NCBI RefSeq assembly: GCF_029937755.1
Contig: NZ_JAPYPG010000009.1
Span: forward strand, 1-64,000
Length of the DNA stretch: 64,000 bases
Direction: 5' to 3'
DNA from: Henriciella sp.
GTDB taxonomy: Bacteria; Pseudomonadota; Alphaproteobacteria; Caulobacterales; Hyphomonadaceae
A program made the translations under genes and the position numbers. The notes under the pieces were generated by a model. That model worked only from the letters and a program-made list of their open reading frames with translations, did no database searches and was not told the DNA's origin. Below, piece by piece: positions 1-64,000 of the stretch (positions within the stretch are counted from its first letter, which is position 1; every line of letters begins with the position of its first letter).

Positions 1-54
1 ACTATGAAAGGGTCAGACTCTCGAAATAAACGAGGGAGCCGAAGGGCTCAGGTC

Positions 55-82
55 AAGGCCCGCATCCTTCGATGCGGGCCTT
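55..82. terminator. Strong hairpin downstream of copB
   Basis: A perfect 12-bp inverted repeat (AAGGCCCGCATC / GATGCGGGCCTT) encloses a 4-base CTTC loop. It lies about 65 bases beyond the stop of the minus-strand copB and faces the unseen gene to the left. The T tract is weak on both sides (TTAGCTT on plus, TTGACC on minus), so it may be a shared, bidirectional terminator or an mRNA 3' stabiliser rather than a classical rho-independent site. Confidence 0.6.
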
Positions 83-148
83 AGCTTCCGTCTGCTGATT
101 GATTGCCGGTCCGGAGTCGCCAATAGAAACGCTGCCTCCTAAGAATCG

Positions 149-844
149 CTAGAACATGGTTCGCAAGCCGACTTTAAAAACGGTGTCATCCGCGCTGCCG
201 GTTTCCAATCGTTGAAAGTCAGCGGTGTCGCCATAGGCTTCTTCATAGGCAAGCTCGACATAAGGTGCGAATTCACGGGTGAATTCATAGCGCAATTGAG
301 CGCTATATTCCGCCGTCGCTAATCCCGAACCAATCTGCCGGGACGGATCGTCTTCGGCATAGAAATCTAGCGCAATGCCGGGTTCGAGGATCAGGCGTTG
401 CGTGAACAAAAGTTCGCCCGTGGCTTCAAATCGGGCGCTGACATCGCCACTCGAAGAGACAAAGGCGGCGGCATCAACTTCGAAGAAGTAGGGCGCAAGA
501 CCTTGCAGCCCTATAACGCCATAGGTCTCGCCTTTAGGCTCAAGGTCGTAGCGCACACCAATCTGCGCATCCCAGAATTTTGAAATGTAGCGTGAATACA
601 GCGCTTGGACCTCGGCGTCCTCGAAGTCGCCATCGGCAAACTCACCTTCAGTCTTCCACCAAAAGCGATTATAATCACCGCCGACCCAGCCTTGGGCATC
701 AAAGGCACCGACGGTTTCATCATCAATCTCGGCAATATCGGCTTCGATCAACGTGTAATTGTAGACCGGGTCACCTTCGGTTGCGAGGGCCGGCAGGGCG
801 GTCGCCATGGCGAGCGCACCCACGATCAGGAAATTGGGTTTCAT
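149..844 (-). CDS. copB: Copper resistance outer-membrane protein CopB (short form)
   Basis: 231-residue CopB-family beta-barrel. Residues 1-21 are a signal peptide ending LPALA. The mature part carries the family blocks WVGGDYNRFWWKTEGE, the paired LYSRYISKFWDAQIGVRYD strand, LAPYFFEVDAAAF, LLFTQRLILEP, and the terminal aromatic F of an outer-membrane barrel. Compared with the second copy at 58926-59729 it lacks the 40-odd-residue acidic/Met segment after the signal peptide. A good ribosome site (AAGGATAAAACAG) precedes the ATG. It follows copA by 24 bases, so the two are one operon. The family binds or sequesters periplasmic copper at the outer membrane. Confidence 0.93.
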   Translation of the reverse strand: MKPNFLIVGALAMATALPALATEGDPVYNYTLIEADIAEIDDETVGAFDAQGWVGGDYNRFWWKTEGEFADGDFEDAEVQALYSRYISKFWDAQIGVRYDLEPKGETYGVIGLQGLAPYFFEVDAAAFVSSSGDVSARFEATGELLFTQRLILEPGIALDFYAEDDPSRQIGSGLATAEYSAQLRYEFTREFAPYVELAYEEAYGDTADFQRLETGSADDTVFKVGLRTMF

Positions 845-868
845 CTGTTTTATCCTTATGGGTGTTTG

Positions 869-2467
869 TTATTGAGCGCCGCCAATGACGTCGACTTGCC
901 GGAACATGCCGGTCGCGGCGTGCTGGAGAATGTGGCAGTGGAAGGCCCAGGATCCGGTGGCATCGACGGTTACATCGGCGGAGATAGTTTCACCTGGCCG
1001 GATCGTGATCGTGTGCTTGCGGGGCGCCATGTCGCCCTCGCCATTCACCAGATCCATCCACAATCCATGCAGGTGCATCGGGTGCTCCATCATGGTTTCA
1101 TTCTTGAATGTGATACGAACGCGTTCGCCGTAATTAAACTCCAGCGGGCCGGCGTCACCGAACTTCACGTCGTTAATCGACCAGAAATACCGTTCCATGT
1201 TCCCTGTGAGACGAAGCTCGACCTCGCGATCTGGAGCTCGCCGGTCCGTATATGGCGTGAGCGCGCGGAGATCGTCATAGGTGAGGACTTTCTGTCCTTG
1301 CTCCATCGCAGGCATTTCGCCATGTCCGCTATGGGCGTCTCCACTCATGTCCATGGTCATCTCATCCATGCCGGTAGCTTCACCATCAGCCATCGCGCCG
1401 TGGCTGGCATGGCCTTCGCCCATCGCTGCCATTGTCAGCTCTGGCCGGGGCCCAAGTTCCGGGATCGCCGCTTCGGCGCCGGGTGTCTCGCTGAGTGTGC
1501 CGCGGGCATATCCTGATCGGTCCTTTGCAGCGGCGAAGATCGTATATGATTGTCCCGCCTCAGGCTCGACGATAACGTCGAAGGTTTCAGCGATAGCGAT
1601 CGGGAACTCATCAACCGAGACTGGCTCGATGTTCTGACCATCGGCCTGGACCACTGTCATTTTGAGTCCCGGAATCTTGACGTCGAAATAGGTCATGGCG
1701 GCAGCATTGATGAACCGGAGACGGACTTTCTCGCCCGGTTCGAAAAGACCGCTCCAATTGTCTTCAGGCGTTTCACCGTTCACCAGAAACGAGTAGCCGG
1801 TAATGTCGACAATGTCGGTTGGATCCATGCGCATCCGGCCCCACGCCAGTCGCTCCTGGATGACGTCGGTCTTTTCGCCGCCATCAGCATTTGTCCAATC
1901 ACGCCAGAGGTCGAAAACGGTTCGGCGATTGTAATTGTAATAGTTCGAGCGCTTCTTGAGATTGGCGAGCGCTTTGTAGGGACTGTCGTTCAGCCAGTCG
2001 GCGAGAATGATCACATGCTCGCGATCATACTCGAAGGGGTCCGGCTGTGCCGGTTCGATTATGATGGGCGCGAAGACGCCCTCCTGTTCCTGCAGCGCAG
2101 AGTGTCCATGGTACCAGTAGGTGCCTGACTGGTTGGCGGTGAAGTTGTAAGTGTAGGTCTCGCCCGGCGCGATGCCGTCAAAACTGATCCCCGGAACGCC
2201 ATCCATACCAGCGTCCAGGATAATCCCATGCCAGTGAAGCGAGGTATCTACATCGAGTGTATTGGTGACATTGATGGTGACGTCTTCGCCTTCACGCAGT
2301 CGCAGTAGAGGGCCAGGGCTCGTCCCGTTGATGCTGACGCCGGTCAGCGTCTTGCCATCGACCGTCCGTTCAAACTGGTCGATCTCCAGATTATAAACGT
2401 CTGCGAGTGCGGCGGGCGCGATCAAGCTGCTTGTCGCGATGAGCAGTCCGGCGAGTTTGGAACGCAT
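869..2467 (-). CDS. copA: Multicopper oxidase CopA (periplasmic copper resistance)
   Basis: 532-residue periplasmic multicopper oxidase. Start chosen at the ATG with TAAGGAG 8 bases upstream; a longer open frame from 2590 has no ribosome site. The N-terminus (MRSKLAGLL... ending ALA near residue 22) is a Sec-type signal rather than the twin-arginine signal usual for CopA, which stands out because the paralogue at 59726 has a Tat signal. Copper ligands are present: HWH (78-80), YHGH (119-122), HPMHLHG and the C-terminal HCHILQHAATGM type-1/type-2-3 cluster. A Met/His-rich stretch around 345-395 suits Cu(I) binding. It oxidises Cu(I) to Cu(II) in the periplasm and pairs with the downstream copB. 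A CsoR-like inverted repeat lies about 95 bases upstream. Confidence 0.95.
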   Translation of the reverse strand: MRSKLAGLLIATSSLIAPAALADVYNLEIDQFERTVDGKTLTGVSINGTSPGPLLRLREGEDVTINVTNTLDVDTSLHWHGIILDAGMDGVPGISFDGIAPGETYTYNFTANQSGTYWYHGHSALQEQEGVFAPIIIEPAQPDPFEYDREHVIILADWLNDSPYKALANLKKRSNYYNYNRRTVFDLWRDWTNADGGEKTDVIQERLAWGRMRMDPTDIVDITGYSFLVNGETPEDNWSGLFEPGEKVRLRFINAAAMTYFDVKIPGLKMTVVQADGQNIEPVSVDEFPIAIAETFDVIVEPEAGQSYTIFAAAKDRSGYARGTLSETPGAEAAIPELGPRPELTMAAMGEGHASHGAMADGEATGMDEMTMDMSGDAHSGHGEMPAMEQGQKVLTYDDLRALTPYTDRRAPDREVELRLTGNMERYFWSINDVKFGDAGPLEFNYGERVRITFKNETMMEHPMHLHGLWMDLVNGEGDMAPRKHTITIRPGETISADVTVDATGSWAFHCHILQHAATGMFRQVDVIGGAQ

Positions 2468-2561
2468 GATGTTCTCCTTATTGCGTTGGACGCCGCTGGA
2501 ATATTGGGGGAGGAATAGGCGTCGTTGTCGGATGGTTACGCGGCCAGACCGGGCACCCCTT

Positions 2562-2578
2562 ATGCCCCCTTGGGGTAT
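2562..2578. promoter_or_regulatory. CsoR-like operator (copA-copB operon 1)
   Basis: ATGCCC-CCTTG-GGGTAT, a 6-5-6 inverted repeat with one mismatch to ATACCC-N5-GGGTAT. It sits between the stop of the upstream membrane-protein gene and the copA start, about 95 bases before the ATG. The same 17-base pattern recurs ahead of other copper genes at 53676, 57736 and 62024. It resembles the GC-tract operators of CsoR-family copper repressors; the identity of the regulator is inferred. Confidence 0.6.
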
Positions 2579-2602
2579 GAGGTGCGACACTTTAGCGAAC
2601 CG

Positions 2603-3082
2603 TCACCGACGCATCGCGCTTTTCAGCCAGGCAAAGATCAGACTGGGGATGATCAGCCACTGCAAGAGCGGCGACAGCCCGGTGTTGAGCGGTCCGATCG
2701 TCGGCATTGCTTCGCGGTAGGCCCAGCTTTCGCGGATCGAAATATTCAGCCATTCGCTGAACACTGTATAGGTCAGTCCGATCAGGAGGCTTAAACCTGC
2801 GACTCGCCAATAGTTTTTGTCTGGCCATCCACGGCGCCCCGCGATGAGCCAGGCGAGCGATAGCGAAGACCCGGCGATTAGGACATCGCCAAATGTGCAG
2901 TGAGCAATCGCGAATGCGATCTCGGCGCGTGTCCCATCAATCCAGATCGTGTAAAGCGGCGCGTGGGCGATTTCCCAGATCAAGTTTGCGACCGCGATAA
3001 TCAGAATGTAGGCGAAAAAGAACTGTAACAACCGCCAGTTTGGAGCTGTGGTTGGTTTCGGGATGTCCAGTTCTTGCGTCAT
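2603..3082 (-). CDS. Four-TM membrane protein of unknown function
   Basis: 159 residues from the chosen ATG (MTQELDIPK). An upstream ATG at 3148 would add 22 hydrophilic residues and has no ribosome site; GAGAC ahead of the chosen start is itself weak. About four membrane spans can be seen (residues ~18-40, 55-80, 90-112, 130-152). Conserved-looking features are WEIAHAPLY in the first span, FSEWLN, and a C-terminal IGPLNTGLSPLLQWLIIP. The protein at 48711-49139 has the same plan (WEALQMPFY, W-R-Y-SEAMPVIPG, PLLMWIMVP), so the two are distant paralogues, each next to copper genes. I do not recognise a function; a copper-linked membrane role is inference from context only. Confidence 0.75.
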   Translation of the reverse strand: MTQELDIPKPTTAPNWRLLQFFFAYILIIAVANLIWEIAHAPLYTIWIDGTRAEIAFAIAHCTFGDVLIAGSSLSLAWLIAGRRGWPDKNYWRVAGLSLLIGLTYTVFSEWLNISIRESWAYREAMPTIGPLNTGLSPLLQWLIIPSLIFAWLKSAMRR

Positions 3083-3186
3083 TGGCGTCTCTTGCGAAAA
3101 TGCGATCAGATTGCCAATTTCTACGTGTCGACAGGTATCATCCCTCACATGCAGATCGGCATTGTCAGGCGCGCGATCGGTGCATA

Positions 3187-3200
3187 TTGACTTTAATCAA
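3187..3200. promoter_or_regulatory. FNR/FixK-type box
   Basis: TTGAC-TTTA-ATCAA, one base from the FNR-family consensus TTGAT-N4-ATCAA. It lies between the divergently transcribed membrane-protein gene (ATG at 3082, 105 bases away) and the Cnr-like operon (ATG at 3283, 83 bases away). Either could be its target. A similar box is at 26386. Confidence 0.5.
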
Positions 3201-3282
3201 TGTTTTTAAGGGAGCGCGATAGCCGCTGCGTATATGACAATACGTAGTCCTCCCTAAATTTGCTTCTCGAAAGGAGAGTGCC

Positions 3283-3600
3283 ATGAAAAATGACCTAGAC
3301 GCGCTCATCAAAGATCTGAAGGCGGCGCCCCTTGATCGCGACCTTCACAATCTCGAAGCCGAGGTTTGGGAGCGGATTGACGCGCGCAACCCAGCCGGAC
3401 ACCCAGCTTCGCCCGCAGCGATTGCCACAGACAGACGCCTTTTTGCGACACCGGCAGTAAGTCGAACCGCGGCGGTTGCGCTTGCCGTTGCAATCGGCCT
3501 TTTGGTCGGATTGTTCGGGGCGCCCAGCCAGTCATCGCCGAGCGATTTTTCGGTCTTCTCTGTTGACGCCCCATATGCCCCTTCCGGGCTTCTGAGGTAA
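3283..3600 (+). CDS. CnrY/NccY-like membrane anti-sigma factor
   Basis: 105-residue protein with a charged cytoplasmic N-terminal half (residues 1-60), one membrane span (about 62-82, AVALAVAIGLLVGLFG) and a short periplasmic tail. Size, topology and position match CnrY, the small anti-sigma factor that traps CnrH at the membrane in the cobalt/nickel system of Cupriavidus. An AAAGGAGAG ribosome site precedes the ATG, and the gene ends 8 bases before the sensor gene. Sequence of this family is poorly conserved, so the assignment rests on gene order with the sensor and sigma factor downstream. No cnrCBA efflux genes follow, so the metal and the target genes are unknown. Confidence 0.75.
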   Translation: MKNDLDALIKDLKAAPLDRDLHNLEAEVWERIDARNPAGHPASPAAIATDRRLFATPAVSRTAAVALAVAIGLLVGLFGAPSQSSPSDFSVFSVDAPYAPSGLLR

Positions 3601-3608
3601 GAGGAGTA

Positions 3609-4043
3609 ATGAAACTAGAACACTGGATCATTGTCGTTTTCCTAGCCCTGTGCGCGGGCATGACCGGCGTGTTTGTCGCTGGAAACTGGTCTGTAACGCA
3701 TCCGGTCGAAACAGCTTCTGGTTTGCATGAGCTGGTCCATCACGACTTGGATCTCTCAGCGGATCAGGAAGCAGAACTCGAGCTAATCGAACACCGTTTC
3801 GCGGCCAGAAAGGCTGAGCTGGAACAAAAGCTTCGCGCGGCCAACTTGGCACTTGCTGGCGCTATGGAGGCCGACAAATCCTATTCGCCCGCTGTTCAGG
3901 CGGCGATCGATGATTTCCACACAGCCATGGGGGAGCTGCAAAAAGTCACTATCGAGCATGTGTTTGAGATGCGCGAGATCCTTACCGAGGAACAAGCGAT
4001 CGTCTTTGACGCAGAAGTCGTTCGAGCACTGACGGAGCTTTAG
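3609..4043 (+). CDS. CnrX-like periplasmic heavy-metal sensor
   Basis: 144 residues: N-terminal membrane anchor (7-25), then a helical periplasmic domain of the CnrX/heavy-metal-resistance family. The five metal ligands known for Cupriavidus CnrX (His42, His46, Glu63, His119, Met123) all have counterparts here with identical spacing: His40, His44, Glu61, His117, Met121. This strongly supports a metal-sensing role for Ni/Co or possibly Cu. In the known system metal binding by CnrX relieves CnrY inhibition of the sigma factor. GAGGAG stands just before the ATG; the gene lies between the anti-sigma and sigma genes. Confidence 0.87.
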   Translation: MKLEHWIIVVFLALCAGMTGVFVAGNWSVTHPVETASGLHELVHHDLDLSADQEAELELIEHRFAARKAELEQKLRAANLALAGAMEADKSYSPAVQAAIDDFHTAMGELQKVTIEHVFEMREILTEEQAIVFDAEVVRALTEL

Positions 4044-4053
4044 ACATATACAC

Positions 4054-4623
4054 GTGCACAACACAGAGCGAACAGATGCAGAGCTTGCTGTAGCCGCAGC
4101 GGGGGGCGAGGAACGCGCTTTCACCGAGCTTATGCGCCGTTACAAGGAACCGCTCTACCGCTACGTTCAACGCTCGATGCGTGGCAATGAAGACGCCTAT
4201 GATGTGCTGCAGGAAGCCTTTACCGCAGCCTGGCGTTCGATTGACCGTTATGACCCGTCGCGGAAGTTCTCGACCTGGATCTACCACATTGCGCTCAACA
4301 AAGTTCGTGATCATGGCCGTAAACGCGCCGTGCGAAGCTTTTTCTTTCAAGCAGCACCTCTGGAGAGCCCGGATCGGCCCGATATCGCGGACCACTCGCA
4401 AAATGTTCAAGACGATTATGAGCACCGCGATGAGCTCAACCGTGTCTCGAAAATGGTGGACGCGCTGCCAGATAAGTTGAGGCAGGCCTTTACGCTGCAG
4501 GTCCTTCAAGACATGCCCCAAAGTGAAGTGGCCGAAATACTTAGTGTCTCCATCAAGGCGGTGGAAACACGGGTCTACCGCGCCCGGAAAATCTTGCAGG
4601 AACAGGTCGAAAAGCTCGATTAG
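4054..4623 (+). CDS. ECF sigma factor, CnrH-like
   Basis: 189-residue ECF sigma factor starting at GTG, the only in-frame start that keeps region 2. Region 2 spans about 18-85 (RRYKEPLYRYVQRSM, DAYDVLQEAFTAAWRSIDRYD, FSTWIYHIALNKVRD). Region 4 spans about 130-180 (LPDKLRQAFTLQVLQDMPQSEVAEILSVSIKAVETRVYRAR), a helix-turn-helix. It is the last gene of the Cnr-like triad and is presumably released by the upstream anti-sigma/sensor pair on metal challenge. Its stop overlaps by 4 bases the stop of the convergent EamA gene. Confidence 0.92.
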   Translation: MHNTERTDAELAVAAAGGEERAFTELMRRYKEPLYRYVQRSMRGNEDAYDVLQEAFTAAWRSIDRYDPSRKFSTWIYHIALNKVRDHGRKRAVRSFFFQAAPLESPDRPDIADHSQNVQDDYEHRDELNRVSKMVDALPDKLRQAFTLQVLQDMPQSEVAEILSVSIKAVETRVYRARKILQEQVEKLD

Positions 4624-5567
4624 GCTTCTTTTTTAGCAGACATTAGCGGCGACGTTTCGGACCTCGGGCGCGATGCGAGATAGATCCCGATGGCAGCGAG
4701 CGCGCCGCCGCCAATGACATTTATCGTCAGTGGCTCTGAGAAGAATAGCGCGCCAATCGAAACGCCAATGATCGGAACGAGAAAACTAAATGCGGCCGCC
4801 TTGGATACATCCAGCGACTGCAAAGTCACCTGCCATAACCAATAGGCCAGCGCCGTCCCGGGCAGGGCGAGTCCAAGAAGTGAAATTATGAATTGCGCCG
4901 ACCAGTCGATGGCCGTTGGGGATTCGGTCGCGAACGCCAAAATTGAGATCGGGATCGCTCCAACCAAAAGCTGTAACCCCATCGCCATCGCCGCATCGAC
5001 GCGCATCGCTAATGACTTAATGGCGATGTTACCTACAGCGACGCCGCTCGTCGCCATAATTACCAGGACCAGACCGAAGGCTGTTGACCCCCCGCCCGAG
5101 GCCAGTACGCGCGGTATGGCGATGAGCGCCACGCCGCCGACGCCGAGGCAAAGCCCAAACCAGCCAATCGGTCCAAGACGTTCGCGCAGAAACACGACAG
5201 CGAGCACGGCGGCGATCAACGGCTGGAGACTTTCTATCACGGTCGCAAGACCAGGTGATACAAACTCCGCGGCGTGAAACATCCCGAAGTAGCCAATGCC
5301 GGTCATTCCAAGACCAGCAAGCGTGATCCAGCCCCAAACGGTCCACCCGCGAGGCAACGCGGCTCGGCGCAGAGCGGCGACACCTATTAAAACACTACCA
5401 GCCAGAACAGCGCGCAGGGCTGCAAAGGTCAGGTGAGGTGCATAAGCGAGCCCCAGCGTGATGAGCGGATAGCAGGAGGCCCATAAGACCATGACGATGG
5501 CTGCGAGAATGCGGGGGCTGACAATCAAACCAGGGCTCCGGTGAAACACTTGAAAGAGTGGAGCCAA
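4620..5567 (-). CDS. EamA/DMT-family transporter
   Basis: 315 residues with ten predicted membrane spans in two EamA repeats (about 20-150 and 160-300). Repeat signatures include ASCYPLITLGLAYAPHLTFAALRAVLAG in the first half and IAIKSLAMRVDAAMA...AYWLWQVTLQSLDVSKAAAFSFLVPIIGV in the second. This family exports metabolites such as amino acids or carries drugs; the substrate cannot be read from sequence. The first 18 residues precede span 1 and a TTG at the LIVSPRI segment is an alternative start. Convergent with the sigma-factor gene. Confidence 0.88.
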   Translation of the reverse strand: MAPLFQVFHRSPGLIVSPRILAAIVMVLWASCYPLITLGLAYAPHLTFAALRAVLAGSVLIGVAALRRAALPRGWTVWGWITLAGLGMTGIGYFGMFHAAEFVSPGLATVIESLQPLIAAVLAVVFLRERLGPIGWFGLCLGVGGVALIAIPRVLASGGGSTAFGLVLVIMATSGVAVGNIAIKSLAMRVDAAMAMGLQLLVGAIPISILAFATESPTAIDWSAQFIISLLGLALPGTALAYWLWQVTLQSLDVSKAAAFSFLVPIIGVSIGALFFSEPLTINVIGGGALAAIGIYLASRPRSETSPLMSAKKEA

Positions 5568-5654
5568 TTATGAGGGCGCCGCCTGTGTGCTGCGTAATAC
5601 GTTGCAAGTGCCCAATACCCTTGGGTTCGAACAGTTGTAAAAAGGATACCCCTC

Positions 5655-6113
5655 ATGAAACCGATCTGGATCACCGCCGCCGCTGTTTTTGCTTTGTCGC
5701 CTATGGCCTTGGCTCAAGACGGCCACAAGACACATGATCAAAGCGAAACACCTGCCGTTGAGGCGGAGACGGACCCCGCCAGTGCCAAAACCTGCATGGC
5801 TGGTCATGAAGGCATGGAAGGTATGGAGGGCTGCATGGCCAATATGGAAGGTAAGATGGCTGAAGGTCATATGATGGATCATGGCGGCGATCACATGATG
5901 GGTCGCGACAAACCCATGATGGGCGAGGGCGGCATGGCGATGGACATGGATAAAATGATGGAGCATGGCGCAGATGGCCACCAAATGCATGCCGCATCTG
6001 GTGATCATCCAATGTCTGCGGAAGACTGCGAGGCCAAACATGAAGCTATGGGCCATGATCCAGCTGAGCACTGCCCAATGATGACGGGCGAGGAGGAGGT
6101 TGCCACAGAATAA
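5655..6113 (+). CDS. Met/His-rich periplasmic protein, probable copper binder
   Basis: 152 residues. Signal peptide 1-20 (ending ALAQ), then low-complexity sequence dense in Met, His, Asp and Glu, with repeated GHxMMDHGGDHMMG- and EGMEGCMANMEG-like units and three or four Cys. There is no recognisable fold. Such composition is typical of periplasmic Cu(I)/Ag(I)-sequestering proteins that travel with copper operons. An AAAAAGGA ribosome site precedes the ATG. It stands alone between the divergent EamA gene and the Rieske gene. Function is inferred from composition and neighbourhood. Confidence 0.8.
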   Translation: MKPIWITAAAVFALSPMALAQDGHKTHDQSETPAVEAETDPASAKTCMAGHEGMEGMEGCMANMEGKMAEGHMMDHGGDHMMGRDKPMMGEGGMAMDMDKMMEHGADGHQMHAASGDHPMSAEDCEAKHEAMGHDPAEHCPMMTGEEEVATE

Positions 6114-6417
6114 GGCGTGTTCGGGTGTCGTTCTTCGGCGCCGCCGCCTTGGTCCCGGGCCTTCGCACTACGTCCCCCCCAACTGTGAAAGCCCGGACCA
6201 AAAATTGTTCGCTTCGACGAACAATGAAGCAGAATGAGATTAGCCCTCCCCTCTCGCTCGATCTCGCTCTGAACTTGCCGCGTCCCATGCTCCCCCCAAA
6301 GCCAATATGGGGCGCGGCAATATATTCATCGCTGCATGGGACGCCGCAGCTGCACCTGTAATGGACACAGCGTGCCCGGCGTCTGTTCCAATGATGAGAA
6401 TTTCAGGGAGTATTTTT
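6114..6417. other. Non-coding gap upstream of the Rieske gene
   Basis: About 300 bases with no credible gene. Short frames here lack ribosome sites and family resemblance. No clear hairpin with a T tract and no copper-type inverted repeat was found. Confidence 0.6.
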
Positions 6418-6972
6418 ATGTCAGACTCCGTTCCCACAGAAGTTGAACGACGTGATTTTATCTTTATTGCGACGACTGCCGCCGCAGCTATTGGAACGGG
6501 ACTGGCGGCCTGGCCGCTTGTCGATCAAATGAATCCGGCGAGCGACACACGCGCGTCGAGTTCCTTGGATGTCGACGTTTCGAAGATTCCGGTCGGTGGC
6601 GAAATCCGGGTTTTGATCGGCGGTAAGCCGTTTTTTATTCGCCGACGCACTGAAGCGGAGATCGCCGCTGCCAACGCCGTTAATTTCGACCGATTGCCAG
6701 ACCCGGAAACAGATGATGCCCGTCTTAGGCCCCGCCGTGATGGCACGCTCAACCCCGCTATATTGATTACATCGGGCGTCTGTACGCATCTTGGCTGTGT
6801 GCCTGTAGGCCCAAATCAGGGCGCGGTCGGAGATTATGGCGGGTGGTACTGCCCCTGCCATGGATCGCACTATGACATTTCCGGGCGGATCAGAAAGGGA
6901 CCGGCACCGCTGAATCTGCCTGTCCCAGACTATGTCTATCTGACTGATGATTTAGTGACGATCTCGATTTGA
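6418..6972 (+). CDS. petA: Rieske iron-sulfur protein (orphan PetA-like)
   Basis: 184 residues from the ATG that follows AGGGAG; a longer frame from 6307 adds sequence with no ribosome site. Residues 8-35 form the twin-arginine-type N-terminal anchor (RRDFIFIATTAAAAIGTGLAAWPLVDQM). The [2Fe-2S] ligands and disulphide cysteines are intact: CTHLGC at 122-127 and CPCHGSHYD at 145-153, followed by the GPAPLNLPVPDY Pro loop. This is the UbiG/petA-type ubiquinol-cytochrome c reductase Rieske subunit. It is not followed by cytochrome b or c1 genes, so it is either a second, stand-alone copy or serves another quinol-oxidising complex. Confidence 0.93.
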   Translation: MSDSVPTEVERRDFIFIATTAAAAIGTGLAAWPLVDQMNPASDTRASSSLDVDVSKIPVGGEIRVLIGGKPFFIRRRTEAEIAAANAVNFDRLPDPETDDARLRPRRDGTLNPAILITSGVCTHLGCVPVGPNQGAVGDYGGWYCPCHGSHYDISGRIRKGPAPLNLPVPDYVYLTDDLVTISI

Positions 6973-7012
6973 GAAACCGAGTTGGAGCGCTTGGCACCAA
7001 GAGCGACAGACA

Positions 7013-7507
7013 ATGAAACGCCAATTGGAAAACTCACACCTGATCGTCTTTCTTGTACTTTGCCTGCTTGCCCTGACGGGCTTGAGTCTTTCAGGGACGG
7101 CCCGTAGCGGCGGCGATGCCAACCAATTTCACGGCGAGCTGCAACGCGCTGATCTGGCGGCAGGACCTGCCGATGGCGCTGAACTTCATCCCGGCAGATC
7201 CTACGTGTTCATCGTGAAGTTCAAAGCGGATGAGGGATTAGCTGAAATTCTTGCGCTTTACCGCCCCCAGCGCGAGCGCGCTGTTCAGGCATTCGGCGTT
7301 TGGGCGCGAGACAAATCAGCGTTTCGCGGATTGGCGCTGGATCGAGTCGCATACTCTGGTGAAGCGCTGCTGATTTACGACCCTCGCATGGATGACAGAA
7401 TACCACGCCCAACGCTCGACGAAATATCACAGCAGCTCAATGCTTCGCCATTCGTGAGATACGCGGACCTTGATTCCATCGTGCAGGCCCGGTCGAAGGC
7501 ATGCTAA
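7013..7507 (+). CDS. Hypothetical exported or membrane-anchored protein
   Basis: 164 residues. An N-terminal hydrophobic segment (10-29, LIVFLVLCLLALTGLSLSG) is a signal or anchor; the rest is soluble and of mixed alpha/beta character. I do not recognise a domain. It lies 40 bases after the Rieske gene in the same direction and so may be co-transcribed with it. It is convergent with the flavoprotein remnant. No key motifs, cofactors or repeats are visible. Confidence 0.6.
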   Translation: MKRQLENSHLIVFLVLCLLALTGLSLSGTARSGGDANQFHGELQRADLAAGPADGAELHPGRSYVFIVKFKADEGLAEILALYRPQRERAVQAFGVWARDKSAFRGLALDRVAYSGEALLIYDPRMDDRIPRPTLDEISQQLNASPFVRYADLDSIVQARSKAC

Positions 7508-7518
7508 AAAAATTGCAC

Positions 7519-8607
7519 TCAAGAGTTGGGTGACTGATTGTGGGTGCCATGCTCGCACCAGATGCAGTCGCAATTTTCATGGGTGCAGCTGGGGTCTGCG
7601 AGCGGCGCTCGAAAACGGCGCCGCGCCAGAGGGAATAGAAGACGTTTTAGAGTTGACGGGCGGTATGCTCGCCTGAGGGCCTCGCCTGTGTCGGCGCGGG
7701 CAAGGTGTCCAAGCATGAAATCGATTCCGCGACGCCCAGTGATATTGAACAAGAAGCGATTGACCACGCCAGTTCTAAGCGTTGGCTGGAGCGTTTTCCG
7801 CCAAGCCTGTCTATAGCTGGTTCCATGGATCATGCTTTCAGCGGCCAATCGACCTGACCGAATAGCGTAGCGCAATCCGAAGCCGGCCAGTGCATCCTGG
7901 AAGCCGGCATGTTCACCGATCACGGGATATCCGCCCTGCAGCGCCGTGCGGAGCAAGCGGGTGTTACCGAAGCCGCCAAACGGCTGAGGGTTCTTCATAC
8001 ACAATCCGGCATGACGCTCGAAGAACGCTAATGTCTCGGAAAGGTGTGATGCCTGGTCGCGAAAGCCCGTAAACATGCAGCTTGCCACTGTCCCTCGTCC
8101 CCGATGCACAAGCAAATAGGCGTACCCTTTTGGCGCTAGCGCAGGGTCCAATGCGAGCCAAGCGCCATCCGCCATATCCGTATCGAAGATCTTTCCGACT
8201 GCAATAATGTCGGCGCGCCGCGGCCCTCCAGCAAGCACCATCTCGCCGGATGTTTGTGTTACGCGGTCATTGAAGCGAACCTCCACGCCAGCCGCGAGGG
8301 CTTGTTCGAGAAGCGCGCGGTCCAAACTGCCGTCTGCGCGACCTCGCCTCAGCAAGTAGAACAAAGGCCGTGCGCCATGCACGCGACGAGGCTTGGTCTG
8401 GCTGTCGAAAACAACGCCTTGCCTTACGCCGCAGTGTTCGAAACTTGTATTAATACCTGCTGAGACAAGCTCGTCGAGCACGTCTTGTGGATCACGGGGC
8501 TGGATCACGGGCTCCAACATGCGCCATCCCGCGCGCACCGCCGCCCGCGAGGACGAGTCCAAATGATCTATTAGACCTCGCTCTCTGAGCCTCTTGGCTA
8601 TCGTCAT
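7519..8607 (-). pseudogene. 5'-truncated FAD-dependent oxidoreductase (geranylgeranyl-reductase-like)
   Basis: From about codon 45 the frame reads as the middle and end of a flavoprotein of the geranylgeranyl-reductase/lycopene-cyclase-like superfamily: RGRADGSLDRALLEQALAAG, GYAYLLVHRGRG and the FAD-binding GEHAGFQDALAGFG. The N-terminal Rossmann segment with its GxGxxG is missing. The first 40-odd codons are the antisense-free out-of-phase reading of a patatin N-terminus (8492-8632), and the first ATG has no ribosome site. A C-terminal cysteine cluster (CTHENCDCIWC) is unusual for the family. I read this as the downstream half of a gene whose 5' part was deleted. Confidence 0.7.
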
Positions 8608-8632
8608 GAATGTGCGGCGCTTTAGAAGCCAT
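8492..8632 (-). pseudogene. Patatin-like phospholipase N-terminal remnant
   Basis: A 46-codon frame whose residues 24-40 read FGLVLAGGGARGMAHVG, the glycine-rich oxyanion-hole motif with which patatin-like phospholipases begin. The frame then continues six codons and stops. Its ATG overlaps the stop of the upstream beta-barrel gene by 11 bases, as expected for a downstream gene of that operon. The catalytic GxSxG is absent. Together with the headless oxidoreductase in another phase this marks a deletion fusing the start of one gene to the middle of another. Confidence 0.65.
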
Positions 8633-10046
8633 AGCGAGCGGCAACAAAAATGTTTGAATTGCTTTGGAGCTGAGCAAACTGGGTTGTTTGCTGCGCGCCA
8701 TAGAGGATGTTGGAACCGGCCTCCAGGGTTAGGTTATCGGTGATACTCCAGTTGAGGTTCGCGCGAATATACCCATCTTGATCTGTTGATGAGAACGCTG
8801 CGAAGATTGTAGCGGTCACTTGATTCTCAGGCCAGACCTTTCGAGCGCGGAGCGTCACAACCTGTCTTGTTTTATCTGGGCGCAGAGCCGCGACAGGTAT
8901 CGATTGCGTGAGAGCACCGTAATCAATTGTCTGTTCCAAGTAGACTTGAACTGCACCGGTAAAGTCCTTCGCCAATTCACGTTCATACCCCAAAAGGAAC
9001 CGAACCTGGGAATTTGGAACTGACGGTTCGTCACCGCTTGGGTCTTCTGTGCTGTTATAGTAGGCGACTTCTAAATTGGCGATACCACCCTTCGCTGGGC
9101 CGCGTATGCTGCCTCCATATGATGTCAGCGTGTTGTGTCGCAGCGCAGATTCATTTGACGAAAATCCAAGCGGGCTTTTCCAAAAGCCGCTATAAAAATA
9201 CAACGCGCCTTCATAGGCACCAATTGTTTGGTAGATGCGCGCAGCCAATTCGTCGTCCTGAAATACATCAGCAGGTCGTGTGCTTTCTATTATGGATCTA
9301 TTCCCAGTGACTTGAGTTTGAAATGGGTTAAAAACGCTTAGTCTTGCTCCATCCGCAAATCGATCGGAATCGAATTGCGGCGAATAGACAATATCGAGAT
9401 TAGCGATATCACCGAACAGAGAAACCTTCACCGCATCCGAAGGTGCCTTCAAATAGGCGTCGGGGCGCCCGATGAAAAATGAGTTATAATCTTTCGGGAA
9501 GAGATCGTTGAGGAATAAATATTCCCCAGTACCCCAAGTTAATATCTGCCGGCCCGCTTTGATATCGATCCAAGATAATGGACGCCAAAGCACGTTCGCC
9601 TCGCGTAAATCGACAAATCCTTCACCCGTATTCAAATCAGGCGTATTCGAATCACTGATTGCATCGGCGAGAATATCGACCGCAACTGTTGCGGTAATAT
9701 TACTCCAGCGTCGGACCGCCTTCAGTTGTAGCCGCGTTTCTGCGAGCGAAAGCTGTTCTTGATCGATCGGGTCGCGCAACCTGGTACCAAGGCGCGTGTC
9801 AATAAACGCGCTTGGACGCCAATCTGGTTTTGTCGCGGCTACCTCGGTAGCAGAGTCAGCCTTCGGCGGTTCTTTAAGGTCGAGATTGATCAATCCTTCA
9901 GGCAAGTCCGGCTCTGATTGAGTTCGGGCAGCGTCTCTCTCAGTTTCGATTGGAGGCTTCAACCCCTCTGGTAGCGGCGGCACCGCACCGGCTCGCGAAG
10001 TCAAGGCTAAGAGGAAGCCTATTAGAAAGATCGTACGGAGTGACAT
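8622..10046 (-). CDS. Outer-membrane beta-barrel protein of an MMPL module (DUF1302-like)
   Basis: 474 residues. Signal peptide 1-21, then a Pro/Glu-rich linker with two PPLPEGLKPP-/DLPEGLI-type repeats (about 22-75), then a long beta-rich domain (WRPSAFIDTRLGTRL..., IDIKAGRQILTWGTGEYLFLNDLFP) ending in a terminal Phe (ARYGF), as in outer-membrane barrels. RQ.LTWG resembles DUF1302-type barrels that accompany MMPL pumps and LolA-like proteins, the exact neighbours here. It starts 3 bases after the LolA-like gene. Likely the outer-membrane end of a lipid or hydrophobic-compound export route. Base composition is AT-richer than flanking genes. Confidence 0.8.
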   Translation of the reverse strand: MSLRTIFLIGFLLALTSRAGAVPPLPEGLKPPIETERDAARTQSEPDLPEGLINLDLKEPPKADSATEVAATKPDWRPSAFIDTRLGTRLRDPIDQEQLSLAETRLQLKAVRRWSNITATVAVDILADAISDSNTPDLNTGEGFVDLREANVLWRPLSWIDIKAGRQILTWGTGEYLFLNDLFPKDYNSFFIGRPDAYLKAPSDAVKVSLFGDIANLDIVYSPQFDSDRFADGARLSVFNPFQTQVTGNRSIIESTRPADVFQDDELAARIYQTIGAYEGALYFYSGFWKSPLGFSSNESALRHNTLTSYGGSIRGPAKGGIANLEVAYYNSTEDPSGDEPSVPNSQVRFLLGYERELAKDFTGAVQVYLEQTIDYGALTQSIPVAALRPDKTRQVVTLRARKVWPENQVTATIFAAFSSTDQDGYIRANLNWSITDNLTLEAGSNILYGAQQTTQFAQLQSNSNIFVAARYGF

Positions 10047-10049
10047 TTC

Positions 10050-10856
10050 TTAATTCTCGCCGAAGAACTGCCGCGGTGGATTTCTTAAATATCGTTCCGT
10101 GAAGATGTCGTCGCTAAGATCAATGTCGTAATGAATGTCACTATAGGTAAGTGTTGTCCGCCCTCCATCCGCGAGGTCTTTCATCGTTGCACGTGTTACA
10201 GTTGGAAACCCTTGAATGGTTTCAACCGCCTCTGCCGTGTACTCGCGGTATTTTGAATGGTCAGACTGATAATATTCGACTTGGACGGGTAAGTAGCTTT
10301 CTTTGTGGATGTAGGAAATATAATAGGCAAATTCCACGCGATTTGGATCTTTTGGTGTGCTCTTTAAGATATAATAGGTTTCAGTTGTATCTTGGACAAC
10401 GTGTGTATCTTCCTCAGCGCTTCGCCCAGATACGTCTTCATAGAAAAAGTCAGATCCAACAAAGCTTGATCTCTCGTCTCCAGCCGCAATTCGGCGCACC
10501 AGATCCAGCGCTGGTAAATATAGCCAGCGATCATCATCTGCTTGTGGATGTTTCCAAACCAAAAATACAGTATCGCGAACGTCGCTAGGCGCACGAAAGT
10601 AGACAAAGAATCGCTGATCGCCTGATTCAGAATTATCGTTGATTTCGTCTTTGCGTAGGATCGTGATATCCCTCGATCTCGTACGTCCCTGTTTGTCGAT
10701 GATTTGCATAGAGACACGCGCACGGCCATCTTCGCCCTGATAAAATGCAGTCTTTTCCGCTTGTCGTGCGATGTCATTCGCATCGGTATTCTGCGCATGG
10801 GCTGGTGGTCCGAAAGCGCTTACAATAATCAAGAAGACCAGAGCGGCTTTATTCAT
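10050..10856 (-). CDS. LolA-like outer-membrane lipoprotein-sorting protein
   Basis: 268 residues from the ATG that overlaps the MMPL stop (ATGA), with AAAGGATAAC upstream. Signal peptide 1-22 (ending AHA). The mature part matches the LolA/LppX-like fold of 'outer membrane lipoprotein-sorting' proteins: RARVSMQIIDKQGRTRSRDI, FVYFRAPSDVRDTVFLVW, DDRWLYLPALDLVRRI, and GSDFFYEDVSGR. These proteins are thought to carry lipids across the periplasm for MMPL pumps. Translationally coupled to the pump and followed immediately by the beta-barrel gene. Local GC is low: 21 of 60 bases in 10321-10380 are G or C. Confidence 0.88.
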   Translation of the reverse strand: MNKAALVFLIIVSAFGPPAHAQNTDANDIARQAEKTAFYQGEDGRARVSMQIIDKQGRTRSRDITILRKDEINDNSESGDQRFFVYFRAPSDVRDTVFLVWKHPQADDDRWLYLPALDLVRRIAAGDERSSFVGSDFFYEDVSGRSAEEDTHVVQDTTETYYILKSTPKDPNRVEFAYYISYIHKESYLPVQVEYYQSDHSKYREYTAEAVETIQGFPTVTRATMKDLADGGRTTLTYSDIHYDIDLSDDIFTERYLRNPPRQFFGEN

Positions 10857-13261
10857 TCTGTTATCCTTTCGCGGTGAAAGAGTGGTTTTTGGAAAACAGA
10901 AATCAGAGCTGGCAAGAGGATCAGGCTCGCCGCGCCTGCGAGGATCAGGATGCTTGAAATCAAGATGCCAACTGTTTGATAGGGAACAAGATTTGCAGCC
11001 AACAATGGGAGGAAACCAACTCCGACGACGATGACATTTCGAGAAATCGCCCGGCTCGGCTCCTCGAACATCTCTCGAAGCGTTGGTTCCCATGCTTGCT
11101 GTCTTCGGAAAATTTCTCGTGTCCTAGCGAGGAAGTGAATTGCATAGTCTACGGCTAACCCGAGTGACAACGAAGAAAGTACGGCGGTTGGCATATCATA
11201 GTCCATACCGGCCCATCCAACCGCGCCGTAGATCGTTGCGACGGTAAGGGCGAGCGGAATCATTGCCATAATTCCCCAGCTCAAAGATCGGAACAGAAGC
11301 GAAGTGAGTATCAAGACAACTATGAAGCTCCCCAGAAACGCTTTGAGCATGCCGGTCACCATCTCATCTTGCCAGACGAGATTGATATAAGTCAGTCCAA
11401 ACCATTCGGACGCTAAGGTGCGCGGTGGAGGGTTGCGGTTCAGGTAGTCACCGACAAGTTTCTCCACTTGCGCCATGTCTGTATTGTCGCCGCTTTTGAG
11501 CTGAAACCACAAAACGGCATCTTGGAAGTCTGGCGTGACGAAAGTCCAAATATCATCTGGGCGATGTGAGTTCTCGTACATGAGCAGGGTTTGCGCGATC
11601 GCAGGCCTGGTATCGGGAATACGGTAAGCTGCAGGATCATTGTATAGTTCACGATAGACCGTCGATACAATATCATACAATCCAGAAACCTTGCCGATGA
11701 CGTTACTCTCAGCCTCAAGATCAGCGCTCATTTTGGCAATATAGCGAAGCGTCTCTGGAGCCTTGAAAGGCTCATCGTTGACGGCACTATCAGAACTGAG
11801 ATGCAAGTAGGCCATATAACTACCAGCGAACTCTTCATTAATGATGCGATCAGCCACGCGGATCTGGTCTGACGTCTCAAACCATTTGATCGGGTTGTCA
11901 TTGACACTGATATTCACAATCCCAATGCCAGCCCACACGACCAGCGCGAGGCTTAATACAATAATGGACTTGGCGCGGTGACCGGCAAAAGGGCCTGCTG
12001 TTCGTAAAAACCGTCCAAGCCAGCTTTGATCACGAATTGCGCGCTCAGATGTCTGGAGCGCGCCGAAATCTGCCAACGCCTTGTCTGGCAGGCTCATAAA
12101 ATAGGCCGGTAAAAGTGTGACTGTGAAAAACCAGGCAACAAACACACCGATTGCCACAAACAATCCAAAGACCTGAACGGGCGGGATCGGTGTCAACATG
12201 AGCGAGGCGAACCCCACCGCCGTTGTCAGCGTCGTATACCACATCGGGCGCCAAAGGTCCGCCATAACTTCATTTACAATCTCCAGTCGATCGCGTTCGG
12301 GCGTATATTTATCATAGAAATCAGACAGGATATGAATGTCATCGAGCACCGCAATTGGGATGATAAATATCGGGATCATCGAGCTCATGATGTGAATGGT
12401 TTGTCCTGACAGAACGAGCAAAGCCATTGTGCAGATCACAGAAGCCATCGCCGCAAGGAGTGAGATCAGAATGATCCGTACGTGACCAAAGAAGAGCCAC
12501 AAAAGTCCGAAAACAAAAAGCATGGCCAGCGGTGCAGATACGGCCATCTGGAAGAACATTTCAGAGCCAAACCGGTCTTCGGCAACGGGCAACCCAGTAA
12601 TATGATAAACTGCGCCGGTGTTTTCGAACGTATCTATCAGTTCTTGTAGATCCTGCGCCACGGCGTGGGATATACTTTTTTCGCTTAACGGATAGTAGAG
12701 CGCCAACGCCGCTCCATCGTCCGAGATCATCGTACCCTTGTACATAGGGATTTTGAGCATTCGATCACGGATGAGCGCGGCCTCTTGATCGGTTGAGGGG
12801 GCGGTTTTCATCAGCCAGGTGAACGAAACAGCTCCCAAACTTTCCGTTTCAATATTATCGACGGTCGAGGGCGCAATAATGTCTGAGGCTATGACGTTCG
12901 CAAACGTCCCAGCCCTTTGTTCGTAGCTTAGCGTTTTGGCATAGTCTGTCAGAGTTTTTACGTTGGCGAGATCCTTGGCGTTAAAAACGCCTTGAGGGTG
13001 CGTTTCGTTGAGAACGCCAACCACGACAAAATCATAAATATCAAAGACTGTTTTAAGCTCACCATTGCGTACGCGCACCGTCGCATCCGCAGGCAGCATG
13101 TTTTCCGGATCGGTGTCGATGGTCAGTGGTTTCAAAAATGGCAGAGCGCCGGGCATGACGCTCGGTGCAAGCGCCAAGGTTGTTAGTATAAACGCAAAGG
13201 CCAAACTGAACACAAAGAATCCTTTGCGCCTTTTCGCTGCTGCTTTGGACAGCCAGAGCAT
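10853..13261 (-). CDS. MMPL/RND-superfamily transporter (sterol-sensing-like)
   Basis: 802 residues from the ATG at 13261, which overlaps the previous gene's stop; the open frame runs further upstream but there it only mirrors the methyltransferase gene. Two repeats of 1+5 membrane spans separated by large periplasmic domains: span 1 at ~13-35, a 5-span block at ~245-400 (MIPIFIIPIAVLDDIHILSDFYD) and another near the C-terminus (LSSLSLGLAVDYAIHFLARTRE). The VLDDIHI / AVDYAIHF motifs carry the acidic residues expected of proton-driven MMPL pumps. Partner genes are the LolA-like and beta-barrel genes downstream. Likely cargo is a lipid or hydrophobic compound. Confidence 0.9.
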   Translation of the reverse strand: MLWLSKAAAKRRKGFFVFSLAFAFILTTLALAPSVMPGALPFLKPLTIDTDPENMLPADATVRVRNGELKTVFDIYDFVVVGVLNETHPQGVFNAKDLANVKTLTDYAKTLSYEQRAGTFANVIASDIIAPSTVDNIETESLGAVSFTWLMKTAPSTDQEAALIRDRMLKIPMYKGTMISDDGAALALYYPLSEKSISHAVAQDLQELIDTFENTGAVYHITGLPVAEDRFGSEMFFQMAVSAPLAMLFVFGLLWLFFGHVRIILISLLAAMASVICTMALLVLSGQTIHIMSSMIPIFIIPIAVLDDIHILSDFYDKYTPERDRLEIVNEVMADLWRPMWYTTLTTAVGFASLMLTPIPPVQVFGLFVAIGVFVAWFFTVTLLPAYFMSLPDKALADFGALQTSERAIRDQSWLGRFLRTAGPFAGHRAKSIIVLSLALVVWAGIGIVNISVNDNPIKWFETSDQIRVADRIINEEFAGSYMAYLHLSSDSAVNDEPFKAPETLRYIAKMSADLEAESNVIGKVSGLYDIVSTVYRELYNDPAAYRIPDTRPAIAQTLLMYENSHRPDDIWTFVTPDFQDAVLWFQLKSGDNTDMAQVEKLVGDYLNRNPPPRTLASEWFGLTYINLVWQDEMVTGMLKAFLGSFIVVLILTSLLFRSLSWGIMAMIPLALTVATIYGAVGWAGMDYDMPTAVLSSLSLGLAVDYAIHFLARTREIFRRQQAWEPTLREMFEEPSRAISRNVIVVGVGFLPLLAANLVPYQTVGILISSILILAGAASLILLPALISVFQKPLFHRERITE

Positions 13262-13926
13262 CAGCTTTCGTTCTCGACCACGGCTAGCGTTCCCCAACGC
13301 GGCCAGAAGCGCGGAGTGACCGCGGCGTAGGCGCGATACTCGCCGCCGAATGCGGCTTCGGCGTCCTTCTCCTCTTTCAGAGCGAGACGGACATACATGA
13401 AGACAAGAACCGGGAACATGATCAGGGTTAGGATGGTCGGCCATTGCAGCAGGAAACCAAACATGATCAGCACGAAGCCGGCATATTGCGGGTGGCGCAT
13501 GCGGGCATAAATGCCGGTTTTGGCGAGCTTGCCGCTGCGCAGCGCCCCGTGCAGGATCGGCCACCCCCATGACAGAACGCTGAAGCCCAGCAAAATGAAG
13601 CCGAGGCTTGCGAAGTGGAATGGGCCAAAATGCGGATTGCCTTGCCAGCCGAAAATCATCTCCCAGAAATGCCCTGAGTCATGGGCGAACCAATTGACAT
13701 CAGGAAACTGCGATTCAAGCCACGGAGAGAGGAAGTAAATCGAAAGCGGGAATCCATACATCTCGGTAAAAAGAGCGATCACAAAAGCGCTGAACGCTCC
13801 AAATGACGTCCAGTCTTTTGACTTGGATGGTTTGGCGAAACTGAACGCGAAAATGATAAAGATGGCAGAGTTCAGGATCACCAGAAACCAGAGGCCATAT
13901 TCAGAATGGGCCATGTTCTCATTCAT
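13261..13926 (-). CDS. Isoprenylcysteine-carboxyl-methyltransferase-like membrane protein
   Basis: 221 residues with about six membrane spans. The C-terminal ICMT/PEMT signature is clear: TGIYARMRHPQYAGFVLIMFG, then an EEKDAEAAFGGEYRAYAAVTPRFWP block, which binds S-adenosylmethionine in the family. The physiological substrate in bacteria is usually unknown. This group often travels with copper P-ATPase and DUF2933 genes, as here. Its start overlaps the DUF2933 gene by 4 bases and its stop touches the MMPL start, so translation is probably coupled. Confidence 0.88.
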   Translation of the reverse strand: MNENMAHSEYGLWFLVILNSAIFIIFAFSFAKPSKSKDWTSFGAFSAFVIALFTEMYGFPLSIYFLSPWLESQFPDVNWFAHDSGHFWEMIFGWQGNPHFGPFHFASLGFILLGFSVLSWGWPILHGALRSGKLAKTGIYARMRHPQYAGFVLIMFGFLLQWPTILTLIMFPVLVFMYVRLALKEEKDAEAAFGGEYRAYAAVTPRFWPRWGTLAVVENES

Positions 13927-14201
13927 CGCCTTGTCCTCCAGTCATCTTCCTCATCGAGTTGGGAAGGGCGCCGATCTCCATGGCTTCCGTGGCCTCCATG
14001 GCCGCCCATCGCGCTATGCATGAAGAGGTGCATCACGCCGCAAAGAAGCAGGAAGCCAACAAGGAAGACCGCATCAGCGGGAATGTGAGCGCGGTGTTCA
14101 TAGAATAAAAGAAACCCGATCGCTCCGGCGAAGACCAAAAGCGGCAGCCAAAACCGGCTGCCTTTTGGCTGATGGTCGTCATGATCAGAATGGTTGTGCA
14201 C
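13923..14201 (-). CDS. DUF2933 small membrane protein
   Basis: 92 residues. His/Asp-rich head (HNHSDHDDH, 2-10), two membrane spans (about 18-36 and 43-62) and a His/Gly-rich tail (HLFMHSAMGGHGGHGSHG, 58-75). This is the DUF2933 pattern, a family of small proteins almost always found beside heavy-metal resistance genes. The histidines at both ends may bind metal. ATGA overlap with the next gene; 22 bases separate it from the small gene upstream. Confidence 0.85.
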   Translation of the reverse strand: MHNHSDHDDHQPKGSRFWLPLLVFAGAIGFLLFYEHRAHIPADAVFLVGFLLLCGVMHLFMHSAMGGHGGHGSHGDRRPSQLDEEDDWRTRR

Positions 14202-14223
14202 GGCGATTGCTCCTATGGCGGGA

Positions 14224-14472
14224 TCAGAACGGACGGGATCCGCGGGTTGACGATGATGGGTTTGTTACGCGGCTCCGGCCTGAAGGCCTCAAACCGGTTA
14301 GTTGCGCCGCAAAAATAAAAACGATCAGCAGCCAGTCTTGCCAGCTCAAATGCCCGGCATGATCCAGGACCAGGACCAGGACCAGGACCAGGAGCAGGAG
14401 GGCTCCGATGCTGAGCGCTCTGAGGCAGAGCGTCAAAAATCCGAAACCCGGAACAAAACCTCGCACTGTCAT
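14224..14472 (-). CDS. Small hydrophobic protein with a hexanucleotide-repeat membrane span
   Basis: 82 residues from the ATG that overlaps the copper ATPase stop by 4 bases (ATGA), which argues for coupled translation. Two membrane spans: about 10-38 and 44-58. The first contains ALLLLVLVLVLVLDH, of which LVLVLVLVL is encoded by a tandem CCAGGA repeat (read as TCCTGG on this strand). The tail (60-82) is basic and low-complexity. No known family recognised. It may be a small accessory of the ATPase, or simply a tolerated frame; the coupled start and the operon position favour a real gene. Confidence 0.6.
   Translation of the reverse strand: MTVRGFVPGFGFLTLCLRALSIGALLLLVLVLVLVLDHAGHLSWQDWLLIVFIFAAQLTGLRPSGRSRVTNPSSSTRGSRPF
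14364..14393. repeat. Tandem CCAGGA hexanucleotide repeat (5 perfect units)
   Basis: Five exact copies of CCAGGA followed by one imperfect GCAGGA unit at 14394-14399. On the minus strand they encode alternating Leu-Val inside a transmembrane helix. Unit changes would add or remove two residues without shifting frame, so span length could vary by slippage. Confidence 0.9.
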
Positions 14473-16517
14473 GTCGACACCCGGGATCGAGACAGTTTGA
14501 GGAGTTGGGCGTTGATGGCGCAGATCACGGTGCTCGCCGACATGAACACCGCCCCAAGCGCGGGTGTGAGGATTACGCCCCAGGGGAAAAACACGCCCGC
14601 TGCCGCTGGAATGGCGAACGTGTTGTAGCCGGTCGCCCAAGCGAGGTTTTGCATCATTTTATTATAGGTCGCGCGAGCGAGTTCAATGATCGCTACGACA
14701 TCTGACGGGCTGGACCGGACAAGAATAATGTCGGCGGTTTCGATCGCGACATCCGTGCCAGCACCGATTGCGATCCCGACATTCGCTTGAGCCAGCGCCG
14801 GCGCATCGTTCACACCGTCACCGGTCATCGCCACGATCAGACCGCGGGACTGAACCTCTCGGACTTTAGCGGCTTTTTCTTCCGGCAATACTTCGGCAAT
14901 CACTTCGTCGAGGCCGATTTCCTGGCCGACCCATTCCGCCACCTGTTGATTGTCGCCAGTGAGCATGATGCACTGAATGCCCATGGCCTGAAGCATGAGG
15001 ATGGCTTTAGCGGATTCCTCACGAATGATATCGGCCAGCGCGATTGCGCCAGCGAGCTTGTCATCAATGAGCACGAAGACGACTGTCTTGCCCTGCGCGC
15101 TCAGGGTTTCGAACCGGGGATCATCCATTTCAAGACCCTGGTCGCGCAAATAGCCGGGGCTGACGACTTTCACGTCGCGGTCCTTAACGAGGCCTTCTGC
15201 ACCTTTGCCAGGGATCGCCTTAAACTTGTCGACACCCCATGCCTGCGGCGCATCGCGAACGATCCCCTGGGCGATTGGGTGTTCAGAATGAGCTTCAATA
15301 GACGCCGCGTAGGCGACGATATCGCTCTCAGTGAATGTCGTATCAAAAACAAGCGTATCGGTGATCCCAAACTCGCCCTTGGTCAGCGTGCCGGTTTTGT
15401 CGAAAATGATGGCATTGATGTTGCGCGCTTCTTCGAATGCCGTCCGATCCCGAATGAGCAATCCATTGGTGGCCGCGATCGCGGTCGAGCGCGCAACCAC
15501 AAGCGGCACAGCCAAACCAAGCGCGTGCGGGCAGGCGATGACCATCACGGTAACGGCGCGCGCCATAGCAAACCCAAATCCCTGATCGGTGAACAGGGTC
15601 CAGAACAAGACGGTCGATAGGCCTCCGCCAAGTGCGATAAAAGTCAGCCACTTGGCCGCCGTGTTGGCGAGATCCTGGGTTTTGGATTTGCTGGCTTGGG
15701 CTTCCTTAACCAGCTTGATGACGCTCGACAGGAAAGTCTCATCACCGGTCTTGTCGACCCGGATTGTTAGCGAACCTTCGCCATTGATTGATCCGCCGAT
15801 CACTTCGGTCTCCACGGTCTTGAAAATCGGCTTGGACTCGCCGGTGAGCATGGATTCATTGAGAGACGACTCGCCCCTGACAATGATCCCGTCAGCTGGG
15901 ACTTTCTCGCCTGGCTTGATCAGAAGATGTTCGCCGCCTTTCAGCGTCGAAACGGACACATCGATTACGCTGCCGTCATCCGCCACCAGGTGGGCTTCAT
16001 CCGGCATCAGGCTTGCAAGTTTTTCCAAGGCGCGCCCAGCGCCAAGCACCGATTTCATCTCGATCCAGTGCCCGAGCAACATCACCGCAATCAGGGTTGC
16101 GAGCTCCCAAAAAAAGGTCTCATCACTGCCGATTGCGACCATGCCGATGGAATAGGCGTAAGCAGCCGTAATCGCGACCGAAATCAGCGTCATCATACCG
16201 ATGTCGCGGGCGGTGATCTCTTGCAAAAACCCTTTCAGGAACGGCCAACCGCCATAGAAGAAAACAAGACTTGAAAGCCCTGCCAGCACATAACGGTCAC
16301 CCGGAAACCGCAAGGCATCTTCGAGGCCAAGCCAGCCTTGGATCATCGGCGCCAAAGCGAGGATGGGGATCGTGGCCACCAGCACAACCCAAAACCGCCG
16401 GCGATAATCGGCAATCATGCCTTCATGGTCGTGGCCGCCATGCGGGTCCGTTTTTTTCTGTCCGTGACCGGCATGAGGCGCGTGGCGAGAGGGGGGGGCG
16501 TGGGTGGAGTGATCCAT
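14469..16517 (-). CDS. copB: Copper-translocating P-type ATPase, CPH type (CopB ATPase)
   Basis: 682 residues, P1B-ATPase. His-rich N-terminus without a ferredoxin-like metal domain (residues 1-32, many His). The membrane metal motif is CPH at 329-331, characteristic of the CopB/P1B-3 class linked to Cu(II) or Ag/Cu export, in place of CPC. Other motifs: TGES phosphatase loop (225-228), DKTGTLT phosphorylation site (Asp373), HP dipeptide in [11 protein letters not shown], and GDGVNDAP. It pumps copper from cytoplasm to periplasm using ATP. Preceded 24 bases upstream by a YHS-domain gene and coupled to the small protein downstream. Symbol refers to the ATPase, not to the outer-membrane CopB genes. 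Confidence 0.95.
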
Positions 16518-16541
16518 GGTGGAGGGTCTTTGTCTGCTAAG

Positions 16542-16751
16542 TCATGCTTTGCGGGATGGGTGAGAGGCGTCGCTCGGCGCGCTGAAGGCGGCGGGAATGC
16601 GCGCGTCTGCATAGCGTTCGGGATTTAGTTTGAAAGCTGTGTGGCAACGGTTAGAGCAAAAGAAATAGGCCCATCCACCATATTCCTCTGACGCGTGAGC
16701 GTTTTCGAGGGGGATCGTGTTGCGGCAAACAGGGTCTTCTACGGTCATCAT
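16542..16751 (-). CDS. YHS-domain metal-binding protein
   Basis: 69 residues from the ATG-ATG pair at 16751 behind AGAAGAG; a TTG five codons upstream is the alternative. YHS domain at 3-48: DPVCRNTIPLENA, EEYGGWAYFFCSNRCHTAF, NPERYA. The three cysteines are those that bind metal in YHS/TRASH proteins. It stands directly ahead of the CPH-type copper ATPase and probably delivers or senses copper. It begins 11 bases after the fabI stop, so it may share a transcript with the acetate/PHA cluster. Confidence 0.88.
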   Translation of the reverse strand: MMTVEDPVCRNTIPLENAHASEEYGGWAYFFCSNRCHTAFKLNPERYADARIPAAFSAPSDASHPSRKA

Positions 16752-16762
16752 CGTTTCTCTTC

Positions 16763-17551
16763 TCAATGAAAAATCATGCCATCGATATGGAACCCGGCAT
16801 CGACATGAACGATTTCACCGGTCACGCCGCTGGACAGATCGCTGGCCAAAAACAAAGCCGCTTTTCCGACTTCGCTGGCATCGATTGTTCGTCGCAGCGG
16901 TGATTTGGCTGCGGCCTCGTTTAGCAATTCTTCGAAATGGGTGAGGCCAGACGCGGCTCTTGTCGCAACGGGTCCGGCGGAAATGGCATTGACGCGGATG
17001 CCGGCGGGTCCGAGCTCATGGGCAAGGTAGCGTACAGCGCTTTCAAGCGCAGCTTTGACCGGGCCCATGACATTATAGTGATCAACGACTTTTTCTGAGC
17101 CATAGAAACTGAGCGTGATCAGAGAGCCGCCGCGTCGCATTAATGGTTCAGCCCGCCGCGCCATATGAAGGAGCGAATAGCAAGACACCGTCATGGCGGC
17201 TGCGAAACCGTCGGCCGAACAGTCTGTCAAACGCCCCTGAAGATCAGATTTTGGCGCACTTGCAATCCCGTGAAAGACAAGATCAAGCCGATCCCATTTT
17301 GCTGCGACCGCGTCGAAGACAGCGTCCAGCGATCCAGGTTTGGTGACATCGCATTCGAGAATGAGATCTGCATCTGCCTTTCTCGCTAAAGGTTCAACAT
17401 GCGGGCGAGCCTTCTCGTTCAAATAGGTGATCGCCAGGCGCGCGCCTGCACCGCGAAGGGACGTGGCCGCCGCCCAGGCCAGACTATCACTATTCGCAAT
17501 GCCGACAATCAGTGCGGTTTTTCCGCGAAGATCACAATCGGGTGTGCTCAC
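16763..17551 (-). CDS. fabI: Enoyl-[acyl-carrier-protein] reductase FabI-like
   Basis: 262 residues from the GTG that follows AAGGAG by 7 bases; the frame is open further upstream without a better start. Short-chain dehydrogenase fold with the FabI-type nucleotide motif GIANSDSLAWAAA (about 17-29) replacing classic GxxxGxG. The FabI active-site pattern Y-x6-K is readable as YNVMGPVK (Tyr then Lys seven on), followed by GPVATRAASG and the C-terminal GEIVHVDAG. It reduces the enoyl-ACP double bond. Being last in a thiolase/pta/ackA cluster suggests a stress-specific copy rather than the housekeeping enzyme. Confidence 0.88.
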   Translation of the reverse strand: MSTPDCDLRGKTALIVGIANSDSLAWAAATSLRGAGARLAITYLNEKARPHVEPLARKADADLILECDVTKPGSLDAVFDAVAAKWDRLDLVFHGIASAPKSDLQGRLTDCSADGFAAAMTVSCYSLLHMARRAEPLMRRGGSLITLSFYGSEKVVDHYNVMGPVKAALESAVRYLAHELGPAGIRVNAISAGPVATRAASGLTHFEELLNEAAAKSPLRRTIDASEVGKAALFLASDLSSGVTGEIVHVDAGFHIDGMIFH

Positions 17552-17587
17552 ATCCAGCTCCTTGCAGAATAATACGCAGCCAAAGCC

Positions 17588-17621
17588 GCCGTCCCTCACG
17601 GAGGCAATCGTGAGAGACGGC
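17588..17621. other. Hairpin between thiolase and fabI
   Basis: A 13-bp stem with one mismatch (GCCGTCCCTCACG / CGTGAGAGACGGC) and an 8-base loop, in the 117-base gap between the thiolase stop and the fabI start. No T tract follows on the minus strand, so it is more likely an attenuator, mRNA processing or stability element than a full terminator. Confidence 0.45.
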
Positions 17622-17668
17622 GTTCCCTGTTAACCGGCGTCGGGGCAGTTGGGGGGAGATGCGCCGGG

Positions 17669-18859
17669 TCAGGATGGGATACGTTCGAGCGCGAGCGCGA
17701 CGCCCTGTCCGCCGCCAATGCAGAGGGTGACGATGCCGCGCTTAAGATTGTCTCGTTGCATGGCATGGATCAGCCGTACGGACAGAACAGCGCCCGTCGC
17801 GCCGATTGGATGGCCATGTGCAATGGCGCCGCCCTCGACATTCACTATGTCCTCGGAGAATCCCAGCTCGCCGACCAAAGCGACGGCAATGGCCGCGAAG
17901 GCCTCGTTAATTTCGACCCGTTCCACCGATGCAAGTGGCCAGGCGGCCCGCTCCAATGCCTGTTTCACAGCAGGTACAGGACCAAGGCCGAACAGTCCGG
18001 GTTCGACGGCGCCGACGCCCATGCCGGCAATCCGGACCGCAGGCTGCAGCTGGTTTGTCTCTGCCCAGGCCCGGTCAGCAACGATCATTGCAGCAGCGCC
18101 CGCGTTCAATCCGGGAGCATTCCCGGCTGTGATCGTTCCATGCTCTCGGAAGGCCGGCTTCAGATGCGCAAGACTGTCTAGAGTCGTATCCGGGCGATTG
18201 TGCTCGTCCCGATCGAATACCGAAATCCCTTTACGGGTTTTCATCTCAACGGGCACAATCTCGGCGTCGAAAAGACCGTCACTCTGGGCTTTCGAGAACC
18301 GGCTTTGCGAACGCAACGCCCAGGCATCCTGAGCGGCACGGCTGATTTGGTTCTGTTCGGCTAAGTCTTCGGTATGCCAGCCGGAATGCTCGCCGGAAAA
18401 GGCATCGTTCAGCCCGTCCCTAAGAAGACTGTCAATGAGCGCCCCGTCGCCCAGACGATAGCCGTAACGCGCTTTGCCAAGCAGAAACGGGGCTTGGTCC
18501 ATATTCTCCATGCCGCCAGCGACGGCGCACGCCGCGTGGCCAAGCATGACGTCTTGCGCGGCGGTTATGACCGCCTGCGCGCCGGATCCGCAGACCCGGT
18601 TGACGGTCATCGCGGGGACGTTGACAGGAAGACCCGCACCTATCGCTGCCTGACGCGCCGGGTTCATTCCGGCGCCGGCTTGCAGAACCTGGCCCATAAT
18701 AACGGTATCGACCCGATCCGGTGCAAGTCCTGCCCGTTCCAGAGCGGCCTTGATCGCTATAGCGCCAAGATCGGACGCCGGGACGTTTTTCAAACTACCG
18801 CCAAAGGCGCCGATGGCGGTGCGCACTGGCGCGCAGATAACGGGGTCATGACTTGGCAT
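17669..18859 (-). CDS. Acetyl-CoA acetyltransferase (thiolase)
   Basis: 396 residues from the ATG behind GGAGACGCTC; an ATG four codons upstream lacks a site. Thiolase family: nucleophile Cys in VNRVCGSGAQAV (about residue 87), substrate loop GGMENMDQAPFLL, second-domain NEAFAAIAVAL with its catalytic partner, GGAIAHGHPIGATGA (His) and CIGGGQGVALALE (Cys). It condenses two acetyl-CoA to acetoacetyl-CoA or runs in reverse. Its first 14 bases overlap the end of pta. In this cluster it links acetyl-CoA supply to the PHA-like protein and to acetyl phosphate. Confidence 0.93.
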   Translation of the reverse strand: MPSHDPVICAPVRTAIGAFGGSLKNVPASDLGAIAIKAALERAGLAPDRVDTVIMGQVLQAGAGMNPARQAAIGAGLPVNVPAMTVNRVCGSGAQAVITAAQDVMLGHAACAVAGGMENMDQAPFLLGKARYGYRLGDGALIDSLLRDGLNDAFSGEHSGWHTEDLAEQNQISRAAQDAWALRSQSRFSKAQSDGLFDAEIVPVEMKTRKGISVFDRDEHNRPDTTLDSLAHLKPAFREHGTITAGNAPGLNAGAAAMIVADRAWAETNQLQPAVRIAGMGVGAVEPGLFGLGPVPAVKQALERAAWPLASVERVEINEAFAAIAVALVGELGFSEDIVNVEGGAIAHGHPIGATGAVLSVRLIHAMQRDNLKRGIVTLCIGGGQGVALALERIPS

Positions 18860-19910
18860 GAGCGTCTCCATTGAGTGATGTGGGGGAGGTTGGCGTGGGA
18901 TGGCTGGGCGGGCAGCAGTCCGCTTCCGGTAAAGGTGAGCTGCGCGTTGCGTGCACCGGCCAGACCGGGGCTTTGTCTCGCGTCGCGGATTTGCGGTCCT
19001 TTGCGGCTAGGCTAAGGCGCGCCAGCGCCAGACCTGCGAGCCGTGCGTTCACCGGATCGGCACGCGATGGCAAGACGATGGGTGCGTTCAGGCCAAGCAC
19101 CAGGCCGGCAAGCATCGCGTCAGCCATATATTCCAGATTCTTAGCGAGGATATTGCCAGAAACGAGATCTGGGACGAGTAGAATGTCGGCATCCCCAGCC
19201 ACAGGCGAGGCAATGCCTTTGATTTCCGCGGCTTTAAGCGAAATTGCGTTGTCAAAGGCGAGCGGTCCGTCAACGACTGCGCCGCGCACCTGACCGCGCA
19301 GGGACATGACCGAGAGTGCCGCGGCATCAAGGCTGGAACTGATCAGCGGATTGACAGTCTCAATTGCTGAAAGGATTGCGGCTTTGGGCTGGTCGATACC
19401 AATAGAAACCATAAGATCGATAGCGTGCTGCAGGATAGCGGCTTTCGCGCCCAAATCCGGGGCGATGTTGACTGCGGCATCTGTAATCGCAAGCAGTTTC
19501 GGATAGGCTGGAATGTCCGCCAGAAAGACATGGCTGACCCGCGCTCCAGGCTGACGCAGACCAGCATTGGCGTTGAGCAGTTCTTTTAGCAAGACGTCGG
19601 TATGGATCAGGCCTTTCATGGCGGCATGCGTGCTGCCCGATTTCAGTAAACCGGCTGCGCGTTGGGCTGCTTCTGCCTCATTCCAGGCGGGCAAGACCTG
19701 ATCGGGATGGAATGTGAGATTTGCCGCCTCGGCTTCGGCCTTGATCGCATCAGGGTCGCCGATCAGGATTGGATGGATCCAGCCGCGCTTAACGGCTTCG
19801 TCGACCGAGAGTAGGACGTCTCGTTGCGCCGCACAGACAATGGCGACCTTCACGGGCGGTCCTGAGTCGGCAGCGGTCTTGAGGTCGGCAAAATCTCGAA
19901 AACCAGTCAT
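18846..19910 (-). CDS. pta: Phosphate acetyl/butyryltransferase
   Basis: 354 residues. The PTA_PTB fold fills 1-300: VKVAIVCAAQRDVLLSVDEAVKRGWI, ADILLVPDLVSGNILAKNL, LVLGLNAPIVLPSRAD. It interconverts acetyl-CoA and acetyl phosphate. The ATG overlaps ackA's stop (ATGA), so the kinase and transferase are made together. Odd: after the usual family end (LALARLSLAAKDRK) there are about 50 extra Pro/Ser/Thr-rich residues reaching into the thiolase start. This may be an extension by stop-codon loss or frameshift. Confidence 0.92.
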   Translation of the reverse strand: MTGFRDFADLKTAADSGPPVKVAIVCAAQRDVLLSVDEAVKRGWIHPILIGDPDAIKAEAEAANLTFHPDQVLPAWNEAEAAQRAAGLLKSGSTHAAMKGLIHTDVLLKELLNANAGLRQPGARVSHVFLADIPAYPKLLAITDAAVNIAPDLGAKAAILQHAIDLMVSIGIDQPKAAILSAIETVNPLISSSLDAAALSVMSLRGQVRGAVVDGPLAFDNAISLKAAEIKGIASPVAGDADILLVPDLVSGNILAKNLEYMADAMLAGLVLGLNAPIVLPSRADPVNARLAGLALARLSLAAKDRKSATRDKAPVWPVHATRSSPLPEADCCPPSHPTPTSPTSLNGDAHAKS

Positions 19911-21142
19911 GAGACCCGGCGCTCTATCTGCACTGGGGTGGCTTCAAGCATCGCGCGTCCGTAACGGGCGATCATCATCGCCTCGTCAGTGTGAACCGTT
20001 TCGACAATCACCGAACTGTCCGGCTTTGAAATACACGTTTCACCCAGATCATTTGCTCGGGTGTCAAAATTTATTCCATAGAGATCGCTAAGTGGCTCGC
20101 AGATGGCGGCGCGGATCGAGGGCGCGTGTTCGCCAACGCCGCCGGTAAAGATGATCCGGTCAACACCGCCCATGGCGGTGATCAGTGCGCCAGCTTGCTT
20201 GCGAGCTTGATAGGCAAATTGCGCAAGCGCGTCGCTCGCGCGCGGGTCGTCTGTTTTGAGCAGAGTTTTTACATCACCGCTCAGACCCGAAAGCCCAAGC
20301 AAGCCTGCGCCATGATAAAGCTGGTCGTGCAAGACTGATGGGGCCCAGCCTTTTTCCAGTATGAGGTATAAGAGCAGCCCGGGATCGACATCGCCGCTTC
20401 GGGTCGCCATGGGCAGTCCCGCAAGCGCCGAAAATCCCGTGCTTGTATCTATGGTTTGGCCATTCTCGATTGAGGCCATACTTGCGCCCGCACCGAGATG
20501 CGCAACCAGCAGACGTTGCCTGGACATCGCCTCACCGGCGCGGGCGGCAAGATCTGAGACAATAAATGCGTAGGAGAGGCCATGAAAGCCGAACCGGCGG
20601 ACATATCTGTCTTCCATCGCAGGCGGCAGTCCTGTGCGTTGGGCCGCGATCGGCATGTCTGCATGAAAGCCCGTATCAAAACAGGCATATTGCATCGCAT
20701 TCGGTAAACGCAGGCGCGTGGCAACGATGCCATCAAGGTTTGCAGGCATATGCAGCGGCGCCAATGGAATCAGTTCGCGCAGATCCGCTTCGACTCTCGG
20801 AGTCAGACGCTGGGCCGTTGTGTAGTCGGGACCTCCATGCATAACCCGGTGTCCCACCGCAGAAATGCCGCCGAGATCGACATGAGCGGCCATCTCATGA
20901 AAGAAGGTTTCCAGCGCAACGGGGTGGTTGATGCAGCAGGTGCGTTCGTCCCAAAGTGTGTCGCCATAAGCGGTCTCAGCTGACATTCTCGCCTCTGATG
21001 CGCCAATGCCGGTGACGGCGCCCGACATTGTCTTGACCACGTCGTTTCCGACCCGGAAGAGCGCGATTTTCAGGCTTGAAGACCCGCTATTGACGGTGAG
21101 GACGCGATGACTTTCGCGCTGGGGGGTGTCGAGGGCGCTCAT
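19907..21142 (-). CDS. ackA: Acetate kinase
   Basis: 411 residues. Signatures of the acetokinase family: VLTVNSGSSSLKIALF (15-30), GHRVMHGG, FDTGFHADMP, RRFGFHGLSYAF, LVAHLGAGASMASIENGQ, DTSTGFSALAGLPMATRSGDVDPG and FTGGVGEHAPSIRAAI. It makes ATP from acetyl phosphate, or acetyl phosphate from acetate. Overlaps by 4 bases with both pta downstream and the DUF3141 gene upstream. A cluster of ackA and pta with a PHB-synthase-like gene is known to be induced by phosphate stress in Sinorhizobium, which fits the phosphate genes a few kb away. Confidence 0.95.
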   Translation of the reverse strand: MSALDTPQRESHRVLTVNSGSSSLKIALFRVGNDVVKTMSGAVTGIGASEARMSAETAYGDTLWDERTCCINHPVALETFFHEMAAHVDLGGISAVGHRVMHGGPDYTTAQRLTPRVEADLRELIPLAPLHMPANLDGIVATRLRLPNAMQYACFDTGFHADMPIAAQRTGLPPAMEDRYVRRFGFHGLSYAFIVSDLAARAGEAMSRQRLLVAHLGAGASMASIENGQTIDTSTGFSALAGLPMATRSGDVDPGLLLYLILEKGWAPSVLHDQLYHGAGLLGLSGLSGDVKTLLKTDDPRASDALAQFAYQARKQAGALITAMGGVDRIIFTGGVGEHAPSIRAAICEPLSDLYGINFDTRANDLGETCISKPDSSVIVETVHTDEAMMIARYGRAMLEATPVQIERRVS

Positions 21143-22959
21143 TTCTTTGCCGCCTCGTCCTTTATAGGTTCAGGCAATACGGGCCAGTCATAGAGCCAGC
21201 TGAAGGCCAGTTCGGATGCGGCATCGCGAGACTCGCGCATGCGGGTCAGGCCGGTCTCGATCCAGTCGACGCCCATCTTTTCAGCTGTGCGAAAGCGATT
21301 GTCCTCATTGACAGCCTTTCGATTGGCGCGAACCATGGGTGCAAACGCGGCGGTCATCGCCATAGCTGGATTGAACCGTTCTGAGAACATGTAGCGTGTC
21401 ACCCGCATCGGATGAGACCATTTCATAAGCTCTGCTGTGACCGGATTAGACCAGGCGCGCACCCACGGGCTGGCGAAGTTCGAATAAGCCGTCTCCAATT
21501 GCGCCGACAGACGCCCGACACGCTCAAATGCCTCAGGCTGGGTTTCGAATACCAGGTCCTCAACCCGGCGGGGTTCAAACCGCACAATGTACTGGTCGTG
21601 GTCGCAATCAGGATCGCCGGTCGGATTATCGATCCTCATTTCATAGAGCCCAGGCTCCAGCGCTTCGATATCGGAAAGGTTTTCCAGCATCGCGCGATGT
21701 TCGAGGCGCGCGACACTCGCAGATACAAAGATGCCGAGATGCCCGGCATGTTGATTGATCAGATAGACAATGCGTTGATCGGCTGCGATGAGTGCCTCGG
21801 TCGTCTCATAAACCGCTGGGATCCAACCAAGTGCCTGATGTGGCGGGGTGATATTGTCGCCATGTGAGGCGAAGATGACGAGAGGATTGCGGATCTGTTT
21901 TAAATCAATCTCACAATGGGCCCCGAGTTTCACCAGACCTTTTTCAAGCCGGTTGCCGATAAAGAGGTTTTCGACAATCGCAAGAATCTCTTCGCGGCTC
22001 AGGCGGTAGAAGCCGCCCCACCAACGCTCGAAATCCAGGAACCTGTCGGCGGCTGTATCGACGTTTTCAAACAGATCGGCATATTTCCGGAAGATTGCCC
22101 CTTCAGGTTTGAGGGTTTCGAAATTCTGGACCAGCCAGGCGCCATCGAACCGGCCATTTCCGAGATCAGACAAGAAGTGATTGATCCAGGCCCCTCCGAG
22201 GAATCCTGCCGCAAGCCGCATCGGATTGGCACCGGGTTCACCGGCCCAATAGGAGAGCGGTGACCCGTTCATCACAATCGGTCCGGCAAGGCCTTCGCAA
22301 TCAGCCGCCAGAAGTGCCGCCGCCCATCCGCCTTGGCAATTGCCATAGAGCACTGGCGCCTCGCCATCATGTCGCTCGGCCACGAGTTCTACAAACTGGC
22401 GCAGGCCCGCCAACACATCGGCTAGCGTTTGACCGGAAACAGGGTCAGGCGTGAACACGACGAAGTATACGGGGTAGCCTTCATGTAGAGCGATGCCGAC
22501 TTCAGAATCGTCTTTGAATCCGCCAATGCCGGGGCCATGACCCGCGCGGGGATCGATAATGATCACGGGTGGTTTGTCTGGATCAAGACAATCGTCGAGG
22601 CAGATATCGCCAATCTCGAGTATTTTTAGAAGTTGATAATTGCACGCAGGTTCAAATGTCGCTGCGTCCGCCACGAGCTCATACTTGAACTTCAAGACAG
22701 GTGGCATGCCGTCTCGCTCATGGGCGAGCATTGTGTTGGCGCGCTGGCGCAACGCGTCAAAGAACAGAGTTTGTCTCTGCATGAGATCAACCCCATAAGC
22801 AGCGGCGTCTGGCAGGCTGGGCCGGGACGAGGCTTGAATGGGCTTTGCGGACTCCGGCCTTGATTGCGCCCGGCGGGCGCTCTTGGACGCTTTCTTTTTG
22901 GGATCAGAGCGTTTGGCTTTGCGGGGTTTTTTAGCTGTCATACGTTGATCATCTGGCAT
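21139..22959 (-). CDS. DUF3141 protein, PHA-synthase-like alpha/beta hydrolase
   Basis: 606 residues. Lys-rich N-terminal tail (8-35, KKPRKAKRSDPKKK...). The core resembles poly(3-hydroxyalkanoate) synthases: PPVIIIDPRAGHGPGIGGF, then the nucleophile elbow YGNCQGGWA at 205-213 with Cys208 in the PhaC-like G-x-C-x-G position, and late Asp/His in ASHGDN and NQHAGHLGIF. DUF3141 proteins sit with fabI/pta/ackA in many alphaproteobacteria. Whether it polymerises, transfers or hydrolyses is not known. First large gene of the operon and translationally coupled to ackA. Confidence 0.88.
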   Translation of the reverse strand: MPDDQRMTAKKPRKAKRSDPKKKASKSARRAQSRPESAKPIQASSRPSLPDAAAYGVDLMQRQTLFFDALRQRANTMLAHERDGMPPVLKFKYELVADAATFEPACNYQLLKILEIGDICLDDCLDPDKPPVIIIDPRAGHGPGIGGFKDDSEVGIALHEGYPVYFVVFTPDPVSGQTLADVLAGLRQFVELVAERHDGEAPVLYGNCQGGWAAALLAADCEGLAGPIVMNGSPLSYWAGEPGANPMRLAAGFLGGAWINHFLSDLGNGRFDGAWLVQNFETLKPEGAIFRKYADLFENVDTAADRFLDFERWWGGFYRLSREEILAIVENLFIGNRLEKGLVKLGAHCEIDLKQIRNPLVIFASHGDNITPPHQALGWIPAVYETTEALIAADQRIVYLINQHAGHLGIFVSASVARLEHRAMLENLSDIEALEPGLYEMRIDNPTGDPDCDHDQYIVRFEPRRVEDLVFETQPEAFERVGRLSAQLETAYSNFASPWVRAWSNPVTAELMKWSHPMRVTRYMFSERFNPAMAMTAAFAPMVRANRKAVNEDNRFRTAEKMGVDWIETGLTRMRESRDAASELAFSWLYDWPVLPEPIKDEAAKK

Positions 22960-23003
22960 GGCTTGAGGCTTTCGCGGTAAGGGGGCGATTGAGAACGAAA
23001 GGG

Positions 23004-23156
23004 TCAGGCTGCGTCACCAGCGCTTTTTAGCGCTGGCATCGATTTTTCCTTGCCTCGGCCCGGCTTCGAGCCGCCTGCGCAACAACAGCCCTTTTTGACG
23101 GGCGGTTTGACTTTGGCTTTGGGCGTTTGGACGGCGCTTTTCTTGACACGGTTCAT
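23004..23156 (-). CDS. Small basic protein with a CCC motif
   Basis: 50 residues from the ATG with AAGGAGATCGCC just upstream, one of the strongest ribosome sites in the window. Lys/Pro-rich (KSAVQTPKAKVKPPVKK) followed by GCCCAGGSKPGRGK: three consecutive cysteines at 24-26. No family recognised. It is the first gene of the DUF3141-ackA-pta operon (44-base gap). The cysteines suggest metal binding or redox function and the Lys-rich tails of this protein and DUF3141 are similar in style, but a role is not evident. Confidence 0.6.
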   Translation of the reverse strand: MNRVKKSAVQTPKAKVKPPVKKGCCCAGGSKPGRGKEKSMPALKSAGDAA

Positions 23157-23281
23157 GGCGATCTCCTTCTCTTCAATTTCGTCCTGGCTCGGCGAGCACA
23201 AGCAAAAACCGCCTATTGCGGACCTGAAAACAAAGACGCGCGAACCGGAGCGGCGTTACACCCCGCCGCTGCGAAAACGTA

Positions 23282-23929
23282 TCAAGGAACAACCTGGCCC
23301 GGAGGTATGGACAAGGCGGTCGCTTCAACGCGTTTTCGCAAGTCTTCAGCGCCCGGACAGGCGCATTGAAAATAGCCGTGTTCGATACAGGTCAGGCAGG
23401 TTTGTTCCAGGCGCTGGCGCATGGCCCGGCGTGCGCGGTGAAGTTTCACTCGAAGCGCATTCTCAGACAGGCCGAGATCATGAGCAATCACAGAGCGATC
23501 TTCACCGATAAGGTCAGCCCGCCAGATCAGATCCGCGTAGTCGGGATTCAGTGTCGGCAACATTTTGTATAGGCATGCGCAAATAACAAAGTCGATCTCA
23601 TCATCATCGAACAGGAGGGCAGCCTCTGCCGCATAGGTTTCCAGCGCTTTGTCTGAGCGCGTCATTGCTCGAAAATGATCAGCGATTGTCGAACGAAGAA
23701 TCTGAGACAACCAGCCTCGAAGCCGGTCTTCATCTTTAAGATCATTAAACCGGGTCAGCGCCTTAACATAGAATTCTTGCAGCACATCCTTGGCATCCGC
23801 ATCGTTGCGCAATTTTCGCTTCAGAAACCGAAACATGTCCTGATGCGACTCGATGAGCGCAGCTTCAATGGCTCGTTTGCGCCGTTCTGAAGGGCTTGGG
23901 TCGGACGTCATATTCGTAAGCGGTTCCAC
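23282..23929 (-). CDS. ECF-type RNA polymerase sigma factor with Cys-rich tail
   Basis: 215 residues from GTG; an ATG seven codons on is equally possible. Region 2 at ~28-90 (FRFLKRKLRNDADAKDVLQEFYVKALTRF, LRGWLSQILRSTIADHFR); region 4 at ~128-180 (LIGEDRSVIAHDLGLSENALRVKLHRARRAMRQRLE). Beyond the usual end is CLTCIEHGYFQCACPG, four Cys and a His that could hold Zn, as in ECF factors with a built-in C-terminal sensor. No adjacent anti-sigma gene. It is upstream of the small CCC protein and acetate cluster in the same direction and divergent from the CFA synthase gene. Confidence 0.88.
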   Translation of the reverse strand: MEPLTNMTSDPSPSERRKRAIEAALIESHQDMFRFLKRKLRNDADAKDVLQEFYVKALTRFNDLKDEDRLRGWLSQILRSTIADHFRAMTRSDKALETYAAEAALLFDDDEIDFVICACLYKMLPTLNPDYADLIWRADLIGEDRSVIAHDLGLSENALRVKLHRARRAMRQRLEQTCLTCIEHGYFQCACPGAEDLRKRVEATALSIPPGQVVP

Positions 23930-24122
23930 GTATATTGGGGCTTGAGGAGTGTGATACGCACGCCGCCAGAATCGCCCTCAAGCGCGAACGGATTTTCGGT
24001 CACTTTTAATATGGCGCTGGGCCCTGAGTGTAATGGTTCAGGGGCCGGGCCGTCTTACCCGTATCAGAGTATGTGGTGAGCGCCGGACGTTGCGCTTGCG
24101 CCAGACGAGAAGGATTTTCCCA

Positions 24123-25397
24123 ATGAGCCTTTGGAGTGCAATCGCCAGGAGCCGGCTTGACCGATCTATTCGCAAAGGATGCCTGGAAGTCACGTTTCCA
24201 AATGGCGCGACGTCCCTCTTCGGCTCATACTGCGTTAGCCCGATCCGTATCGCAATCAAATCGGAAGCATGGCTTCGCCGCATCCTGCTCGATCCGGAAC
24301 TGCAGCTCGGCGAGGCCTATATGGAGGGGGGGCTGGTGCTGGAAGCGGGCGACCTTTATGATCTGCTGGATATTTTCTGGACGAATATATTGTCTGATGG
24401 CAGCCCGAGTGCCTCGCTACCGGCATTCCTCAGAAAGACGTTTCGGGCGGTCGCGCAGTTCAATCCACGCGCACGCTCGGCTCGAAATGTCGCGCACCAT
24501 TATGATATCGGCAACGATCTTTACCGCCTCTTCCTCGATGAGGACATGCAGTATTCATGCGCCTACTTCCCTGACCCGGAGACGTCTCTGGCCGATGCAC
24601 AACGCTTCAAGAAAGATCATGTCGCACGCAAGCTGTGCCTGAAACCGGGCGACACTGTGCTCGATATCGGATGCGGGTGGGGCGGACTGGCCTTACATCT
24701 TGCCGGCCGTGAAAATGTCCGTGTTCACGGGGTCACTCTGTCATGCGAGCAGCATTGCCTTGCCCGCGAGCGCGCGGACGACATGGGCGTCAGCGACAGA
24801 GTGGAGTTCGAGCTTCAGGATTATCGCAATCTGACCGGGCGTTATGACCGTATCGTCTCGGTAGGCATGTTTGAGCATGTCGGTGTGCCGCACTATCGCG
24901 AATATTTCGATCAGATTGCGACGTGCCTGAAAGATAACGGCACGGCGCTCATTCACACGATTGGGCGGACCCCAGGACCGGGAGCGACGAATCCATGGAT
25001 CGCCCGCCACATTTTTCCAGGCGGTTACATACCGGCGCTATCTGAAATCCTGCCTGCGATCGAAAAAGCCGGCCTGATGGTCCTCGATGTTGAAATCCTG
25101 CGCCTGCACTATGCAGAAACCCTCAAAGCCTGGCGATCACGGTTTCTCGCGCGAGCAGACGAGGCCAAAGCGCTCTATGATGATCGCTTTGTACGTATGT
25201 GGGATTTCTACCTCGTGTGCAGTGAATTGTCATTCCGGCATGGCGTCCACAACGTCTTCCAGCTTCAACTCGCCAAACGCCAGGATGCTGTGCCGCTGAC
25301 ACGCGACTATCTGTATCGGACTGAGCCCGCGCGTGGCCCCCTTCGACAGGTGTCGCCCGTAAATGATGAAAGACCGTTCGCCAATGCCCAGAGATGA
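24123..25397 (+). CDS. cfa: Cyclopropane-fatty-acyl-phospholipid synthase
   Basis: 424 residues from the ATG behind AGAAGGA; the frame extends upstream to 24033 but without a ribosome site. S-adenosylmethionine-dependent CFA synthase: conserved HHYDIGNDLYRLFLD (125-139), MQYSCAYF, SAM motif VLDIGCGWGG (179-188), RIVSVGMFEHVG and HTIGRTPGPGATNPWI. It adds a methylene bridge across double bonds of membrane lipid acyl chains, a response to acid, drying or stationary phase. Its end overlaps the PPK2 gene by 35 bases, so the two are co-expressed. Confidence 0.93.
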   Translation: MSLWSAIARSRLDRSIRKGCLEVTFPNGATSLFGSYCVSPIRIAIKSEAWLRRILLDPELQLGEAYMEGGLVLEAGDLYDLLDIFWTNILSDGSPSASLPAFLRKTFRAVAQFNPRARSARNVAHHYDIGNDLYRLFLDEDMQYSCAYFPDPETSLADAQRFKKDHVARKLCLKPGDTVLDIGCGWGGLALHLAGRENVRVHGVTLSCEQHCLARERADDMGVSDRVEFELQDYRNLTGRYDRIVSVGMFEHVGVPHYREYFDQIATCLKDNGTALIHTIGRTPGPGATNPWIARHIFPGGYIPALSEILPAIEKAGLMVLDVEILRLHYAETLKAWRSRFLARADEAKALYDDRFVRMWDFYLVCSELSFRHGVHNVFQLQLAKRQDAVPLTRDYLYRTEPARGPLRQVSPVNDERPFANAQR

Positions 25398-26166
25398 CAA
25401 AAAAGAGGCAGGACGCTCCAAGAAAGTCTACAAACATGACTTGCGTGACCTGCAGATTGAGCTTGTCAAAATTCAGCGACGGGCAATAGCGCATAACCAT
25501 CGTATACTAATAATATTTGAAGGACGGGATGCGGCTGGCAAAGACGGCATCATCAAGCGGATCACCGAACATCTCAGTCCGCGAGAGACGCGCGTCGTTG
25601 CGCTTGGAAAGCCGTCAGACCGGGACACGCGGAGCTGGTATTTCCAACGCTACGCGTCGCATTTGCCAGCCGATGGAGAAATCGTCCTGTTCAATCGGTC
25701 ATGGTACAATCGCGCCGGGGTGGAACGGGTCATGGGATTTGCCAGTGATGACCAGGTTGAAGCGTTTTATGACAATGTTGGCGCGTTCGAAAAAATGCTG
25801 GTTGGCGACGGAACCCAGATTCTCAAATACTATCTCGACATAAGCAAGCCTGAACAGTCGCGCCGCCTCGCAGACCGTGATAAAGATCCGCTCAAACAAT
25901 GGAAGAAAAGCCCGATTGATGCGGTCGCACTCGAAAAGTGGGATGACTATACGGCTGCGCGCGATGACATGCTGCGTCGTACGGACTTGACGCACGCGCC
26001 GTGGTTTGCCGTTCACACCGACGACAAGCGCCAGGCGCGATTGAATACGATCCGGCATATCATCAAATCGATTGATTGTCCGGAGACGGACAAGGCCCTG
26101 GCCGTTCCCGATGAAACAATTGTCTTGCAGGCCACAAAGAAAACCATTGCAGCCCTGCATCGATGA
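25363..26166 (+). CDS. ppk2: Polyphosphate kinase 2 (PPK2 family)
   Basis: 267 residues (an internal ATG at residue 8 is an alternative start). PPK2 P-loop kinase: Walker A EGRDAAGKDG (53-62), Walker B region VLFNRSWYNRAGVERVMGF, and the lid RRLADRDKDPLKQWKKSPID followed by WDDYTAARDDML. It phosphorylates nucleoside diphosphate (or monophosphate) with polyphosphate, or builds polyphosphate. One PPK2 domain, so class I/III size. Overlap with cfa and proximity to the PiT transporter and DUF47 gene point to a phosphate-storage role under stress. Confidence 0.93.
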   Translation: MMKDRSPMPRDDKKEAGRSKKVYKHDLRDLQIELVKIQRRAIAHNHRILIIFEGRDAAGKDGIIKRITEHLSPRETRVVALGKPSDRDTRSWYFQRYASHLPADGEIVLFNRSWYNRAGVERVMGFASDDQVEAFYDNVGAFEKMLVGDGTQILKYYLDISKPEQSRRLADRDKDPLKQWKKSPIDAVALEKWDDYTAARDDMLRRTDLTHAPWFAVHTDDKRQARLNTIRHIIKSIDCPETDKALAVPDETIVLQATKKTIAALHR

Positions 26167-26385
26167 TTCACTTCGTCTTCCAGCACACGATGCTAAACGC
26201 TGTAACCTGGAACAGGGGCGCACTCTCGACCCGGACTCTTGCCAGCATGGAAATGTCAGAGCAGCCCGTTCGGCTGATTTTCGATGCGGCCGCAGCTCGG
26301 TCCAAACAGTTGGAACTGTAACGTATGAGGGCCTCGCGCGTCATATGCGTATCATATCAGAGTAAACTCAAACGTTTGCATCCGT

Positions 26386-26399
26386 TTGATGTTGATCAC
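26386..26399. promoter_or_regulatory. FNR/FixK-type box
   Basis: TTGAT-GTTG-ATCAC, one base from TTGAT-N4-ATCAA. It lies in the 290-base gap after PPK2, 58 bases before the ATG of the small gene at 26458 and ahead of the PiT gene. The rest of this gap (26167-26457) shows no gene and no hairpin with a T tract. Confidence 0.5.
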
Positions 26400-26457
26400 C
26401 CTATCGCAGACGCGACAATCCGTTTTCCGCGTCGATCGCCGACCAGGAGGCCGCCAG

Positions 26458-26670
26458 ATGACAGACAGTCAGGATCAATGTGACGGGCGACCAGTCATCA
26501 TGGTCTATGTGCCAATCTTCCGGGAGAAACTGGCAAAGCTGGAACGTCGCGGGGACGGCCATACACCAGAAGCTGTGCGACTTCGCCGGACACTGGCGCG
26601 CATAGATCTCGGCCTGACCAAATCGAGATCTTGCGACGATCGCCAGATCCGGTTGACTGCCGCAGAATGA
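26458..26670 (+). CDS. Small hypothetical protein
   Basis: 70 residues from the ATG behind ACCAGGAGGCCGCC, a full-strength ribosome site. Soluble, charged and helical-looking (FREKLAKLERRGDGHTPEAVRLRRTLARIDLGL); no Cys pair, signal or membrane span. No family recognised. Preceded by an FNR-type box and followed, after about 100 bases, by the PiT transporter in the same direction. Confidence 0.6.
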   Translation: MTDSQDQCDGRPVIMVYVPIFREKLAKLERRGDGHTPEAVRLRRTLARIDLGLTKSRSCDDRQIRLTAAE

Positions 26671-26773
26671 GCTGTCTCTCCCGGCCAAACGAACCCGCGA
26701 CAGGGAAGCGATTGTGGCGTGTGCGCAGCGCAGCTGCTGTGTCTTCAGTCTCTTAAATCCTGCGGGCGGGTCG

Positions 26774-27814
26774 ATGACCAACACTCTTGTCTTGTTGATC
26801 GCCGGAATTCTGATCGTGCTGGCCTATGATTATACCAATGGCCTCCAGGACGCCGCGAATATGCTTGCCACAATTGTCGCCTCGCGAGCAGCAACGCCAA
26901 TACAAGCCGCGATACTTGTGTCCGTATTCACCTTTCTTGGCCCTGTTCTGGGTGGAACAGCCGTTGCCAATACGATCGGCAACTTTATTGATGTCACTGA
27001 TCTACAGAATATCGCGTCGCTCACGATTGTGCTTTCAGGCTTGGGGGGCGCAATCGGGTGGAATTTAATTACCTGGTGGTTCGGACTGCCAGCATCCTCT
27101 TCTCAAGCGCTCGTAGGCGGTCTGGTTGGGGCTGTGCTGGTTTCTGCCGGACCAGAGCATGTCGTATGGGGGATGTCCGAGTTGAACGCAGGGCGCGTGA
27201 GCGGCGTCACCAAGGTCCTGGGTGCGCTGCTTATTTCGCCAGTCCTCGGATTTCTGTTCGGCTGGATTATCCACCGCTTGGTAAGATTTGCGCTGCGCGG
27301 CGCTCGTCCGGCCGTCAATCGTAACTTGCGCGGATTTCAATGGGTGGCGACCGCAGCGCTCGCCTTTTCTCATGGTACGAATGACGCTCAAAAGGGGATG
27401 GGGATTATCGCCATGTTACTTGTGATCAGCGGCGTCAATGCAGAGTTCACCGTGCCGATTTGGGTGATCCTCGCAAGCGCAACTTCCATCACTTTGGGCA
27501 CGTTTTCAGGTGGTTGGCGGATCGTTCGAACGCTCGGCTTCGGGATCTACAAAGTCAGACCCATTCATGCGCTTGATGCCCAGCTTGCATCGGCAAGCCT
27601 GATTCTGGCCGCGTCCATGACGGGCGCGCCGGTTTCAACCACTCAGGTCGTGAGCACGTCCATAATGGGCATCGGTGCATCTGAGCGTCCAAAGTCGGTC
27701 CGCTGGGGCACGGCGCAGCACATCATAGGCGCCTGGCTGATTACCATGCCCGGTGCAGCCGCGATATCGATCGCGCTGTATCTTCTTATGCAAGCGCTTG
27801 GCGCAATCGTTTAG
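26774..27814 (+). CDS. pit: PiT-family inorganic phosphate transporter
   Basis: 346 residues, about ten membrane spans in two inverted PHO4 halves. Signatures: YDYTNGLQDAANMLATIVASRA (about 20-41; the DAAN variant of the family's N-D-x-A-N) and ALAFSHGTNDAQKGMG in the second half, plus GLPASSSQALVGGLVGA and TGAPVSTTQVVSTSIMG, the paired GxPxSTxxxxxxGx repeats. Imports Pi as metal phosphate with H+ or Na+. Start chosen after GGGCGGG; the frame is open 20 codons further up. The DUF47 partner follows after 33 bases. Confidence 0.93.
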   Translation: MTNTLVLLIAGILIVLAYDYTNGLQDAANMLATIVASRAATPIQAAILVSVFTFLGPVLGGTAVANTIGNFIDVTDLQNIASLTIVLSGLGGAIGWNLITWWFGLPASSSQALVGGLVGAVLVSAGPEHVVWGMSELNAGRVSGVTKVLGALLISPVLGFLFGWIIHRLVRFALRGARPAVNRNLRGFQWVATAALAFSHGTNDAQKGMGIIAMLLVISGVNAEFTVPIWVILASATSITLGTFSGGWRIVRTLGFGIYKVRPIHALDAQLASASLILAASMTGAPVSTTQVVSTSIMGIGASERPKSVRWGTAQHIIGAWLITMPGAAAISIALYLLMQALGAIV

Positions 27815-27847
27815 CAGGACGCCCTCGGGGCACGCGAGAAAGGAAGT

Positions 27848-28618
27848 ATGATGTCGAAACGCCCAGGTGACGTTAAGCGTCCTCCGAGCCTTGTTCGGAT
27901 TTTGAACGGACTGTTTCCGCGCACGCCAGATTTTCATCAGTTGCTCAATGATCAATGTGAACTCGTCGTGCAGGGGATGGAGGTTTTTGCTGAATTCATG
28001 ATGACGGGGGACCAAGCCGCTGCCGACAGGGTTCGCCAGCTCGAACACGAAGGCGACAGTTTGAAAGCAAGAAACATCGATATACTGAACCGTTCCTTCG
28101 CAACGCCCTATGATCGTGAAGACATCTACCGCGCGATTACCGCTATCGATGATGGGCTCAACTATGCCAAAACCTCGGTGTGGGAGATGGATGTTCTTGG
28201 AGTGAGCCCCGACAAGCCTATGGCTGAAATGGCTGACTTGCTGCTGCAGGGCGCCAGATCACTGCAACGCGGATTCAGTGTTCTGAAAACCAATCCGGGG
28301 GAAGCGGAACGCGCCGCAAACGCTGTTCGCAAGACCGAGCGTCACGTTGAGAAAGTCTATCGGCGAGCGATAGCCGAATTATTCAGCCCGCAGCATTATG
28401 CCAACGATTTGGCGGCGCGACGCAAGGACCTCAGTGAGGATTTACGACCTTTGCTCGAACCGGACGATAAGGCGAGCTGCGACTCTGTCCTGAAAGGGGT
28501 TTCCTTTGTCATGGAGACGCTCAAGCGTCGGGAAATTTATCGCCACCTCTCAAATGCGGCCGATCACTTTGCGCATGCCGGCGATATTCTGCACGATATT
28601 ACCGTCAAATCCGCCTGA
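27848..28618 (+). CDS. DUF47/PhoU-like accessory of the PiT transporter
   Basis: 256 residues, all-helical, PhoU_div/DUF47 family: FFPRTPDFHQLLNDQCELVVQGMEVFAEFM, VRQLEHEGDSLKARNIDILNRSFATPYDREDIYRAITAIDDGLNY, ETLKRREIYRHLSNAADHFAHAGDIL. The E/D-x-x-x-D patterns are the metal-binding sites of PhoU-type three-helix bundles. These proteins sit beside PiT transporters and are thought to regulate them. AAGGAAGT ribosome site; the second Met is an alternative start. The 182 bases after it (28619-28800) hold no credible gene. Confidence 0.92.
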   Translation: MMSKRPGDVKRPPSLVRILNGLFPRTPDFHQLLNDQCELVVQGMEVFAEFMMTGDQAAADRVRQLEHEGDSLKARNIDILNRSFATPYDREDIYRAITAIDDGLNYAKTSVWEMDVLGVSPDKPMAEMADLLLQGARSLQRGFSVLKTNPGEAERAANAVRKTERHVEKVYRRAIAELFSPQHYANDLAARRKDLSEDLRPLLEPDDKASCDSVLKGVSFVMETLKRREIYRHLSNAADHFAHAGDILHDITVKSA

Positions 28619-28800
28619 TATTGTCGGTCCCTGATATCCTGGCTCAAACCAATCCCCTTGCGCTTTTTGGACTTTGCCGCCCGCAAGCAGACGCGACATT
28701 CAGCGAAAGACGCGCGCAATCACTCTTTCTCGTCAACTTTGAACGCCTCGTCATGGCCGCTCCGTATTCCTTCAATGAGGTATCAATTGCCCAGGATCCA

Positions 28801-29133
28801 TCAAAACCAAACCTTAAACAGGCGTAAAGTGAGCACGATCAGTATGGTCCAGCAGCTTAGATAGATTGCTGTGAGCCAAAGTTGCTGATCGGATATGCCT
28901 GGGCGTCTGTGGCGAACGCTGCGGATCAAGGCGACAAGGTGAACCGTCAGTCCGAGAAGGGCAATCAGCGCAGCGGTTTCTGCGATATAAGGTGCCACGA
29001 TTGCACCTAGTCCCACGCCAAACAGGCCAATCCCAAGGCTGGATATGACGCAGGTCAAGACCTTGGGTAAAGTGTGGGAGGAGTGGCTTGAGCCATCGGA
29101 AGTTTGCCGGCGGGGACTTTGGTGAGAGTTCAT
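28801..29133 (-). CDS. Small three-span membrane protein
   Basis: 110 residues from the ATG behind CAGGAAAGTTTAAG; the frame is open upstream but with no start signal. Ser/His-rich polar head (1-24), then three hydrophobic segments (about 26-47, 48-70, 86-106: VLTCVISSLGIGLFGVGLGAI, AALIALLGLTVHLVALI, LTAIYLSCWTILIVLTL). No known domain recognised. Lies alone between the phosphate genes and NhaA, on the minus strand. Confidence 0.62.
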   Translation of the reverse strand: MNSHQSPRRQTSDGSSHSSHTLPKVLTCVISSLGIGLFGVGLGAIVAPYIAETAALIALLGLTVHLVALIRSVRHRRPGISDQQLWLTAIYLSCWTILIVLTLRLFKVWF

Positions 29134-29626
29134 CTTAAACTTTCCTGTATTGTGATGTGGTTCGCCGTCCGAGCCACATCGCAGCCAATAGGACTGCAAG
29201 ACGAACAGACGCAGACCTTGGCCGCGCATTACACGTTTCAGTTTTTTTGCAGCTAAACGAAACAAGACGTCCAGCCCGCAGGCGCTTCCGCGACATTGCG
29301 AGACCCATTCTAGACTCACTCACGAGGCTGGGACCGCAGCCGTTCGCGCCCTCGGAGTGAACGTGCCAAGTCGAAGGCGACGCCACCTAAGGAATCATTG
29401 CAGGATTGCGCCCAATATTCGGATATCGTTTCTATCCCAGCTGGCAGGTCGGTGTATCCTGGCTTGCAAGCGGTCCAAATATTTCAGGTGATTGTGTGGT
29501 CGATTTGAACGCCTGCGACCGCATCCGGCTCAGCCGTACGAGGTCTTCATCGGTGGGGACGCCAATTGGGTGGCAACACGATTGGCATCGCCGCAAATGG
29601 CCAGTAAGGGCGCACCAGCAACATTA
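29134..29626. other. 493-base gap with no recognised gene
   Basis: Short frames on both strands have no ribosome site and no family resemblance. No tRNA, hairpin terminator, direct repeat or copper-type operator was found. Frames that extend into the NhaA gene from this side are antisense shadows. Confidence 0.55.
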
Positions 29627-30961
29627 TCATCGAGCGAATGTCTCATCGGGTCTGAGTGGCTGGAGCCTTTGTCTGGCGGCAGCAAGCAGGCCAAGCCCGG
29701 TCACCGCCGAAAGCGTGGACCCGATGATCACACTCAAAGTGACCCCTTGCAAAGCGGTTGGACTATCGAATGCGAGCGCCGCCACGAACAGGCTGATTGT
29801 AAACCCAACCCCCGCCAGAAAGGACGCGCCGAGCAAATGCAGCCAGCTGACGCCGAAAGGTCGTTTGCCTAACCCACTCCAGACAGCCAGGCTGGCCGCA
29901 CCAAATACACCAAGCGGCTTGCCAAGGAAAAGGCCCAGCCCGGCGCCGAGGCTGGCGGGTCCGAGCAGGGAGGATGGCGTTATGCCCGCCAAGTGAATGC
30001 CGGAGTTGAAAAAGGCGAAGATCGGGACAACCCCATAAGCGACCCATGGCTTCATGCCCGCTTCGATGACCGCAAGTACGGGGCGCCCATTGATTGTAAG
30101 CGGAATGGTCCAGGCCACGAGGACACCGGCAATGGTCGCATGCACGCCTGATTCCAGAACCGCGACCCACACAAATATGCCTATCAGGACATAGGGCGTC
30201 ATATTTGAAATGCGCATTCGGTTGAACCCGATCAGGACGGCAAGGCCGAAACCAGCCATAGTCAGCGAGACGAGGCTCACCCCCTCAGTATAGAAGAGCG
30301 CGATGACAGCCAGCGTTCCGAAATCATCGAATACGGCGAGCGCCATCAGGAAGACTTTCAGACTGGCCGGAACGCGGGCACCAAGTACCGACAAGACGGC
30401 GAGTGCGAGTACAATATCGGTCGCGACCGGTACCGCCCAGCCATGTTCGGTGTCCGGATTACCCGCATTGAACATCAGATAGATTGCAGCAGGGGCGAGC
30501 ATACCGCCCAGTGCGCCAATCGCGGGAAGGGCGATCCTGCGCGGCGATGCAAGGTCGCCGACCAAAACTTCTCGTTTGATTTCGAGCCCGACCGCAAAGA
30601 AGAAGAAGACCATCAGGCCCTCATTGATCCAATCGACAAGTGGTTTGGACAGCCCGACCTCTCCGAGTTGAATCGAGAAAGGCGTATGATGGATAAAATC
30701 GTAGGTCCCAACAGCCGGAGAATTAACCCAGATAAAAGCGATGGACATGGCTGCGAAAACGGCAAGCGCAGCATGCCGTGTCGACGCGCTTGAATCGGCA
30801 GGCAGATGGCCGGCGTCTGCGGTGGCTGCCTTCGGATCTGGAATGAAAGGGGCTTTATCCACACAGTCAGATACGTCTGGTTGGGGTTCACCCCTTGGCC
30901 AGGCCGTCAATAGATCAAGGTATCCTGACAAGCGCAAACTATTCGCGTTGTATGAAACCAA
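29627..30961 (-). CDS. nhaA: Na+/H+ antiporter NhaA
   Basis: 444 residues. A 60-residue polar N-terminal extension precedes span 1 (TRHAALAVFAAMSIAFIWVN). NhaA hallmarks: INEGLMVFFFFAVGLEIKREVLVGDL, PVATDIVLALAVLSVLGARVPASLKVFLMALAVFDDFGTLAVIALFY with the paired Asp-Asp (ion site), and FFNSGIHL. It exchanges Na+ for H+ for alkaline or salt homeostasis. The stop is followed by the gap to 29134. The long N-terminal tail is unusual; start position is less sure than the identity. Confidence 0.93.
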   Translation of the reverse strand: MVSYNANSLRLSGYLDLLTAWPRGEPQPDVSDCVDKAPFIPDPKAATADAGHLPADSSASTRHAALAVFAAMSIAFIWVNSPAVGTYDFIHHTPFSIQLGEVGLSKPLVDWINEGLMVFFFFAVGLEIKREVLVGDLASPRRIALPAIGALGGMLAPAAIYLMFNAGNPDTEHGWAVPVATDIVLALAVLSVLGARVPASLKVFLMALAVFDDFGTLAVIALFYTEGVSLVSLTMAGFGLAVLIGFNRMRISNMTPYVLIGIFVWVAVLESGVHATIAGVLVAWTIPLTINGRPVLAVIEAGMKPWVAYGVVPIFAFFNSGIHLAGITPSSLLGPASLGAGLGLFLGKPLGVFGAASLAVWSGLGKRPFGVSWLHLLGASFLAGVGFTISLFVAALAFDSPTALQGVTLSVIIGSTLSAVTGLGLLAAARQRLQPLRPDETFAR

Positions 30962-31262
30962 GAGCGCTTTTCCCGCGATGGGGGCTGGTGATCAGTTCTG
31001 CGCAGCATCATGCCTCGTGAAGAATTTCGTCTGCGTATGAGTGCGCCGGACCACTGCCGCGTATCTGTATTAGTCTTTCATGAAACATGCTGAGCACAGG
31101 CGTCGGAAAAAACCGTCATTTACTTTGAGCCAAATGAGCCAGTTCGCACCGGGAAGGCCCCCGATCGCCTGGGTTGCCTCTGCGAAAGAACGCGCTGAAT
31201 CCGCGGCGGCCCGGCTTCAGTTTCGTACAGGTTGTCGCCATCGAGGAGCATGGTTCAGAGTG
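30962..31262. other. 301-base gap between nhaA and the D-2-hydroxyacid dehydrogenase
   Basis: Divergent intergenic region. An open frame from 31080 runs into the dehydrogenase but its first 61 codons are Arg/Ala-rich and unlike the family. No clear operator, FNR box or hairpin was seen. Confidence 0.5.
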
Positions 31263-32303
31263 ATGCAAATTGCGTTTTTCGAAATAGAGCCGCGAGACGC
31301 GGCAACGTTTGACAGTCTGAAGCCAGGCAACAGTCTGAGACTGACAGATGAAGCTCTCTCGGCCGGAAATGCCGGCGCCTTCGTTGATGCCGAAATTGTT
31401 TCCACCTTCATAAATTCGGCCATCGATCGTGCGGTTCTGGATCAGCTGCCAGCGCTCAAATTGATCGCGACGCGATCGACAGGATTTGACCACATTGACA
31501 CCGCCCTGTGCGCCGAACGCGGCATTCGTGTCTGCAATGTGCCGGTCTATGGCGAAAATACCGTCGCCGAACATGTCTTCGCCCTCCTCCTTGCACTCAG
31601 CCATCGCTTGCTCGAGGCGGTGGAGCGCGCTCGCTCAGGGCCATTCTCTCCTGCCGGACTGACGGGCTTCGATCTCGCCGGTAAGACACTAGGCCTGGTG
31701 GGCACCGGCGCCATCGGGCGGCATGTTGTCCGCATTGCTCACGGGTTTGGCATGCATGTTTGTGCATTTGACATCGTGCCGGATTCCGATTTTGCGACGC
31801 GCGAGGGCTTTTCTTATCGGACTTTTGACGACCTCCTAACGACCGCAGACATAATATCCCTGCACGTGCCGTCCACGCCTCAGACCCGTCATCTCCTATC
31901 TGCGGACGCCTTCATGCGCATGAAGGACGGTGTCGTAATCATCAACACGGCGCGCGGCGACGTGGTCGATAGCCATGCGCTCATCGAGGCTTTAAAGAGC
32001 GGAAAGGTGGCGGCGGCCGGACTTGACGTCCTGCCTGATGAACCCATGCTTCGCGAAGAGGCAGAGCTGATCTGTTCGGTTGATTGTGACGGAGATGATC
32101 TGCGCACCCTGGTTGCCGACCAGGTTCTATTGCGAATGCCCAATGTGATCGTGACACCTCACTCCGCTTTCAATACGCGAGAAGCCATCGCCCGCATTGC
32201 CGAAACCACAATCAAGAACATCAAGACGTATCTAGCGGGCGAGCCGCAAAACCTGGTCGCAACGCAGAAAAATCTGTCACTGAAGGAGCAAGAGCATGTC
32301 TGA
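31263..32303 (+). CDS. D-isomer-specific 2-hydroxyacid dehydrogenase (D-lactate dehydrogenase-like)
   Basis: 346 residues from MQIAFFEIEPRD, where the family alignment begins. Catalytic substrate domain then Rossmann NAD domain: TRSTGFDHIDTALC, VPVYGENTVAEHVFALLLAL, GLVGTGAIGRHVVRIAHGFGM (GxGxxG), LHVPSTPQTRHLL, INTARGDVVD (catalytic Arg), DVLPDEP (Glu) and NVIVTPHSAFNT (catalytic His). Closest in layout to fermentative D-lactate dehydrogenases, reducing pyruvate to D-lactate with NADH. Its last 8 bases overlap the type II GAPDH gene, implying that NADH made by the GAPDH is reoxidised here. Confidence 0.9.
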   Translation: MQIAFFEIEPRDAATFDSLKPGNSLRLTDEALSAGNAGAFVDAEIVSTFINSAIDRAVLDQLPALKLIATRSTGFDHIDTALCAERGIRVCNVPVYGENTVAEHVFALLLALSHRLLEAVERARSGPFSPAGLTGFDLAGKTLGLVGTGAIGRHVVRIAHGFGMHVCAFDIVPDSDFATREGFSYRTFDDLLTTADIISLHVPSTPQTRHLLSADAFMRMKDGVVIINTARGDVVDSHALIEALKSGKVAAAGLDVLPDEPMLREEAELICSVDCDGDDLRTLVADQVLLRMPNVIVTPHSAFNTREAIARIAETTIKNIKTYLAGEPQNLVATQKNLSLKEQEHV

Positions 32304-33333
32304 CAAGTCAATCCGGGTCGCCGTAAACGGTTACGGTGTCATCGGCAAACGCGTTGCCGATGCCGTGACACGCCAGGACGATATGCAGCTGGCAGGCATC
32401 GCTGATACATCTGTTGACTGGCGGCTGCGTGTCGCGAACCAGCGAGGCTATCGAGTCTTTGCGGCAACCCCAAAGGCGCACACATCGATGAGCAAAGCGG
32501 GTATAGTACTGTCAGGCAATTTGGATGACCTCCTGGACGAGGCAGATATTGTCGTCGATTGCACACCGAAACATGTTGCAACCGGAAATGTTGCTCTCTT
32601 CCGAAAGCGGGGGCTCAGATTCATTGTACAAGGTGGCGAACCCCACGCCCTTACCGAGCACTCATTCGTCGCCGAATCGAATTTTGACAGCGCTGTGGGC
32701 AGATATGAAACGCGGATTGTCTCCTGCAACACGACGTCGATTGTTCGAACGCTCGGCGCGCTGAAACGGGCAGGTTTGCTCAAAAAGGCGCGCGGCACGC
32801 TTTTGCGCCGCGCCACCGATCCCTGGGAAAGCCATCAGAGCGGCATCATGAACACGCTAGTCCCGGAACAAAGCATTCCAAGCCATCAAGGCCCGGATGC
32901 CCAAAGCGTCGATCCGGATTTCGATGTCGTGACGATGGCGGTCAAGGTGCCGGAAACACTTGCGCATCTGCATTATTGGAACGTTGAACTGTCGCGCGCC
33001 GCCGACCGAGAGGAGGTATTGGCGGCATTTCACTCTTCGACGCGTATCGCCATGGTCAGACTGGACGACGGACTGACGGGTATAAACAGTGTCAAGGAAC
33101 TCATGGCCGACCTGAAACGTCCAAATGACAACCTATACGAAGTCGCTCTTTGGGAAGACCTGGTTACGATTCAGAATAATGAACTCTTTTATGCCTATAT
33201 GGTCGACAATCAGGCGATCGTCATCCCGGAAACGATTGATGCGATCAGGGCGCTGACAGGGCTTTCGACAGATTCACAAAAATCCATCGCGAAGACCAAT
33301 GCCGCCCTCGGTATTGGATCGGCGCTCTATTGA
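32296..33333 (+). CDS. gap2: Type II (archaeal-type) glyceraldehyde-3-phosphate dehydrogenase
   Basis: 345 residues. Matches archaeal GAPDH from end to end: IRVAVNGYGVIGKRVADAV (6-24, NAD(P) motif), EADIVVDCTPKHVATGN, VQGGE, catalytic SCNTTS with Cys144, RATDPWESHQSGIMNTLVPE, SHQGPDAQSVDPDFDVVTMAVKVPETLAHLHYWNVEL, YEVALWED. Classic bacterial Gap has SCTTN instead. Type II GAPDH in bacteria is uncommon and usually transferred. Start ATG overlaps the dehydrogenase stop. It oxidises glyceraldehyde 3-phosphate, giving NAD(P)H and 1,3-bisphosphoglycerate. Confidence 0.94.
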   Translation: MSDKSIRVAVNGYGVIGKRVADAVTRQDDMQLAGIADTSVDWRLRVANQRGYRVFAATPKAHTSMSKAGIVLSGNLDDLLDEADIVVDCTPKHVATGNVALFRKRGLRFIVQGGEPHALTEHSFVAESNFDSAVGRYETRIVSCNTTSIVRTLGALKRAGLLKKARGTLLRRATDPWESHQSGIMNTLVPEQSIPSHQGPDAQSVDPDFDVVTMAVKVPETLAHLHYWNVELSRAADREEVLAAFHSSTRIAMVRLDDGLTGINSVKELMADLKRPNDNLYEVALWEDLVTIQNNELFYAYMVDNQAIVIPETIDAIRALTGLSTDSQKSIAKTNAALGIGSALY

Positions 33334-33439
33334 AACCGTGATGGCGTGGACCGAGGCGTGTGCGTTGCAAGATCGGTACGTCGCGGCGCCAAACCGCCTG
33401 GCAGTGAGCCTAGGGTTTGGTGCCCGAATAGATGGAGAT

Positions 33440-34081
33440 CTATCCGGTCGGCGTGAGCGTGACGCTCTGCTCTTTGGCATGCGTAAATCCCGCACCCCGC
33501 ATGAATTCGGGCAGCCGGCCGTCCTTGTTGGCTCTGGTGTCGGCATAGCCATCGGTCAGGCGGACCAGGTTGAAAGCAAGCTTCATCGGTATTGAGCGCT
33601 GCCGACCGTAATCAGCGATCAGCAACTCGCCACCGGGTTTGAGGAGGCGAAAAGCGTTTGCGAGGATACTTGTTTTAACAGAGACCGGGCACTGGTGGAG
33701 CACGAGGCTGATCAGAATCTTGTCCGCGCTTCCCGGCCGGACAATGTGGTCAATCTTTTTGTCGCCCATCGCGGTTACGAATTCGATAGCGGCTCCAGCT
33801 CTTACCGCTTTCGCTTCGGCGATCGTTCGTATGTCGGGGTCCGGATCAATTGCGATCATGCGAATGCCAGGCTGCGTTGTTTTGATCAGACACGCCATGC
33901 TCGCAGTGCCCGCGCCGATATCGATGATTGTCTCTCCGCCTCTGGGGGCCAAAGCGACGAGCAGCCTGGCTCGCCATGTTTTCTCACGGGTCAGGAGAGC
34001 AATGGCGCGATCATAAAGTTCTATCGAACCATGAGGGCCGAGTGCGGGCGTGTAGTTAGGAGCTGGTAACTTGGTCATCAC
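33440..34081 (-). CDS. Class I SAM-dependent methyltransferase
   Basis: 213 residues. Rossmann methyltransferase: motif I ETIIDIGAGTASMACLIK (about 50-67), motif II IRMIAIDPDPDIRTIAEAKAVRAG, ISLVLHQCP, and LLKPGGELLIADYGRQRS. Resembles UbiE/type 11 methyltransferases; substrate unknown. Convergent with the GAPDH gene (about 100 bases of gap) and divergent from the porin gene. The second Met may be the true start. Confidence 0.88.
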   Translation of the reverse strand: MMTKLPAPNYTPALGPHGSIELYDRAIALLTREKTWRARLLVALAPRGGETIIDIGAGTASMACLIKTTQPGIRMIAIDPDPDIRTIAEAKAVRAGAAIEFVTAMGDKKIDHIVRPGSADKILISLVLHQCPVSVKTSILANAFRLLKPGGELLIADYGRQRSIPMKLAFNLVRLTDGYADTRANKDGRLPEFMRGAGFTHAKEQSVTLTPTG

Positions 34082-34112
34082 CCGACCCTAGAGCGGAGCA
34101 AACCCGCCAGTA

Positions 34113-34125
34113 TTGAATGTTTCAA
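34113..34125. promoter_or_regulatory. TTGAA-TGT-TTCAA palindrome
   Basis: Perfect 5-3-5 inverted repeat in the 178-base divergent region between the methyltransferase (ATG 34081) and the porin (ATG 34260). Spacing differs by one base from FNR boxes, so it is not counted as one. Candidate operator only. Confidence 0.35.
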
Positions 34126-34259
34126 CTGTATTGAAAAACGGCGGCTGTGTAAGTTCCCGGTGTAATGAGTGAGGGAAGGTGGCGTCCATGCCGTATCACC
34201 ATAAAGGCTGATCGCTCCCATTTGCGGCAGGCTTGGTCCCATGCGCATTGGAGACACCG

Positions 34260-35636
34260 ATGATGAGAAACCTCAAGGCCGACACGTATACGCCTCACTC
34301 ACACGTGCGTGCGCATTGTCCCCGGGGCCCTGCCTGCAGAACAGCGCTTCTGTCAATTATTGGACTCGGCGTTGCGGCCCTTCCAGCCATGGCCCAGATC
34401 AATCTCTACGACAGTGACGTTGTCGCCATTGATGTTGGTCTCGACGCAGCCACAGTCGTTTTTGCGCAAAGCAATCCCTGGTTTGGAGAGCCCGAAGCGA
34501 ACATCGGTGTCGATACAAGCACATGGGCGGAGTTCGCAGTTGAGCCGCAACTGTACCTGACATTGAAAAATGTATTTGGGGGGGAATTGTCAGCCGGCCT
34601 GTCTGCTGTCGGGACGAAGACATACGGCGAGAGCGCAGAAGGTTTCGCCGCCGGGATCAGCGACCCCGGCAAGGCGACGCTCGAAAAGCTCTATGTCGGC
34701 TGGAAGGCAGAACTTGGCGAAGATGATTTCTTCGAGGTCATCGGCGGCGATTTTGACTATGAAATTGGTACCGGCTTCCTGATCAAGGATGGTGGCCGTG
34801 ATGGCGGCGACCGAGGCGGCTTCTACCTGGGTGCCCGTTCGGCGTCGCGCAGCAGCGGCCTCGTTCGCCTGAAGCAAGGAGATCTGCTGCTGGAAGGGTT
34901 CTGGCTTGGCAACAATCCGGGCCGGGCCGGTATCAAGGCGCATGTCGGCGGGGTCAATGCCGAGTATGACATCTCCGAGCGCGCCTCAATTGGCGCAACC
35001 TATGTCGAAGTTGCCCATTTTGATGACCCGGTCACCGCAAACACAGCCGAGGAACTGAAAACCTACGATGTGCGCGCCGCGATTGACGTCTCTGACCGGT
35101 TAACATTTTCTGGCGAGTACGCCCTGCAGGAAGGGGCCGGTTTCTATGAGGGCCAAGGCGGCTACCTTCAAGGCCGCTACAAGCTCGATAGCTTGCCGTT
35201 TGAGCCGACAATCACCTATCGCTACGCCGTCGTCACAGGCGATGATCCGTCGACGCCGCAAAATGAAGAATTCGTACCGCTCGCCTACGGCTTCACCGAT
35301 TACGGCCAATGGTATCAGGGTGAGATCACGGGCAACTGGATTTTCGGGAACTCCAACCAGAAAACCCATATGGTCAAAGGCTCTGCCACGCTGACTGACA
35401 CCGTGTCGCTGACCGCTTCCTGGCTCAATTTCACTCTGGATGAACCTGGCCAGATCGGTGTGGACGATGAGGCGTTCGGAGACGAAGTCGATATCTTCCT
35501 CGACTGGCAGGCGACCGATCGCTTGTTCCTGTCGGCGGCAGCCGCTGTGATGGTGCCGGGCGACGGCGCCAAACAATTTACGGGCGGTGATGAGACCTGG
35601 TCTCACTTCATGCTCTACGCATCCGTCGCATTCTAG
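34260..35636 (+). CDS. Alginate-export-like outer-membrane porin
   Basis: 458 residues from the ATG-ATG pair behind GGAGACACCG. A long basic lead (1-28) precedes a signal h-region (LLSIIGLGVAALPAMAQ, cleaved about residue 46). The mature part is beta-rich with Gly/Asp/Tyr turns (LEKLYVGWKAELGEDDFFEVIGGDFDYEIGTG, EYDISERASIGATYVEVAHF) and ends in AF, as for outer-membrane barrels. It lies directly upstream of the ArcD-like carrier and arginine deiminase genes (16-base gap), so it may admit arginine or peptides. Family placement is tentative. Confidence 0.78.
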   Translation: MMRNLKADTYTPHSHVRAHCPRGPACRTALLSIIGLGVAALPAMAQINLYDSDVVAIDVGLDAATVVFAQSNPWFGEPEANIGVDTSTWAEFAVEPQLYLTLKNVFGGELSAGLSAVGTKTYGESAEGFAAGISDPGKATLEKLYVGWKAELGEDDFFEVIGGDFDYEIGTGFLIKDGGRDGGDRGGFYLGARSASRSSGLVRLKQGDLLLEGFWLGNNPGRAGIKAHVGGVNAEYDISERASIGATYVEVAHFDDPVTANTAEELKTYDVRAAIDVSDRLTFSGEYALQEGAGFYEGQGGYLQGRYKLDSLPFEPTITYRYAVVTGDDPSTPQNEEFVPLAYGFTDYGQWYQGEITGNWIFGNSNQKTHMVKGSATLTDTVSLTASWLNFTLDEPGQIGVDDEAFGDEVDIFLDWQATDRLFLSAAAAVMVPGDGAKQFTGGDETWSHFMLYASVAF

Positions 35637-35652
35637 GAGAGGGGCTGAAAAC

Positions 35653-37098
35653 ATGTCAGACTCAATTGAAACGGACGATGCACAGGCCCCATCGAAGGGC
35701 TTCAAGTTTCCAACTGCCTATACAATCCTGTTCGCGCTCATTGCCCTCGTTGCGTTGGGGACATGGATTGTACCGGCAGGGCAATATCAGCGAGCGGAGA
35801 ATGCGGAACTGGGCCGTGAGGTACCGATTCCAGGGACATACGAAACCGTTGATGCCAACCCGCAAGGGATTGTCGATGTATTTCTCGCACCGATTGGCGG
35901 GTTCTATAACCCGGACAGCAATCAAGCGCAGGCTATCGATGTCGCGCTGTTCGTGATCATCATCGGTGGATTTCTCGGCGTTGTGACCCGGACAGGCGCC
36001 ATCGATCATGCAATCGAACGCTGCATGTCGGCCTTGAGGGGGCGAGAGATCTGGATGATCCCGATCCTTATGGCCTTCTTTGCTGTTGGCGGCACGACCT
36101 ATGGCATGGCCGAAGAATCGCTCGCCTTTTATGGGCTCCTGATACCGGTCATGCTGGCCGCCCGGTTTGATGCCGTCGTCGCCGTTGCCGTTATCCTGCT
36201 CGGGGCGGGGATCGGCGTCCTCGGTTCGACGATAAACCCGTTCGCCACGGTTATCGCTTCAAACGCGGCTGGCATCGCGTTTACGGACGGGCTGACCCTG
36301 CGGGTTTTCATTCTGGTAACAGGCTGGGCGATCTGTTCGGCCTACGTGATGCGCTACGCCGTCAAGGTGAGAGCAGATCCCTCCAAATCGATCATCGCCG
36401 ACAAGAAAAACGAAATCGCTGCCCGCTTCAAGAGCGACGGCCATGATCCGGACGCGCCGCTCTCACGATCACAAATCCTGACCCTGATCATTTTCGCTGC
36501 GACCTTCGCCATCATGATATGGGGCGTATCTTCGCAAGGCTGGTGGATGGACAAGATGTCGGCCCTGTTCATCGCTGCATCTATCCTTGTCGGGGTCGCC
36601 TCCTGGATGGGTGAAGAGGGCTTTATCGACGCCTTCATGGCGGGCGCGAAAGACCTTCTCGGCGTGGCGCTCATAATCGGCATTGCACGCGGAATCGTGG
36701 TGATCATGGACGCAGGCAAGATGACGGACACGATCCTGCATGCGGGCGAAGGCGCCTTGAGCGGGCTCGGGCCCATCGGGTTCATCAACACCATGTTCGG
36801 GATAGAGCTTGGATTGTCCTTCCTGGTACCATCGTCCTCGGGTCTTGCCGTCTTGAGCATGCCAATCATGGCACCGCTTGCCGATTTCTCGGACGTTGAC
36901 CGCTCGCTTGTGGTGACCGCCTATCAGTCGGCGAACGGGCTGGTGAACCTCATCAACCCGACCTTTGCGGTCGTCATGGGAGCACTCGCGATTGGCGGTG
37001 TGCCCTACCAGCGCTGGCTCCGGTTCATGTGGCCGCTCCTGCTCGGGCTGGTCGTCCTGGTTATGGGGTCTCTGACGATCGCAACCCTGATCAACTGA
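35653..37098 (+). CDS. ArcD/YfcC-family carrier, probable arginine/ornithine transporter
   Basis: 481 residues from the ATG after AGGAGAGGGG. About twelve membrane spans of the DcuC/YfcC family: FPTAYTILFALIALVALGTWIVPAGQYQ, GGFLGVVTRTGAIDHAIE, MIPILMAFFAVGGTTYGMAEESLAFYGLLIPVM, GAGIGVLGSTINPFATVIAS, FLVPSSSGLAVLSMPIMAPLADF and YQSANGLVNLINPT. In arginine deiminase operons such carriers exchange arginine for ornithine. It leads directly into arcA, which supports that substrate. Confidence 0.88.
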   Translation: MSDSIETDDAQAPSKGFKFPTAYTILFALIALVALGTWIVPAGQYQRAENAELGREVPIPGTYETVDANPQGIVDVFLAPIGGFYNPDSNQAQAIDVALFVIIIGGFLGVVTRTGAIDHAIERCMSALRGREIWMIPILMAFFAVGGTTYGMAEESLAFYGLLIPVMLAARFDAVVAVAVILLGAGIGVLGSTINPFATVIASNAAGIAFTDGLTLRVFILVTGWAICSAYVMRYAVKVRADPSKSIIADKKNEIAARFKSDGHDPDAPLSRSQILTLIIFAATFAIMIWGVSSQGWWMDKMSALFIAASILVGVASWMGEEGFIDAFMAGAKDLLGVALIIGIARGIVVIMDAGKMTDTILHAGEGALSGLGPIGFINTMFGIELGLSFLVPSSSGLAVLSMPIMAPLADFSDVDRSLVVTAYQSANGLVNLINPTFAVVMGALAIGGVPYQRWLRFMWPLLLGLVVLVMGSLTIATLIN

Positions 37099-37164
37099 GC
37101 GGGCACAGTCTTCAACGCCGCATACTGAACCGCAATTCAACGTGTTTTTGAAAGGACCTCTCCA

Positions 37165-38394
37165 ATGACAGGCTTCGGTGTACATTCTGAAATCGGCAAG
37201 CTGCGCAAAGTCATTACCTGTCAGCCAGGGCTCGCGCACTCACGGCTAACGCCCGCAAACGCCGATGCGTTGCTCTACGATGATGTTCTCTGGGTGCAGG
37301 AAGCCAGAACCGATCATGCCGACTTTCGCATGAAAATGGCCAATCGCGGGGTTGAAGTCTACGAATTTCATGACCTCTTGAGTGAGATTGTCGCGATGCC
37401 TGAGGCCCGCAACTGGATCCTCGACCGGCGGGTGACCGACGACCAGGTCGGCGTCGGCATGCCGGAGGAGTTGCGCGCCTGGCTGAGCGAACTTCCCCCC
37501 TATCAACTGGCGGTGTTTCTGATAGGCGGAATTGCCGTTCATGACCTGCCGTTTAAGGCCACTGACATGTTCGGCAGCTATCTGGGTCCGGACGGATTTG
37601 TCATACCGCCACTGCCAAACACGCAGTTCCCGCGCGACAATAGTTGCTGGATCGGCAACGGCCTGACATTGAACCCGATGTTCTGGCCCGCGCGGCGGCC
37701 CGAAACGCTGCTCGTCGCCGCTGTCTACAAATTTCACCCGGCATTTGCACACGGTGATTTCAAAGTCTGGTGGGGCGATCCGGATACCGATCACGGCCCC
37801 GCGACGCTGGAGGGCGGCGACGTCATGCCATGGGGCAACGGCACTGTCCTTATCGGGATGGGCGAACGCACCAGCCCGCAGGCGGTTGGACAAGTGGCGC
37901 GCGCCTTGTTTAAAAACGGGGCCGCGACCCGTGTCATCGCCTGTCAGATGCCGCGCGCACGCAGCGCGATGCACCTGGACACGGTCTTTTCCCATTGTGA
38001 CCGGGATGTCGCGACGGCTTTTGTCGAGGTTTGCGACCAGATCCAATGCTATACATTGCAACCCTGCGACAAGCCCGACCACGTATGCGTCACAAAGGAG
38101 AGCCGTCACCTTTTTGTGATAGCGGCTGAGGCGCTTGGGCTCAAAAAGCTGAACATCGTTCAAACGGGCGGCGACGCCTACAATCAGGAGCGCGAGCAAT
38201 GGGACGACGGCAACAATGTCGTCGCCCTCGAACCGGGGGTCGTTGTCGCGTACGACCGCAACACATCGACCAACACGCTCCTGCGCAAAGCCGGTATCGA
38301 AGTGATCACGATCCGTGGATCCGAACTCGGGCGAGGCCGCGGCGGCGGCCATTGCATGACCTGCCCGGTCTGGCGCGATCCGGTCGATTTTTAA
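37165..38394 (+). CDS. arcA: Arginine deiminase
   Basis: 409 residues. Converts arginine to citrulline and ammonia. The guanidino-modifying active site is intact: FPRDNSCWI (Asp), [15 protein letters not shown] (His and Asp), and the nucleophile in GGGHCMTCP, Cys397. N-terminal [18 protein letters not shown] is the family start. AAAGGACCTCTCCA ribosome site. First enzyme of the arcABC pathway, followed 41 bases later by arcB; a small GTGCC-cgttt-GGCAC hairpin sits in that gap. Ammonia release raises pH and the pathway gives one ATP per arginine. Confidence 0.95.
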
Positions 38395-38435
38395 GTGCCC
38401 GTTTGGCACCCGTATATTCATGATGAGGACGTATA

Positions 38436-39437
38436 ATGGCCTATAATCTTCAAGGACGCAGTTTCCTGAAACTGCTGGATTTCGACCAGCGCGCAATGCG
38501 CTATCTTCTCGATCTGTCGCGTGATCTGAAACGCGCGAAATATTCCGGCATCGAACACCAAAGCCTGAAAGGCAAGAATATCTGCCTGATCTTCGAGAAG
38601 GCCTCGACGCGTACGATGTGTGCGTTCGAAGTTGCGGCCATGGATCAGGGAGCAGGCTTTACCTATCTCGGGCCGTCCGGCTCGCATATCGGTCACAAGG
38701 AATCAATGAAGGACACGGCTCGGGTCCTTGGGCGAATGTACGATGCGATCGAATATCGCGGGTTTGGGCAGGGAAAGGTCGAAGAACTTGCCGCCTATGC
38801 GGGCGTGCCCGTATTCAACGGTCTGACGGATGAATGGCACCCGACCCAGATGCTGGCGGACCTGATGACGATGCACGAACATGCCGACAAGCCGCTCCGC
38901 GACATATCCTACGCCTTTGTCGGCGATGCCCATAGCAATGTGGGTCATTCCCTCATGATCGCCGGGTGTCTGATGGGTATGGATGTCCGCATCGCTTCGC
39001 CCGGGAGCCTCTGGCCAAGCGACGACTATTTGCAGCCTGCCAAAGAGCTGGCAGCCCGGTATGGAGCCCGGCTGACGATCACCGAAGACCCGGTCGAAGC
39101 CGTCAAGGACTGTGACTTCATCAATACTGATGTCTGGGTGTCGATGGGCGAGCCAGCCGAGGTCTGGGAAGAACGGATCAAATTGCTCAGGCCTTATCAG
39201 GTCAATGCCGATTTGATGGCGGCAACAGGCAAGCCGACAACCAAATTCATGCATTGCCTGCCGGCATTCCACAATGCAGAAACCGACGTCGGCCGGGACA
39301 TGCTGGAGAAATTCGGGATATCCGAAATGGAAGTTACTGACGCGGTCTTTGAATCGCCCGCGGGAATCCAGTTCGAACAGGCCGAGAACCGGCTGCACAC
39401 GATCAAGGCCATTCTTGTGGCCACGATCGGCGGTTGA
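38436..39437 (+). CDS. arcB: Ornithine carbamoyltransferase, catabolic
   Basis: 333 residues. Carbamoyl phosphate site [16 protein letters not shown] (STRT at 57-60), [40 protein letters not shown], ornithine-binding [10 protein letters not shown] and C-terminal [10 protein letters not shown]. The longer length and the arcA/arcC flanks mark the catabolic enzyme, which splits citrulline into ornithine and carbamoyl phosphate. It lies 3 bases before arcC. Confidence 0.95.
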
Positions 39438-39440
39438 TCC

Positions 39441-40376
39441 ATGCGTATACTGGTTGCCCTTGGCGGAAACGCCCTTTTGAAACGCGGTGAAGCGCTGACG
39501 GTCGAAAACCAGCGCGCCAATGTAAAAATTGCAGCAAGCGCGCTTGCCCCCCTGGCTCGGAATCACGAACTGATTGTTACGCATGGCAATGGGCCCCAGG
39601 TCGGATTGCTGGCACTGCAAGGGGCGGCCTACAAGCCAGACGAAGCCTTCCCTTTGGATGTTCTCGGCGCCGAGACCGAGGGCATGATCGGGTACGTGAT
39701 CGAGCGCGAGCTTCGAAACTGCCTGCAAGGGGACAAAGAGATCGCGACACTGCTCACCATGATCGAGGTCGATACGCTTGATCCGGCGTTTGACGCGCCG
39801 AGCAAATTTGTCGGACCGGTTTATTCCCGGGCTGATGCAGAACGTCTTGCGGCCGAAAAAAAATGGCAGATCAAAGCGGATGGTCAGGATTGGCGCCGGG
39901 TTGTTGCGTCGCCCAAACCTCAGAAAATTCTTGAACTGGATCCAATCAAATGGATGCTCGACCGCGGCGTAATTGTTATCTGCGCCGGTGGAGGGGGGAT
40001 TCCGACAATCCGGGGAGAAGATGGTCGGCTCAAGGGAGTTGAAGCCGTCATCGACAAGGATTTTGCCAGCGCGTTGCTGGCCCGCGAACTTGAAGTGGAT
40101 CTCTTCATCATGGCGACCGATGTCGATGCGGTCTATGTCGACTGGGGGCAACCCTCACAGCGGCGCATTATAGAAGCGGGGCCTGATGCTCTGGACACGT
40201 ATGAGTTCCCGGCAGGATCAATGGGCCCAAAAGTCAGAGCTGCCTGCGCGTTTGTGCGCCATAGCGGCGCAAAAGCAGCGATCGGTGCATTGAAGGATAT
40301 CGAGGCGATTGTTGCAGGTGCGGCTGGCACCCTCATCATCAACTCGGTTCGCGGCCTGAGAGAGGAATCAGTTTGA
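39441..40376 (+). CDS. arcC: Carbamate kinase
   Basis: 311 residues of the amino-acid kinase fold: [19 protein letters not shown] (2-20), [83 protein letters not shown] and [16 protein letters not shown]. It transfers phosphate from carbamoyl phosphate to ADP, the ATP-yielding step of arginine fermentation. Its stop overlaps the start of the membrane AlbA_2 gene by 4 bases. Confidence 0.95.
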
Positions 40377-41200
40377 CACGCCGTCTTGCTCTTGGACGCT
40401 CAGGAATCGGACTTTACCGTCCTGTACGGCATTTTCTTCTTTATGCCGCCATGGGCGCGATCATAGGGGTCATTGTTCTTCACCCCATCATTACGCTCGT
40501 CTTGTGGATGGAGTATGGCGCTCTGTTTTCACCCGAATATTCTGACTTTGGCCGATTTGCCTGGGAGCGGGTGAGTGGCGCGCCAGTTTACCATCTCATG
40601 GCTATGAATGGCATTTTCGCTGCACTCGGCGCGGCAATCGGAATGGTCTTTGCCGTTCTGACACGTGCACTCTCTGTTCAGTTGCGTAAAGCTGAGGGAC
40701 TCCTTGAGGATCTCCAAACGGCATTGCCAAGTGTCATTGCCGGAGGTGAGAACGAATTCACCGAGTTCAAATCCACTTTGCGGTGGGATATCAATGAATC
40801 GAGGACCAATAGAAGTCTTGAGCAAGTCATTGCCAAGACAATCGCTGGATTGATGAACCATGAAGGCGGTCGTCTCCTAATCGGCGTGACAGATGCAGGC
40901 GAGCTGACCGGAATTGAACAGGATCTTAAAACGCTTCGGCAGCCGTCAGTTGATGAATTTGAGCGCGCCTTGACGGGGATCGTAAAGACGTATCTGGGGG
41001 GTGTCGCTTGCACGCTGATCAGGTGCCGGTTCCTGAAGATCGACGACATGACAATATGCTGGGTGCTCGTAGAGCGCGCCGCAGAACCAGTCTTTCTCGT
41101 CTTGTCGGATACCTCGAAATATTATGTCCGCACCGGAAATTCGACGCGCGAATTGAACGCCGCGGAAGCACATGATCATATTCAGCGAAGAGGGAGGTAG
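40373..41200 (+). CDS. Membrane protein with C-terminal AlbA_2 (Schlafen-like) domain
   Basis: 275 residues starting at TTG, which overlaps the arcC stop and has GAGAGGAATC upstream. Two membrane spans (about 20-45 and 76-98) enclose a short periplasmic loop; then a helical link ([18 protein letters not shown]) leads to a cytoplasmic AlbA_2 domain (about 125-270): [39 protein letters not shown], and [16 protein letters not shown]. AlbA_2 domains usually bind nucleic acid in HTH regulators. A membrane-bound form translationally coupled to carbamate kinase suggests a signalling or regulatory role for the arc operon; that is inference. Confidence 0.82.
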
Positions 41201-41205
41201 AAGTC

Positions 41206-41703
41206 ATGCCTGTCGATCAGCAGAGCGGCCTCCTGTTTTCCGACGCATTCACATCTCGCTTGACTGTCGCTGCGTCAGACATTGATGCGTTCAGCCATGT
41301 GAACAATGCAGTTTATCTGAAATGGATGAATGACTGCGCCATGGAACATTCAGCGTCGGTTGGACTGCCCGCTGAAGCGTGCGTCGATCTGGACCGAGGT
41401 ATGGCGGTTCGGGAAACTAGGCTGGTTTATCAGCGGCCTGCGCGACTTGGCGACGGGGTCATCATCGCAAACTGGATAACGTTCAATGATGGCAGATTGC
41501 GAGCCAATCGGTACTTCCAGGTCGTGCGGGCAGATGATCATCAAACACTGATTCTGGGCGCATCCAAATATGTCTGTATCGCGCTTTCCACCGGCAAGCC
41601 CGCCCGTATGCCCGATGTGTTCGCGCTGGCATATCAGGTTGAACCGGGATTGCAGCGGCGCCTCGTTGCGGATGCGAGCCTGCGCACTGAGCTGATCATA
41701 TAA
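41206..41703 (+). CDS. Acyl-CoA thioesterase, 4HBT hot-dog family
   Basis: 165 residues behind AGGGAGGTAGAAG, 5 bases after the AlbA_2 gene. Hot-dog thioesterase signature: VAASDIDAFSHVNNAVYLKWMNDCAMEHS (the conserved Asp-x-x-x-H-V-N-N block, about 22-50) and RETRLVYQRPARLGDGVIIANWI. It hydrolyses an acyl-CoA, identity unknown. It appears to be the last gene of the arginine deiminase transcript. Confidence 0.88.
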   Translation: MPVDQQSGLLFSDAFTSRLTVAASDIDAFSHVNNAVYLKWMNDCAMEHSASVGLPAEACVDLDRGMAVRETRLVYQRPARLGDGVIIANWITFNDGRLRANRYFQVVRADDHQTLILGASKYVCIALSTGKPARMPDVFALAYQVEPGLQRRLVADASLRTELII

Positions 41704-41824
41704 GAGAGCATGTCCCGTATCCGGATTGTCAGCGACTATCGGAACCTGCACGGCGTCGTTCGGCGACGACTGTACTTTGGTGACCCGTTCAATGGCGGTG
41801 AAGTGAGCGTGCAAGTCCATGTAA

Positions 41825-42284
41825 GCCACTGCCAGCTGTGATGCGGCAACCCTTTTGGGGGTAGAATTCGCCCTTCCGCCAGGGTTCGTCTATACGCTCA
41901 CAGATGCAAAATTCCAGCGGCGTTTCGAGCGCGACTATGTACCGTGGGATTATGTCGCCGCTGGGGACAAGTTACCCTATGTGTCCGACAAACAGCTGAC
42001 ATGGAACGCAGGTGTCGAGACCAATCGCTGGGGTAGGGATCTGTCGGCAAACTATGTGTCCGATGCACGGGCGCGCCGGGCAGGGCGCAATCGAGGCGGC
42101 GCAACTCATCGAGGCGCGTTGGGTGGCGGATGCTGCAATATGGAGTGACCTGACGGATCGCATCCGCGTGCGGGTAAAGGCCGAGAAACTTTTTGACGAC
42201 GTGTATGTTGCCTCAATAGACCCGGCCGGTCTTCGCCCGGGAAAGCCGTTTGAGTTCCTGATGGGCGTTGAGCTATCCTTCTGA
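41825..42284 (+). pseudogene. C-terminal fragment of a TonB-dependent receptor, frameshifted
   Basis: Reads as the last ~150 residues of a FecA-like receptor: GVEFALPPGFVYTLTDAKFQ, YVAAGDKLPYVSDKQLTWNAGVE, NYVSDARAR, then, after a frame change near 42075, GQGAIEAAQLIEARWVADAAIWSDL, VRVKAEKLFDDVYVASIDPAGLRPGKP and the terminal FLMGVELSF typical of receptor barrels. Plug, signal and most of the barrel are missing. The fragment abuts the arc operon end and marks a deletion boundary. Confidence 0.85.
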
Positions 42285-42299
42285 GGGGGGCTCAGAAGG
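42277..42299 (+). terminator. Hairpin at the end of the TonB receptor remnant
   Basis: Perfect 9-bp stem CCTTCTGAG / CTCAGAAGG with a GGGGG loop, overlapping the receptor stop codon. No immediate T run (CGCCGGTCTTC follows). Likely the old receptor's 3' hairpin, now at the end of the arc transcript. Confidence 0.5.
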
Positions 42300-42467
42300 C
42301 GCCGGTCTTCACCCACTCTAAAAAAGCGATGCACCTATTTCCTGCATTTTGCGACACGGGCCGACACTGCGGACGCCAAACGCGGCTCGAAACGACTGCT
42401 CACGCGTGTCAGGCGGGCGGTGTCAATGCCGGCAATGGCGAATGGGTCGAGTGCCATCACTTCTGGC

Positions 42468-43157
42468 TCACGCAGGTGTTGTTTGAGGTCGTGTGCCGTG
42501 TTTCGAACCGTCACCCCGGTACATCATCCAGACCAGATAGGATGACATGACCGCCCCGCCGAAACAGAAGACCGAAACATAGGCGTATGCGAAGAACGTA
42601 TAGGTTGTGATGAGAACGCCAAACGCGAGAAAACCGAAGATACGCACGCCGCGTACCGATGATAGTAAAAGTGGCAGGATCACAACTGACACATAGATCG
42701 CATAGGTAATCTCTCGGCGTCCGACAAAATCGAGGAGTTCGGTGCCTTCATAGACGATTACATGCGACAGGAAGCGGGTATTGAGCCAGCCCTCGTGCGC
42801 AAAATAGGGAATGTATTGCAGTGCGCCCAACATCGCGCCGGCTATTACGAAGACGAGGAAATAGGGTTTACGCCGGGCCGGTTCGAGGGCGAAGGTCGAG
42901 ACCGGAATCCAGACCGGCCAGGCCAACCAGGAAAAAAACATGTATAGGAGAGAGGCACTTGCGATCAGTTCGGTGTTCTGGCTGGACCCGGCGACCCAGA
43001 CCACGCCTTCGGCCAATTGTTGAATTCCAAACAACAGCGGCAGGGTTGCCAGGGGCAGATAGCGCCGGTCGCCCCGCCAGGCTTGCCGAATGCTGAGCAT
43101 ACCAGCTGGAATAAGCCCGGCGGCGGCGATGAAACTGACTTCTGCTGACAGACACAT
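42468..43157 (-). CDS. DUF6629-type integral membrane protein
   Basis: 229 residues from MCLSAEVSF behind CCGGGAG; the frame is open 21 codons upstream without signal. Seven or so membrane spans. N-terminal MCLSAEVSFIAAAGLIPAG and GIQQLAEGVVWV are typical of the DUF6629 group, a family without known function. C-terminal tail (VYRGDG...) is polar. The ABC exporter genes end just upstream (31-base gap) in the same direction. Confidence 0.78.
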   Translation of the reverse strand: MCLSAEVSFIAAAGLIPAGMLSIRQAWRGDRRYLPLATLPLLFGIQQLAEGVVWVAGSSQNTELIASASLLYMFFSWLAWPVWIPVSTFALEPARRKPYFLVFVIAGAMLGALQYIPYFAHEGWLNTRFLSHVIVYEGTELLDFVGRREITYAIYVSVVILPLLLSSVRGVRIFGFLAFGVLITTYTFFAYAYVSVFCFGGAVMSSYLVWMMYRGDGSKHGTRPQTTPA

Positions 43158-43188
43158 ATGATTTTCTCCCGGATTGCCTATTTGTTGT

Positions 43189-44295
43189 TCAGGACATGCG
43201 CCTGCGAAATAGCCAGGCACCTGCAGTGAGCGTTACGACCGCGATCACCGCCATGGGCCAGGTGTGATGGATGAAGAGTTCGGCAGGCGCGTCCTTCATG
43301 TAGACGGCCTTGCTGATCACGATGAAATGCATGATCGGATTGGTCTCGCTCAAAACCTGCAGCCAATCAGGCATGTTCGCGACCGGAGTTGCATAGCCCG
43401 ACAGCAAAACAGCCGGCATCATATAGATGAAGAGACCAATGATCGCTTGTTGCTGTGTCGCCGCCAGGGACGAAATGAACAGACCGATCCCAATGATCGC
43501 CGCCAGATAGACGACCATGCTGGCATAGAGGAGGATCAATGATCCGCGTAGCGGGACATCCAGCACCAGCCAGCCCAGGATCAGCATCGCAGTTGCGCTG
43601 GCCAGTCCGATCAGAAGTGCAGGAACCGCTTTTCCGATGAGGATTTCCGTCGGTCGCAATGGAGAAACCAGCAGCTGCTCGAATGTGCCAAGCTCGCGTT
43701 CACGCGCAATCGACAGCGCCGAGACCATGAACCCGACAATGGCTGTCAGCACGGCGAACAATGCCGGTACCGCAGACCAAAGCGGGTCGAGATTGGGATT
43801 GTACCAGACCCGGGTTACCAACTTTGTAAGCGGCGGAATGCCGAGTGCTGCAGCCGTCTCCTCATTGAAATTCTGCACGATCCGGCCTGAATACCCGGCC
43901 AGAATCTGCGCGGCATTGGAGGCTCGCCCGTCCAGGATCAACTGAACAGTCGCGTGTTCGCCGCGTTCCAGGGTCCGAGAAAAGTCGGGCCCGATTCGTA
44001 GCACCAGATCAACGGATCGCGCGTCGATAGCCGCCGGGATTTCTGAGTCGCTGCGCAGATAGATGATATCTTCGAAAATTGGAGACCCCTCGAACCTGCT
44101 GATCAGTGCACGCGCCTCAGCGCCGCGATCCTGCGTGTACACGCCCAAATTCACGCTGGAGATTTCCTGGGTAATTGCGAAGGCATAGATCACCAGAAGG
44201 AAAGGCGGAGAGAAGAGAACGACCCACCGGGTTTGGGGATCTCGTGCGCTGGCGAGAAGTTCCTTGATGATGAGAGACAGGATACGCAGAAACAT
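43189..44295 (-). CDS. ABC-2 type permease (YbhR-like)
   Basis: 368 residues. One N-terminal span (~22-42), a large periplasmic domain (~45-170, with YLRSDSEIPAAIDARSVDLVLRIGPDFS), then five spans from ~175 (LFAVLTAIVGFMVSALSIARERELGTFEQLLVSPLRPTEILIGKAVPALLIG). This ABC2_membrane_3 layout matches YbhR/YbhS. Fourth gene of a HlyD-ATPase-permease-permease set, 4 bases after the other permease. Confidence 0.9.
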   Translation of the reverse strand: MFLRILSLIIKELLASARDPQTRWVVLFSPPFLLVIYAFAITQEISSVNLGVYTQDRGAEARALISRFEGSPIFEDIIYLRSDSEIPAAIDARSVDLVLRIGPDFSRTLERGEHATVQLILDGRASNAAQILAGYSGRIVQNFNEETAAALGIPPLTKLVTRVWYNPNLDPLWSAVPALFAVLTAIVGFMVSALSIARERELGTFEQLLVSPLRPTEILIGKAVPALLIGLASATAMLILGWLVLDVPLRGSLILLYASMVVYLAAIIGIGLFISSLAATQQQAIIGLFIYMMPAVLLSGYATPVANMPDWLQVLSETNPIMHFIVISKAVYMKDAPAELFIHHTWPMAVIAVVTLTAGAWLFRRRMS

Positions 44296-44299
44296 GTTC

Positions 44300-45442
44300 C
44301 TACTCCAGCCGTGTGCGCGTGGTCAGCGCAGTAAGTCCGAAGACAATCAGGGCAAAGAGTCCAAGCCCGGCCAGATCCGCCAGGATAACATTCCAGACAT
44401 CGCCCGCGAGAAACTCGGTTTGCAATGTAGAAACATAATAGCGGGCAGGAACCGCGTAACTGATGAGCCTCAGGGCCAGCGGCATACTATCAATTTCAAA
44501 CACGAAATTGGAGAAATAGAAGGCAGGCAGGAAGGCGGTCAGAACCGATGCCTGCGCCGCGACCAACTGGTTTCGGGTGAGGGTTGATATGAGCAAACCC
44601 TGACCGAGCGAGCACAGCATGAACAAGGACGAAGACAGGATGAGGACGCCGAGAGACCCGCGGAACGGCACGCCAAACAACCAAACAGCGGTGATGACCG
44701 CAAGGGCCATAGAGCCCATCCCAAGCAGATAATAGGGCACCAGTTTTCCGATCAGCAATTCGAAAATCCCAACCGGTGTCGCGAGCAGGGCTTCCATCGT
44801 ACCGCGTTCCCATTCGCGTGCGACGACCAGTGCCGTAAGCAGAGCGCCAATTGTCGTCAAAATGATCGCAACCGATCCCGGCACAAGATAGTTGCGGCTC
44901 GAGATTTCCGGATTGAACCAGACTTGCGGCTGAAGCTGCACGCTCGGCGGCAGGGCCGGGCGTCCCCGCCTGATCCATTCCTGTTCCAGCCAGTTACCCC
45001 ATAAGAGCTCAACATAGCCGCTGACGAGATAGGCGGTATTCGGATCGCTCCCGTCAACGATGACCTGGACGGGTGCGCTGTCCGCGCGAAACGCCTTCGC
45101 AGAAAAATCGGCAGGCAGGACGATCAAACCACCAATCTTGCCAAGCGACAGATCTCTCTCAAACAGGCGTCGATCGGGTCCGACCTCGACCTCGAACAAG
45201 GTCGAGTTTTCAAGAGCCGCCTGAAAACTCGCTGTCTCGGATGATTGCTGCTCCACCACAAGCGCGACGTCGAGTTCGCGTGGATCGAAGGTCACGCCAT
45301 ATCCAAACAGGAATAGAAGCAAAAGCGGCATCACGCCCGCGATCAGAACCGAACTTGGATCGCGCAGAACCTGGCGCGACTCCTTGGTGATCAAACCCGT
45401 CAGGCGCCGCCATTTGTGCGAGAAAGGCGCGTGCGGTGTCAT
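44300..45442 (-). CDS. ABC-2 type permease (YbhS-like)
   Basis: 380 residues with the same plan as its neighbour: N-terminal span (~32-50), periplasmic domain with IGGLIVLPADFSAKAFRADSAPVQVIVDGSDPNTA, then five spans starting at SVAIILTTIGALLTALVVAREWERGTMEALLATPVGIFELLIGK. Start overlaps the ATPase stop by 4 bases. The two permeases form a heterodimer with the double-domain ATPase in the homologous YbhFSR system. Confidence 0.9.
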   Translation of the reverse strand: MTPHAPFSHKWRRLTGLITKESRQVLRDPSSVLIAGVMPLLLLFLFGYGVTFDPRELDVALVVEQQSSETASFQAALENSTLFEVEVGPDRRLFERDLSLGKIGGLIVLPADFSAKAFRADSAPVQVIVDGSDPNTAYLVSGYVELLWGNWLEQEWIRRGRPALPPSVQLQPQVWFNPEISSRNYLVPGSVAIILTTIGALLTALVVAREWERGTMEALLATPVGIFELLIGKLVPYYLLGMGSMALAVITAVWLFGVPFRGSLGVLILSSSLFMLCSLGQGLLISTLTRNQLVAAQASVLTAFLPAFYFSNFVFEIDSMPLALRLISYAVPARYYVSTLQTEFLAGDVWNVILADLAGLGLFALIVFGLTALTTRTRLE

Positions 45443-47178
45443 GCCGCTTCGCGCTCCCGATCGCTTTGTTCGACAAGCGCGATAAAGGCATCCTCTAGCG
45501 TGGGGTCTTCCAGACCATGGGCGCGGGCGCTCTCCTTCAGATCGTCCGGCGACCCGGATGCGATCATCCGGCTACGATAGATGAGAGCGATGCGATCGCA
45601 ATACTCGGCCTCGTCAAGAAAGTGCGTCGTCACCATAATGGTCACACCATTGGCAACCATAGCATTGATATGGGTCCAGAACTCGCGGCGTGTGCGAGGA
45701 TCGACGCCAGATGTCGGTTCATCAAGAAACAGGACGTCGGGGTCGTGCATCACCGCGCAGGCAAGCGCCAGACGTTGCTTATAGCCAAGCGGCAGGCTGA
45801 GCGCATTCACGATCAGCTTATCGGATAGTCCAAACGTATCGATCATACGTTCGATCGCCGCCTTGCGGACCTGGCCGCGCAAGCCATAAACACCGGCGAA
45901 GAAGTCCAGATTCTGGCGCACGCTCAAATCGCCATAGAGCGAGAATTTCTGGGCCATATAGCCAATCCGCCCGCGCGCTTTGCTGGGCGCGTTTTGAAGG
46001 TCGAGACCGACAACGCGAGCAGAGCCAGCGCTTGGCCGAAGCAGCCCGCACAGCATTTTGAATGTCGTCGACTTGCCAGCGCCGTTCGGTCCGATCAGGC
46101 CGAAAATCTCGCCGCGCCCGACGTCAAAACTTATATCGTCTGCGGCGATGAAGTCTCCGAACCGGCGGGTCAGCGCGTTCGCCTCGACCACTTTATCAAC
46201 CGTGTGGGTGGCCGCGTCCTGACGGTCGGCAAAGGGCGAGTTGGCTTTGAAACCGCCTCCGATCAAATCCATGAAGGCGTCTTCGAAGCGCGGCGGTGTG
46301 AGTGCCATTTCCGACTGATCGCCAGCATCCAGCAGGTCCAGGGACGGCGGTTCAGCGCCCTCAGCCAGGACCAGTCGGACGCGGCTGCCCTGAATGACGC
46401 CATCGATCACGCCGTCAAGCTTTGTCGCTTCGCTCAGAACCTTTCGCCGATCGGTGCTGATATGACGGATCTGGTAGGTTCGTCCCGCGACGCGGTCGGT
46501 CAGATCTTGCGGCGAGCCTGCATAAAGCAATGAGCCCTCATTCAGGAGCAATACGCGCGCGCACCGTTCAGCTTCATCGAGATAGGCGGTGCTCCAGACA
46601 ACCCCGATACCCTGGTCGACAAGGTCATAGACCATGCGCCATAGCTCGCGCCGCGAGATTGGATCGACTCCGACGCTCGGTTCATCCAGCAGGAGCAGAT
46701 CGGGTGTCTTGATCAGTGCGCAAGCCAGGCCGAGTTTTTGTTTCATGCCTCCGGACAGCGCCCCGGCCAGTCGTTTTTTGAAGTCCGTGAGGCCGGTAAA
46801 GCGCAGAAGACGTTCGAAGGCGTCATCGCGGTCCGCGCCTGTAACCGAGCGCAGATCGGCATACAGAGTCAGGTTCTCCTGGACGCTGAGATCCTCGTAA
46901 AGACCAAACCGCTGCGGCATGTACGACACGATCCGGTGGACGGCGCGGGCATCGCTGACGGGATCAAGGCCTTGAACGGTGATTTTGCCCGTATTGGGAA
47001 CCAGCAAGCCTGCGATCAGTCGCAGGAGCGTTGTCTTGCCGGCGCCGTCCGGGCCAACAAGGCCGGTCACTTCGCCAGCGCTGACGCTGGCTGTTACGTC
47101 GTCGAGCGCGGCCAGGTTGCCCTGGGCAAAACGCTTGGTGAGTTGATCAATCTGGACGAGCGGACCGGGCACGCTCAA
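45439..47178 (-). CDS. ABC transporter ATP-binding protein, two ATPase domains (YbhF-like)
   Basis: 579 residues with two ABC domains. Domain 1 (~8-300): Walker A GPDGAGKTT, signature ALSGGMKQKL, Walker B LLLLDEPSVGVDP. Domain 2 (~330-570): Walker A GPNGAGKST, degenerate signature LSLPLGYKQRLALA in place of LSGGQ, Walker B VLFLDEPTSGVDPRTR. Same architecture as YbhF. Overlaps the HlyD gene by 4 bases at its start and the permease at its end. Powers export, substrate unknown. Confidence 0.93.
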   Translation of the reverse strand: MSVPGPLVQIDQLTKRFAQGNLAALDDVTASVSAGEVTGLVGPDGAGKTTLLRLIAGLLVPNTGKITVQGLDPVSDARAVHRIVSYMPQRFGLYEDLSVQENLTLYADLRSVTGADRDDAFERLLRFTGLTDFKKRLAGALSGGMKQKLGLACALIKTPDLLLLDEPSVGVDPISRRELWRMVYDLVDQGIGVVWSTAYLDEAERCARVLLLNEGSLLYAGSPQDLTDRVAGRTYQIRHISTDRRKVLSEATKLDGVIDGVIQGSRVRLVLAEGAEPPSLDLLDAGDQSEMALTPPRFEDAFMDLIGGGFKANSPFADRQDAATHTVDKVVEANALTRRFGDFIAADDISFDVGRGEIFGLIGPNGAGKSTTFKMLCGLLRPSAGSARVVGLDLQNAPSKARGRIGYMAQKFSLYGDLSVRQNLDFFAGVYGLRGQVRKAAIERMIDTFGLSDKLIVNALSLPLGYKQRLALACAVMHDPDVLFLDEPTSGVDPRTRREFWTHINAMVANGVTIMVTTHFLDEAEYCDRIALIYRSRMIASGSPDDLKESARAHGLEDPTLEDAFIALVEQSDREREAA

Positions 47179-48176
47179 CGAGTCCTGTCCGGGCTGAGCA
47201 ATACGGTAACCGGCATGCCCTGTTTGAGACGGTTTTCGGGGTCCTCAGCAATAATACGCACGCGGTAGACGAGGCTTGTGCGCAATGACCGCGTCTCGAC
47301 TGTTTTGGGCGTGAACTCGGCAACGGGTGAGATGTAACCGATCTGGCCGTGATAGACGTGCCCGGAATCTGTGCGGATTTCTGCGTCCATCCCGGCCTGG
47401 ATCAGATCAAGATCGGGTTCTTCAATATAGGCGCGCACCCAGACCGGCGAGGTCAGGGTCAGGGTGTAGATTGTTTCTCCCGCGCCTATGATCGAACCTG
47501 GTTCACGGACGCGGGTCAGGATGACCCCGTCATTGGGCGCGGTTAGCACCGTGTCGGCAACGCGTTGCTCAGCGAGTGCGAACGCCGCCTGTTCAGCCGC
47601 CAGGACCGAGCGCGCCTGATCAATGTCTTCCGCACGCGGTCCGATCCGGGCGAGTTCGAGGCCTTCTGAGGCAGCATCGCGCTGGGCGACCGCGCCGCCG
47701 CGGCGCGCCTCCGCCTCCTCATGCGCCTGATGAGAGGCGATGTCGCGTTCAGCGAGGTAGGTTTGCCGGGAAAGAGTCGTTTCAGCCACTTTCAGCGCCG
47801 CTTCAGCCTCAGCCAGCAGCGCTTCAGCTTGTGCGATTTCCTGGGGCCGCGCGCCAGCGAGCAGCACATTGAGCGCTGCTTGTGATCTTGCGACGCGCGC
47901 CTGGGCCAATTTCACTTCATTATCATAGTCAACCGGTTCAAGCGCCGCGATCACGTCACCCGCGGCGACCTGGTCGCCCTCCTCAACCTTCATCTCTGCA
48001 AGCCGGCCCGGGATTTTGAACCCAAGATTGACCTGGCGCACATCGACATTGCCGAAGACTTCAATATGACCCTGCTCTTCGTGGGGGTCCTGAAGCTGTG
48101 TCCAGCCGAGGATCGCCGCCGCAAGGAAGACAATGACGATAGCAATCAGGCCATAGCGCTTGAAATGGCGAGTCAT
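47175..48176 (-). CDS. HlyD-family periplasmic adaptor (YbhG-like)
   Basis: 333 residues from MTRHFKRYG behind AAAGGGACGC; the frame is open upstream but not credible. Membrane anchor 8-28, biotinyl-lipoyl halves GHIEVFGNVDVRQVNLGFKIPGRLAEMKVEEGDQVAAGDVIA and TVLTAPNDGVILTRVREPGSIIGAGETIYTL, between them a long Ala/Glu/Gln coiled-coil hairpin (about 95-215). It links the exporter to an outer-membrane channel. First gene of the four-gene exporter operon. Confidence 0.92.
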   Translation of the reverse strand: MTRHFKRYGLIAIVIVFLAAAILGWTQLQDPHEEQGHIEVFGNVDVRQVNLGFKIPGRLAEMKVEEGDQVAAGDVIAALEPVDYDNEVKLAQARVARSQAALNVLLAGARPQEIAQAEALLAEAEAALKVAETTLSRQTYLAERDIASHQAHEEAEARRGGAVAQRDAASEGLELARIGPRAEDIDQARSVLAAEQAAFALAEQRVADTVLTAPNDGVILTRVREPGSIIGAGETIYTLTLTSPVWVRAYIEEPDLDLIQAGMDAEIRTDSGHVYHGQIGYISPVAEFTPKTVETRSLRTSLVYRVRIIAEDPENRLKQGMPVTVLLSPDRTR

Positions 48177-48285
48177 TCGCGTCCCTTTCCCCCAATAATA
48201 CGTATGGCTGCGGTTATTCCCTGAATGACGCACAGTGGGGCGGAGCATTTCAGGTTCAGGTGTATGGAAAGGTGGGGCGAACGGT

Positions 48286-48714
48286 TCATGGTGATTTGGC
48301 CTTGTCCCCATCCCTGATGAACAGGAACAGCATGGCTGCCGAGCAGCTGATCAGCAGGAATCCGTTCAGTGCCTCGACGCCTGCAATCAGGCGCAAATGT
48401 CCGGTTGGGACGATATCGCCGAGGCCGAGCGAGGTGTAGCTGACCAATGAGAAGTAAAAGACATCCATCGCGGTCGCCGGGGTTTCGCCGCGCAGATCGC
48501 CAATGCCCAACGCGCGGCCTGCACCATATGCGAGGGCGTAGAGACTGACCGCTCCTATATGCGCGATACCAGACACGCAGAGCGCGATAACGAGTTTGCA
48601 CCCGCGATGATAGGTCGCCGCACCAAGGTGCCGGATCGCGCTTGAGACCATCACGTAATGCAAAGCGCCTGACAGCACGAAGGTGAAACTGGTGATGAGA
48701 ATAGCCAGGATCAT
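48286..48714 (-). CDS. Two-TM ion channel family protein
   Basis: 142 residues from MILAILITS, whose ATG overlaps the previous gene's stop (ATGA). About four hydrophobic segments; the last pair frames a pore loop FSLVSYTSLGLGDIVPTGHLRLIAG, like the K+ channel pore but with TSLGLGD where potassium channels have TVGYGD. This variant is common in a bacterial Ion_trans_2 subgroup of unknown ion selectivity. Probably co-transcribed with the membrane protein upstream. Confidence 0.85.
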   Translation of the reverse strand: MILAILITSFTFVLSGALHYVMVSSAIRHLGAATYHRGCKLVIALCVSGIAHIGAVSLYALAYGAGRALGIGDLRGETPATAMDVFYFSLVSYTSLGLGDIVPTGHLRLIAGVEALNGFLLISCSAAMLFLFIRDGDKAKSP

Positions 48715-49139
48715 GCTGCGCGCCTCGTCATGCGCCGCGCCAGCCAGAGTGTTACTAAGGGTACCATGATCCACATCAAGAGTGGGACAATGCCAATAGT
48801 CGTACCGGGGATGACCGGCATGGCTTCGCTATAGCGCCAGCCCCAGGATGCACTGACCACGACCTGTTCGACCAGCGCAGTCGCAGTCAAACCGGCGCCC
48901 ACATAGATCAGGAGCGGCATGGGGTTCGAGACGCCCGGCGACCCAACCCGCGCCGCAAGACCGTAAGCGAGCGCCATCAGACCGGCGTCCGCGATAGACG
49001 CGACGGCGCAGGTCATGGTCATCTGCCGGTGGCTAAGGTGATCCATTGCATAGAAAGGCATCTGCAAAGCCTCCCAGACAAAGGCAGTGAGGAAGCCGAA
49101 AATCACAATCCAGATTATGGGGCGATCGAGCAGGCGCAT
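48711..49139 (-). CDS. Four-TM membrane protein, paralogue of 2603-3082
   Basis: 142 residues, four spans. Shared plan with the protein at 2603-3082: aromatic/acidic first span (FVWEALQMPFYAMDHL), a cytoplasmic loop, W-x-W-R-Y-SEAMPVIPGTTIGIVPLLMWIMVP near the C-terminus. Family unknown to me. Both copies are next to copper genes; here it follows the APC permease (21-base gap) and is coupled to the ion-channel gene. Confidence 0.78.
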   Translation of the reverse strand: MRLLDRPIIWIVIFGFLTAFVWEALQMPFYAMDHLSHRQMTMTCAVASIADAGLMALAYGLAARVGSPGVSNPMPLLIYVGAGLTATALVEQVVVSASWGWRYSEAMPVIPGTTIGIVPLLMWIMVPLVTLWLARRMTRRAA

Positions 49140-49160
49140 CAGTTATGTGTCCCTGGCAAG

Positions 49161-50492
49161 TCACGAATGTGAGTGCGCATGATCGGGCGCCTCCTTGCCG
49201 CGGATCCGGCCCAGGTAGAGGGCTTCGAAGGCAAAGATTGCCGCCATGGAGCCCAGTGCGATCACAACGATCATCGGGTCAGCACTGGCCTTGATGAAGA
49301 GGAATGCGCCAAGCGCGATTAAGTCGAACAGAATGGCGGCGATCAGGACCCAGGCGCGGGCACCGACATCCTCGCGCAAATACCGCACTACACCGTAATG
49401 GATGATGATATCCATGACCAGATAGTAGATCGCGCCGAGTGAGGCGATCCGGCCAAGATCGAAGAAGGCGGCCAGAAAGGCAGCGAGCACGACGGTGTAG
49501 ACGAGCGTATGCGTCTGGATGCCGCCGGGCATGCCAAAATGCTTGTGCGGGATCAGGTTCATATTCGTCAGCATGGCGAGCATACGTGAGACGGCGAACA
49601 CGCTGGCCAGAAGTCCGGACGCTGTGGCTATGATCGCGATGATCACGGTGAACGCCACGCCACGATCGCCAAAGGCCGGGCGCGAGGCTTCGGCCAATGA
49701 AAAGTCCTTGGCTGCAACAATCTCGTCCAGCGTCAGCGAAGAGCCGACGGCCAGTGCCACAGCCATATAAACGACGAGGCAGATGGCCAGCGACCAGATG
49801 ATCGCCCGGCCGACATTCTTGTTGGGGTTCTGGACCTCGTCGCCGCTATTCGTGATCGTCGTGAAGCCTTTAAAGGCCAGGATTGCAAGCGCGACACCGG
49901 CCAGGAAACCGGCGGGTCCGGTCTGCTCAGTGGTCGCAGAGGATGCCGCTTCGAAGGAGAGGCCTGACGCCCAGAGCGCTGCGCCAGCAAAGACCAGTAT
50001 CCCGCCGACTTTGAGCACGGCCGCGACTTTGGACACGCCGCCGATTATCTTGTTGCCGGATATGTTGATCACAAAAGCAAAGACGATTAACCCGACTGCA
50101 AGCACCGGCACCAGAACGCTGTCTTTAGCGACATCGAAGAGCTGCAATGTGTAGGCCCCAAAGGTACGCGCGACGAGGCTTTCATTGATAATCATGGACA
50201 TGGTCATCAGGAGCGCGCTGGCGGCGGCAATCGTGGTTGGCCCGTACGCCTTCTGCAAGATCATCGCGATGCCGCCTGCCGACGGGTATTTGTTCGACAT
50301 CTTGATATAGGTGTAGGCGCTGAACCCGCTGATGAAGGCTGCAATCAGAAACGCAAGCGGGAAGCCGGGACCGGAAAATTGCGCAACCTGGCCGGTGAGG
50401 GCAAAGATACCAGCGCCAATCATCACGCCTGTGCCCATCGCGACAGTGCCAGCGAGGCTTAGCGAACCTTTCTTATAGGTTTCGGACGTCAT
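49161..50492 (-). CDS. APC-superfamily amino acid permease
   Basis: 443 residues, twelve spans. APC signature GSLSLAGTVAMGTGVMIGAGIFALTGQVAQ (9-38), the ISGFSAYTYIKMSNKYPSAGG block and the AILAFKGFTTITNSGDEVQNPNKNVGRAI loop. Ends in a His-rich tail (DHAHSHS), uncommon for the family and reminiscent of metal-binding tails. ATGA overlap with the DUF411 gene, so it belongs to the copper ATPase operon. The substrate may be an amino acid or a metal-amino acid complex; this is inference. Confidence 0.88.
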   Translation of the reverse strand: MTSETYKKGSLSLAGTVAMGTGVMIGAGIFALTGQVAQFSGPGFPLAFLIAAFISGFSAYTYIKMSNKYPSAGGIAMILQKAYGPTTIAAASALLMTMSMIINESLVARTFGAYTLQLFDVAKDSVLVPVLAVGLIVFAFVINISGNKIIGGVSKVAAVLKVGGILVFAGAALWASGLSFEAASSATTEQTGPAGFLAGVALAILAFKGFTTITNSGDEVQNPNKNVGRAIIWSLAICLVVYMAVALAVGSSLTLDEIVAAKDFSLAEASRPAFGDRGVAFTVIIAIIATASGLLASVFAVSRMLAMLTNMNLIPHKHFGMPGGIQTHTLVYTVVLAAFLAAFFDLGRIASLGAIYYLVMDIIIHYGVVRYLREDVGARAWVLIAAILFDLIALGAFLFIKASADPMIVVIALGSMAAIFAFEALYLGRIRGKEAPDHAHSHS

Positions 50493-50986
50493 TGGTCCGC
50501 TGCCTGCTCGGCTGGGAAACGGCCAACATAGCTGGCAAATACGCTTTGCGCCTCACCATCGAACAGGATCACATCATAGGCGTCAGGCGAATTTGGTGTT
50601 TCCATCCCCGGCGAGCCCATCGGCATGCCAGGCACAGATAGTCCCGCTCCGGCGGGACGTTCTTTCAGCAGCCTTCGGATGTCCGCGGCCGGGACATGGC
50701 CTTCAATCGCATACCCATCAATCTCGGCGGTGTGGCAGGATGCAAGTTGGTCGGGCACGCCAAGCGAGGCCCGCACGGGAGCCAGGTCCTCGCGTTCGAT
50801 GACGCGGACGTCCAGGCCGTCGCGCTGAAGATGTTTGACCCAGGCTGTGCAACACCCGCACCAGGGCGTCTTGTAGACGGTAATGGTCTGCGCATTCGCC
50901 GGGCCGGCGGTTCCGCTCATAACGGCAAATCCAGCCACGATGGCGAAGACTGCCGCCCCCAGGGATCCAAGAATCCATTTCGACAT
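50489..50986 (-). CDS. DUF411 periplasmic metal-binding protein
   Basis: 165 residues. Signal/anchor 1-32 (ending ANA), then a thioredoxin-like DUF411 domain: TITVYKTPWCGCCTAWVKHL with CGCC at 43-46, SLGVPDQLASCHTAEIDGYAIEGHVPAADIRRLL. The cysteines and the conserved CHT/GHVP histidines bind copper in related proteins. A Met/Pro segment (VPGMPMGSPGME) follows. Sits 17 bases after the copper ATPase gene and overlaps the APC gene. Confidence 0.92.
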   Translation of the reverse strand: MSKWILGSLGAAVFAIVAGFAVMSGTAGPANAQTITVYKTPWCGCCTAWVKHLQRDGLDVRVIEREDLAPVRASLGVPDQLASCHTAEIDGYAIEGHVPAADIRRLLKERPAGAGLSVPGMPMGSPGMETPNSPDAYDVILFDGEAQSVFASYVGRFPAEQAADQ

Positions 50987-51003
50987 GAGAGTCTCCTTTC
51001 AAA

Positions 51004-53262
51004 TTACAGTTTTACGGATCGCAATCGAAGCGCATTGGCGATGACCGAGAATGAGCTGAGGCTCATCGCGGCGGCGGCGATAATTGGACTGAGAAGCAGT
51101 CCAAAGAACGGATAGAGGACGCCGGCAGCAACCGGCACGCCGAGCGAATTATAGATAAAGGCAAAGAACAGGTTTTCGCGAATATTGCCCATCGTCGCGC
51201 GGCTCAGCCGCTGCGCGCGGGCGACACCGCGAAGATCGCCTTTGACCAGGGTGACACTGGCGCTCTCCATGGCCACATCTGTACCGGTTCCCATGGCTAT
51301 TCCGATATCCGCTTGAGCAAGGGCAGGCGCGTCATTGATGCCGTCGCCGCACATGGCGACGACCGCACCTTTCGATTGGAGTTCGCGCACGATCCGGTTT
51401 TTGTCTTCTGGTGACACATCGGCCTCTACCTCATCAATGCCGATTTGGCGTGCAACCGCTTGTGCTGTTGCCAGGCTGTCGCCTGTCAGCATGACGACTT
51501 TCATGCCAGCCTTGTGCAAGGCGGCTATGGCTTCAGGGGTCGTTTCTTTGATTGGATCGGCGACACCAATCAGGCCCGCCGGTTTGCCGTCCAGAGCGGC
51601 GAACATCACCGTCTGGCCGTCGCGGCGATAGGTTTCAGCATGGGCTTTCAGTGTTTCGTCAAAAGCACCGACCCGGCGCATCATCTTGGCGTTGCCGATG
51701 GCGAAAAGCTTTCCATCGACCCGGCCCTGCGCGCCTTCTCCGGTGACTGATTCAAAATCGGTCGACTTCAGGCGCGCTGCGCCGCGCTCTTCGGCCCCGT
51801 TGACGATGGCTTGCGCAAGAGGGTGCTCGCTCCCGCGTTCAATCGCGGCAGCGTAAGCCAGGAAGTCTGCTTCTGCGAGACCACTCGCAGGCTCGACTGT
51901 CACAAGTTTGGGGTGGCCCTCTGTCAAAGTGCCGGTCTTATCGACGACGATCGTGTCGACTTTTTCAAACGTCTCGAGCGCTTCAGCATTTTTGATCAGA
52001 ATGCCGCTCTGTGCGCCCTTTCCTGTGGCGACCATAATTGACATCGGCGTTGCAAGGCCAAGCGCGCAGGGACACGCAATAATTAACACAGCCACGGCGT
52101 TGACGATCGCAAAAGCCATGGCCGGGTGAGGCCCAAAAATCGCCCAGACGATGAAAGTGATAATCGCGATCACGACGACGGCCGGGACAAACAGGCCGGC
52201 CACTGTGTCGGCGAGCTTCTGGATGGGCGCGCGTGAGCGCTGAGCTTCGGCGACCATGCGTACGATTTGCGATAGCATTGTATCTTCGCCGACGCGCGTC
52301 GCGGCCATGACGAGTGATCCGGTGCCGTTAACTGTACCGCCGGTAATCGGATCCCCTGCTGCTTTCTCGACTGGAATAGGTTCTCCAGTGATCATGGACT
52401 CGTCGACATTCGAACGCCCTTCAACAACTTCGCCGTCGACAGGTACTTTTTCGCCTGGCCGGACCCGTAGCCGGTCACCGCTCTGGACATCGTCGACGGA
52501 AACCTCTTCTTCCTGTCCGTCCGCCACGATTCGGTTTGCTGTCGGCGGGGTGAGTTCCAGGAGCGCGCGGATTGCTCCCGATGTTGCGCTTCGGGCTCGC
52601 AGCTCAAGAACCTGCCCGAGCAATACGAGCGTCGTGATCACCGCGGCCGCTTCATAATATACAGCGACTTCGCCAGCCTCATTGCGAAATGCGTGCGGAA
52701 AGATGCCTGGCAAAGCTGTTGCAACAAGCGAGAAGACAAAAGCAACGCCTACGCCGAGAGAGATAAGGGTGAACATGTTGAGGTTCATCGTCCGTACCGA
52801 CCGAACACCACGGACGAAGAATGGCCATCCGCCCCAGAGGACGACAGGAGCCGCCAGCACGAATTGAGCCCATTGGGACCAACCGGCGGGCAAAAGCCCT
52901 TCGAGGGGTTTGCCGGAGATCAGGTCACCCATGGCGTAAATGGCAAGCGGGATGGTGAAGATGGCGCTGATCCAGAATCTACGGGTCATATCGTCGAGTT
53001 CTGAAGTGTCTTCTTCGCCTACGACAACACCTTCTGGCTCCAGCGCCATGCCGCAGATAGGGCACCCGGAGTTTCGGACGTCGCGAACGTTTGGATGCAT
53101 CGGGCATGTATAGACCGTGCCTGTGTAGCCCTGCGGGACGAGATCATATTTGCCGTCCGCGCCGGCATCGGCGTCTCCGCCACCATGGCAACAATCATGA
53201 TCATCCCCGTGGTGGTGATCATGATGTCCATGGTCGTGATGTTTATGATCGGTATTGGTCAT
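51004..53262 (-). CDS. copA: Cu+-exporting P-type ATPase CopA, CPC type
   Basis: 752 residues from the ATG behind GGAGGGGCGG (the frame runs 11 codons further). His-rich N-terminus (7-26), then a Cys-rich heavy-metal-binding (YHS-like) domain, YTCPMHPN at 51-58 and GCPICGM at 66-72, in place of the usual HMA domain. P1B-1 motif CPC at 397-399, phosphorylation site DKTGT (Asp441), TGEP loop, SEHPLAQA and GDGINDAP. Exports Cu(I) to the periplasm. Flanked by DUF5676 upstream and DUF411 downstream, the common bacterial copper order. Confidence 0.95.
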
Positions 53263-53348
53263 ATCCGCCCCTCCGGGGTTTGGCTTCAGTGTCACTCTTA
53301 AAGGTCAGCGCCCGGGTTGGGCGGCTGATCTCTAATGGAGTTCTGGCA

Positions 53349-53600
53349 TTAGGCTTTTTGGCGATTGAACAGCCGGTAGAGCGGTACGAAGACAAGCGCG
53401 ATATACCAGCCGTAAACGTAGGACTCGATGAGGCCGAGGAAGAAGCTTGAAACCGAAATGAATTCAAATCCGGGTAGGAGCTCTTCCCACGCACCGTGCA
53501 TGTGGAGACTAGGCGGTGCGACCAACCCCCATGCGATACAGAGCGTAAACGTGATGGCGAGAAAAATGGATAGGGCGTGCCCAGTGGGGATGAGGCGCAT
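53349..53600 (-). CDS. DUF5676 small membrane protein
   Basis: 83 residues from MRLIPTGHALS behind AAGGAAAACACC; 11 upstream codons are open. Two membrane spans (~9-30 and ~50-75); family signature IPTGHALSIFLAITFTLCIAWGL, HMHGAWEELLPGFEF and GLIESYVYGWYIALVFVPLYRLF. DUF5676 proteins accompany copper/silver ATPases. First gene of the operon; a CsoR-like operator is 75 bases upstream. Confidence 0.88.
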   Translation of the reverse strand: MRLIPTGHALSIFLAITFTLCIAWGLVAPPSLHMHGAWEELLPGFEFISVSSFFLGLIESYVYGWYIALVFVPLYRLFNRQKA

Positions 53601-53674
53601 GGTGTTTTCCTTCTCTTTGGTTGTTGCCGCCACATAATTCGTGCGACAGCGATGCGTTGCTTCGAAAATGAGTT

Positions 53675-53693
53675 AATACCCATAGGGGGTATT
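53675..53693. promoter_or_regulatory. CsoR-like operator (DUF5676-copA ATPase operon)
   Basis: AATACCC-ATAGG-GGGTATT, a perfect 7-5-7 inverted repeat, the best of the family in the window. It lies between the AraC-regulator stop and the DUF5676 start and must cover the promoter of the DUF5676 / copper ATPase / DUF411 / APC operon. It is almost identical in layout to the operator of Bacillus copZA bound by CsoR. Confidence 0.75.
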
Positions 53694-53776
53694 GGTTACT
53701 CCGTATATATACTTAGGGCCCGCATCGTTGTCTTGAGCAAGACAAGCGCGCCGACCAATCCGCGTTGGGTGAGGGA

Positions 53777-54502
53777 TCAGCTGAGATCATCGACGGACAC
53801 CTCCAAACCCGACAGGCCAATTTTTGGGGTCACCCCGAACCATTGTTGCAGTCGGCGAGTGAAATGCGCCTGGTCAGCAAAACCGCCCGCGGCCGCTGCA
53901 TCAGCGAGACTGGACGACGCCTCCATTGCCTTAGCGGCGCCGAGCAATTGCAACCATTGCAATAGGTTGCTGGGCGGAACACCGAAGTCCGCCTTGACGA
54001 TCTCTCGCAGCCGAGTTGGAGACAGCGCGAGCTCGCGCGCCAGAGCGGCGGGATTGGCGAGTGCGCGAACGTTGCCAAGGGCTTTTTGTAGGCGTGAATC
54101 TATGGCCGAACCAGGCAACCGGCCCGCGAACCTTTTCGCCCAATCGCGCGCCTGACTAATGTCGCTGATGTGCTCTAGAGCGGCTGATAGATCATCCGAA
54201 AGGCAGGCAGGCTGATTGCATTGCTGATCGTTTCGAATTCCGGAAAAGCGCGGGTCAATATAGATCGAGCGCGTCAGGCGTCCCTCAGGACCGATGGAAT
54301 GGGTCTGCCCAGTAGGGATGTGAATAGCCTTGCCGGTCGGGGCTACTATCTCTGAGTTTGTCGTCACCACGACTGCGCCATCCAGCCCGAGTATGGCCTG
54401 ATGTGCCAAATGAGCATGTGCCGTGTTCTTGCCAAGGCGAGCGTCGAGCGCGGCCCAGCCGACCCCGATGGCCAACGCGCCAGACCAGGGCGCCGCGCTC
54501 AT
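53777..54502 (-). CDS. AraC-family transcriptional regulator
   Basis: 241 residues. N-terminal AraC-type sensor with cupin-like text (ARLGKNTAHAHLAHQAILGLDGAVVVT, 23-50), C-terminal double helix-turn-helix about 140-235 (ALARELALSPTRLREIVKADFGVPPSNLLQWLQLLGAAKAM, ADAAAAGGFADQAHFTRRLQQWFGVTP). The histidines of the sensor could bind a metal or metabolite. Its start overlaps the hypothetical gene by 4 bases. Its operon (acyltransferase, hypothetical, AraC) reads toward the copper ATPase operon. Confidence 0.9.
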   Translation of the reverse strand: MSAAPWSGALAIGVGWAALDARLGKNTAHAHLAHQAILGLDGAVVVTTNSEIVAPTGKAIHIPTGQTHSIGPEGRLTRSIYIDPRFSGIRNDQQCNQPACLSDDLSAALEHISDISQARDWAKRFAGRLPGSAIDSRLQKALGNVRALANPAALARELALSPTRLREIVKADFGVPPSNLLQWLQLLGAAKAMEASSSLADAAAAGGFADQAHFTRRLQQWFGVTPKIGLSGLEVSVDDLS

Positions 54503-54861
54503 TTCAATCTCCCCTGAGTGTCAGGCTCGGTTGCTTTAAGAAAAGCGTAGATCGCTGTTTCGCATTGACCGCACGCGGTCCCGAGCCTGTTCGGGCTGTT
54601 GCTCGTCGTTTCCAGCGAGGCTCTTTCAAGGCCTCTGAAAATACCTGCCATCGCTCGTAGTGCCCTGAGGAGATTTTCTCGGCGGTGTTCGATCGACTTC
54701 GCAAATGCCTCAGAAAGAAGAATGCACACCTCGGCCGTCATGAATGCCATTTCTGCAAACTTAGTTGCGGGTGTGTTTTCAGATGCGCTGCTTATAAGCT
54801 TCTCAAATTGGCTTTGAGCCCGAAGCAATGTTTCAATCAGTGAATGCGACGCGGAGGTCAT
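54499..54861 (-). CDS. Hypothetical helical protein
   Basis: 120 residues from the ATG that overlaps the acyltransferase stop and follows GGAGGTGGCCGC. Predicted all-helical and soluble: SHSLIETLLRAQSQFEKLISSASE, AFMTAEVCILLSEAFAKSIEHRRENLLRALRAMAGIFRGLERA. Three Cys, two as CGQC near 92-95. No family recognised. Bracketed by 4-base overlaps on both sides, so its translation is tied to the AraC regulator. Confidence 0.65.
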   Translation of the reverse strand: MTSASHSLIETLLRAQSQFEKLISSASENTPATKFAEMAFMTAEVCILLSEAFAKSIEHRRENLLRALRAMAGIFRGLERASLETTSNSPNRLGTACGQCETAIYAFLKATEPDTQGRLK

Positions 54862-55931
54862 GCGGCCACCTCCGGCGATACGGTTTTTTGGTTTATCGAG
54901 CGGGCGCGCAGCTTCAGAGCAAGCACTGGCTTTTCGATGACATGCCACGAAGTGGCCGCGACGAGCAGAATGAGCGGCGCGGTCATTATAGCCAGGACAG
55001 CGGGGCTAACATCTGGTTGTCCAACCAGAAATACCTGCAAAAGCGGGTAGTGCCAGATATAAATCCCGTACGAATAGTCCGGAATTTTGGCGATGCGGAC
55101 GGACGCACGTTTTGGCAATCCAGCTCGAAGCATTAGGCTTGTGAGGGCAAGGGTCGCAAACAATTCGCCGAGGGGGCCGCCGCCAAGGAGCGCGAACGCT
55201 GCAATCAGACCTGCGACCGCCAAGAGGGGCGGTCTGCGCAAAATAGGCCACTGCCAAAGCGTCATTCCGAGCAGAAAGGCCGATGAGAGGCGGAGCAAGG
55301 ACATCACGCTCGGCGGGAGCGCACTCGTATCGATGAACAAAGGCGCGCTAAGATAGACCGATTGCACAAGCAAGAAGACGCTAAGAACACGCCATGGGCC
55401 GTTGACGGTGCCAAACATGAACGCGATGCCCGCTAGGATGTACGCTGCTAGCTCGAACCGAATGGTCCAGAGCGGCCCGTTAAAGTCGGTTTCCAAATTC
55501 TGAGAGAATATCTGTGCGGGCGCGCTGTCGGGATCGCCAAGCGCCAAGACTTTGTAGGTGTATTGCCAGGTCTCCGGCTGAAACAATGATCCGCCGCCCT
55601 CGGCCGAATAGACAGGCGCGAAGACGAGGACAAAAGCCGCAAGTATAATCACCAGAGCTGGGTAGATCCGCAGAAACCGTGAAACTGCATAAGCCTTCAT
55701 ATCGCGCCTTGTATGAAGACTCTTGGCAATCAAGAGGCCTGACAGGACGAAGAACCCGTTCACGGCCATATAGCTGGCAGTCCATTCGTGGATGCGAAAC
55801 GGTTCGAACCCTGTCGTGAGGAGCCAGATATGACCGAGTACTACAGCGATCGCCAACACCCACCGCACCGCGGTGAAGTGGTTTTGACCCATCAGCGGGT
55901 CCGCAAGCTGTGTTTGGCCACCCCCAGCCAT
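54858..55931 (-). CDS. Acyltransferase 3 family membrane protein
   Basis: 357 residues, ten spans, OafA/NodX-type acyltransferase: QNHFTAVRWVLAIAVVLGHIWLL (His in span 1), FFVLSGLLIAKSLHTRRDMKAYAVSRFLRIYPALVII (R-x-x-R-I-x-P) and DYSYGIYIWHYPLLQVF. It O-acylates a surface sugar. Start lies 3 bases after the DUF2231 fusion gene, so it could belong to the copper operon transcript as well as to the AraC operon. Confidence 0.9.
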   Translation of the reverse strand: MAGGGQTQLADPLMGQNHFTAVRWVLAIAVVLGHIWLLTTGFEPFRIHEWTASYMAVNGFFVLSGLLIAKSLHTRRDMKAYAVSRFLRIYPALVIILAAFVLVFAPVYSAEGGGSLFQPETWQYTYKVLALGDPDSAPAQIFSQNLETDFNGPLWTIRFELAAYILAGIAFMFGTVNGPWRVLSVFLLVQSVYLSAPLFIDTSALPPSVMSLLRLSSAFLLGMTLWQWPILRRPPLLAVAGLIAAFALLGGGPLGELFATLALTSLMLRAGLPKRASVRIAKIPDYSYGIYIWHYPLLQVFLVGQPDVSPAVLAIMTAPLILLVAATSWHVIEKPVLALKLRARSINQKTVSPEVAA

Positions 55932-55934
55932 TTA

Positions 55935-56990
55935 TCAGTGCTCGTGATCTTCGGTGATCGGCGCGGATGACCAATGGACATGGTGAATCTTCCAGACCCC
56001 AGCGTCGCGTTTGAGAACCATGGTTTCCATAGCTTGGCGGTGCACGGGCTCGCCTCTATAGGCGCCATTAATCTCCGATTGAGAGATCACCGTAGCGATA
56101 TCGCTATTCTCGAGAATGTTTCGGTCTTTGAGATCGAATGAAACCGCGGCTGTATAAGCCATGTCTGCGGGCATATGATGGCCGGCATACTCTTCGAATG
56201 AGCGCTCGGCGCCGCCGCCCTCAGCGATCACGACGTCGGGGGAAAACAGCGCGCGCAGCGCCGCCTCATCACCTGCTTTTAACGCTTCGCCGAAAGCGTC
56301 AGCGACGCTCGCCGGCGATCCAGCTTGTGGCGCGGGTGTTGTGGACGGGCTGTCTCCATCATGGTGCCCATCACTATTGTCATGACTGATTGGAGCGACG
56401 TCGTGATGGCCATCGGAGTTTTCATGGGCAGCCGCGGTCGGCGCTAAATCTGGCATGGGATCCATATCATGATCTGCCGTGACGCCGCCGCCGCCATGAT
56501 CATGGTCGTGGCCATCTCCTGTCACCTGCGGCAGGCTTTTGACCCCAAGGCCGTAGCCATAGACGATTTTGCCGCCCCACCAGGCCGTGACGGTTAAGGC
56601 GAGCGCGGCCGCAGCCAAGCCTGTGACGAAAATGCCTGAGGCGGCTTTTGCTCTTCCCGTCCATCGCCAGGCCGCCAATAGGAGGATGGCGAGGCCGGAT
56701 GGTACAGCCCAGTTGCGGTGGGTGGTCATCGCTGCATGCGACGGCGCGTCATGATCTACCGTGTAATAGGCTTGAAATCCTGCCGCGATTGTCAGCACGA
56801 TTGCGATCGCACTAAAGGCCAGCATCCAGTCCGCGGCCGGGCGCAGAGTCTCTCGCCATCGCTCGACAGGCGAAAAGGCGGCCAACACATAAGAGGCCAA
56901 AGCCGTGAGGCTAAGCGCATAGGCAAAATGCACCAGAATCGGATGCAGGTTCGGTTCAATCAAATCGCCCAAAAGCGCCTCCCAGTTAGC
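55935..56990 (-). CDS. DUF2231 membrane domain fused through a His-rich linker to an NTF2-like domain (copy 2)
   Basis: 351 residues from MANWEALLGDL; an upstream ATG at 57050 is possible. Domain 1, DUF2231 (about 1-155), four spans with EPNLHPILVHFAYALS, AADWMLAF and AAGFQAYYTVDHDAPSHAAMTTHRNW. Linker (~165-235) is packed with His/Asp: GDGHDHDHGGGG, NSDGHHD twice. Domain 2 (~240-345) is a DUF4440/SnoaL (NTF2) fold: VADAFGEALKAGDEAALRALFSPDVVIAEGG, ETMVLKRDAGVWKIHHVHWSSA. Very similar to 57822-58916 in the first half. Function unknown; copper carriage or reduction by context. Confidence 0.85.
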   Translation of the reverse strand, partial: ANWEALLGDLIEPNLHPILVHFAYALSLTALASYVLAAFSPVERWRETLRPAADWMLAFSAIAIVLTIAAGFQAYYTVDHDAPSHAAMTTHRNWAVPSGLAILLLAAWRWTGRAKAASGIFVTGLAAAALALTVTAWWGGKIVYGYGLGVKSLPQVTGDGHDHDHGGGGVTADHDMDPMPDLAPTAAAHENSDGHHDVAPISHDNSDGHHDGDSPSTTPAPQAGSPASVADAFGEALKAGDEAALRALFSPDVVIAEGGGAERSFEEYAGHHMPADMAYTAAVSFDLKDRNILENSDIATVISQSEINGAYRGEPVHRQAMETMVLKRDAGVWKIHHVHWSSAPITEDHEH

Positions 56991-57090
56991 CATATGCGTG
57001 AGCGTCGCTATCTTCAGCGACTGGCATTGTCTGGGTGATACGCCGGACACTTGCCTGACCCCTCAAGAATTGTGGGGTCTGCAAGCGACG

Positions 57091-57306
57091 TTAGCTCAGG
57101 TCTTTCATGCGACGATCAAATTCTTCCTTGTCTATTTCGCCGCGCGCATATCGTCGCCGGAGGATATCGACCGGGTCGTTGGACTTGGAGTCCGCCCCGT
57201 CCCGATTGATGGTCGCACGCACAGCGACATAGATCAGCAATGCCAGGACGCCCCAAAAAATCAGCGCGCCAAGATTGCCGAAAATCATATGCCCCATATC
57301 GGCCAA
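57091..57306 (-). CDS. SHOCT-domain small membrane protein
   Basis: 71 residues from TTG, chosen because GGAGATCTAAA sits 7 bases upstream; the next start is an ATG three codons on. One membrane span (~10-30, GALIFWGVLALLIYVAVRA), then a SHOCT motif at 44-71 (DPVDILRRRYARGEIDKEEFDRRMKDL). Short C-terminal SHOCT proteins are common beside copper genes. Lies between the truncated copB and the DUF2231 fusion. Confidence 0.85.
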   Translation of the reverse strand: MADMGHMIFGNLGALIFWGVLALLIYVAVRATINRDGADSKSNDPVDILRRRYARGEIDKEEFDRRMKDLS

Positions 57307-57324
57307 TTTAGATCTCCATCATGT

Positions 57325-57729
57325 TTAGAACCAGGTTCGCACACCGACGAGCAATGCCGTTTGATCTTTTTCGCCTCCAGACGCCTCAATGAAGTCTGCG
57401 GTATCGCCAATAGCGCTTTGCCATTCGACGCCAATATATGGCGCGAATTCGCGAACAATTTCGTAGCGAAGGCGCAGGCCGGCATCAACGCTGGTTAAAC
57501 CAGAACTGAGTTGCAGGTCAGGCATATCCTGAGCAGAAAGGCTCGCTTCTAAGCGGGGTTGAAGGATCAGACGCTGGGTTAGCAGCAACTCATATTCGGC
57601 CTCGACCCGTGCCGTGACGTCGCCTTCGGTGCTCACAAAAGCAGCAGCGTCAGCTTCAAACCAATGTCCAGCCCGCACTTTATGGGCCAGTTTGAAGTAG
57701 GGTTTCTGGGGGAAGGACAGGACAGTCAT
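57325..57729 (-). pseudogene. Truncated copB (C-terminal part only)
   Basis: 134 residues. From about residue 22 (HWFEADAAAF) it aligns with the C-terminal half of the full CopB at 58926-59729: EGDVTARVEAEYELLLTQRLILQPRLEAS, LRLRYEIVREFAPYIGVEWQSAIGDTAD and LLVGVRTWF. Signal peptide and N-terminal half are lost; the first ~20 residues are unrelated. A CsoR-like operator sits 7 bases from its start codon. A rearranged relic unlikely to reach the outer membrane. Confidence 0.8.
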
Positions 57730-57735
57730 GACCTA

Positions 57736-57752
57736 ATACCCATATGGGGTAT
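57736..57752. promoter_or_regulatory. CsoR-like operator next to the truncated copB
   Basis: ATACCC-ATATG-GGGTAT, a perfect 6-5-6 inverted repeat. It lies between the end of the first DUF2231 fusion gene and the truncated copB, only 7 bases from the latter's start. Probably the original operator of a copper operon brought here by the rearrangement that cut copB, now driving the SHOCT / DUF2231 copy 2 genes. Confidence 0.65.
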
Positions 57753-57821
57753 ACTCAATATCATCGCCGCTTGCCGATTGCATTTCAACTTGGCCAGCAC
57801 GCGGCAGTTTGGATTTCCTCC

Positions 57822-58916
57822 TTATCGCGGCGCACGAGAGGACGAGTGCGTGTGAATGACCTGCCAGGTGCCGGCGACCTTGCGGAACAGCACCGTTTGT
57901 TTCCCGATACGCTCCAGGCGTTCGCCATTGGAGCTGAACGTTCCACTGATCGCTGTGTCCGCGACAGCCCATGCAAAGTCACTTCCCTCGAATTGCACGT
58001 CTATATTCGAGAAGTCGAGTTCGAGATCCGGAATGGTATCTTTTTCGGGCTCGACATGATTTTCGACAAGGTCGAGCAGGCCAGTATTCTCGCCGCCTGA
58101 CTCAAAGTACCGGGCGCCTGACCAGTCGAGAAAGTTCTGTCGGAACAGTTCGCCATCGCCGGTCTCCCAACCGGTTTCGATCGCGGCCATGATATCCAGG
58201 ATCGCCTGTTCATCAGTCGAGACCGGTTTGGTGTCGTGATGGCCGTCGGAGTTGTCGTGTCCGGCGGGGACCGTGCCTGACATTTCTCGATCAGCTGCAC
58301 CGTCGGTATGGTCGTGATCATGTCCATCGCCGCTCGCCGATGATCCATCCATCGTGTCGGATGGAGGCGCTCCGTGAGCGTCTTGATGATCGTCTGTTGA
58401 ATTTACGGTGCCTTGGTCGCCATGACCGGCTCCGCCGCCATGATCATGATCGTGGCCTGGCCCGCTGGCTTCAGGAAGGGTCTGCACGCCAAGTCCGTAC
58501 TTGTAGACAATTGTGCCTCCCCACCACGCTGTAACCGGCAAAAGACCTGCCACCGCCAGGGCACTGATCGCAAATACCGGGCCGGGCGACGAGGCCCTTC
58601 TCAGCCAGCGCCAACCGGCGAGGGCCAGTAATGCGAGGCCCGTGGGAACAGCCCAGTTGCGATGGGTTGTCATCGCTTCATGGGACGGCGCATCGTGAGC
58701 AACGCTGTAATAGGCCTGAAACCCGGCCGCGATGGTGGCCAGAACCGCCAAGGCAGCCAATGCCAGCATCCAGTCGGCGGCCGGTCGAAGGCTGTCGCGC
58801 CAGCGGCCTGCAGGTACGAGGAGGCCAGCCACATATGCCAAGGCTGCAGATGTGCCGAGGGCATAGGTAAAATGCACCAGCACGGGGTGAATATTGGGTT
58901 CTATGAAACCGCCCAT
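57822..58916 (-). CDS. DUF2231 membrane domain fused through a His-rich linker to an NTF2-like domain (copy 1)
   Basis: 364 residues. DUF2231 part 1-150 with four spans (EPNIHPVLVHFTYALG, AADWMLALAAL, AAGFQAYYSVAHDAPSHEAMTTHRNW, TAWWGGTIVYKYGLGVQTLP). Linker ~158-235 rich in His/Asp (GHDHDHGGGAGHGD, GDGHDHDHTDG, NSDGHHD). NTF2-like part ~240-360: AILDIMAAIETGWETGDGELFRQNFLDW, ETVLFRKVAGTWQVIHTHSS. The C-terminal half differs from copy 2 while the first half is highly similar. It follows copB by 9 bases in the copA-copB operon. Confidence 0.87.
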   Translation of the reverse strand: MGGFIEPNIHPVLVHFTYALGTSAALAYVAGLLVPAGRWRDSLRPAADWMLALAALAVLATIAAGFQAYYSVAHDAPSHEAMTTHRNWAVPTGLALLALAGWRWLRRASSPGPVFAISALAVAGLLPVTAWWGGTIVYKYGLGVQTLPEASGPGHDHDHGGGAGHGDQGTVNSTDDHQDAHGAPPSDTMDGSSASGDGHDHDHTDGAADREMSGTVPAGHDNSDGHHDTKPVSTDEQAILDIMAAIETGWETGDGELFRQNFLDWSGARYFESGGENTGLLDLVENHVEPEKDTIPDLELDFSNIDVQFEGSDFAWAVADTAISGTFSSNGERLERIGKQTVLFRKVAGTWQVIHTHSSSRAPR

Positions 58917-58925
58917 TTTGTTCTC

Positions 58926-59729
58926 CTAATACCAGGTCCGCAGGCCCACGAGAAAGACGATATCGTCGCCTTCACCGCCTGCGGCTTTGATCATGTCGCG
59001 TGTCTCACCGAAGGCGCTTTGCCATTCGACGCCGACATAAGGCGCAAACTCCCTCCTGATTTCATAACGAAGCCGCAAGCCGGCATCGAGTGTGCTAAGT
59101 CCCGCGCCCGTTTCCCTTTCCGGTATGTCCTGCGCGGAAAGATTTGCTTCGATCCGAGGCTGCAAGATCAACCGCTGGGTCAGGAGCAACTCATATTCAG
59201 CCTCGATGCGGGCCGTTACATCGCCTTTTTCACTGAGAAAGGCGGAAGCGTCGACTTCGAACCAGTAGGGCGCCAGACCATTCAGTGCGACGACCCCATG
59301 CGCGAGACTATCCGGTTCGATGTCGTAGCGAACGCCCGCCTGAACATTCCAGAAAGGCGCAACCGCGCGGGAATAGAGCGCCTGGATCTCGGCATCATCC
59401 ACGCCCTCTCCATTCAGAGAGGCGCGGCCCTCGCTCTTGAACCAGAGCTTGTTGATATCGCCCCCATACCAAGCCTGTCCGTTCCAGTACAAACTGTCGC
59501 CCTCGTCAGACATCTGAGCCTCGAGCTGGTTGAAGAGGATGTAGAAGCTCTTCTGGTCTCCGCCTTCCGCAAGAACGTCCCGGCGAGCGTCCGCCATTGC
59601 ATCCTCGCCGTAGATGGCGTCGGCCTGATCCCAGGGCGGGGTTTGATTTGTGTCTTCCGCGAACGCGCTGCCGGTCGCGTAGAGCGCGAAGCCGAGGAGG
59701 AGAGGGGCTGCCAAATTCGGTTTCATCAT
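58926..59729 (-). CDS. copB: Copper resistance outer-membrane protein CopB (full length)
   Basis: 267 residues. Signal peptide 1-24 (ending AFA). An acidic/Met stretch follows (about 30-75, including NQLEAQMSDEGDSLYWNGQ), then the barrel blocks WYGGDINKLWFKSEGRA, IQALYSRAVAPFWNVQAGVRYD, LAPYWFEVDASAF, YELLLTQRLILQP, LRLRYEIRREFAPYVGVEWQ and a terminal TWY. Start overlaps the copA stop by 4 bases. Serves as the donor-like full copy for the truncated copB 1.2 kb downstream. Confidence 0.95.
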   Translation of the reverse strand: MMKPNLAAPLLLGFALYATGSAFAEDTNQTPPWDQADAIYGEDAMADARRDVLAEGGDQKSFYILFNQLEAQMSDEGDSLYWNGQAWYGGDINKLWFKSEGRASLNGEGVDDAEIQALYSRAVAPFWNVQAGVRYDIEPDSLAHGVVALNGLAPYWFEVDASAFLSEKGDVTARIEAEYELLLTQRLILQPRIEANLSAQDIPERETGAGLSTLDAGLRLRYEIRREFAPYVGVEWQSAFGETRDMIKAAGGEGDDIVFLVGLRTWY

Positions 59730-61567
59730 GATTTTCCCTCCCCATGGTTCATGCCGTGATGGTCCATGGGCATATTCATCTGACCTGCCGGCATTTTTTC
59801 AGCTGGTGTCGTATCGTCTGCTGGCGGAATGACGCTGACGACCTGCATCATGCCAGCGTGCATGTGGTAAAGCAGATGGCAGTGGAACGCCCAGTCACCG
59901 ACATGTTCTGCGGTGATGTCGACGCTGACCCTGTCTGCAGGCTTGACCGTTACTGTGTGCTTTCGAGGCATGTGATGACCACCGCCATTCACGAGATCGA
60001 AAAACATGCCGTGCAAATGGATCGGGTGTGGCATCATTGTATCGTTTACGAGCGTCAGGCGAACACGTTCACCCTCGTAGAACTTGATTGACTCGGTTAC
60101 CTCGGAGAATTTTACACCGTCGAACGACCACATGTAGCGTTCCATGTTCGACGTCAGATGAATGACAATTTCGCGGCCAGGCGGGCGATGGTCCTCATTC
60201 ATGTCGAGCGCGCGAAGCTGGTTATAGGTGAGCGTGCGGTGGGGGACATCATCAAGCCCGAGACCGGGTTCGCCCAAGCGGCTCATCGTCATGCCTGATA
60301 CTTTTGCGACACCGGGGCCGCGCTCTATATCTGCTTCAATCTTGACGGGCTGGACCGCCGGACCATGAGGATCGGGCATCATCGACATGGCACCCATGTC
60401 GTGGCCTTTCATGTCGTCCCCGGCCGTCGCGGTGTCCGGACCATGATCCATTCTCCCCATGCCTGACATGCCCGCCATGTCTCCATGGGCCATTCCCATG
60501 TCCCGCATGGTCAGCATCGGCACAGCTCGAAGCGCAGGCGCATCGACCCGCATACCGGCACGCGGGCCGAGCGTGGCGACGGCCTGGCCGGAGCGGTCGA
60601 TCGATTCGGCAACAAAGGCGTAGGCGCGCGCTTCGGTCGGCGCGATGATGACATCATACGTCTCGGCCACGCCCATCTGGAACTCGTCGGTCTCAACCGG
60701 CTGGACATTCAGACCGTCGGCCTGGACCACCGTCATCGGCAAGCCCGGGAGGCGGACATTGAAGAGGGTCATGGCGGAGGCGTTGATAATGCGCAGGCGA
60801 ACCCGCTCGCCCGGCTGGAAGACCATATTGAAATTATCGGCCGTCGAATGGCCATTGATCAGGTAGGTGTAGGTTTCGCCGGTCACGTCTGCGAGATCGC
60901 GCGGGCTCATTCGCATCTGCCCCCACATGCCGCCAAGTCCGGTTGGGTTCGACAGGGTCGGGCGGTTGAAATTCAGGCTCTCGGCATTCTTCTTGAGCTT
61001 GTCGAAGATCCGGTGCGGATGCGTGAAACTCCAGTCGCTGAGGACGAGCACATATTCCCGGTCATAAGCCACTGGGTCTGTACCTGCCGGATCTATGACG
61101 ATCGGACCGTAATGGCCGAGTTGTTCCTGCAGACCAGAATGGGAGTGATACCAGTAAGTGCCATTTTGCGGCACCTTGAACTGATATTTGAACGTTTCGC
61201 CCGGTTTGATGCCCGGGAAGCTGACGCCCGGCACGCCGTCCATATGGAAGGGGACAAGCAGTCCGTGCCAATGGATCGAAGTGTCTTCGGCAAGCCGGTT
61301 GGTGACGTTCATTGTAACGTCATCGCCCTCGCGCAACCGCAAGAGCGGACCGGGAAGTGTGCCATTGATTCCGGTTGCCATACCGACTTTGCCGTTGAGC
61401 CTGACCGGGAACTGCCCGATTTCGAGGTCGAAGCGCGTGCCCGAAAGTGAGGGCACACCAAGGTTTCCGTTGCTGGAAGATTTTGCCCAAGCGGGCAGGA
61501 GGCTGCTTGCCCCCAAGGTTGCGCCGGTGCCGAGCACCGTCTGCAACATACGTCGTCTGTTCAACAT
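59726..61567 (-). CDS. copA: Multicopper oxidase CopA, Tat-exported
   Basis: 613 residues from MLNRRRMLQ, which follows GGAGACGATT; an ATG four codons up lacks a site. Twin-arginine signal (RRRMLQTVLG...LLPAWA), so the enzyme is folded with copper in the cytoplasm before export. Copper ligands: HWHGLL, YWYHSHSG, HPIHLHGMFF, and HCHLLYHMHAGMM. Met/His-rich insertion about 360-430 (MRDMGMAHGDMAGMSGMGRMDHG). Oxidises Cu(I) in the periplasm. First enzyme of the second copAB operon, coupled to copB. Confidence 0.96.
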   Translation of the reverse strand: MLNRRRMLQTVLGTGATLGASSLLPAWAKSSSNGNLGVPSLSGTRFDLEIGQFPVRLNGKVGMATGINGTLPGPLLRLREGDDVTMNVTNRLAEDTSIHWHGLLVPFHMDGVPGVSFPGIKPGETFKYQFKVPQNGTYWYHSHSGLQEQLGHYGPIVIDPAGTDPVAYDREYVLVLSDWSFTHPHRIFDKLKKNAESLNFNRPTLSNPTGLGGMWGQMRMSPRDLADVTGETYTYLINGHSTADNFNMVFQPGERVRLRIINASAMTLFNVRLPGLPMTVVQADGLNVQPVETDEFQMGVAETYDVIIAPTEARAYAFVAESIDRSGQAVATLGPRAGMRVDAPALRAVPMLTMRDMGMAHGDMAGMSGMGRMDHGPDTATAGDDMKGHDMGAMSMMPDPHGPAVQPVKIEADIERGPGVAKVSGMTMSRLGEPGLGLDDVPHRTLTYNQLRALDMNEDHRPPGREIVIHLTSNMERYMWSFDGVKFSEVTESIKFYEGERVRLTLVNDTMMPHPIHLHGMFFDLVNGGGHHMPRKHTVTVKPADRVSVDITAEHVGDWAFHCHLLYHMHAGMMQVVSVIPPADDTTPAEKMPAGQMNMPMDHHGMNHGEGKS

Positions 61568-61625
61568 AATCGTCTCCATGAGGTGAATTTATGCAATCGG
61601 GCTGCTAATGCAGCGACGCACGAAA

Positions 61626-62012
61626 TCAGCTCAGGGAACGCACCTTCAATGTGACTGGCGTTTGTTGCAGCAGGTAACTTCGGACCTCAGGCCAGGGCGT
61701 GCGGACATTGACGACGCGCTTCCATGCGTGTTGCCATGAGGGTGTAGCAAGCCCGATGGGCGTCGTATCGCCTAATACGTGCTGGACCGGGTTCGCCGTC
61801 TTGTCGGCTTGGGCGACCGTTGCTGTCTGAAGCTTGCAGTGATCAGTCTCATCATCGCAGGGCGCCTCAGGCCCATCGGCGGGCGCCTGGTGAGAATGAG
61901 CGGTGAACTCGGTTGCCATGCTATTCGTCGCCGACATATCGACGGGACACGCGCAGAGCACCTGCGACAGGCTGAAAAATACCGTCACGAGAGTTGCGAC
62001 AACAAAGTTCAT
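61626..62012 (-). CDS. Small exported Cys/His protein heading the second copAB operon
   Basis: 128 residues from MNFVVATLV (a start three codons up is possible). Signal peptide 1-19 ending VLCA, then CPVDMSATNSMATEF, HSHQAPADGPEAPCDDETDHC and a basic C-terminal part (WKRVVNVRTPWPEVRSYLL). Cys and His spacing suggests metal binding. I do not recognise the family. It lies 58 bases upstream of copA and just below a CsoR-like operator, so it is probably copper induced. Confidence 0.75.
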   Translation of the reverse strand: MNFVVATLVTVFFSLSQVLCACPVDMSATNSMATEFTAHSHQAPADGPEAPCDDETDHCKLQTATVAQADKTANPVQHVLGDTTPIGLATPSWQHAWKRVVNVRTPWPEVRSYLLQQTPVTLKVRSLS

Positions 62013-62023
62013 GACTACCACTT

Positions 62024-62040
62024 ATACCCCATAGGGGTTT
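62024..62040. promoter_or_regulatory. CsoR-like operator (second copAB operon)
   Basis: ATACCC-CATAG-GGGTTT, one mismatch to the 6-5-6 pattern; the core TACCCC-ATA-GGGGT is symmetric. Positioned 12 bases upstream of the small exported-protein gene that leads the copA-copB-DUF2231 operon. Confidence 0.6.
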
Positions 62041-62363
62041 AAATCAAGAAAGAACCTCTGAGCACTCAAGGTTTGTCGTAACGGAGCAGGATCAACCCAG
62101 ACCCGCGGGTCAGTCCCGAGCGAAAAGTTGCATGGCTACGCTCCAGCGCGAATTTGAACGGCCAGCAAATCATGTTAGCGATGTGAATGTCGTTGATAGG
62201 CAGCGTCGAACTTTGACAACACGAAAGGGCTGCACCACAGTTTGCACTACAAATTGCAAACAATCTGCACAACAAGCGAAGTTTTGAGTGCCATAGTGCG
62301 TTGAATTAATTTAATTTCAAGCACGATTACTGGGCGCGTCACTCGCGCCAGATCAGCCAGACG
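62041..62363. other. Intergenic region with an AT-rich segment and a long inverted repeat
   Basis: About 320 bases without a credible gene between the second copper operon and the enoyl-CoA hydratase terminator. It contains the GTTTGCA inverted repeat at 62240 and an AT-rich, nearly symmetric stretch at 62301-62320 (TTGAATTAATTTAATTTCAA). These could hold the promoter for the copper operon or an unseen small RNA; nothing more can be shown. Confidence 0.5.
62240..62261. promoter_or_regulatory. GTTTGCA-N8-TGCAAAC inverted repeat
   Basis: Perfect 7-bp arms with an 8-base spacer in the 320-base region upstream of the second copper operon. Size and symmetry suit a dimeric helix-turn-helix regulator. 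It is about 230 bases from the first gene downstream on the minus strand. Regulator unknown. Confidence 0.45.
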
Positions 62364-62394
62364 AAAAAAGCCGGAGCTCCAGGGCTCCGGCTTT
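62364..62394 (-). terminator. Rho-independent terminator of the enoyl-CoA hydratase gene
   Basis: On the minus strand an 11-bp perfect stem (AAAGCCGGAGC / GCTCCGGCTTT) with a 6-base loop is followed by a run of T residues, 26 bases after the enoyl-CoA hydratase stop. Confidence 0.9.
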
Positions 62395-62419
62395 CGTGTG
62401 TCTGGCACTATGGTTTCGG

Positions 62420-63235
62420 TCAGCAATCCTCAAAGACCGCCGGCCGTTTCTGCAGCTCAGCCATGACCGCCTCGATCTGATTCTTCGATCCGATGATCTT
62501 GTCCTGCAGGACTGATTCCTGCACCAGCGCATCCTCGTCACTCATCTGATGGAGAGTGTTGAAGATGTGCTTGTCCGCCTTGATGGCGTCGGGGTTCTTC
62601 GACGCGATCAGCCTGGCCATTTCCATGGCGCGCTCATAGGGGGTATCGCTCAGCTCAGTTGCGAAACCATACCCTAGGGCATCTGTGCCCGAGAAAATTC
62701 GGCCGGTATATGTCAGCTCCCGGAGAATATCGTCGCGACAGAGATTTCGCATGATTGCCGTTCCGGCCATGTCGGGCACCAGGCCCCACTTGATCTCCAT
62801 GATCGACATCTTTGTGTCGGGATGAACAATGCGAATATCCGGGCCAAGCGCCAACTGGAACCCGCCACCGAGAGACACACCGTGCACGGCGGCAATCACA
62901 GGTACGGGAAGGCTGCGCCATCCCCAGACAGCCTGCTGCGCCCTGTTGGCAATCCCGTGTGTGCGCTCAGCGAGAACGCGTTTGCCGCCGCTGGCCGGAT
63001 CTCCGGCGCTACCCTCGGCCATCTTGCCGAAATTGCCCATGTCGAGGCCTGCACAGAAGGCCCTGCCTTCACCGGAAAGGACAACACAACGAACGGAACT
63101 ATCTTCTGAGAGCGCATCACTTGTCTCGATGAGAGCGCTGAACATGGCCTCGTCCAGTGCATTCATCTTGTCTGATCGCATCAGTTTGACGTCGGCCACG
63201 CCCTCCGATTTCGTAACCTTGATCCGCTCCGACAT
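62420..63235 (-). CDS. Enoyl-CoA hydratase/isomerase (crotonase) family protein
   Basis: 271 residues from MSERIKVTK behind GAGGAGATCGAG. Crotonase fold: oxyanion loops GEGRAFCAGLDMGNF (about 58-72) and VIAAVHGVSLGGGFQLALGPDIRIVHPDTKMSIMEIKWGLVPDMAG (about 118-163); the glutamates of the classic hydratase pair are only partly evident, so it may be an isomerase or another crotonase. C-terminal LRELTYTGRIFSGTDALGYG and the helical tail are usual. Stand-alone gene with its own terminator. Confidence 0.9.
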   Translation of the reverse strand: MSERIKVTKSEGVADVKLMRSDKMNALDEAMFSALIETSDALSEDSSVRCVVLSGEGRAFCAGLDMGNFGKMAEGSAGDPASGGKRVLAERTHGIANRAQQAVWGWRSLPVPVIAAVHGVSLGGGFQLALGPDIRIVHPDTKMSIMEIKWGLVPDMAGTAIMRNLCRDDILRELTYTGRIFSGTDALGYGFATELSDTPYERAMEMARLIASKNPDAIKADKHIFNTLHQMSDEDALVQESVLQDKIIGSKNQIEAVMAELQKRPAVFEDC

Positions 63236-63283
63236 CTCGATCTCCTCTGATTTCTGCAGCGTCGACACATTGTCGAATGCAAA

Positions 63284-63310
63284 ACGCCGGGACAATAGAT
63301 GTCCCGGCGT
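63284..63310 (-). terminator. Rho-independent terminator of the deoxyhypusine-synthase-like gene
   Basis: Perfect 10-bp stem (ACGCCGGGAC / GTCCCGGCGT) with a 7-base loop; on the minus strand it is followed by TTTTGC. It lies 31 bases beyond the stop of the minus-strand gene at 63341. Confidence 0.8.
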
Positions 63311-63340
63311 CATCAGAGAGCAATTATACTTCAGCGCTAT

Positions 63341-64000
63341 CTAGAGAAAGAGCTTCGCAAATTCACGTGGCTTGCGCTTCTTCCATTCGCCCTTGTGCCA
63401 GGAGGCAGAGGCCAGCAGAGGAATGACCGTGCTCGCTTCTGCGAAGACCATCTGCTCGTACACGGTCTGGACTTTGCCCCAGCTTGCCGCCTCCTTGAGA
63501 GTGGAGGATGAGCAGGCGCCATCGCGCGTATCGGCGACGGTGATCTGAACAGCGTATTTGTGCATCTCGACTTCCTTGCCGAGGATCTCAGCGCAGACCA
63601 CGGTGTCCTGAACAAAGTTCTTTGGAACGCCGCCGCCCACCATGAGCAGGCCGGTTGAGCCGGCTTCGATCTTGACGTCGGTCAGTTCACGGAAGTCGGC
63701 AACACTGTCGATCGACATGTAGTTGCCGGGATTTTCGACTTGATGCTTTACGAGGCCAAAGCCGGCTGAACAGTCAGAAAAGGCCGGGACGAAGATCGGG
63801 ACATTGTGATCATAGCAGGTCTCGACAAGAGATCCCTTCTTCTTGGCATTGTCCTTGAGCCACCGGCCCATTTCCCAGATGAACTCGCGTGAGGAATAGG
63901 GGCGGCGCTCCAGCGCATTGGCAAGCTCATAGATCGTGTGATCGCAGGCCTGGAGCTCTTCTTCGTCAATAAAGGTGTCGTAGATGCGATCGATATAGAG
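63341..64000 (-). CDS. Deoxyhypusine synthase-like protein (5' end outside window)
   Basis: At least 219 codons; the frame is still open at the window end, so the N-terminus is missing. Deoxyhypusine/homospermidine synthase family: TCYDHNVPIFVPAFSDCSAGFGL (NAD/spermidine site), GSTGLLMVGGGVPKNFVQDT and YAVQITVADTRDGACSSSTLKEAASWGK. In bacteria without eIF5A these proteins make homospermidine or act in polyamine metabolism rather than modifying eIF5A. The active-site Lys segment ASWGKVQTVYEQM is visible. Confidence 0.92.
   Translation of the reverse strand, partial: LYIDRIYDTFIDEEELQACDHTIYELANALERRPYSSREFIWEMGRWLKDNAKKKGSLVETCYDHNVPIFVPAFSDCSAGFGLVKHQVENPGNYMSIDSVADFRELTDVKIEAGSTGLLMVGGGVPKNFVQDTVVCAEILGKEVEMHKYAVQITVADTRDGACSSSTLKEAASWGKVQTVYEQMVFAEASTVIPLLASASWHKGEWKKRKPREFAKLFL

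Follow-up and report, generated by a model that had tools for sequence, protein, structure and literature searches.

The locus described here raises two questions: what two neighbouring proteins that each join a DUF2231 domain, a His/Asp-rich linker and an NTF2 domain may do beside copper genes, and how the pair arose. The window is the whole stretch of DNA that was analysed, 64,000 nucleotides from Henriciella sp. (contig NZ_JAPYPG010000009.1).

The two fusion proteins and their neighbours

Both proteins are encoded on the minus strand. Fusion B (copy 1, P0001; 57822-58916, 364 residues) consists of a DUF2231 half (58470-58916, about residues 1-149), a His/Asp-rich linker (58227-58469; about 81 residues, 12 His, without Cys) and a class-B NTF2/SnoaL_3 half (57825-58226, about residues 231-364). 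Fusion A (copy 2, P0004; 55935-56993, 352 residues), for which the ATG at 56993 is the best reading of the start, has the same order of parts: a DUF2231 half (56526-56993) with four long predicted helices (mean pLDDT 88.6), a linker (56319-56525; 69 residues, 10 His) that is poorly predicted (residues 167-215 at pLDDT below 50), and a class-A NTF2 half (55938-56318). The PF09990 (DUF2231) profile matches fusions B and A with E values of 3.3e-14 and 3.4e-13, respectively (53.6 and 50.3 bits; curated cut-off 26.4), and PF13474 (SnoaL_3) with 3.8e-6 and 3.9e-14 (27.7 and 53.5 bits; curated cut-off 22); the DUF4440 profile exceeds its cut-off only in fusion A. These matches above the curated cut-offs confirm the three-part architecture that a sequence-only reading of this DNA had proposed for both proteins. 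A search for the fusion elsewhere found dozens of genomes that have it in the same gene neighbourhood, and because of this recurrence the architecture is not a chance one. The same reading had called the DUF2231 halves nearly alike and the NTF2 halves different. The unequal divergence stands, but "nearly alike" does not: the DUF2231 halves of fusions A and B share 61% identity (query residues 5-175) versus 30% in the NTF2/C-terminal part.

In line with the earlier placement of copy 1 behind copB, fusion B starts 9 bp past that gene. Directly upstream of fusion B lies copB (58926-59729, minus strand; PF05275, E 2.5e-89), preceded by the multicopper oxidase gene copA (59726-61579, minus; TIGR01480, 747 bits) and by a small ORF (61626-62021, minus) that accompanies this segment in related loci and has no match in Pfam or NCBIfam. 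On the other side lies a truncated resident copB (57325-57729, minus), which matches residues 152-267 of the intact 267-residue CopB at 69% identity. Next to the segment junction is an operator-like palindrome, ATACCCATATGGGGTAT (57736-57752), which we take to resemble a CsoR-type site. Copy 2 had been placed behind these two elements, which is correct, but a gene for a SHOCT-domain small protein (57091-57297, minus), absent from that account, intervenes between the truncated copB and fusion A. Fusion A is directly followed by an acyltransferase-3 (AT3) membrane protein gene (54858-55931, minus), and the window also contains genes for a copper-type P1B ATPase (51004-53295, minus; TIGR01511 above cut-off) and a DUF411 protein (50489-50986, minus; PF04214 above cut-off), a family that presumably goes by the name CopG. 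AraC-type and SHOCT genes lie near the fusions in the window.

Origin of the pair and exchange of halves

The 4.6-kb segment that carries copA, copB and fusion B (57719-62350) is 99.6% identical to a locus of another genus (L058), and window positions 52001-57665 are 95.8% identical to a different locus (L007). The junction of the segment with the resident operon, whose copB was left truncated, falls between positions 57665 and 57719. These two matches rule out tandem duplication as the source of the pair. The view of the two genes as simple tandem paralogues must therefore be given up: copy 1 is part of a near-identical inter-genus segment joined to the resident operon of copy 2. No inverted repeats of 16 bases or more were found in 57400-62800, and the direct repeats within this range are the two copB stretches.

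For the trees, 94 DUF2231 and 99 NTF2 halves were reduced to 68 and 74, respectively, and 24 loci were left out (near-copies, contig-end pieces, L028 with its masked stretch, and L108). The NTF2 halves split into two classes, A and B, with an SH-aLRT of 99 in a tree that is flagged for few columns and long branches that meet; four distant stand-alone proteins assigned to class A by score (L030_A, L136_A, L139_A and L147_A) branch beside class B. Judged from the sequences, the split is an old one. In the DUF2231 tree, monophyly of the B fusions is rejected (p-AU 0.00027), which indicates that the halves recombine and agrees with the earlier suggestion that they evolve separately. On plasmids of Alteromonas and Salinimonas, class-B NTF2 also occurs as a gene of its own, immediately behind the class-A gene; together with the SH-aLRT of 99 for the A/B split, this rules out rapid divergence of one NTF2 half.

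Linkage to copper genes

The sample comprises at least 68 loci (from at least 80 pattern stretches), several of which are near-copies of one another. Among the matches listed, copB lies upstream of the fusion in 56 of 68 loci and is absent from the examined DNA of 10, an ATPase match is present in 48, and an AT3 gene follows the fusion in 20. At one locus (L056) the sole copper gene matched is a distant oxidase (38%), and at another (L065) no copper gene was matched in the locus DNA. The recurring neighbours that were sought and found are copper genes, AT3, SHOCT and DUF5676. In 105 genomes of the window's family, copB is located within 5 kb of 43 of the 46 DUF2231-bearing places. The link to copper genes is thus strong, in agreement with the proposed tie to copA and copB, and the fusions are present in other copper operons as well.

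CopD shows a different distribution in these genomes: 23 of the 27 NTF2-only places have a PF05425 match above cut-off within 5 kb, but none of the 46 DUF2231-bearing places has one (Fisher p 3e-15, relatives being treated as independent). This count omits three short linker matches (query 157-206), the CopD places below cut-off and five above it (G325, G329, G336, G351 and G352); the 0/46 stands because none of these five CopD genes is on the same contig as a DUF2231-bearing place. Note that the seven places counted as DUF2231-only include at least three B fusions (L141, L143 and L144), and that DUF2231 does stand alone in G368 and G376. The exclusion is not absolute: in G315 and G320, a DUF2231-bearing place and a CopD gene are 12.6 and 13.6 kb apart, beyond the 5-kb limit, and at one locus (L047) homologues of CopC and CopD follow the fusion at a distance of about 3 kb. 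In the window's own genome, no CopD match was found at E 0.001.

Possible role and known counterparts

The membrane topology was predicted from the positive-inside rule. In 37 aligned fusions, the mean number of K+R is 2.84 in loop 1 and 3.49 in loop 3, and 0.03 at the N-terminus, 1.00 in loop 2 and 0.81 after TM4. The linker and NTF2 domain are accordingly predicted outside the cytoplasm, and the N-termini of stand-alone NTF2 homologues look signal-peptide-like by eye. The predicted topology and the copper-gene linkage both speak against a cytoplasmic linker and NTF2 domain unconnected with copper.

On the predicted periplasmic side, H22, H81, H86 and H92 (fusion A numbering) are invariant across both the 37 fusions and a set of 39 DUF2231 halves, and H17 is conserved at 90% or more in these sets. 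The loop-2 motif HDxPxHxxMxxHR is present in 36 of 37 fusions and, by eye, missing from most of 24 other Pseudomonadota DUF2231 members (24 of 29 rows kept, five left out by length, with H92 in a gapped region); a motif like it is found in two of these (L189 and L191), which also carry a His-rich tail. Such a tail is likewise present in two stand-alone DUF2231 proteins that adjoin copB (L107 and L117). The linkers are 14% His and Cys-free in all 37 fusions; Cys is absent from both window proteins entirely, and four of the 37 have a single one. His-rich stretches bind Zn and Ni too. In the NTF2 half, E258, G260, W334, H338 and H340 are invariant in the 37 fusions.

Structure comparison retrieved only NTF2 folds for the whole fusion among the matches listed. 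The closest solved structure to the NTF2 half of the fusion A model among these is 3bb9 (TM-score 0.92 by target, rmsd 1.1 Å), and the DUF2231 model matched helical bundles at background level only. A relation of DUF2231 to CopD found no support (hhalign probability 0.9% and 1.4%; no PF05425 match up to E 1). The CopC domain, which we take to be PF04234, had no match up to E 1 in the Pfam scan of the window proteins, and the CXXCH haem motif of a CopM-type cytochrome c is absent from these Cys-free proteins. As the sequence-only reading had stated, no described function for this architecture was found, here in the literature searched.

A role as copper carrier is plausible from the sequences, and we consider the chances about even that each fusion is a membrane-anchored periplasmic component of the CopAB system that handles Cu(II) and occupies the slot of CopC-CopD plus NTF2 or of CopM plus NTF2. 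The four DUF2231 helices would anchor the protein in the inner membrane with both termini in the periplasm. Cu(II) produced by the oxidase CopA would be bound by H17, H22, H81, H86 and H92 and by the flexible Cys-free His/Asp linker, which supposes a preference for Cu(II) and a direction of copper flow. The NTF2 domain, a fold that is usually dimeric, is probably dimeric here and might dock the anchored copper to CopB or CopA as partner; alternatively, it may form a second copper site through E258, H338 and H340.

Other explanations assign the parts differently. DUF2231 may be a mere anchor, or, in a reading that we regard as unlikely, a haem-b protein that would bind its haem through the conserved His, link the quinone pool by electron exchange to CopA or periplasmic copper, and replace CopM in function, with copper held alongside by the linker; comparison with a CtaA-like haem protein gave weak hints only, with fold matches at background level. 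It is improbable that the NTF2 half is an isomerase, dehydratase or hydrolase that clears a compound made toxic by copper, with DUF2231 and linker as an anchor. Many SnoaL-like relatives are enzymes, the title of 3bb9 names a putative ketosteroid isomerase, and both the five invariant NTF2 residues and the AT3 gene behind the fusion in 20 of 68 listed loci would fit; however, that title is the depositors' prediction, the neighbours sought and found are the copper, AT3, SHOCT and DUF5676 genes, and the His-rich linker is left unexplained. The small-ligand enzyme suggested earlier found no backing beyond the NTF2/SnoaL fold and this title. We give very little weight to the ideas that the fusion senses copper or acts as an adaptor, passing a signal of periplasmic copper on to regulation, or that it is a passenger which is carried along on copAB segments and itself has no role. 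It does travel with copAB in a near-identical segment, and AraC-type and SHOCT genes are close by, but the Pfam scan matched no cytoplasmic signalling domain in the fusions, and a mere passenger would hardly be retained after copAB, conserved His included, in many Hyphomonadaceae and Parvularculaceae.

The copper-handling reading has a wider form, against which we lean slightly: periplasmic NTF2 proteins of classes A and B could be an unrecognised core part of Cop/Pco systems with swappable CopCD, CopM or DUF2231-His modules, and the DUF2231 form a new single-protein replacement of CopC, CopD and NTF2, circulated by recombination of halves. CopC-CopD has been studied as a pair; the NTF2 protein, as a third periplasmic one, adjoins CopC-CopD, adjoins a cytochrome c, or is fused to DUF2231. 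If NTF2 is a shared partner, two unnamed domains, DUF2231 and SnoaL_3/DUF4440, would acquire a testable role in copper resistance, based on gene fusion and slot exchange and extending to plasmid-borne systems.

Several known proteins can be set beside the fusions. Both window copies exceed the cut-off of DUF2231 (PF09990); most of the 24 other Pseudomonadota members compared lack, by eye, the loop-2 motif of the fusions. 3bb9 (Sfri_1973 of Shewanella frigidimarina) shares the NTF2 fold and 44% identity over 116 columns with the class-A half, but is a 148-residue protein without a membrane part. Where NTF2-A is encoded by itself in copper operons, with no annotation other than "nuclear transport factor 2 family protein", its neighbours are CopC-CopD or a cytochrome c. 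The arrangement with CopC-CopD occurs in genomes of the window's family and also on plasmids of Alteromonas and Shewanella. Passages of PMC8478169 and PMC12362106 describe CopC-CopD as a membrane module whose periplasmic part binds copper. CopC-CopD resembles the fusions in the NTF2-A association and in their putative copper-binding part, although CopC is a domain whereas the His/Asp linker is predicted to be disordered, and DUF2231 and CopD have no detectable sequence relation. According to a passage of PMC12362106, CopCD is a pair for copper uptake that makes Pseudomonas syringae sensitive to the metal, so taking its slot need not mean resistance.

In the Xanthomonas cop operon, a cytochrome c with a His-rich tail is followed by a separate NTF2-A; from gene order and domain, this cytochrome would be the CopM of the literature, which a passage of PMC10924375 reports as required for full copper resistance. 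In Rhodanobacter, a single gene after copB encodes cytochrome c, a His-rich stretch and NTF2-A. The other module is here a c-type cytochrome (PF13442) instead of a Cys-free four-helix DUF2231 bundle, but the position after copB, the His-rich stretch and the class-A NTF2 partner are common to CopM plus NTF2 and the window fusions.

Gene order and origin of the two fusions

The copper operon lies on the minus strand and begins with a small ORF (61626-62021), which is followed in transcription order by copA (59726-61579), copB (58926-59729), fusion B or copy 1 (57822-58916), a truncated copB (57325-57729), a SHOCT-domain gene (57091-57297), fusion A or copy 2 (55935-56993) and an acyltransferase-3 gene (54858-55931). 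Downstream on the same strand are a small ORF, an AraC-type regulator, a DUF5676 gene, a copper-type P1B ATPase and a DUF411 gene. In the profile search, both fusions match DUF2231 and SnoaL_3 above the curated cut-offs; the intervening linkers comprise 81 residues with 12 His in fusion B and 69 residues with 10 His in fusion A.

The sequence-only reading had described the fusions as tandem paralogues, but a simple pair does not fit the alignments: positions 52001-57665 are 95.8% identical to L007, a Hyphomonas atlantica locus, and positions 57719-62350 are 99.6% identical to a Hyphomonas pacifica locus (L058). The second segment also matches an Aquisalinus luteolus (Parvularculaceae) locus, L062, at 99.2% identity (57719-62347), and L058 and L062 have a longer stretch, about 10 kb, in common. 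L007 has its own copA and copB upstream of fusion A, 68% and 61% identical to those of the window. Fusion B would thus most simply have arrived together with its own copA and copB; the truncated copB is most simply taken as a putative remnant of the resident copB. An operator-like palindrome sits at the junction of the segments, and a search of the surrounding DNA showed no inverted repeats.

Several other genes were noted. The acyltransferase-3 gene lies closely 3' of the fusion, a position that it also holds in 20 of the 68 loci listed, with two copies in L009, L010 and L011. Another copB (149-844) and a multicopper oxidase gene (869-2590) are found at the window start with no fusion A match nearby, the genome carries a further copB on contig C34, and another P-type ATPase gene (14469-16517; E1-E2 ATPase and Hydrolase domains) is located away from the copper operon.

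Copper linkage and exchange of halves

The proposed tie to copper genes was searched for in other genomes, using fusion A as the query, and is borne out there: copB is upstream on the same strand in 56 of the 68 loci listed and elsewhere in the locus in two, being absent from the available DNA of ten, and copA is upstream in 51. These loci contain 43 class-A fusions, 24 class-B fusions (A and B being classes of the NTF2 half) and one NTF2 alone, both classes occurring together in five loci. Six DUF2231 ORFs lack an NTF2 half; four stop at a contig end, and those of L070 and L071 stand alone. One class-A fusion (L065:5983-6954), from an Opitutales (Verrucomicrobiota) genome bin, has no matched copper genes in the available DNA.

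The window's family was surveyed in 105 genomes, of which 55 have a fusion A match, 72 a CopB match and 53 both. The 73 gene places in this survey are 39 fusions, 27 NTF2-only and seven matched as DUF2231-only, at least three of which (L141, L143 and L144) are actually B fusions. Within 5 kb, copB is present at 43/46 DUF2231-bearing and 23/27 NTF2-only places, whereas CopD is present at 0/46 and 23/27, respectively (Fisher p 3e-15, related genomes counted as independent). However, the exclusion of CopD is not absolute, since in G315 and G320 a CopD is encoded 12.6 and 13.6 kb away from a DUF2231-bearing place, and in L047 the fusion is followed downstream by homologues of CopC and CopD. At the level of sequence, membership of the fusions in copper operons is well shown.

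The suggestion that the two parts may evolve separately is upheld by the trees. In the NTF2 tree, classes A and B are split with an SH-aLRT of 99, and 17 B fusions form a single group (SH-aLRT 96). On the DUF2231 tree, those B fusions require five changes, at least two of them forced by starred branches, and a single B clade is rejected (p-AU 0.00027). There, a group with support of 100 unites the L047 and L049 B fusions with the A fusions from L018 and L031, although L031 and L047 belong to one and the same strain's DNA. Single forks are unsure, because the trees were built on 147 and 125 columns with quick searches; the exchange of modules is well shown.

Topology and candidate copper ligands

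Mean K+R counts from the N-terminus to the region after TM4 (0.03, 2.84, 1.00, 3.49 and 0.81; 37 sequences) point to both termini lying outside the cytoplasm. The AlphaFold model of fusion A (mean pLDDT 81.9) has four long helices, a linker below pLDDT 50 at residues 167-215 and a confident NTF2 domain; with a pTM of 0.49, it says little about domain placement. Under the predicted topology, five conserved His (H17, H22, H81, H86 and H92) would be on the periplasmic side. In a comparison with 24 other DUF2231 proteins, 23 retain H17, eight H22 and three H81; the H86 position mostly has other residues, and H92 falls within a gapped part of the alignment. Two more distant Pseudomonadota DUF2231 proteins (L189 and L191) resemble the fusions in their loop motif, HDSPxHxLVHxHRD, and also end in a His-rich tail. 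None of the 37 fusions has Cys in its linker, and 24 contain DGHH; linkers without Cys and rich in His and Asp suggest that Cu(II) would be preferred over Cu(I).

In the best-fitting reading, to which we give about an even chance, the fusion would be anchored in the membrane and handle Cu(II) in the periplasm, occupying the place after copB that is held elsewhere by CopC-CopD or the cytochrome CopM, plus NTF2. Its main rival, a redox role with DUF2231 as a haem-b membrane electron carrier, seems unlikely. The literature searched, mostly outside subscription journals, contained no paper linking copper resistance, nuclear transport factor 2, copA and copB. In that literature, DUF2231 is named in a single paper, which concerns a database covering the cysteines of DUF proteins; DUF4440 and SnoaL each occur together with copper resistance in one paper, the titles referring to a Klebsiella plasmid and to Aspergillus genomes.

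Comparison with known copper operons

Fusion A matched 39 plasmid records, by its NTF2 part in 37 and its DUF2231 part in two, with no full-length match among them; gene order was read in seven. In the 12 kb read around the Simkania plasmid DUF2231 gene, there is a gene annotated as copper oxidase and no copA or copB. DUF2231 alone with a His-rich tail follows copB in G368 and G046 (L107, L117). A different protein (L115:3103-4791) combines DUF2231, a His-rich stretch and another C-terminal part that is unmatched by NTF2 profiles and Pfam.

Many stand-alone NTF2 proteins have, as judged by eye, a signal-peptide-like N-terminus. Their gene orders include copA-copB-NTF2-DUF411-copC-copD in Caulobacter henricii, copC-copD-NTF2 in Alteromonas and Shewanella, and copA-copB-copC-copD-NTF2 in genomes of the window's family (L103-L106); the Alteromonas and Salinimonas plasmids carry neighbouring genes of the two classes, A and B, after copD. 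According to the respective papers, CopC is a periplasmic chaperone and CopD a membrane protein, the two often being fused (PMC8478169); CopC-CopD is a copper uptake pair that confers copper sensitivity in Pseudomonas syringae (PMC12362106); and full copper resistance needs CopM, a protein with a cytochrome c domain (PMC10924375). Xanthomonas citri has the order copL-copA-copB-cytochrome c-NTF2-DUF411-four-helix protein-copC-copD, the cytochrome bearing a C-terminal His-rich tail, and Rhodanobacter has, after copB, a single gene in which a cytochrome c domain (PF13442) is joined through a His-rich stretch to SnoaL_3/DUF4440.
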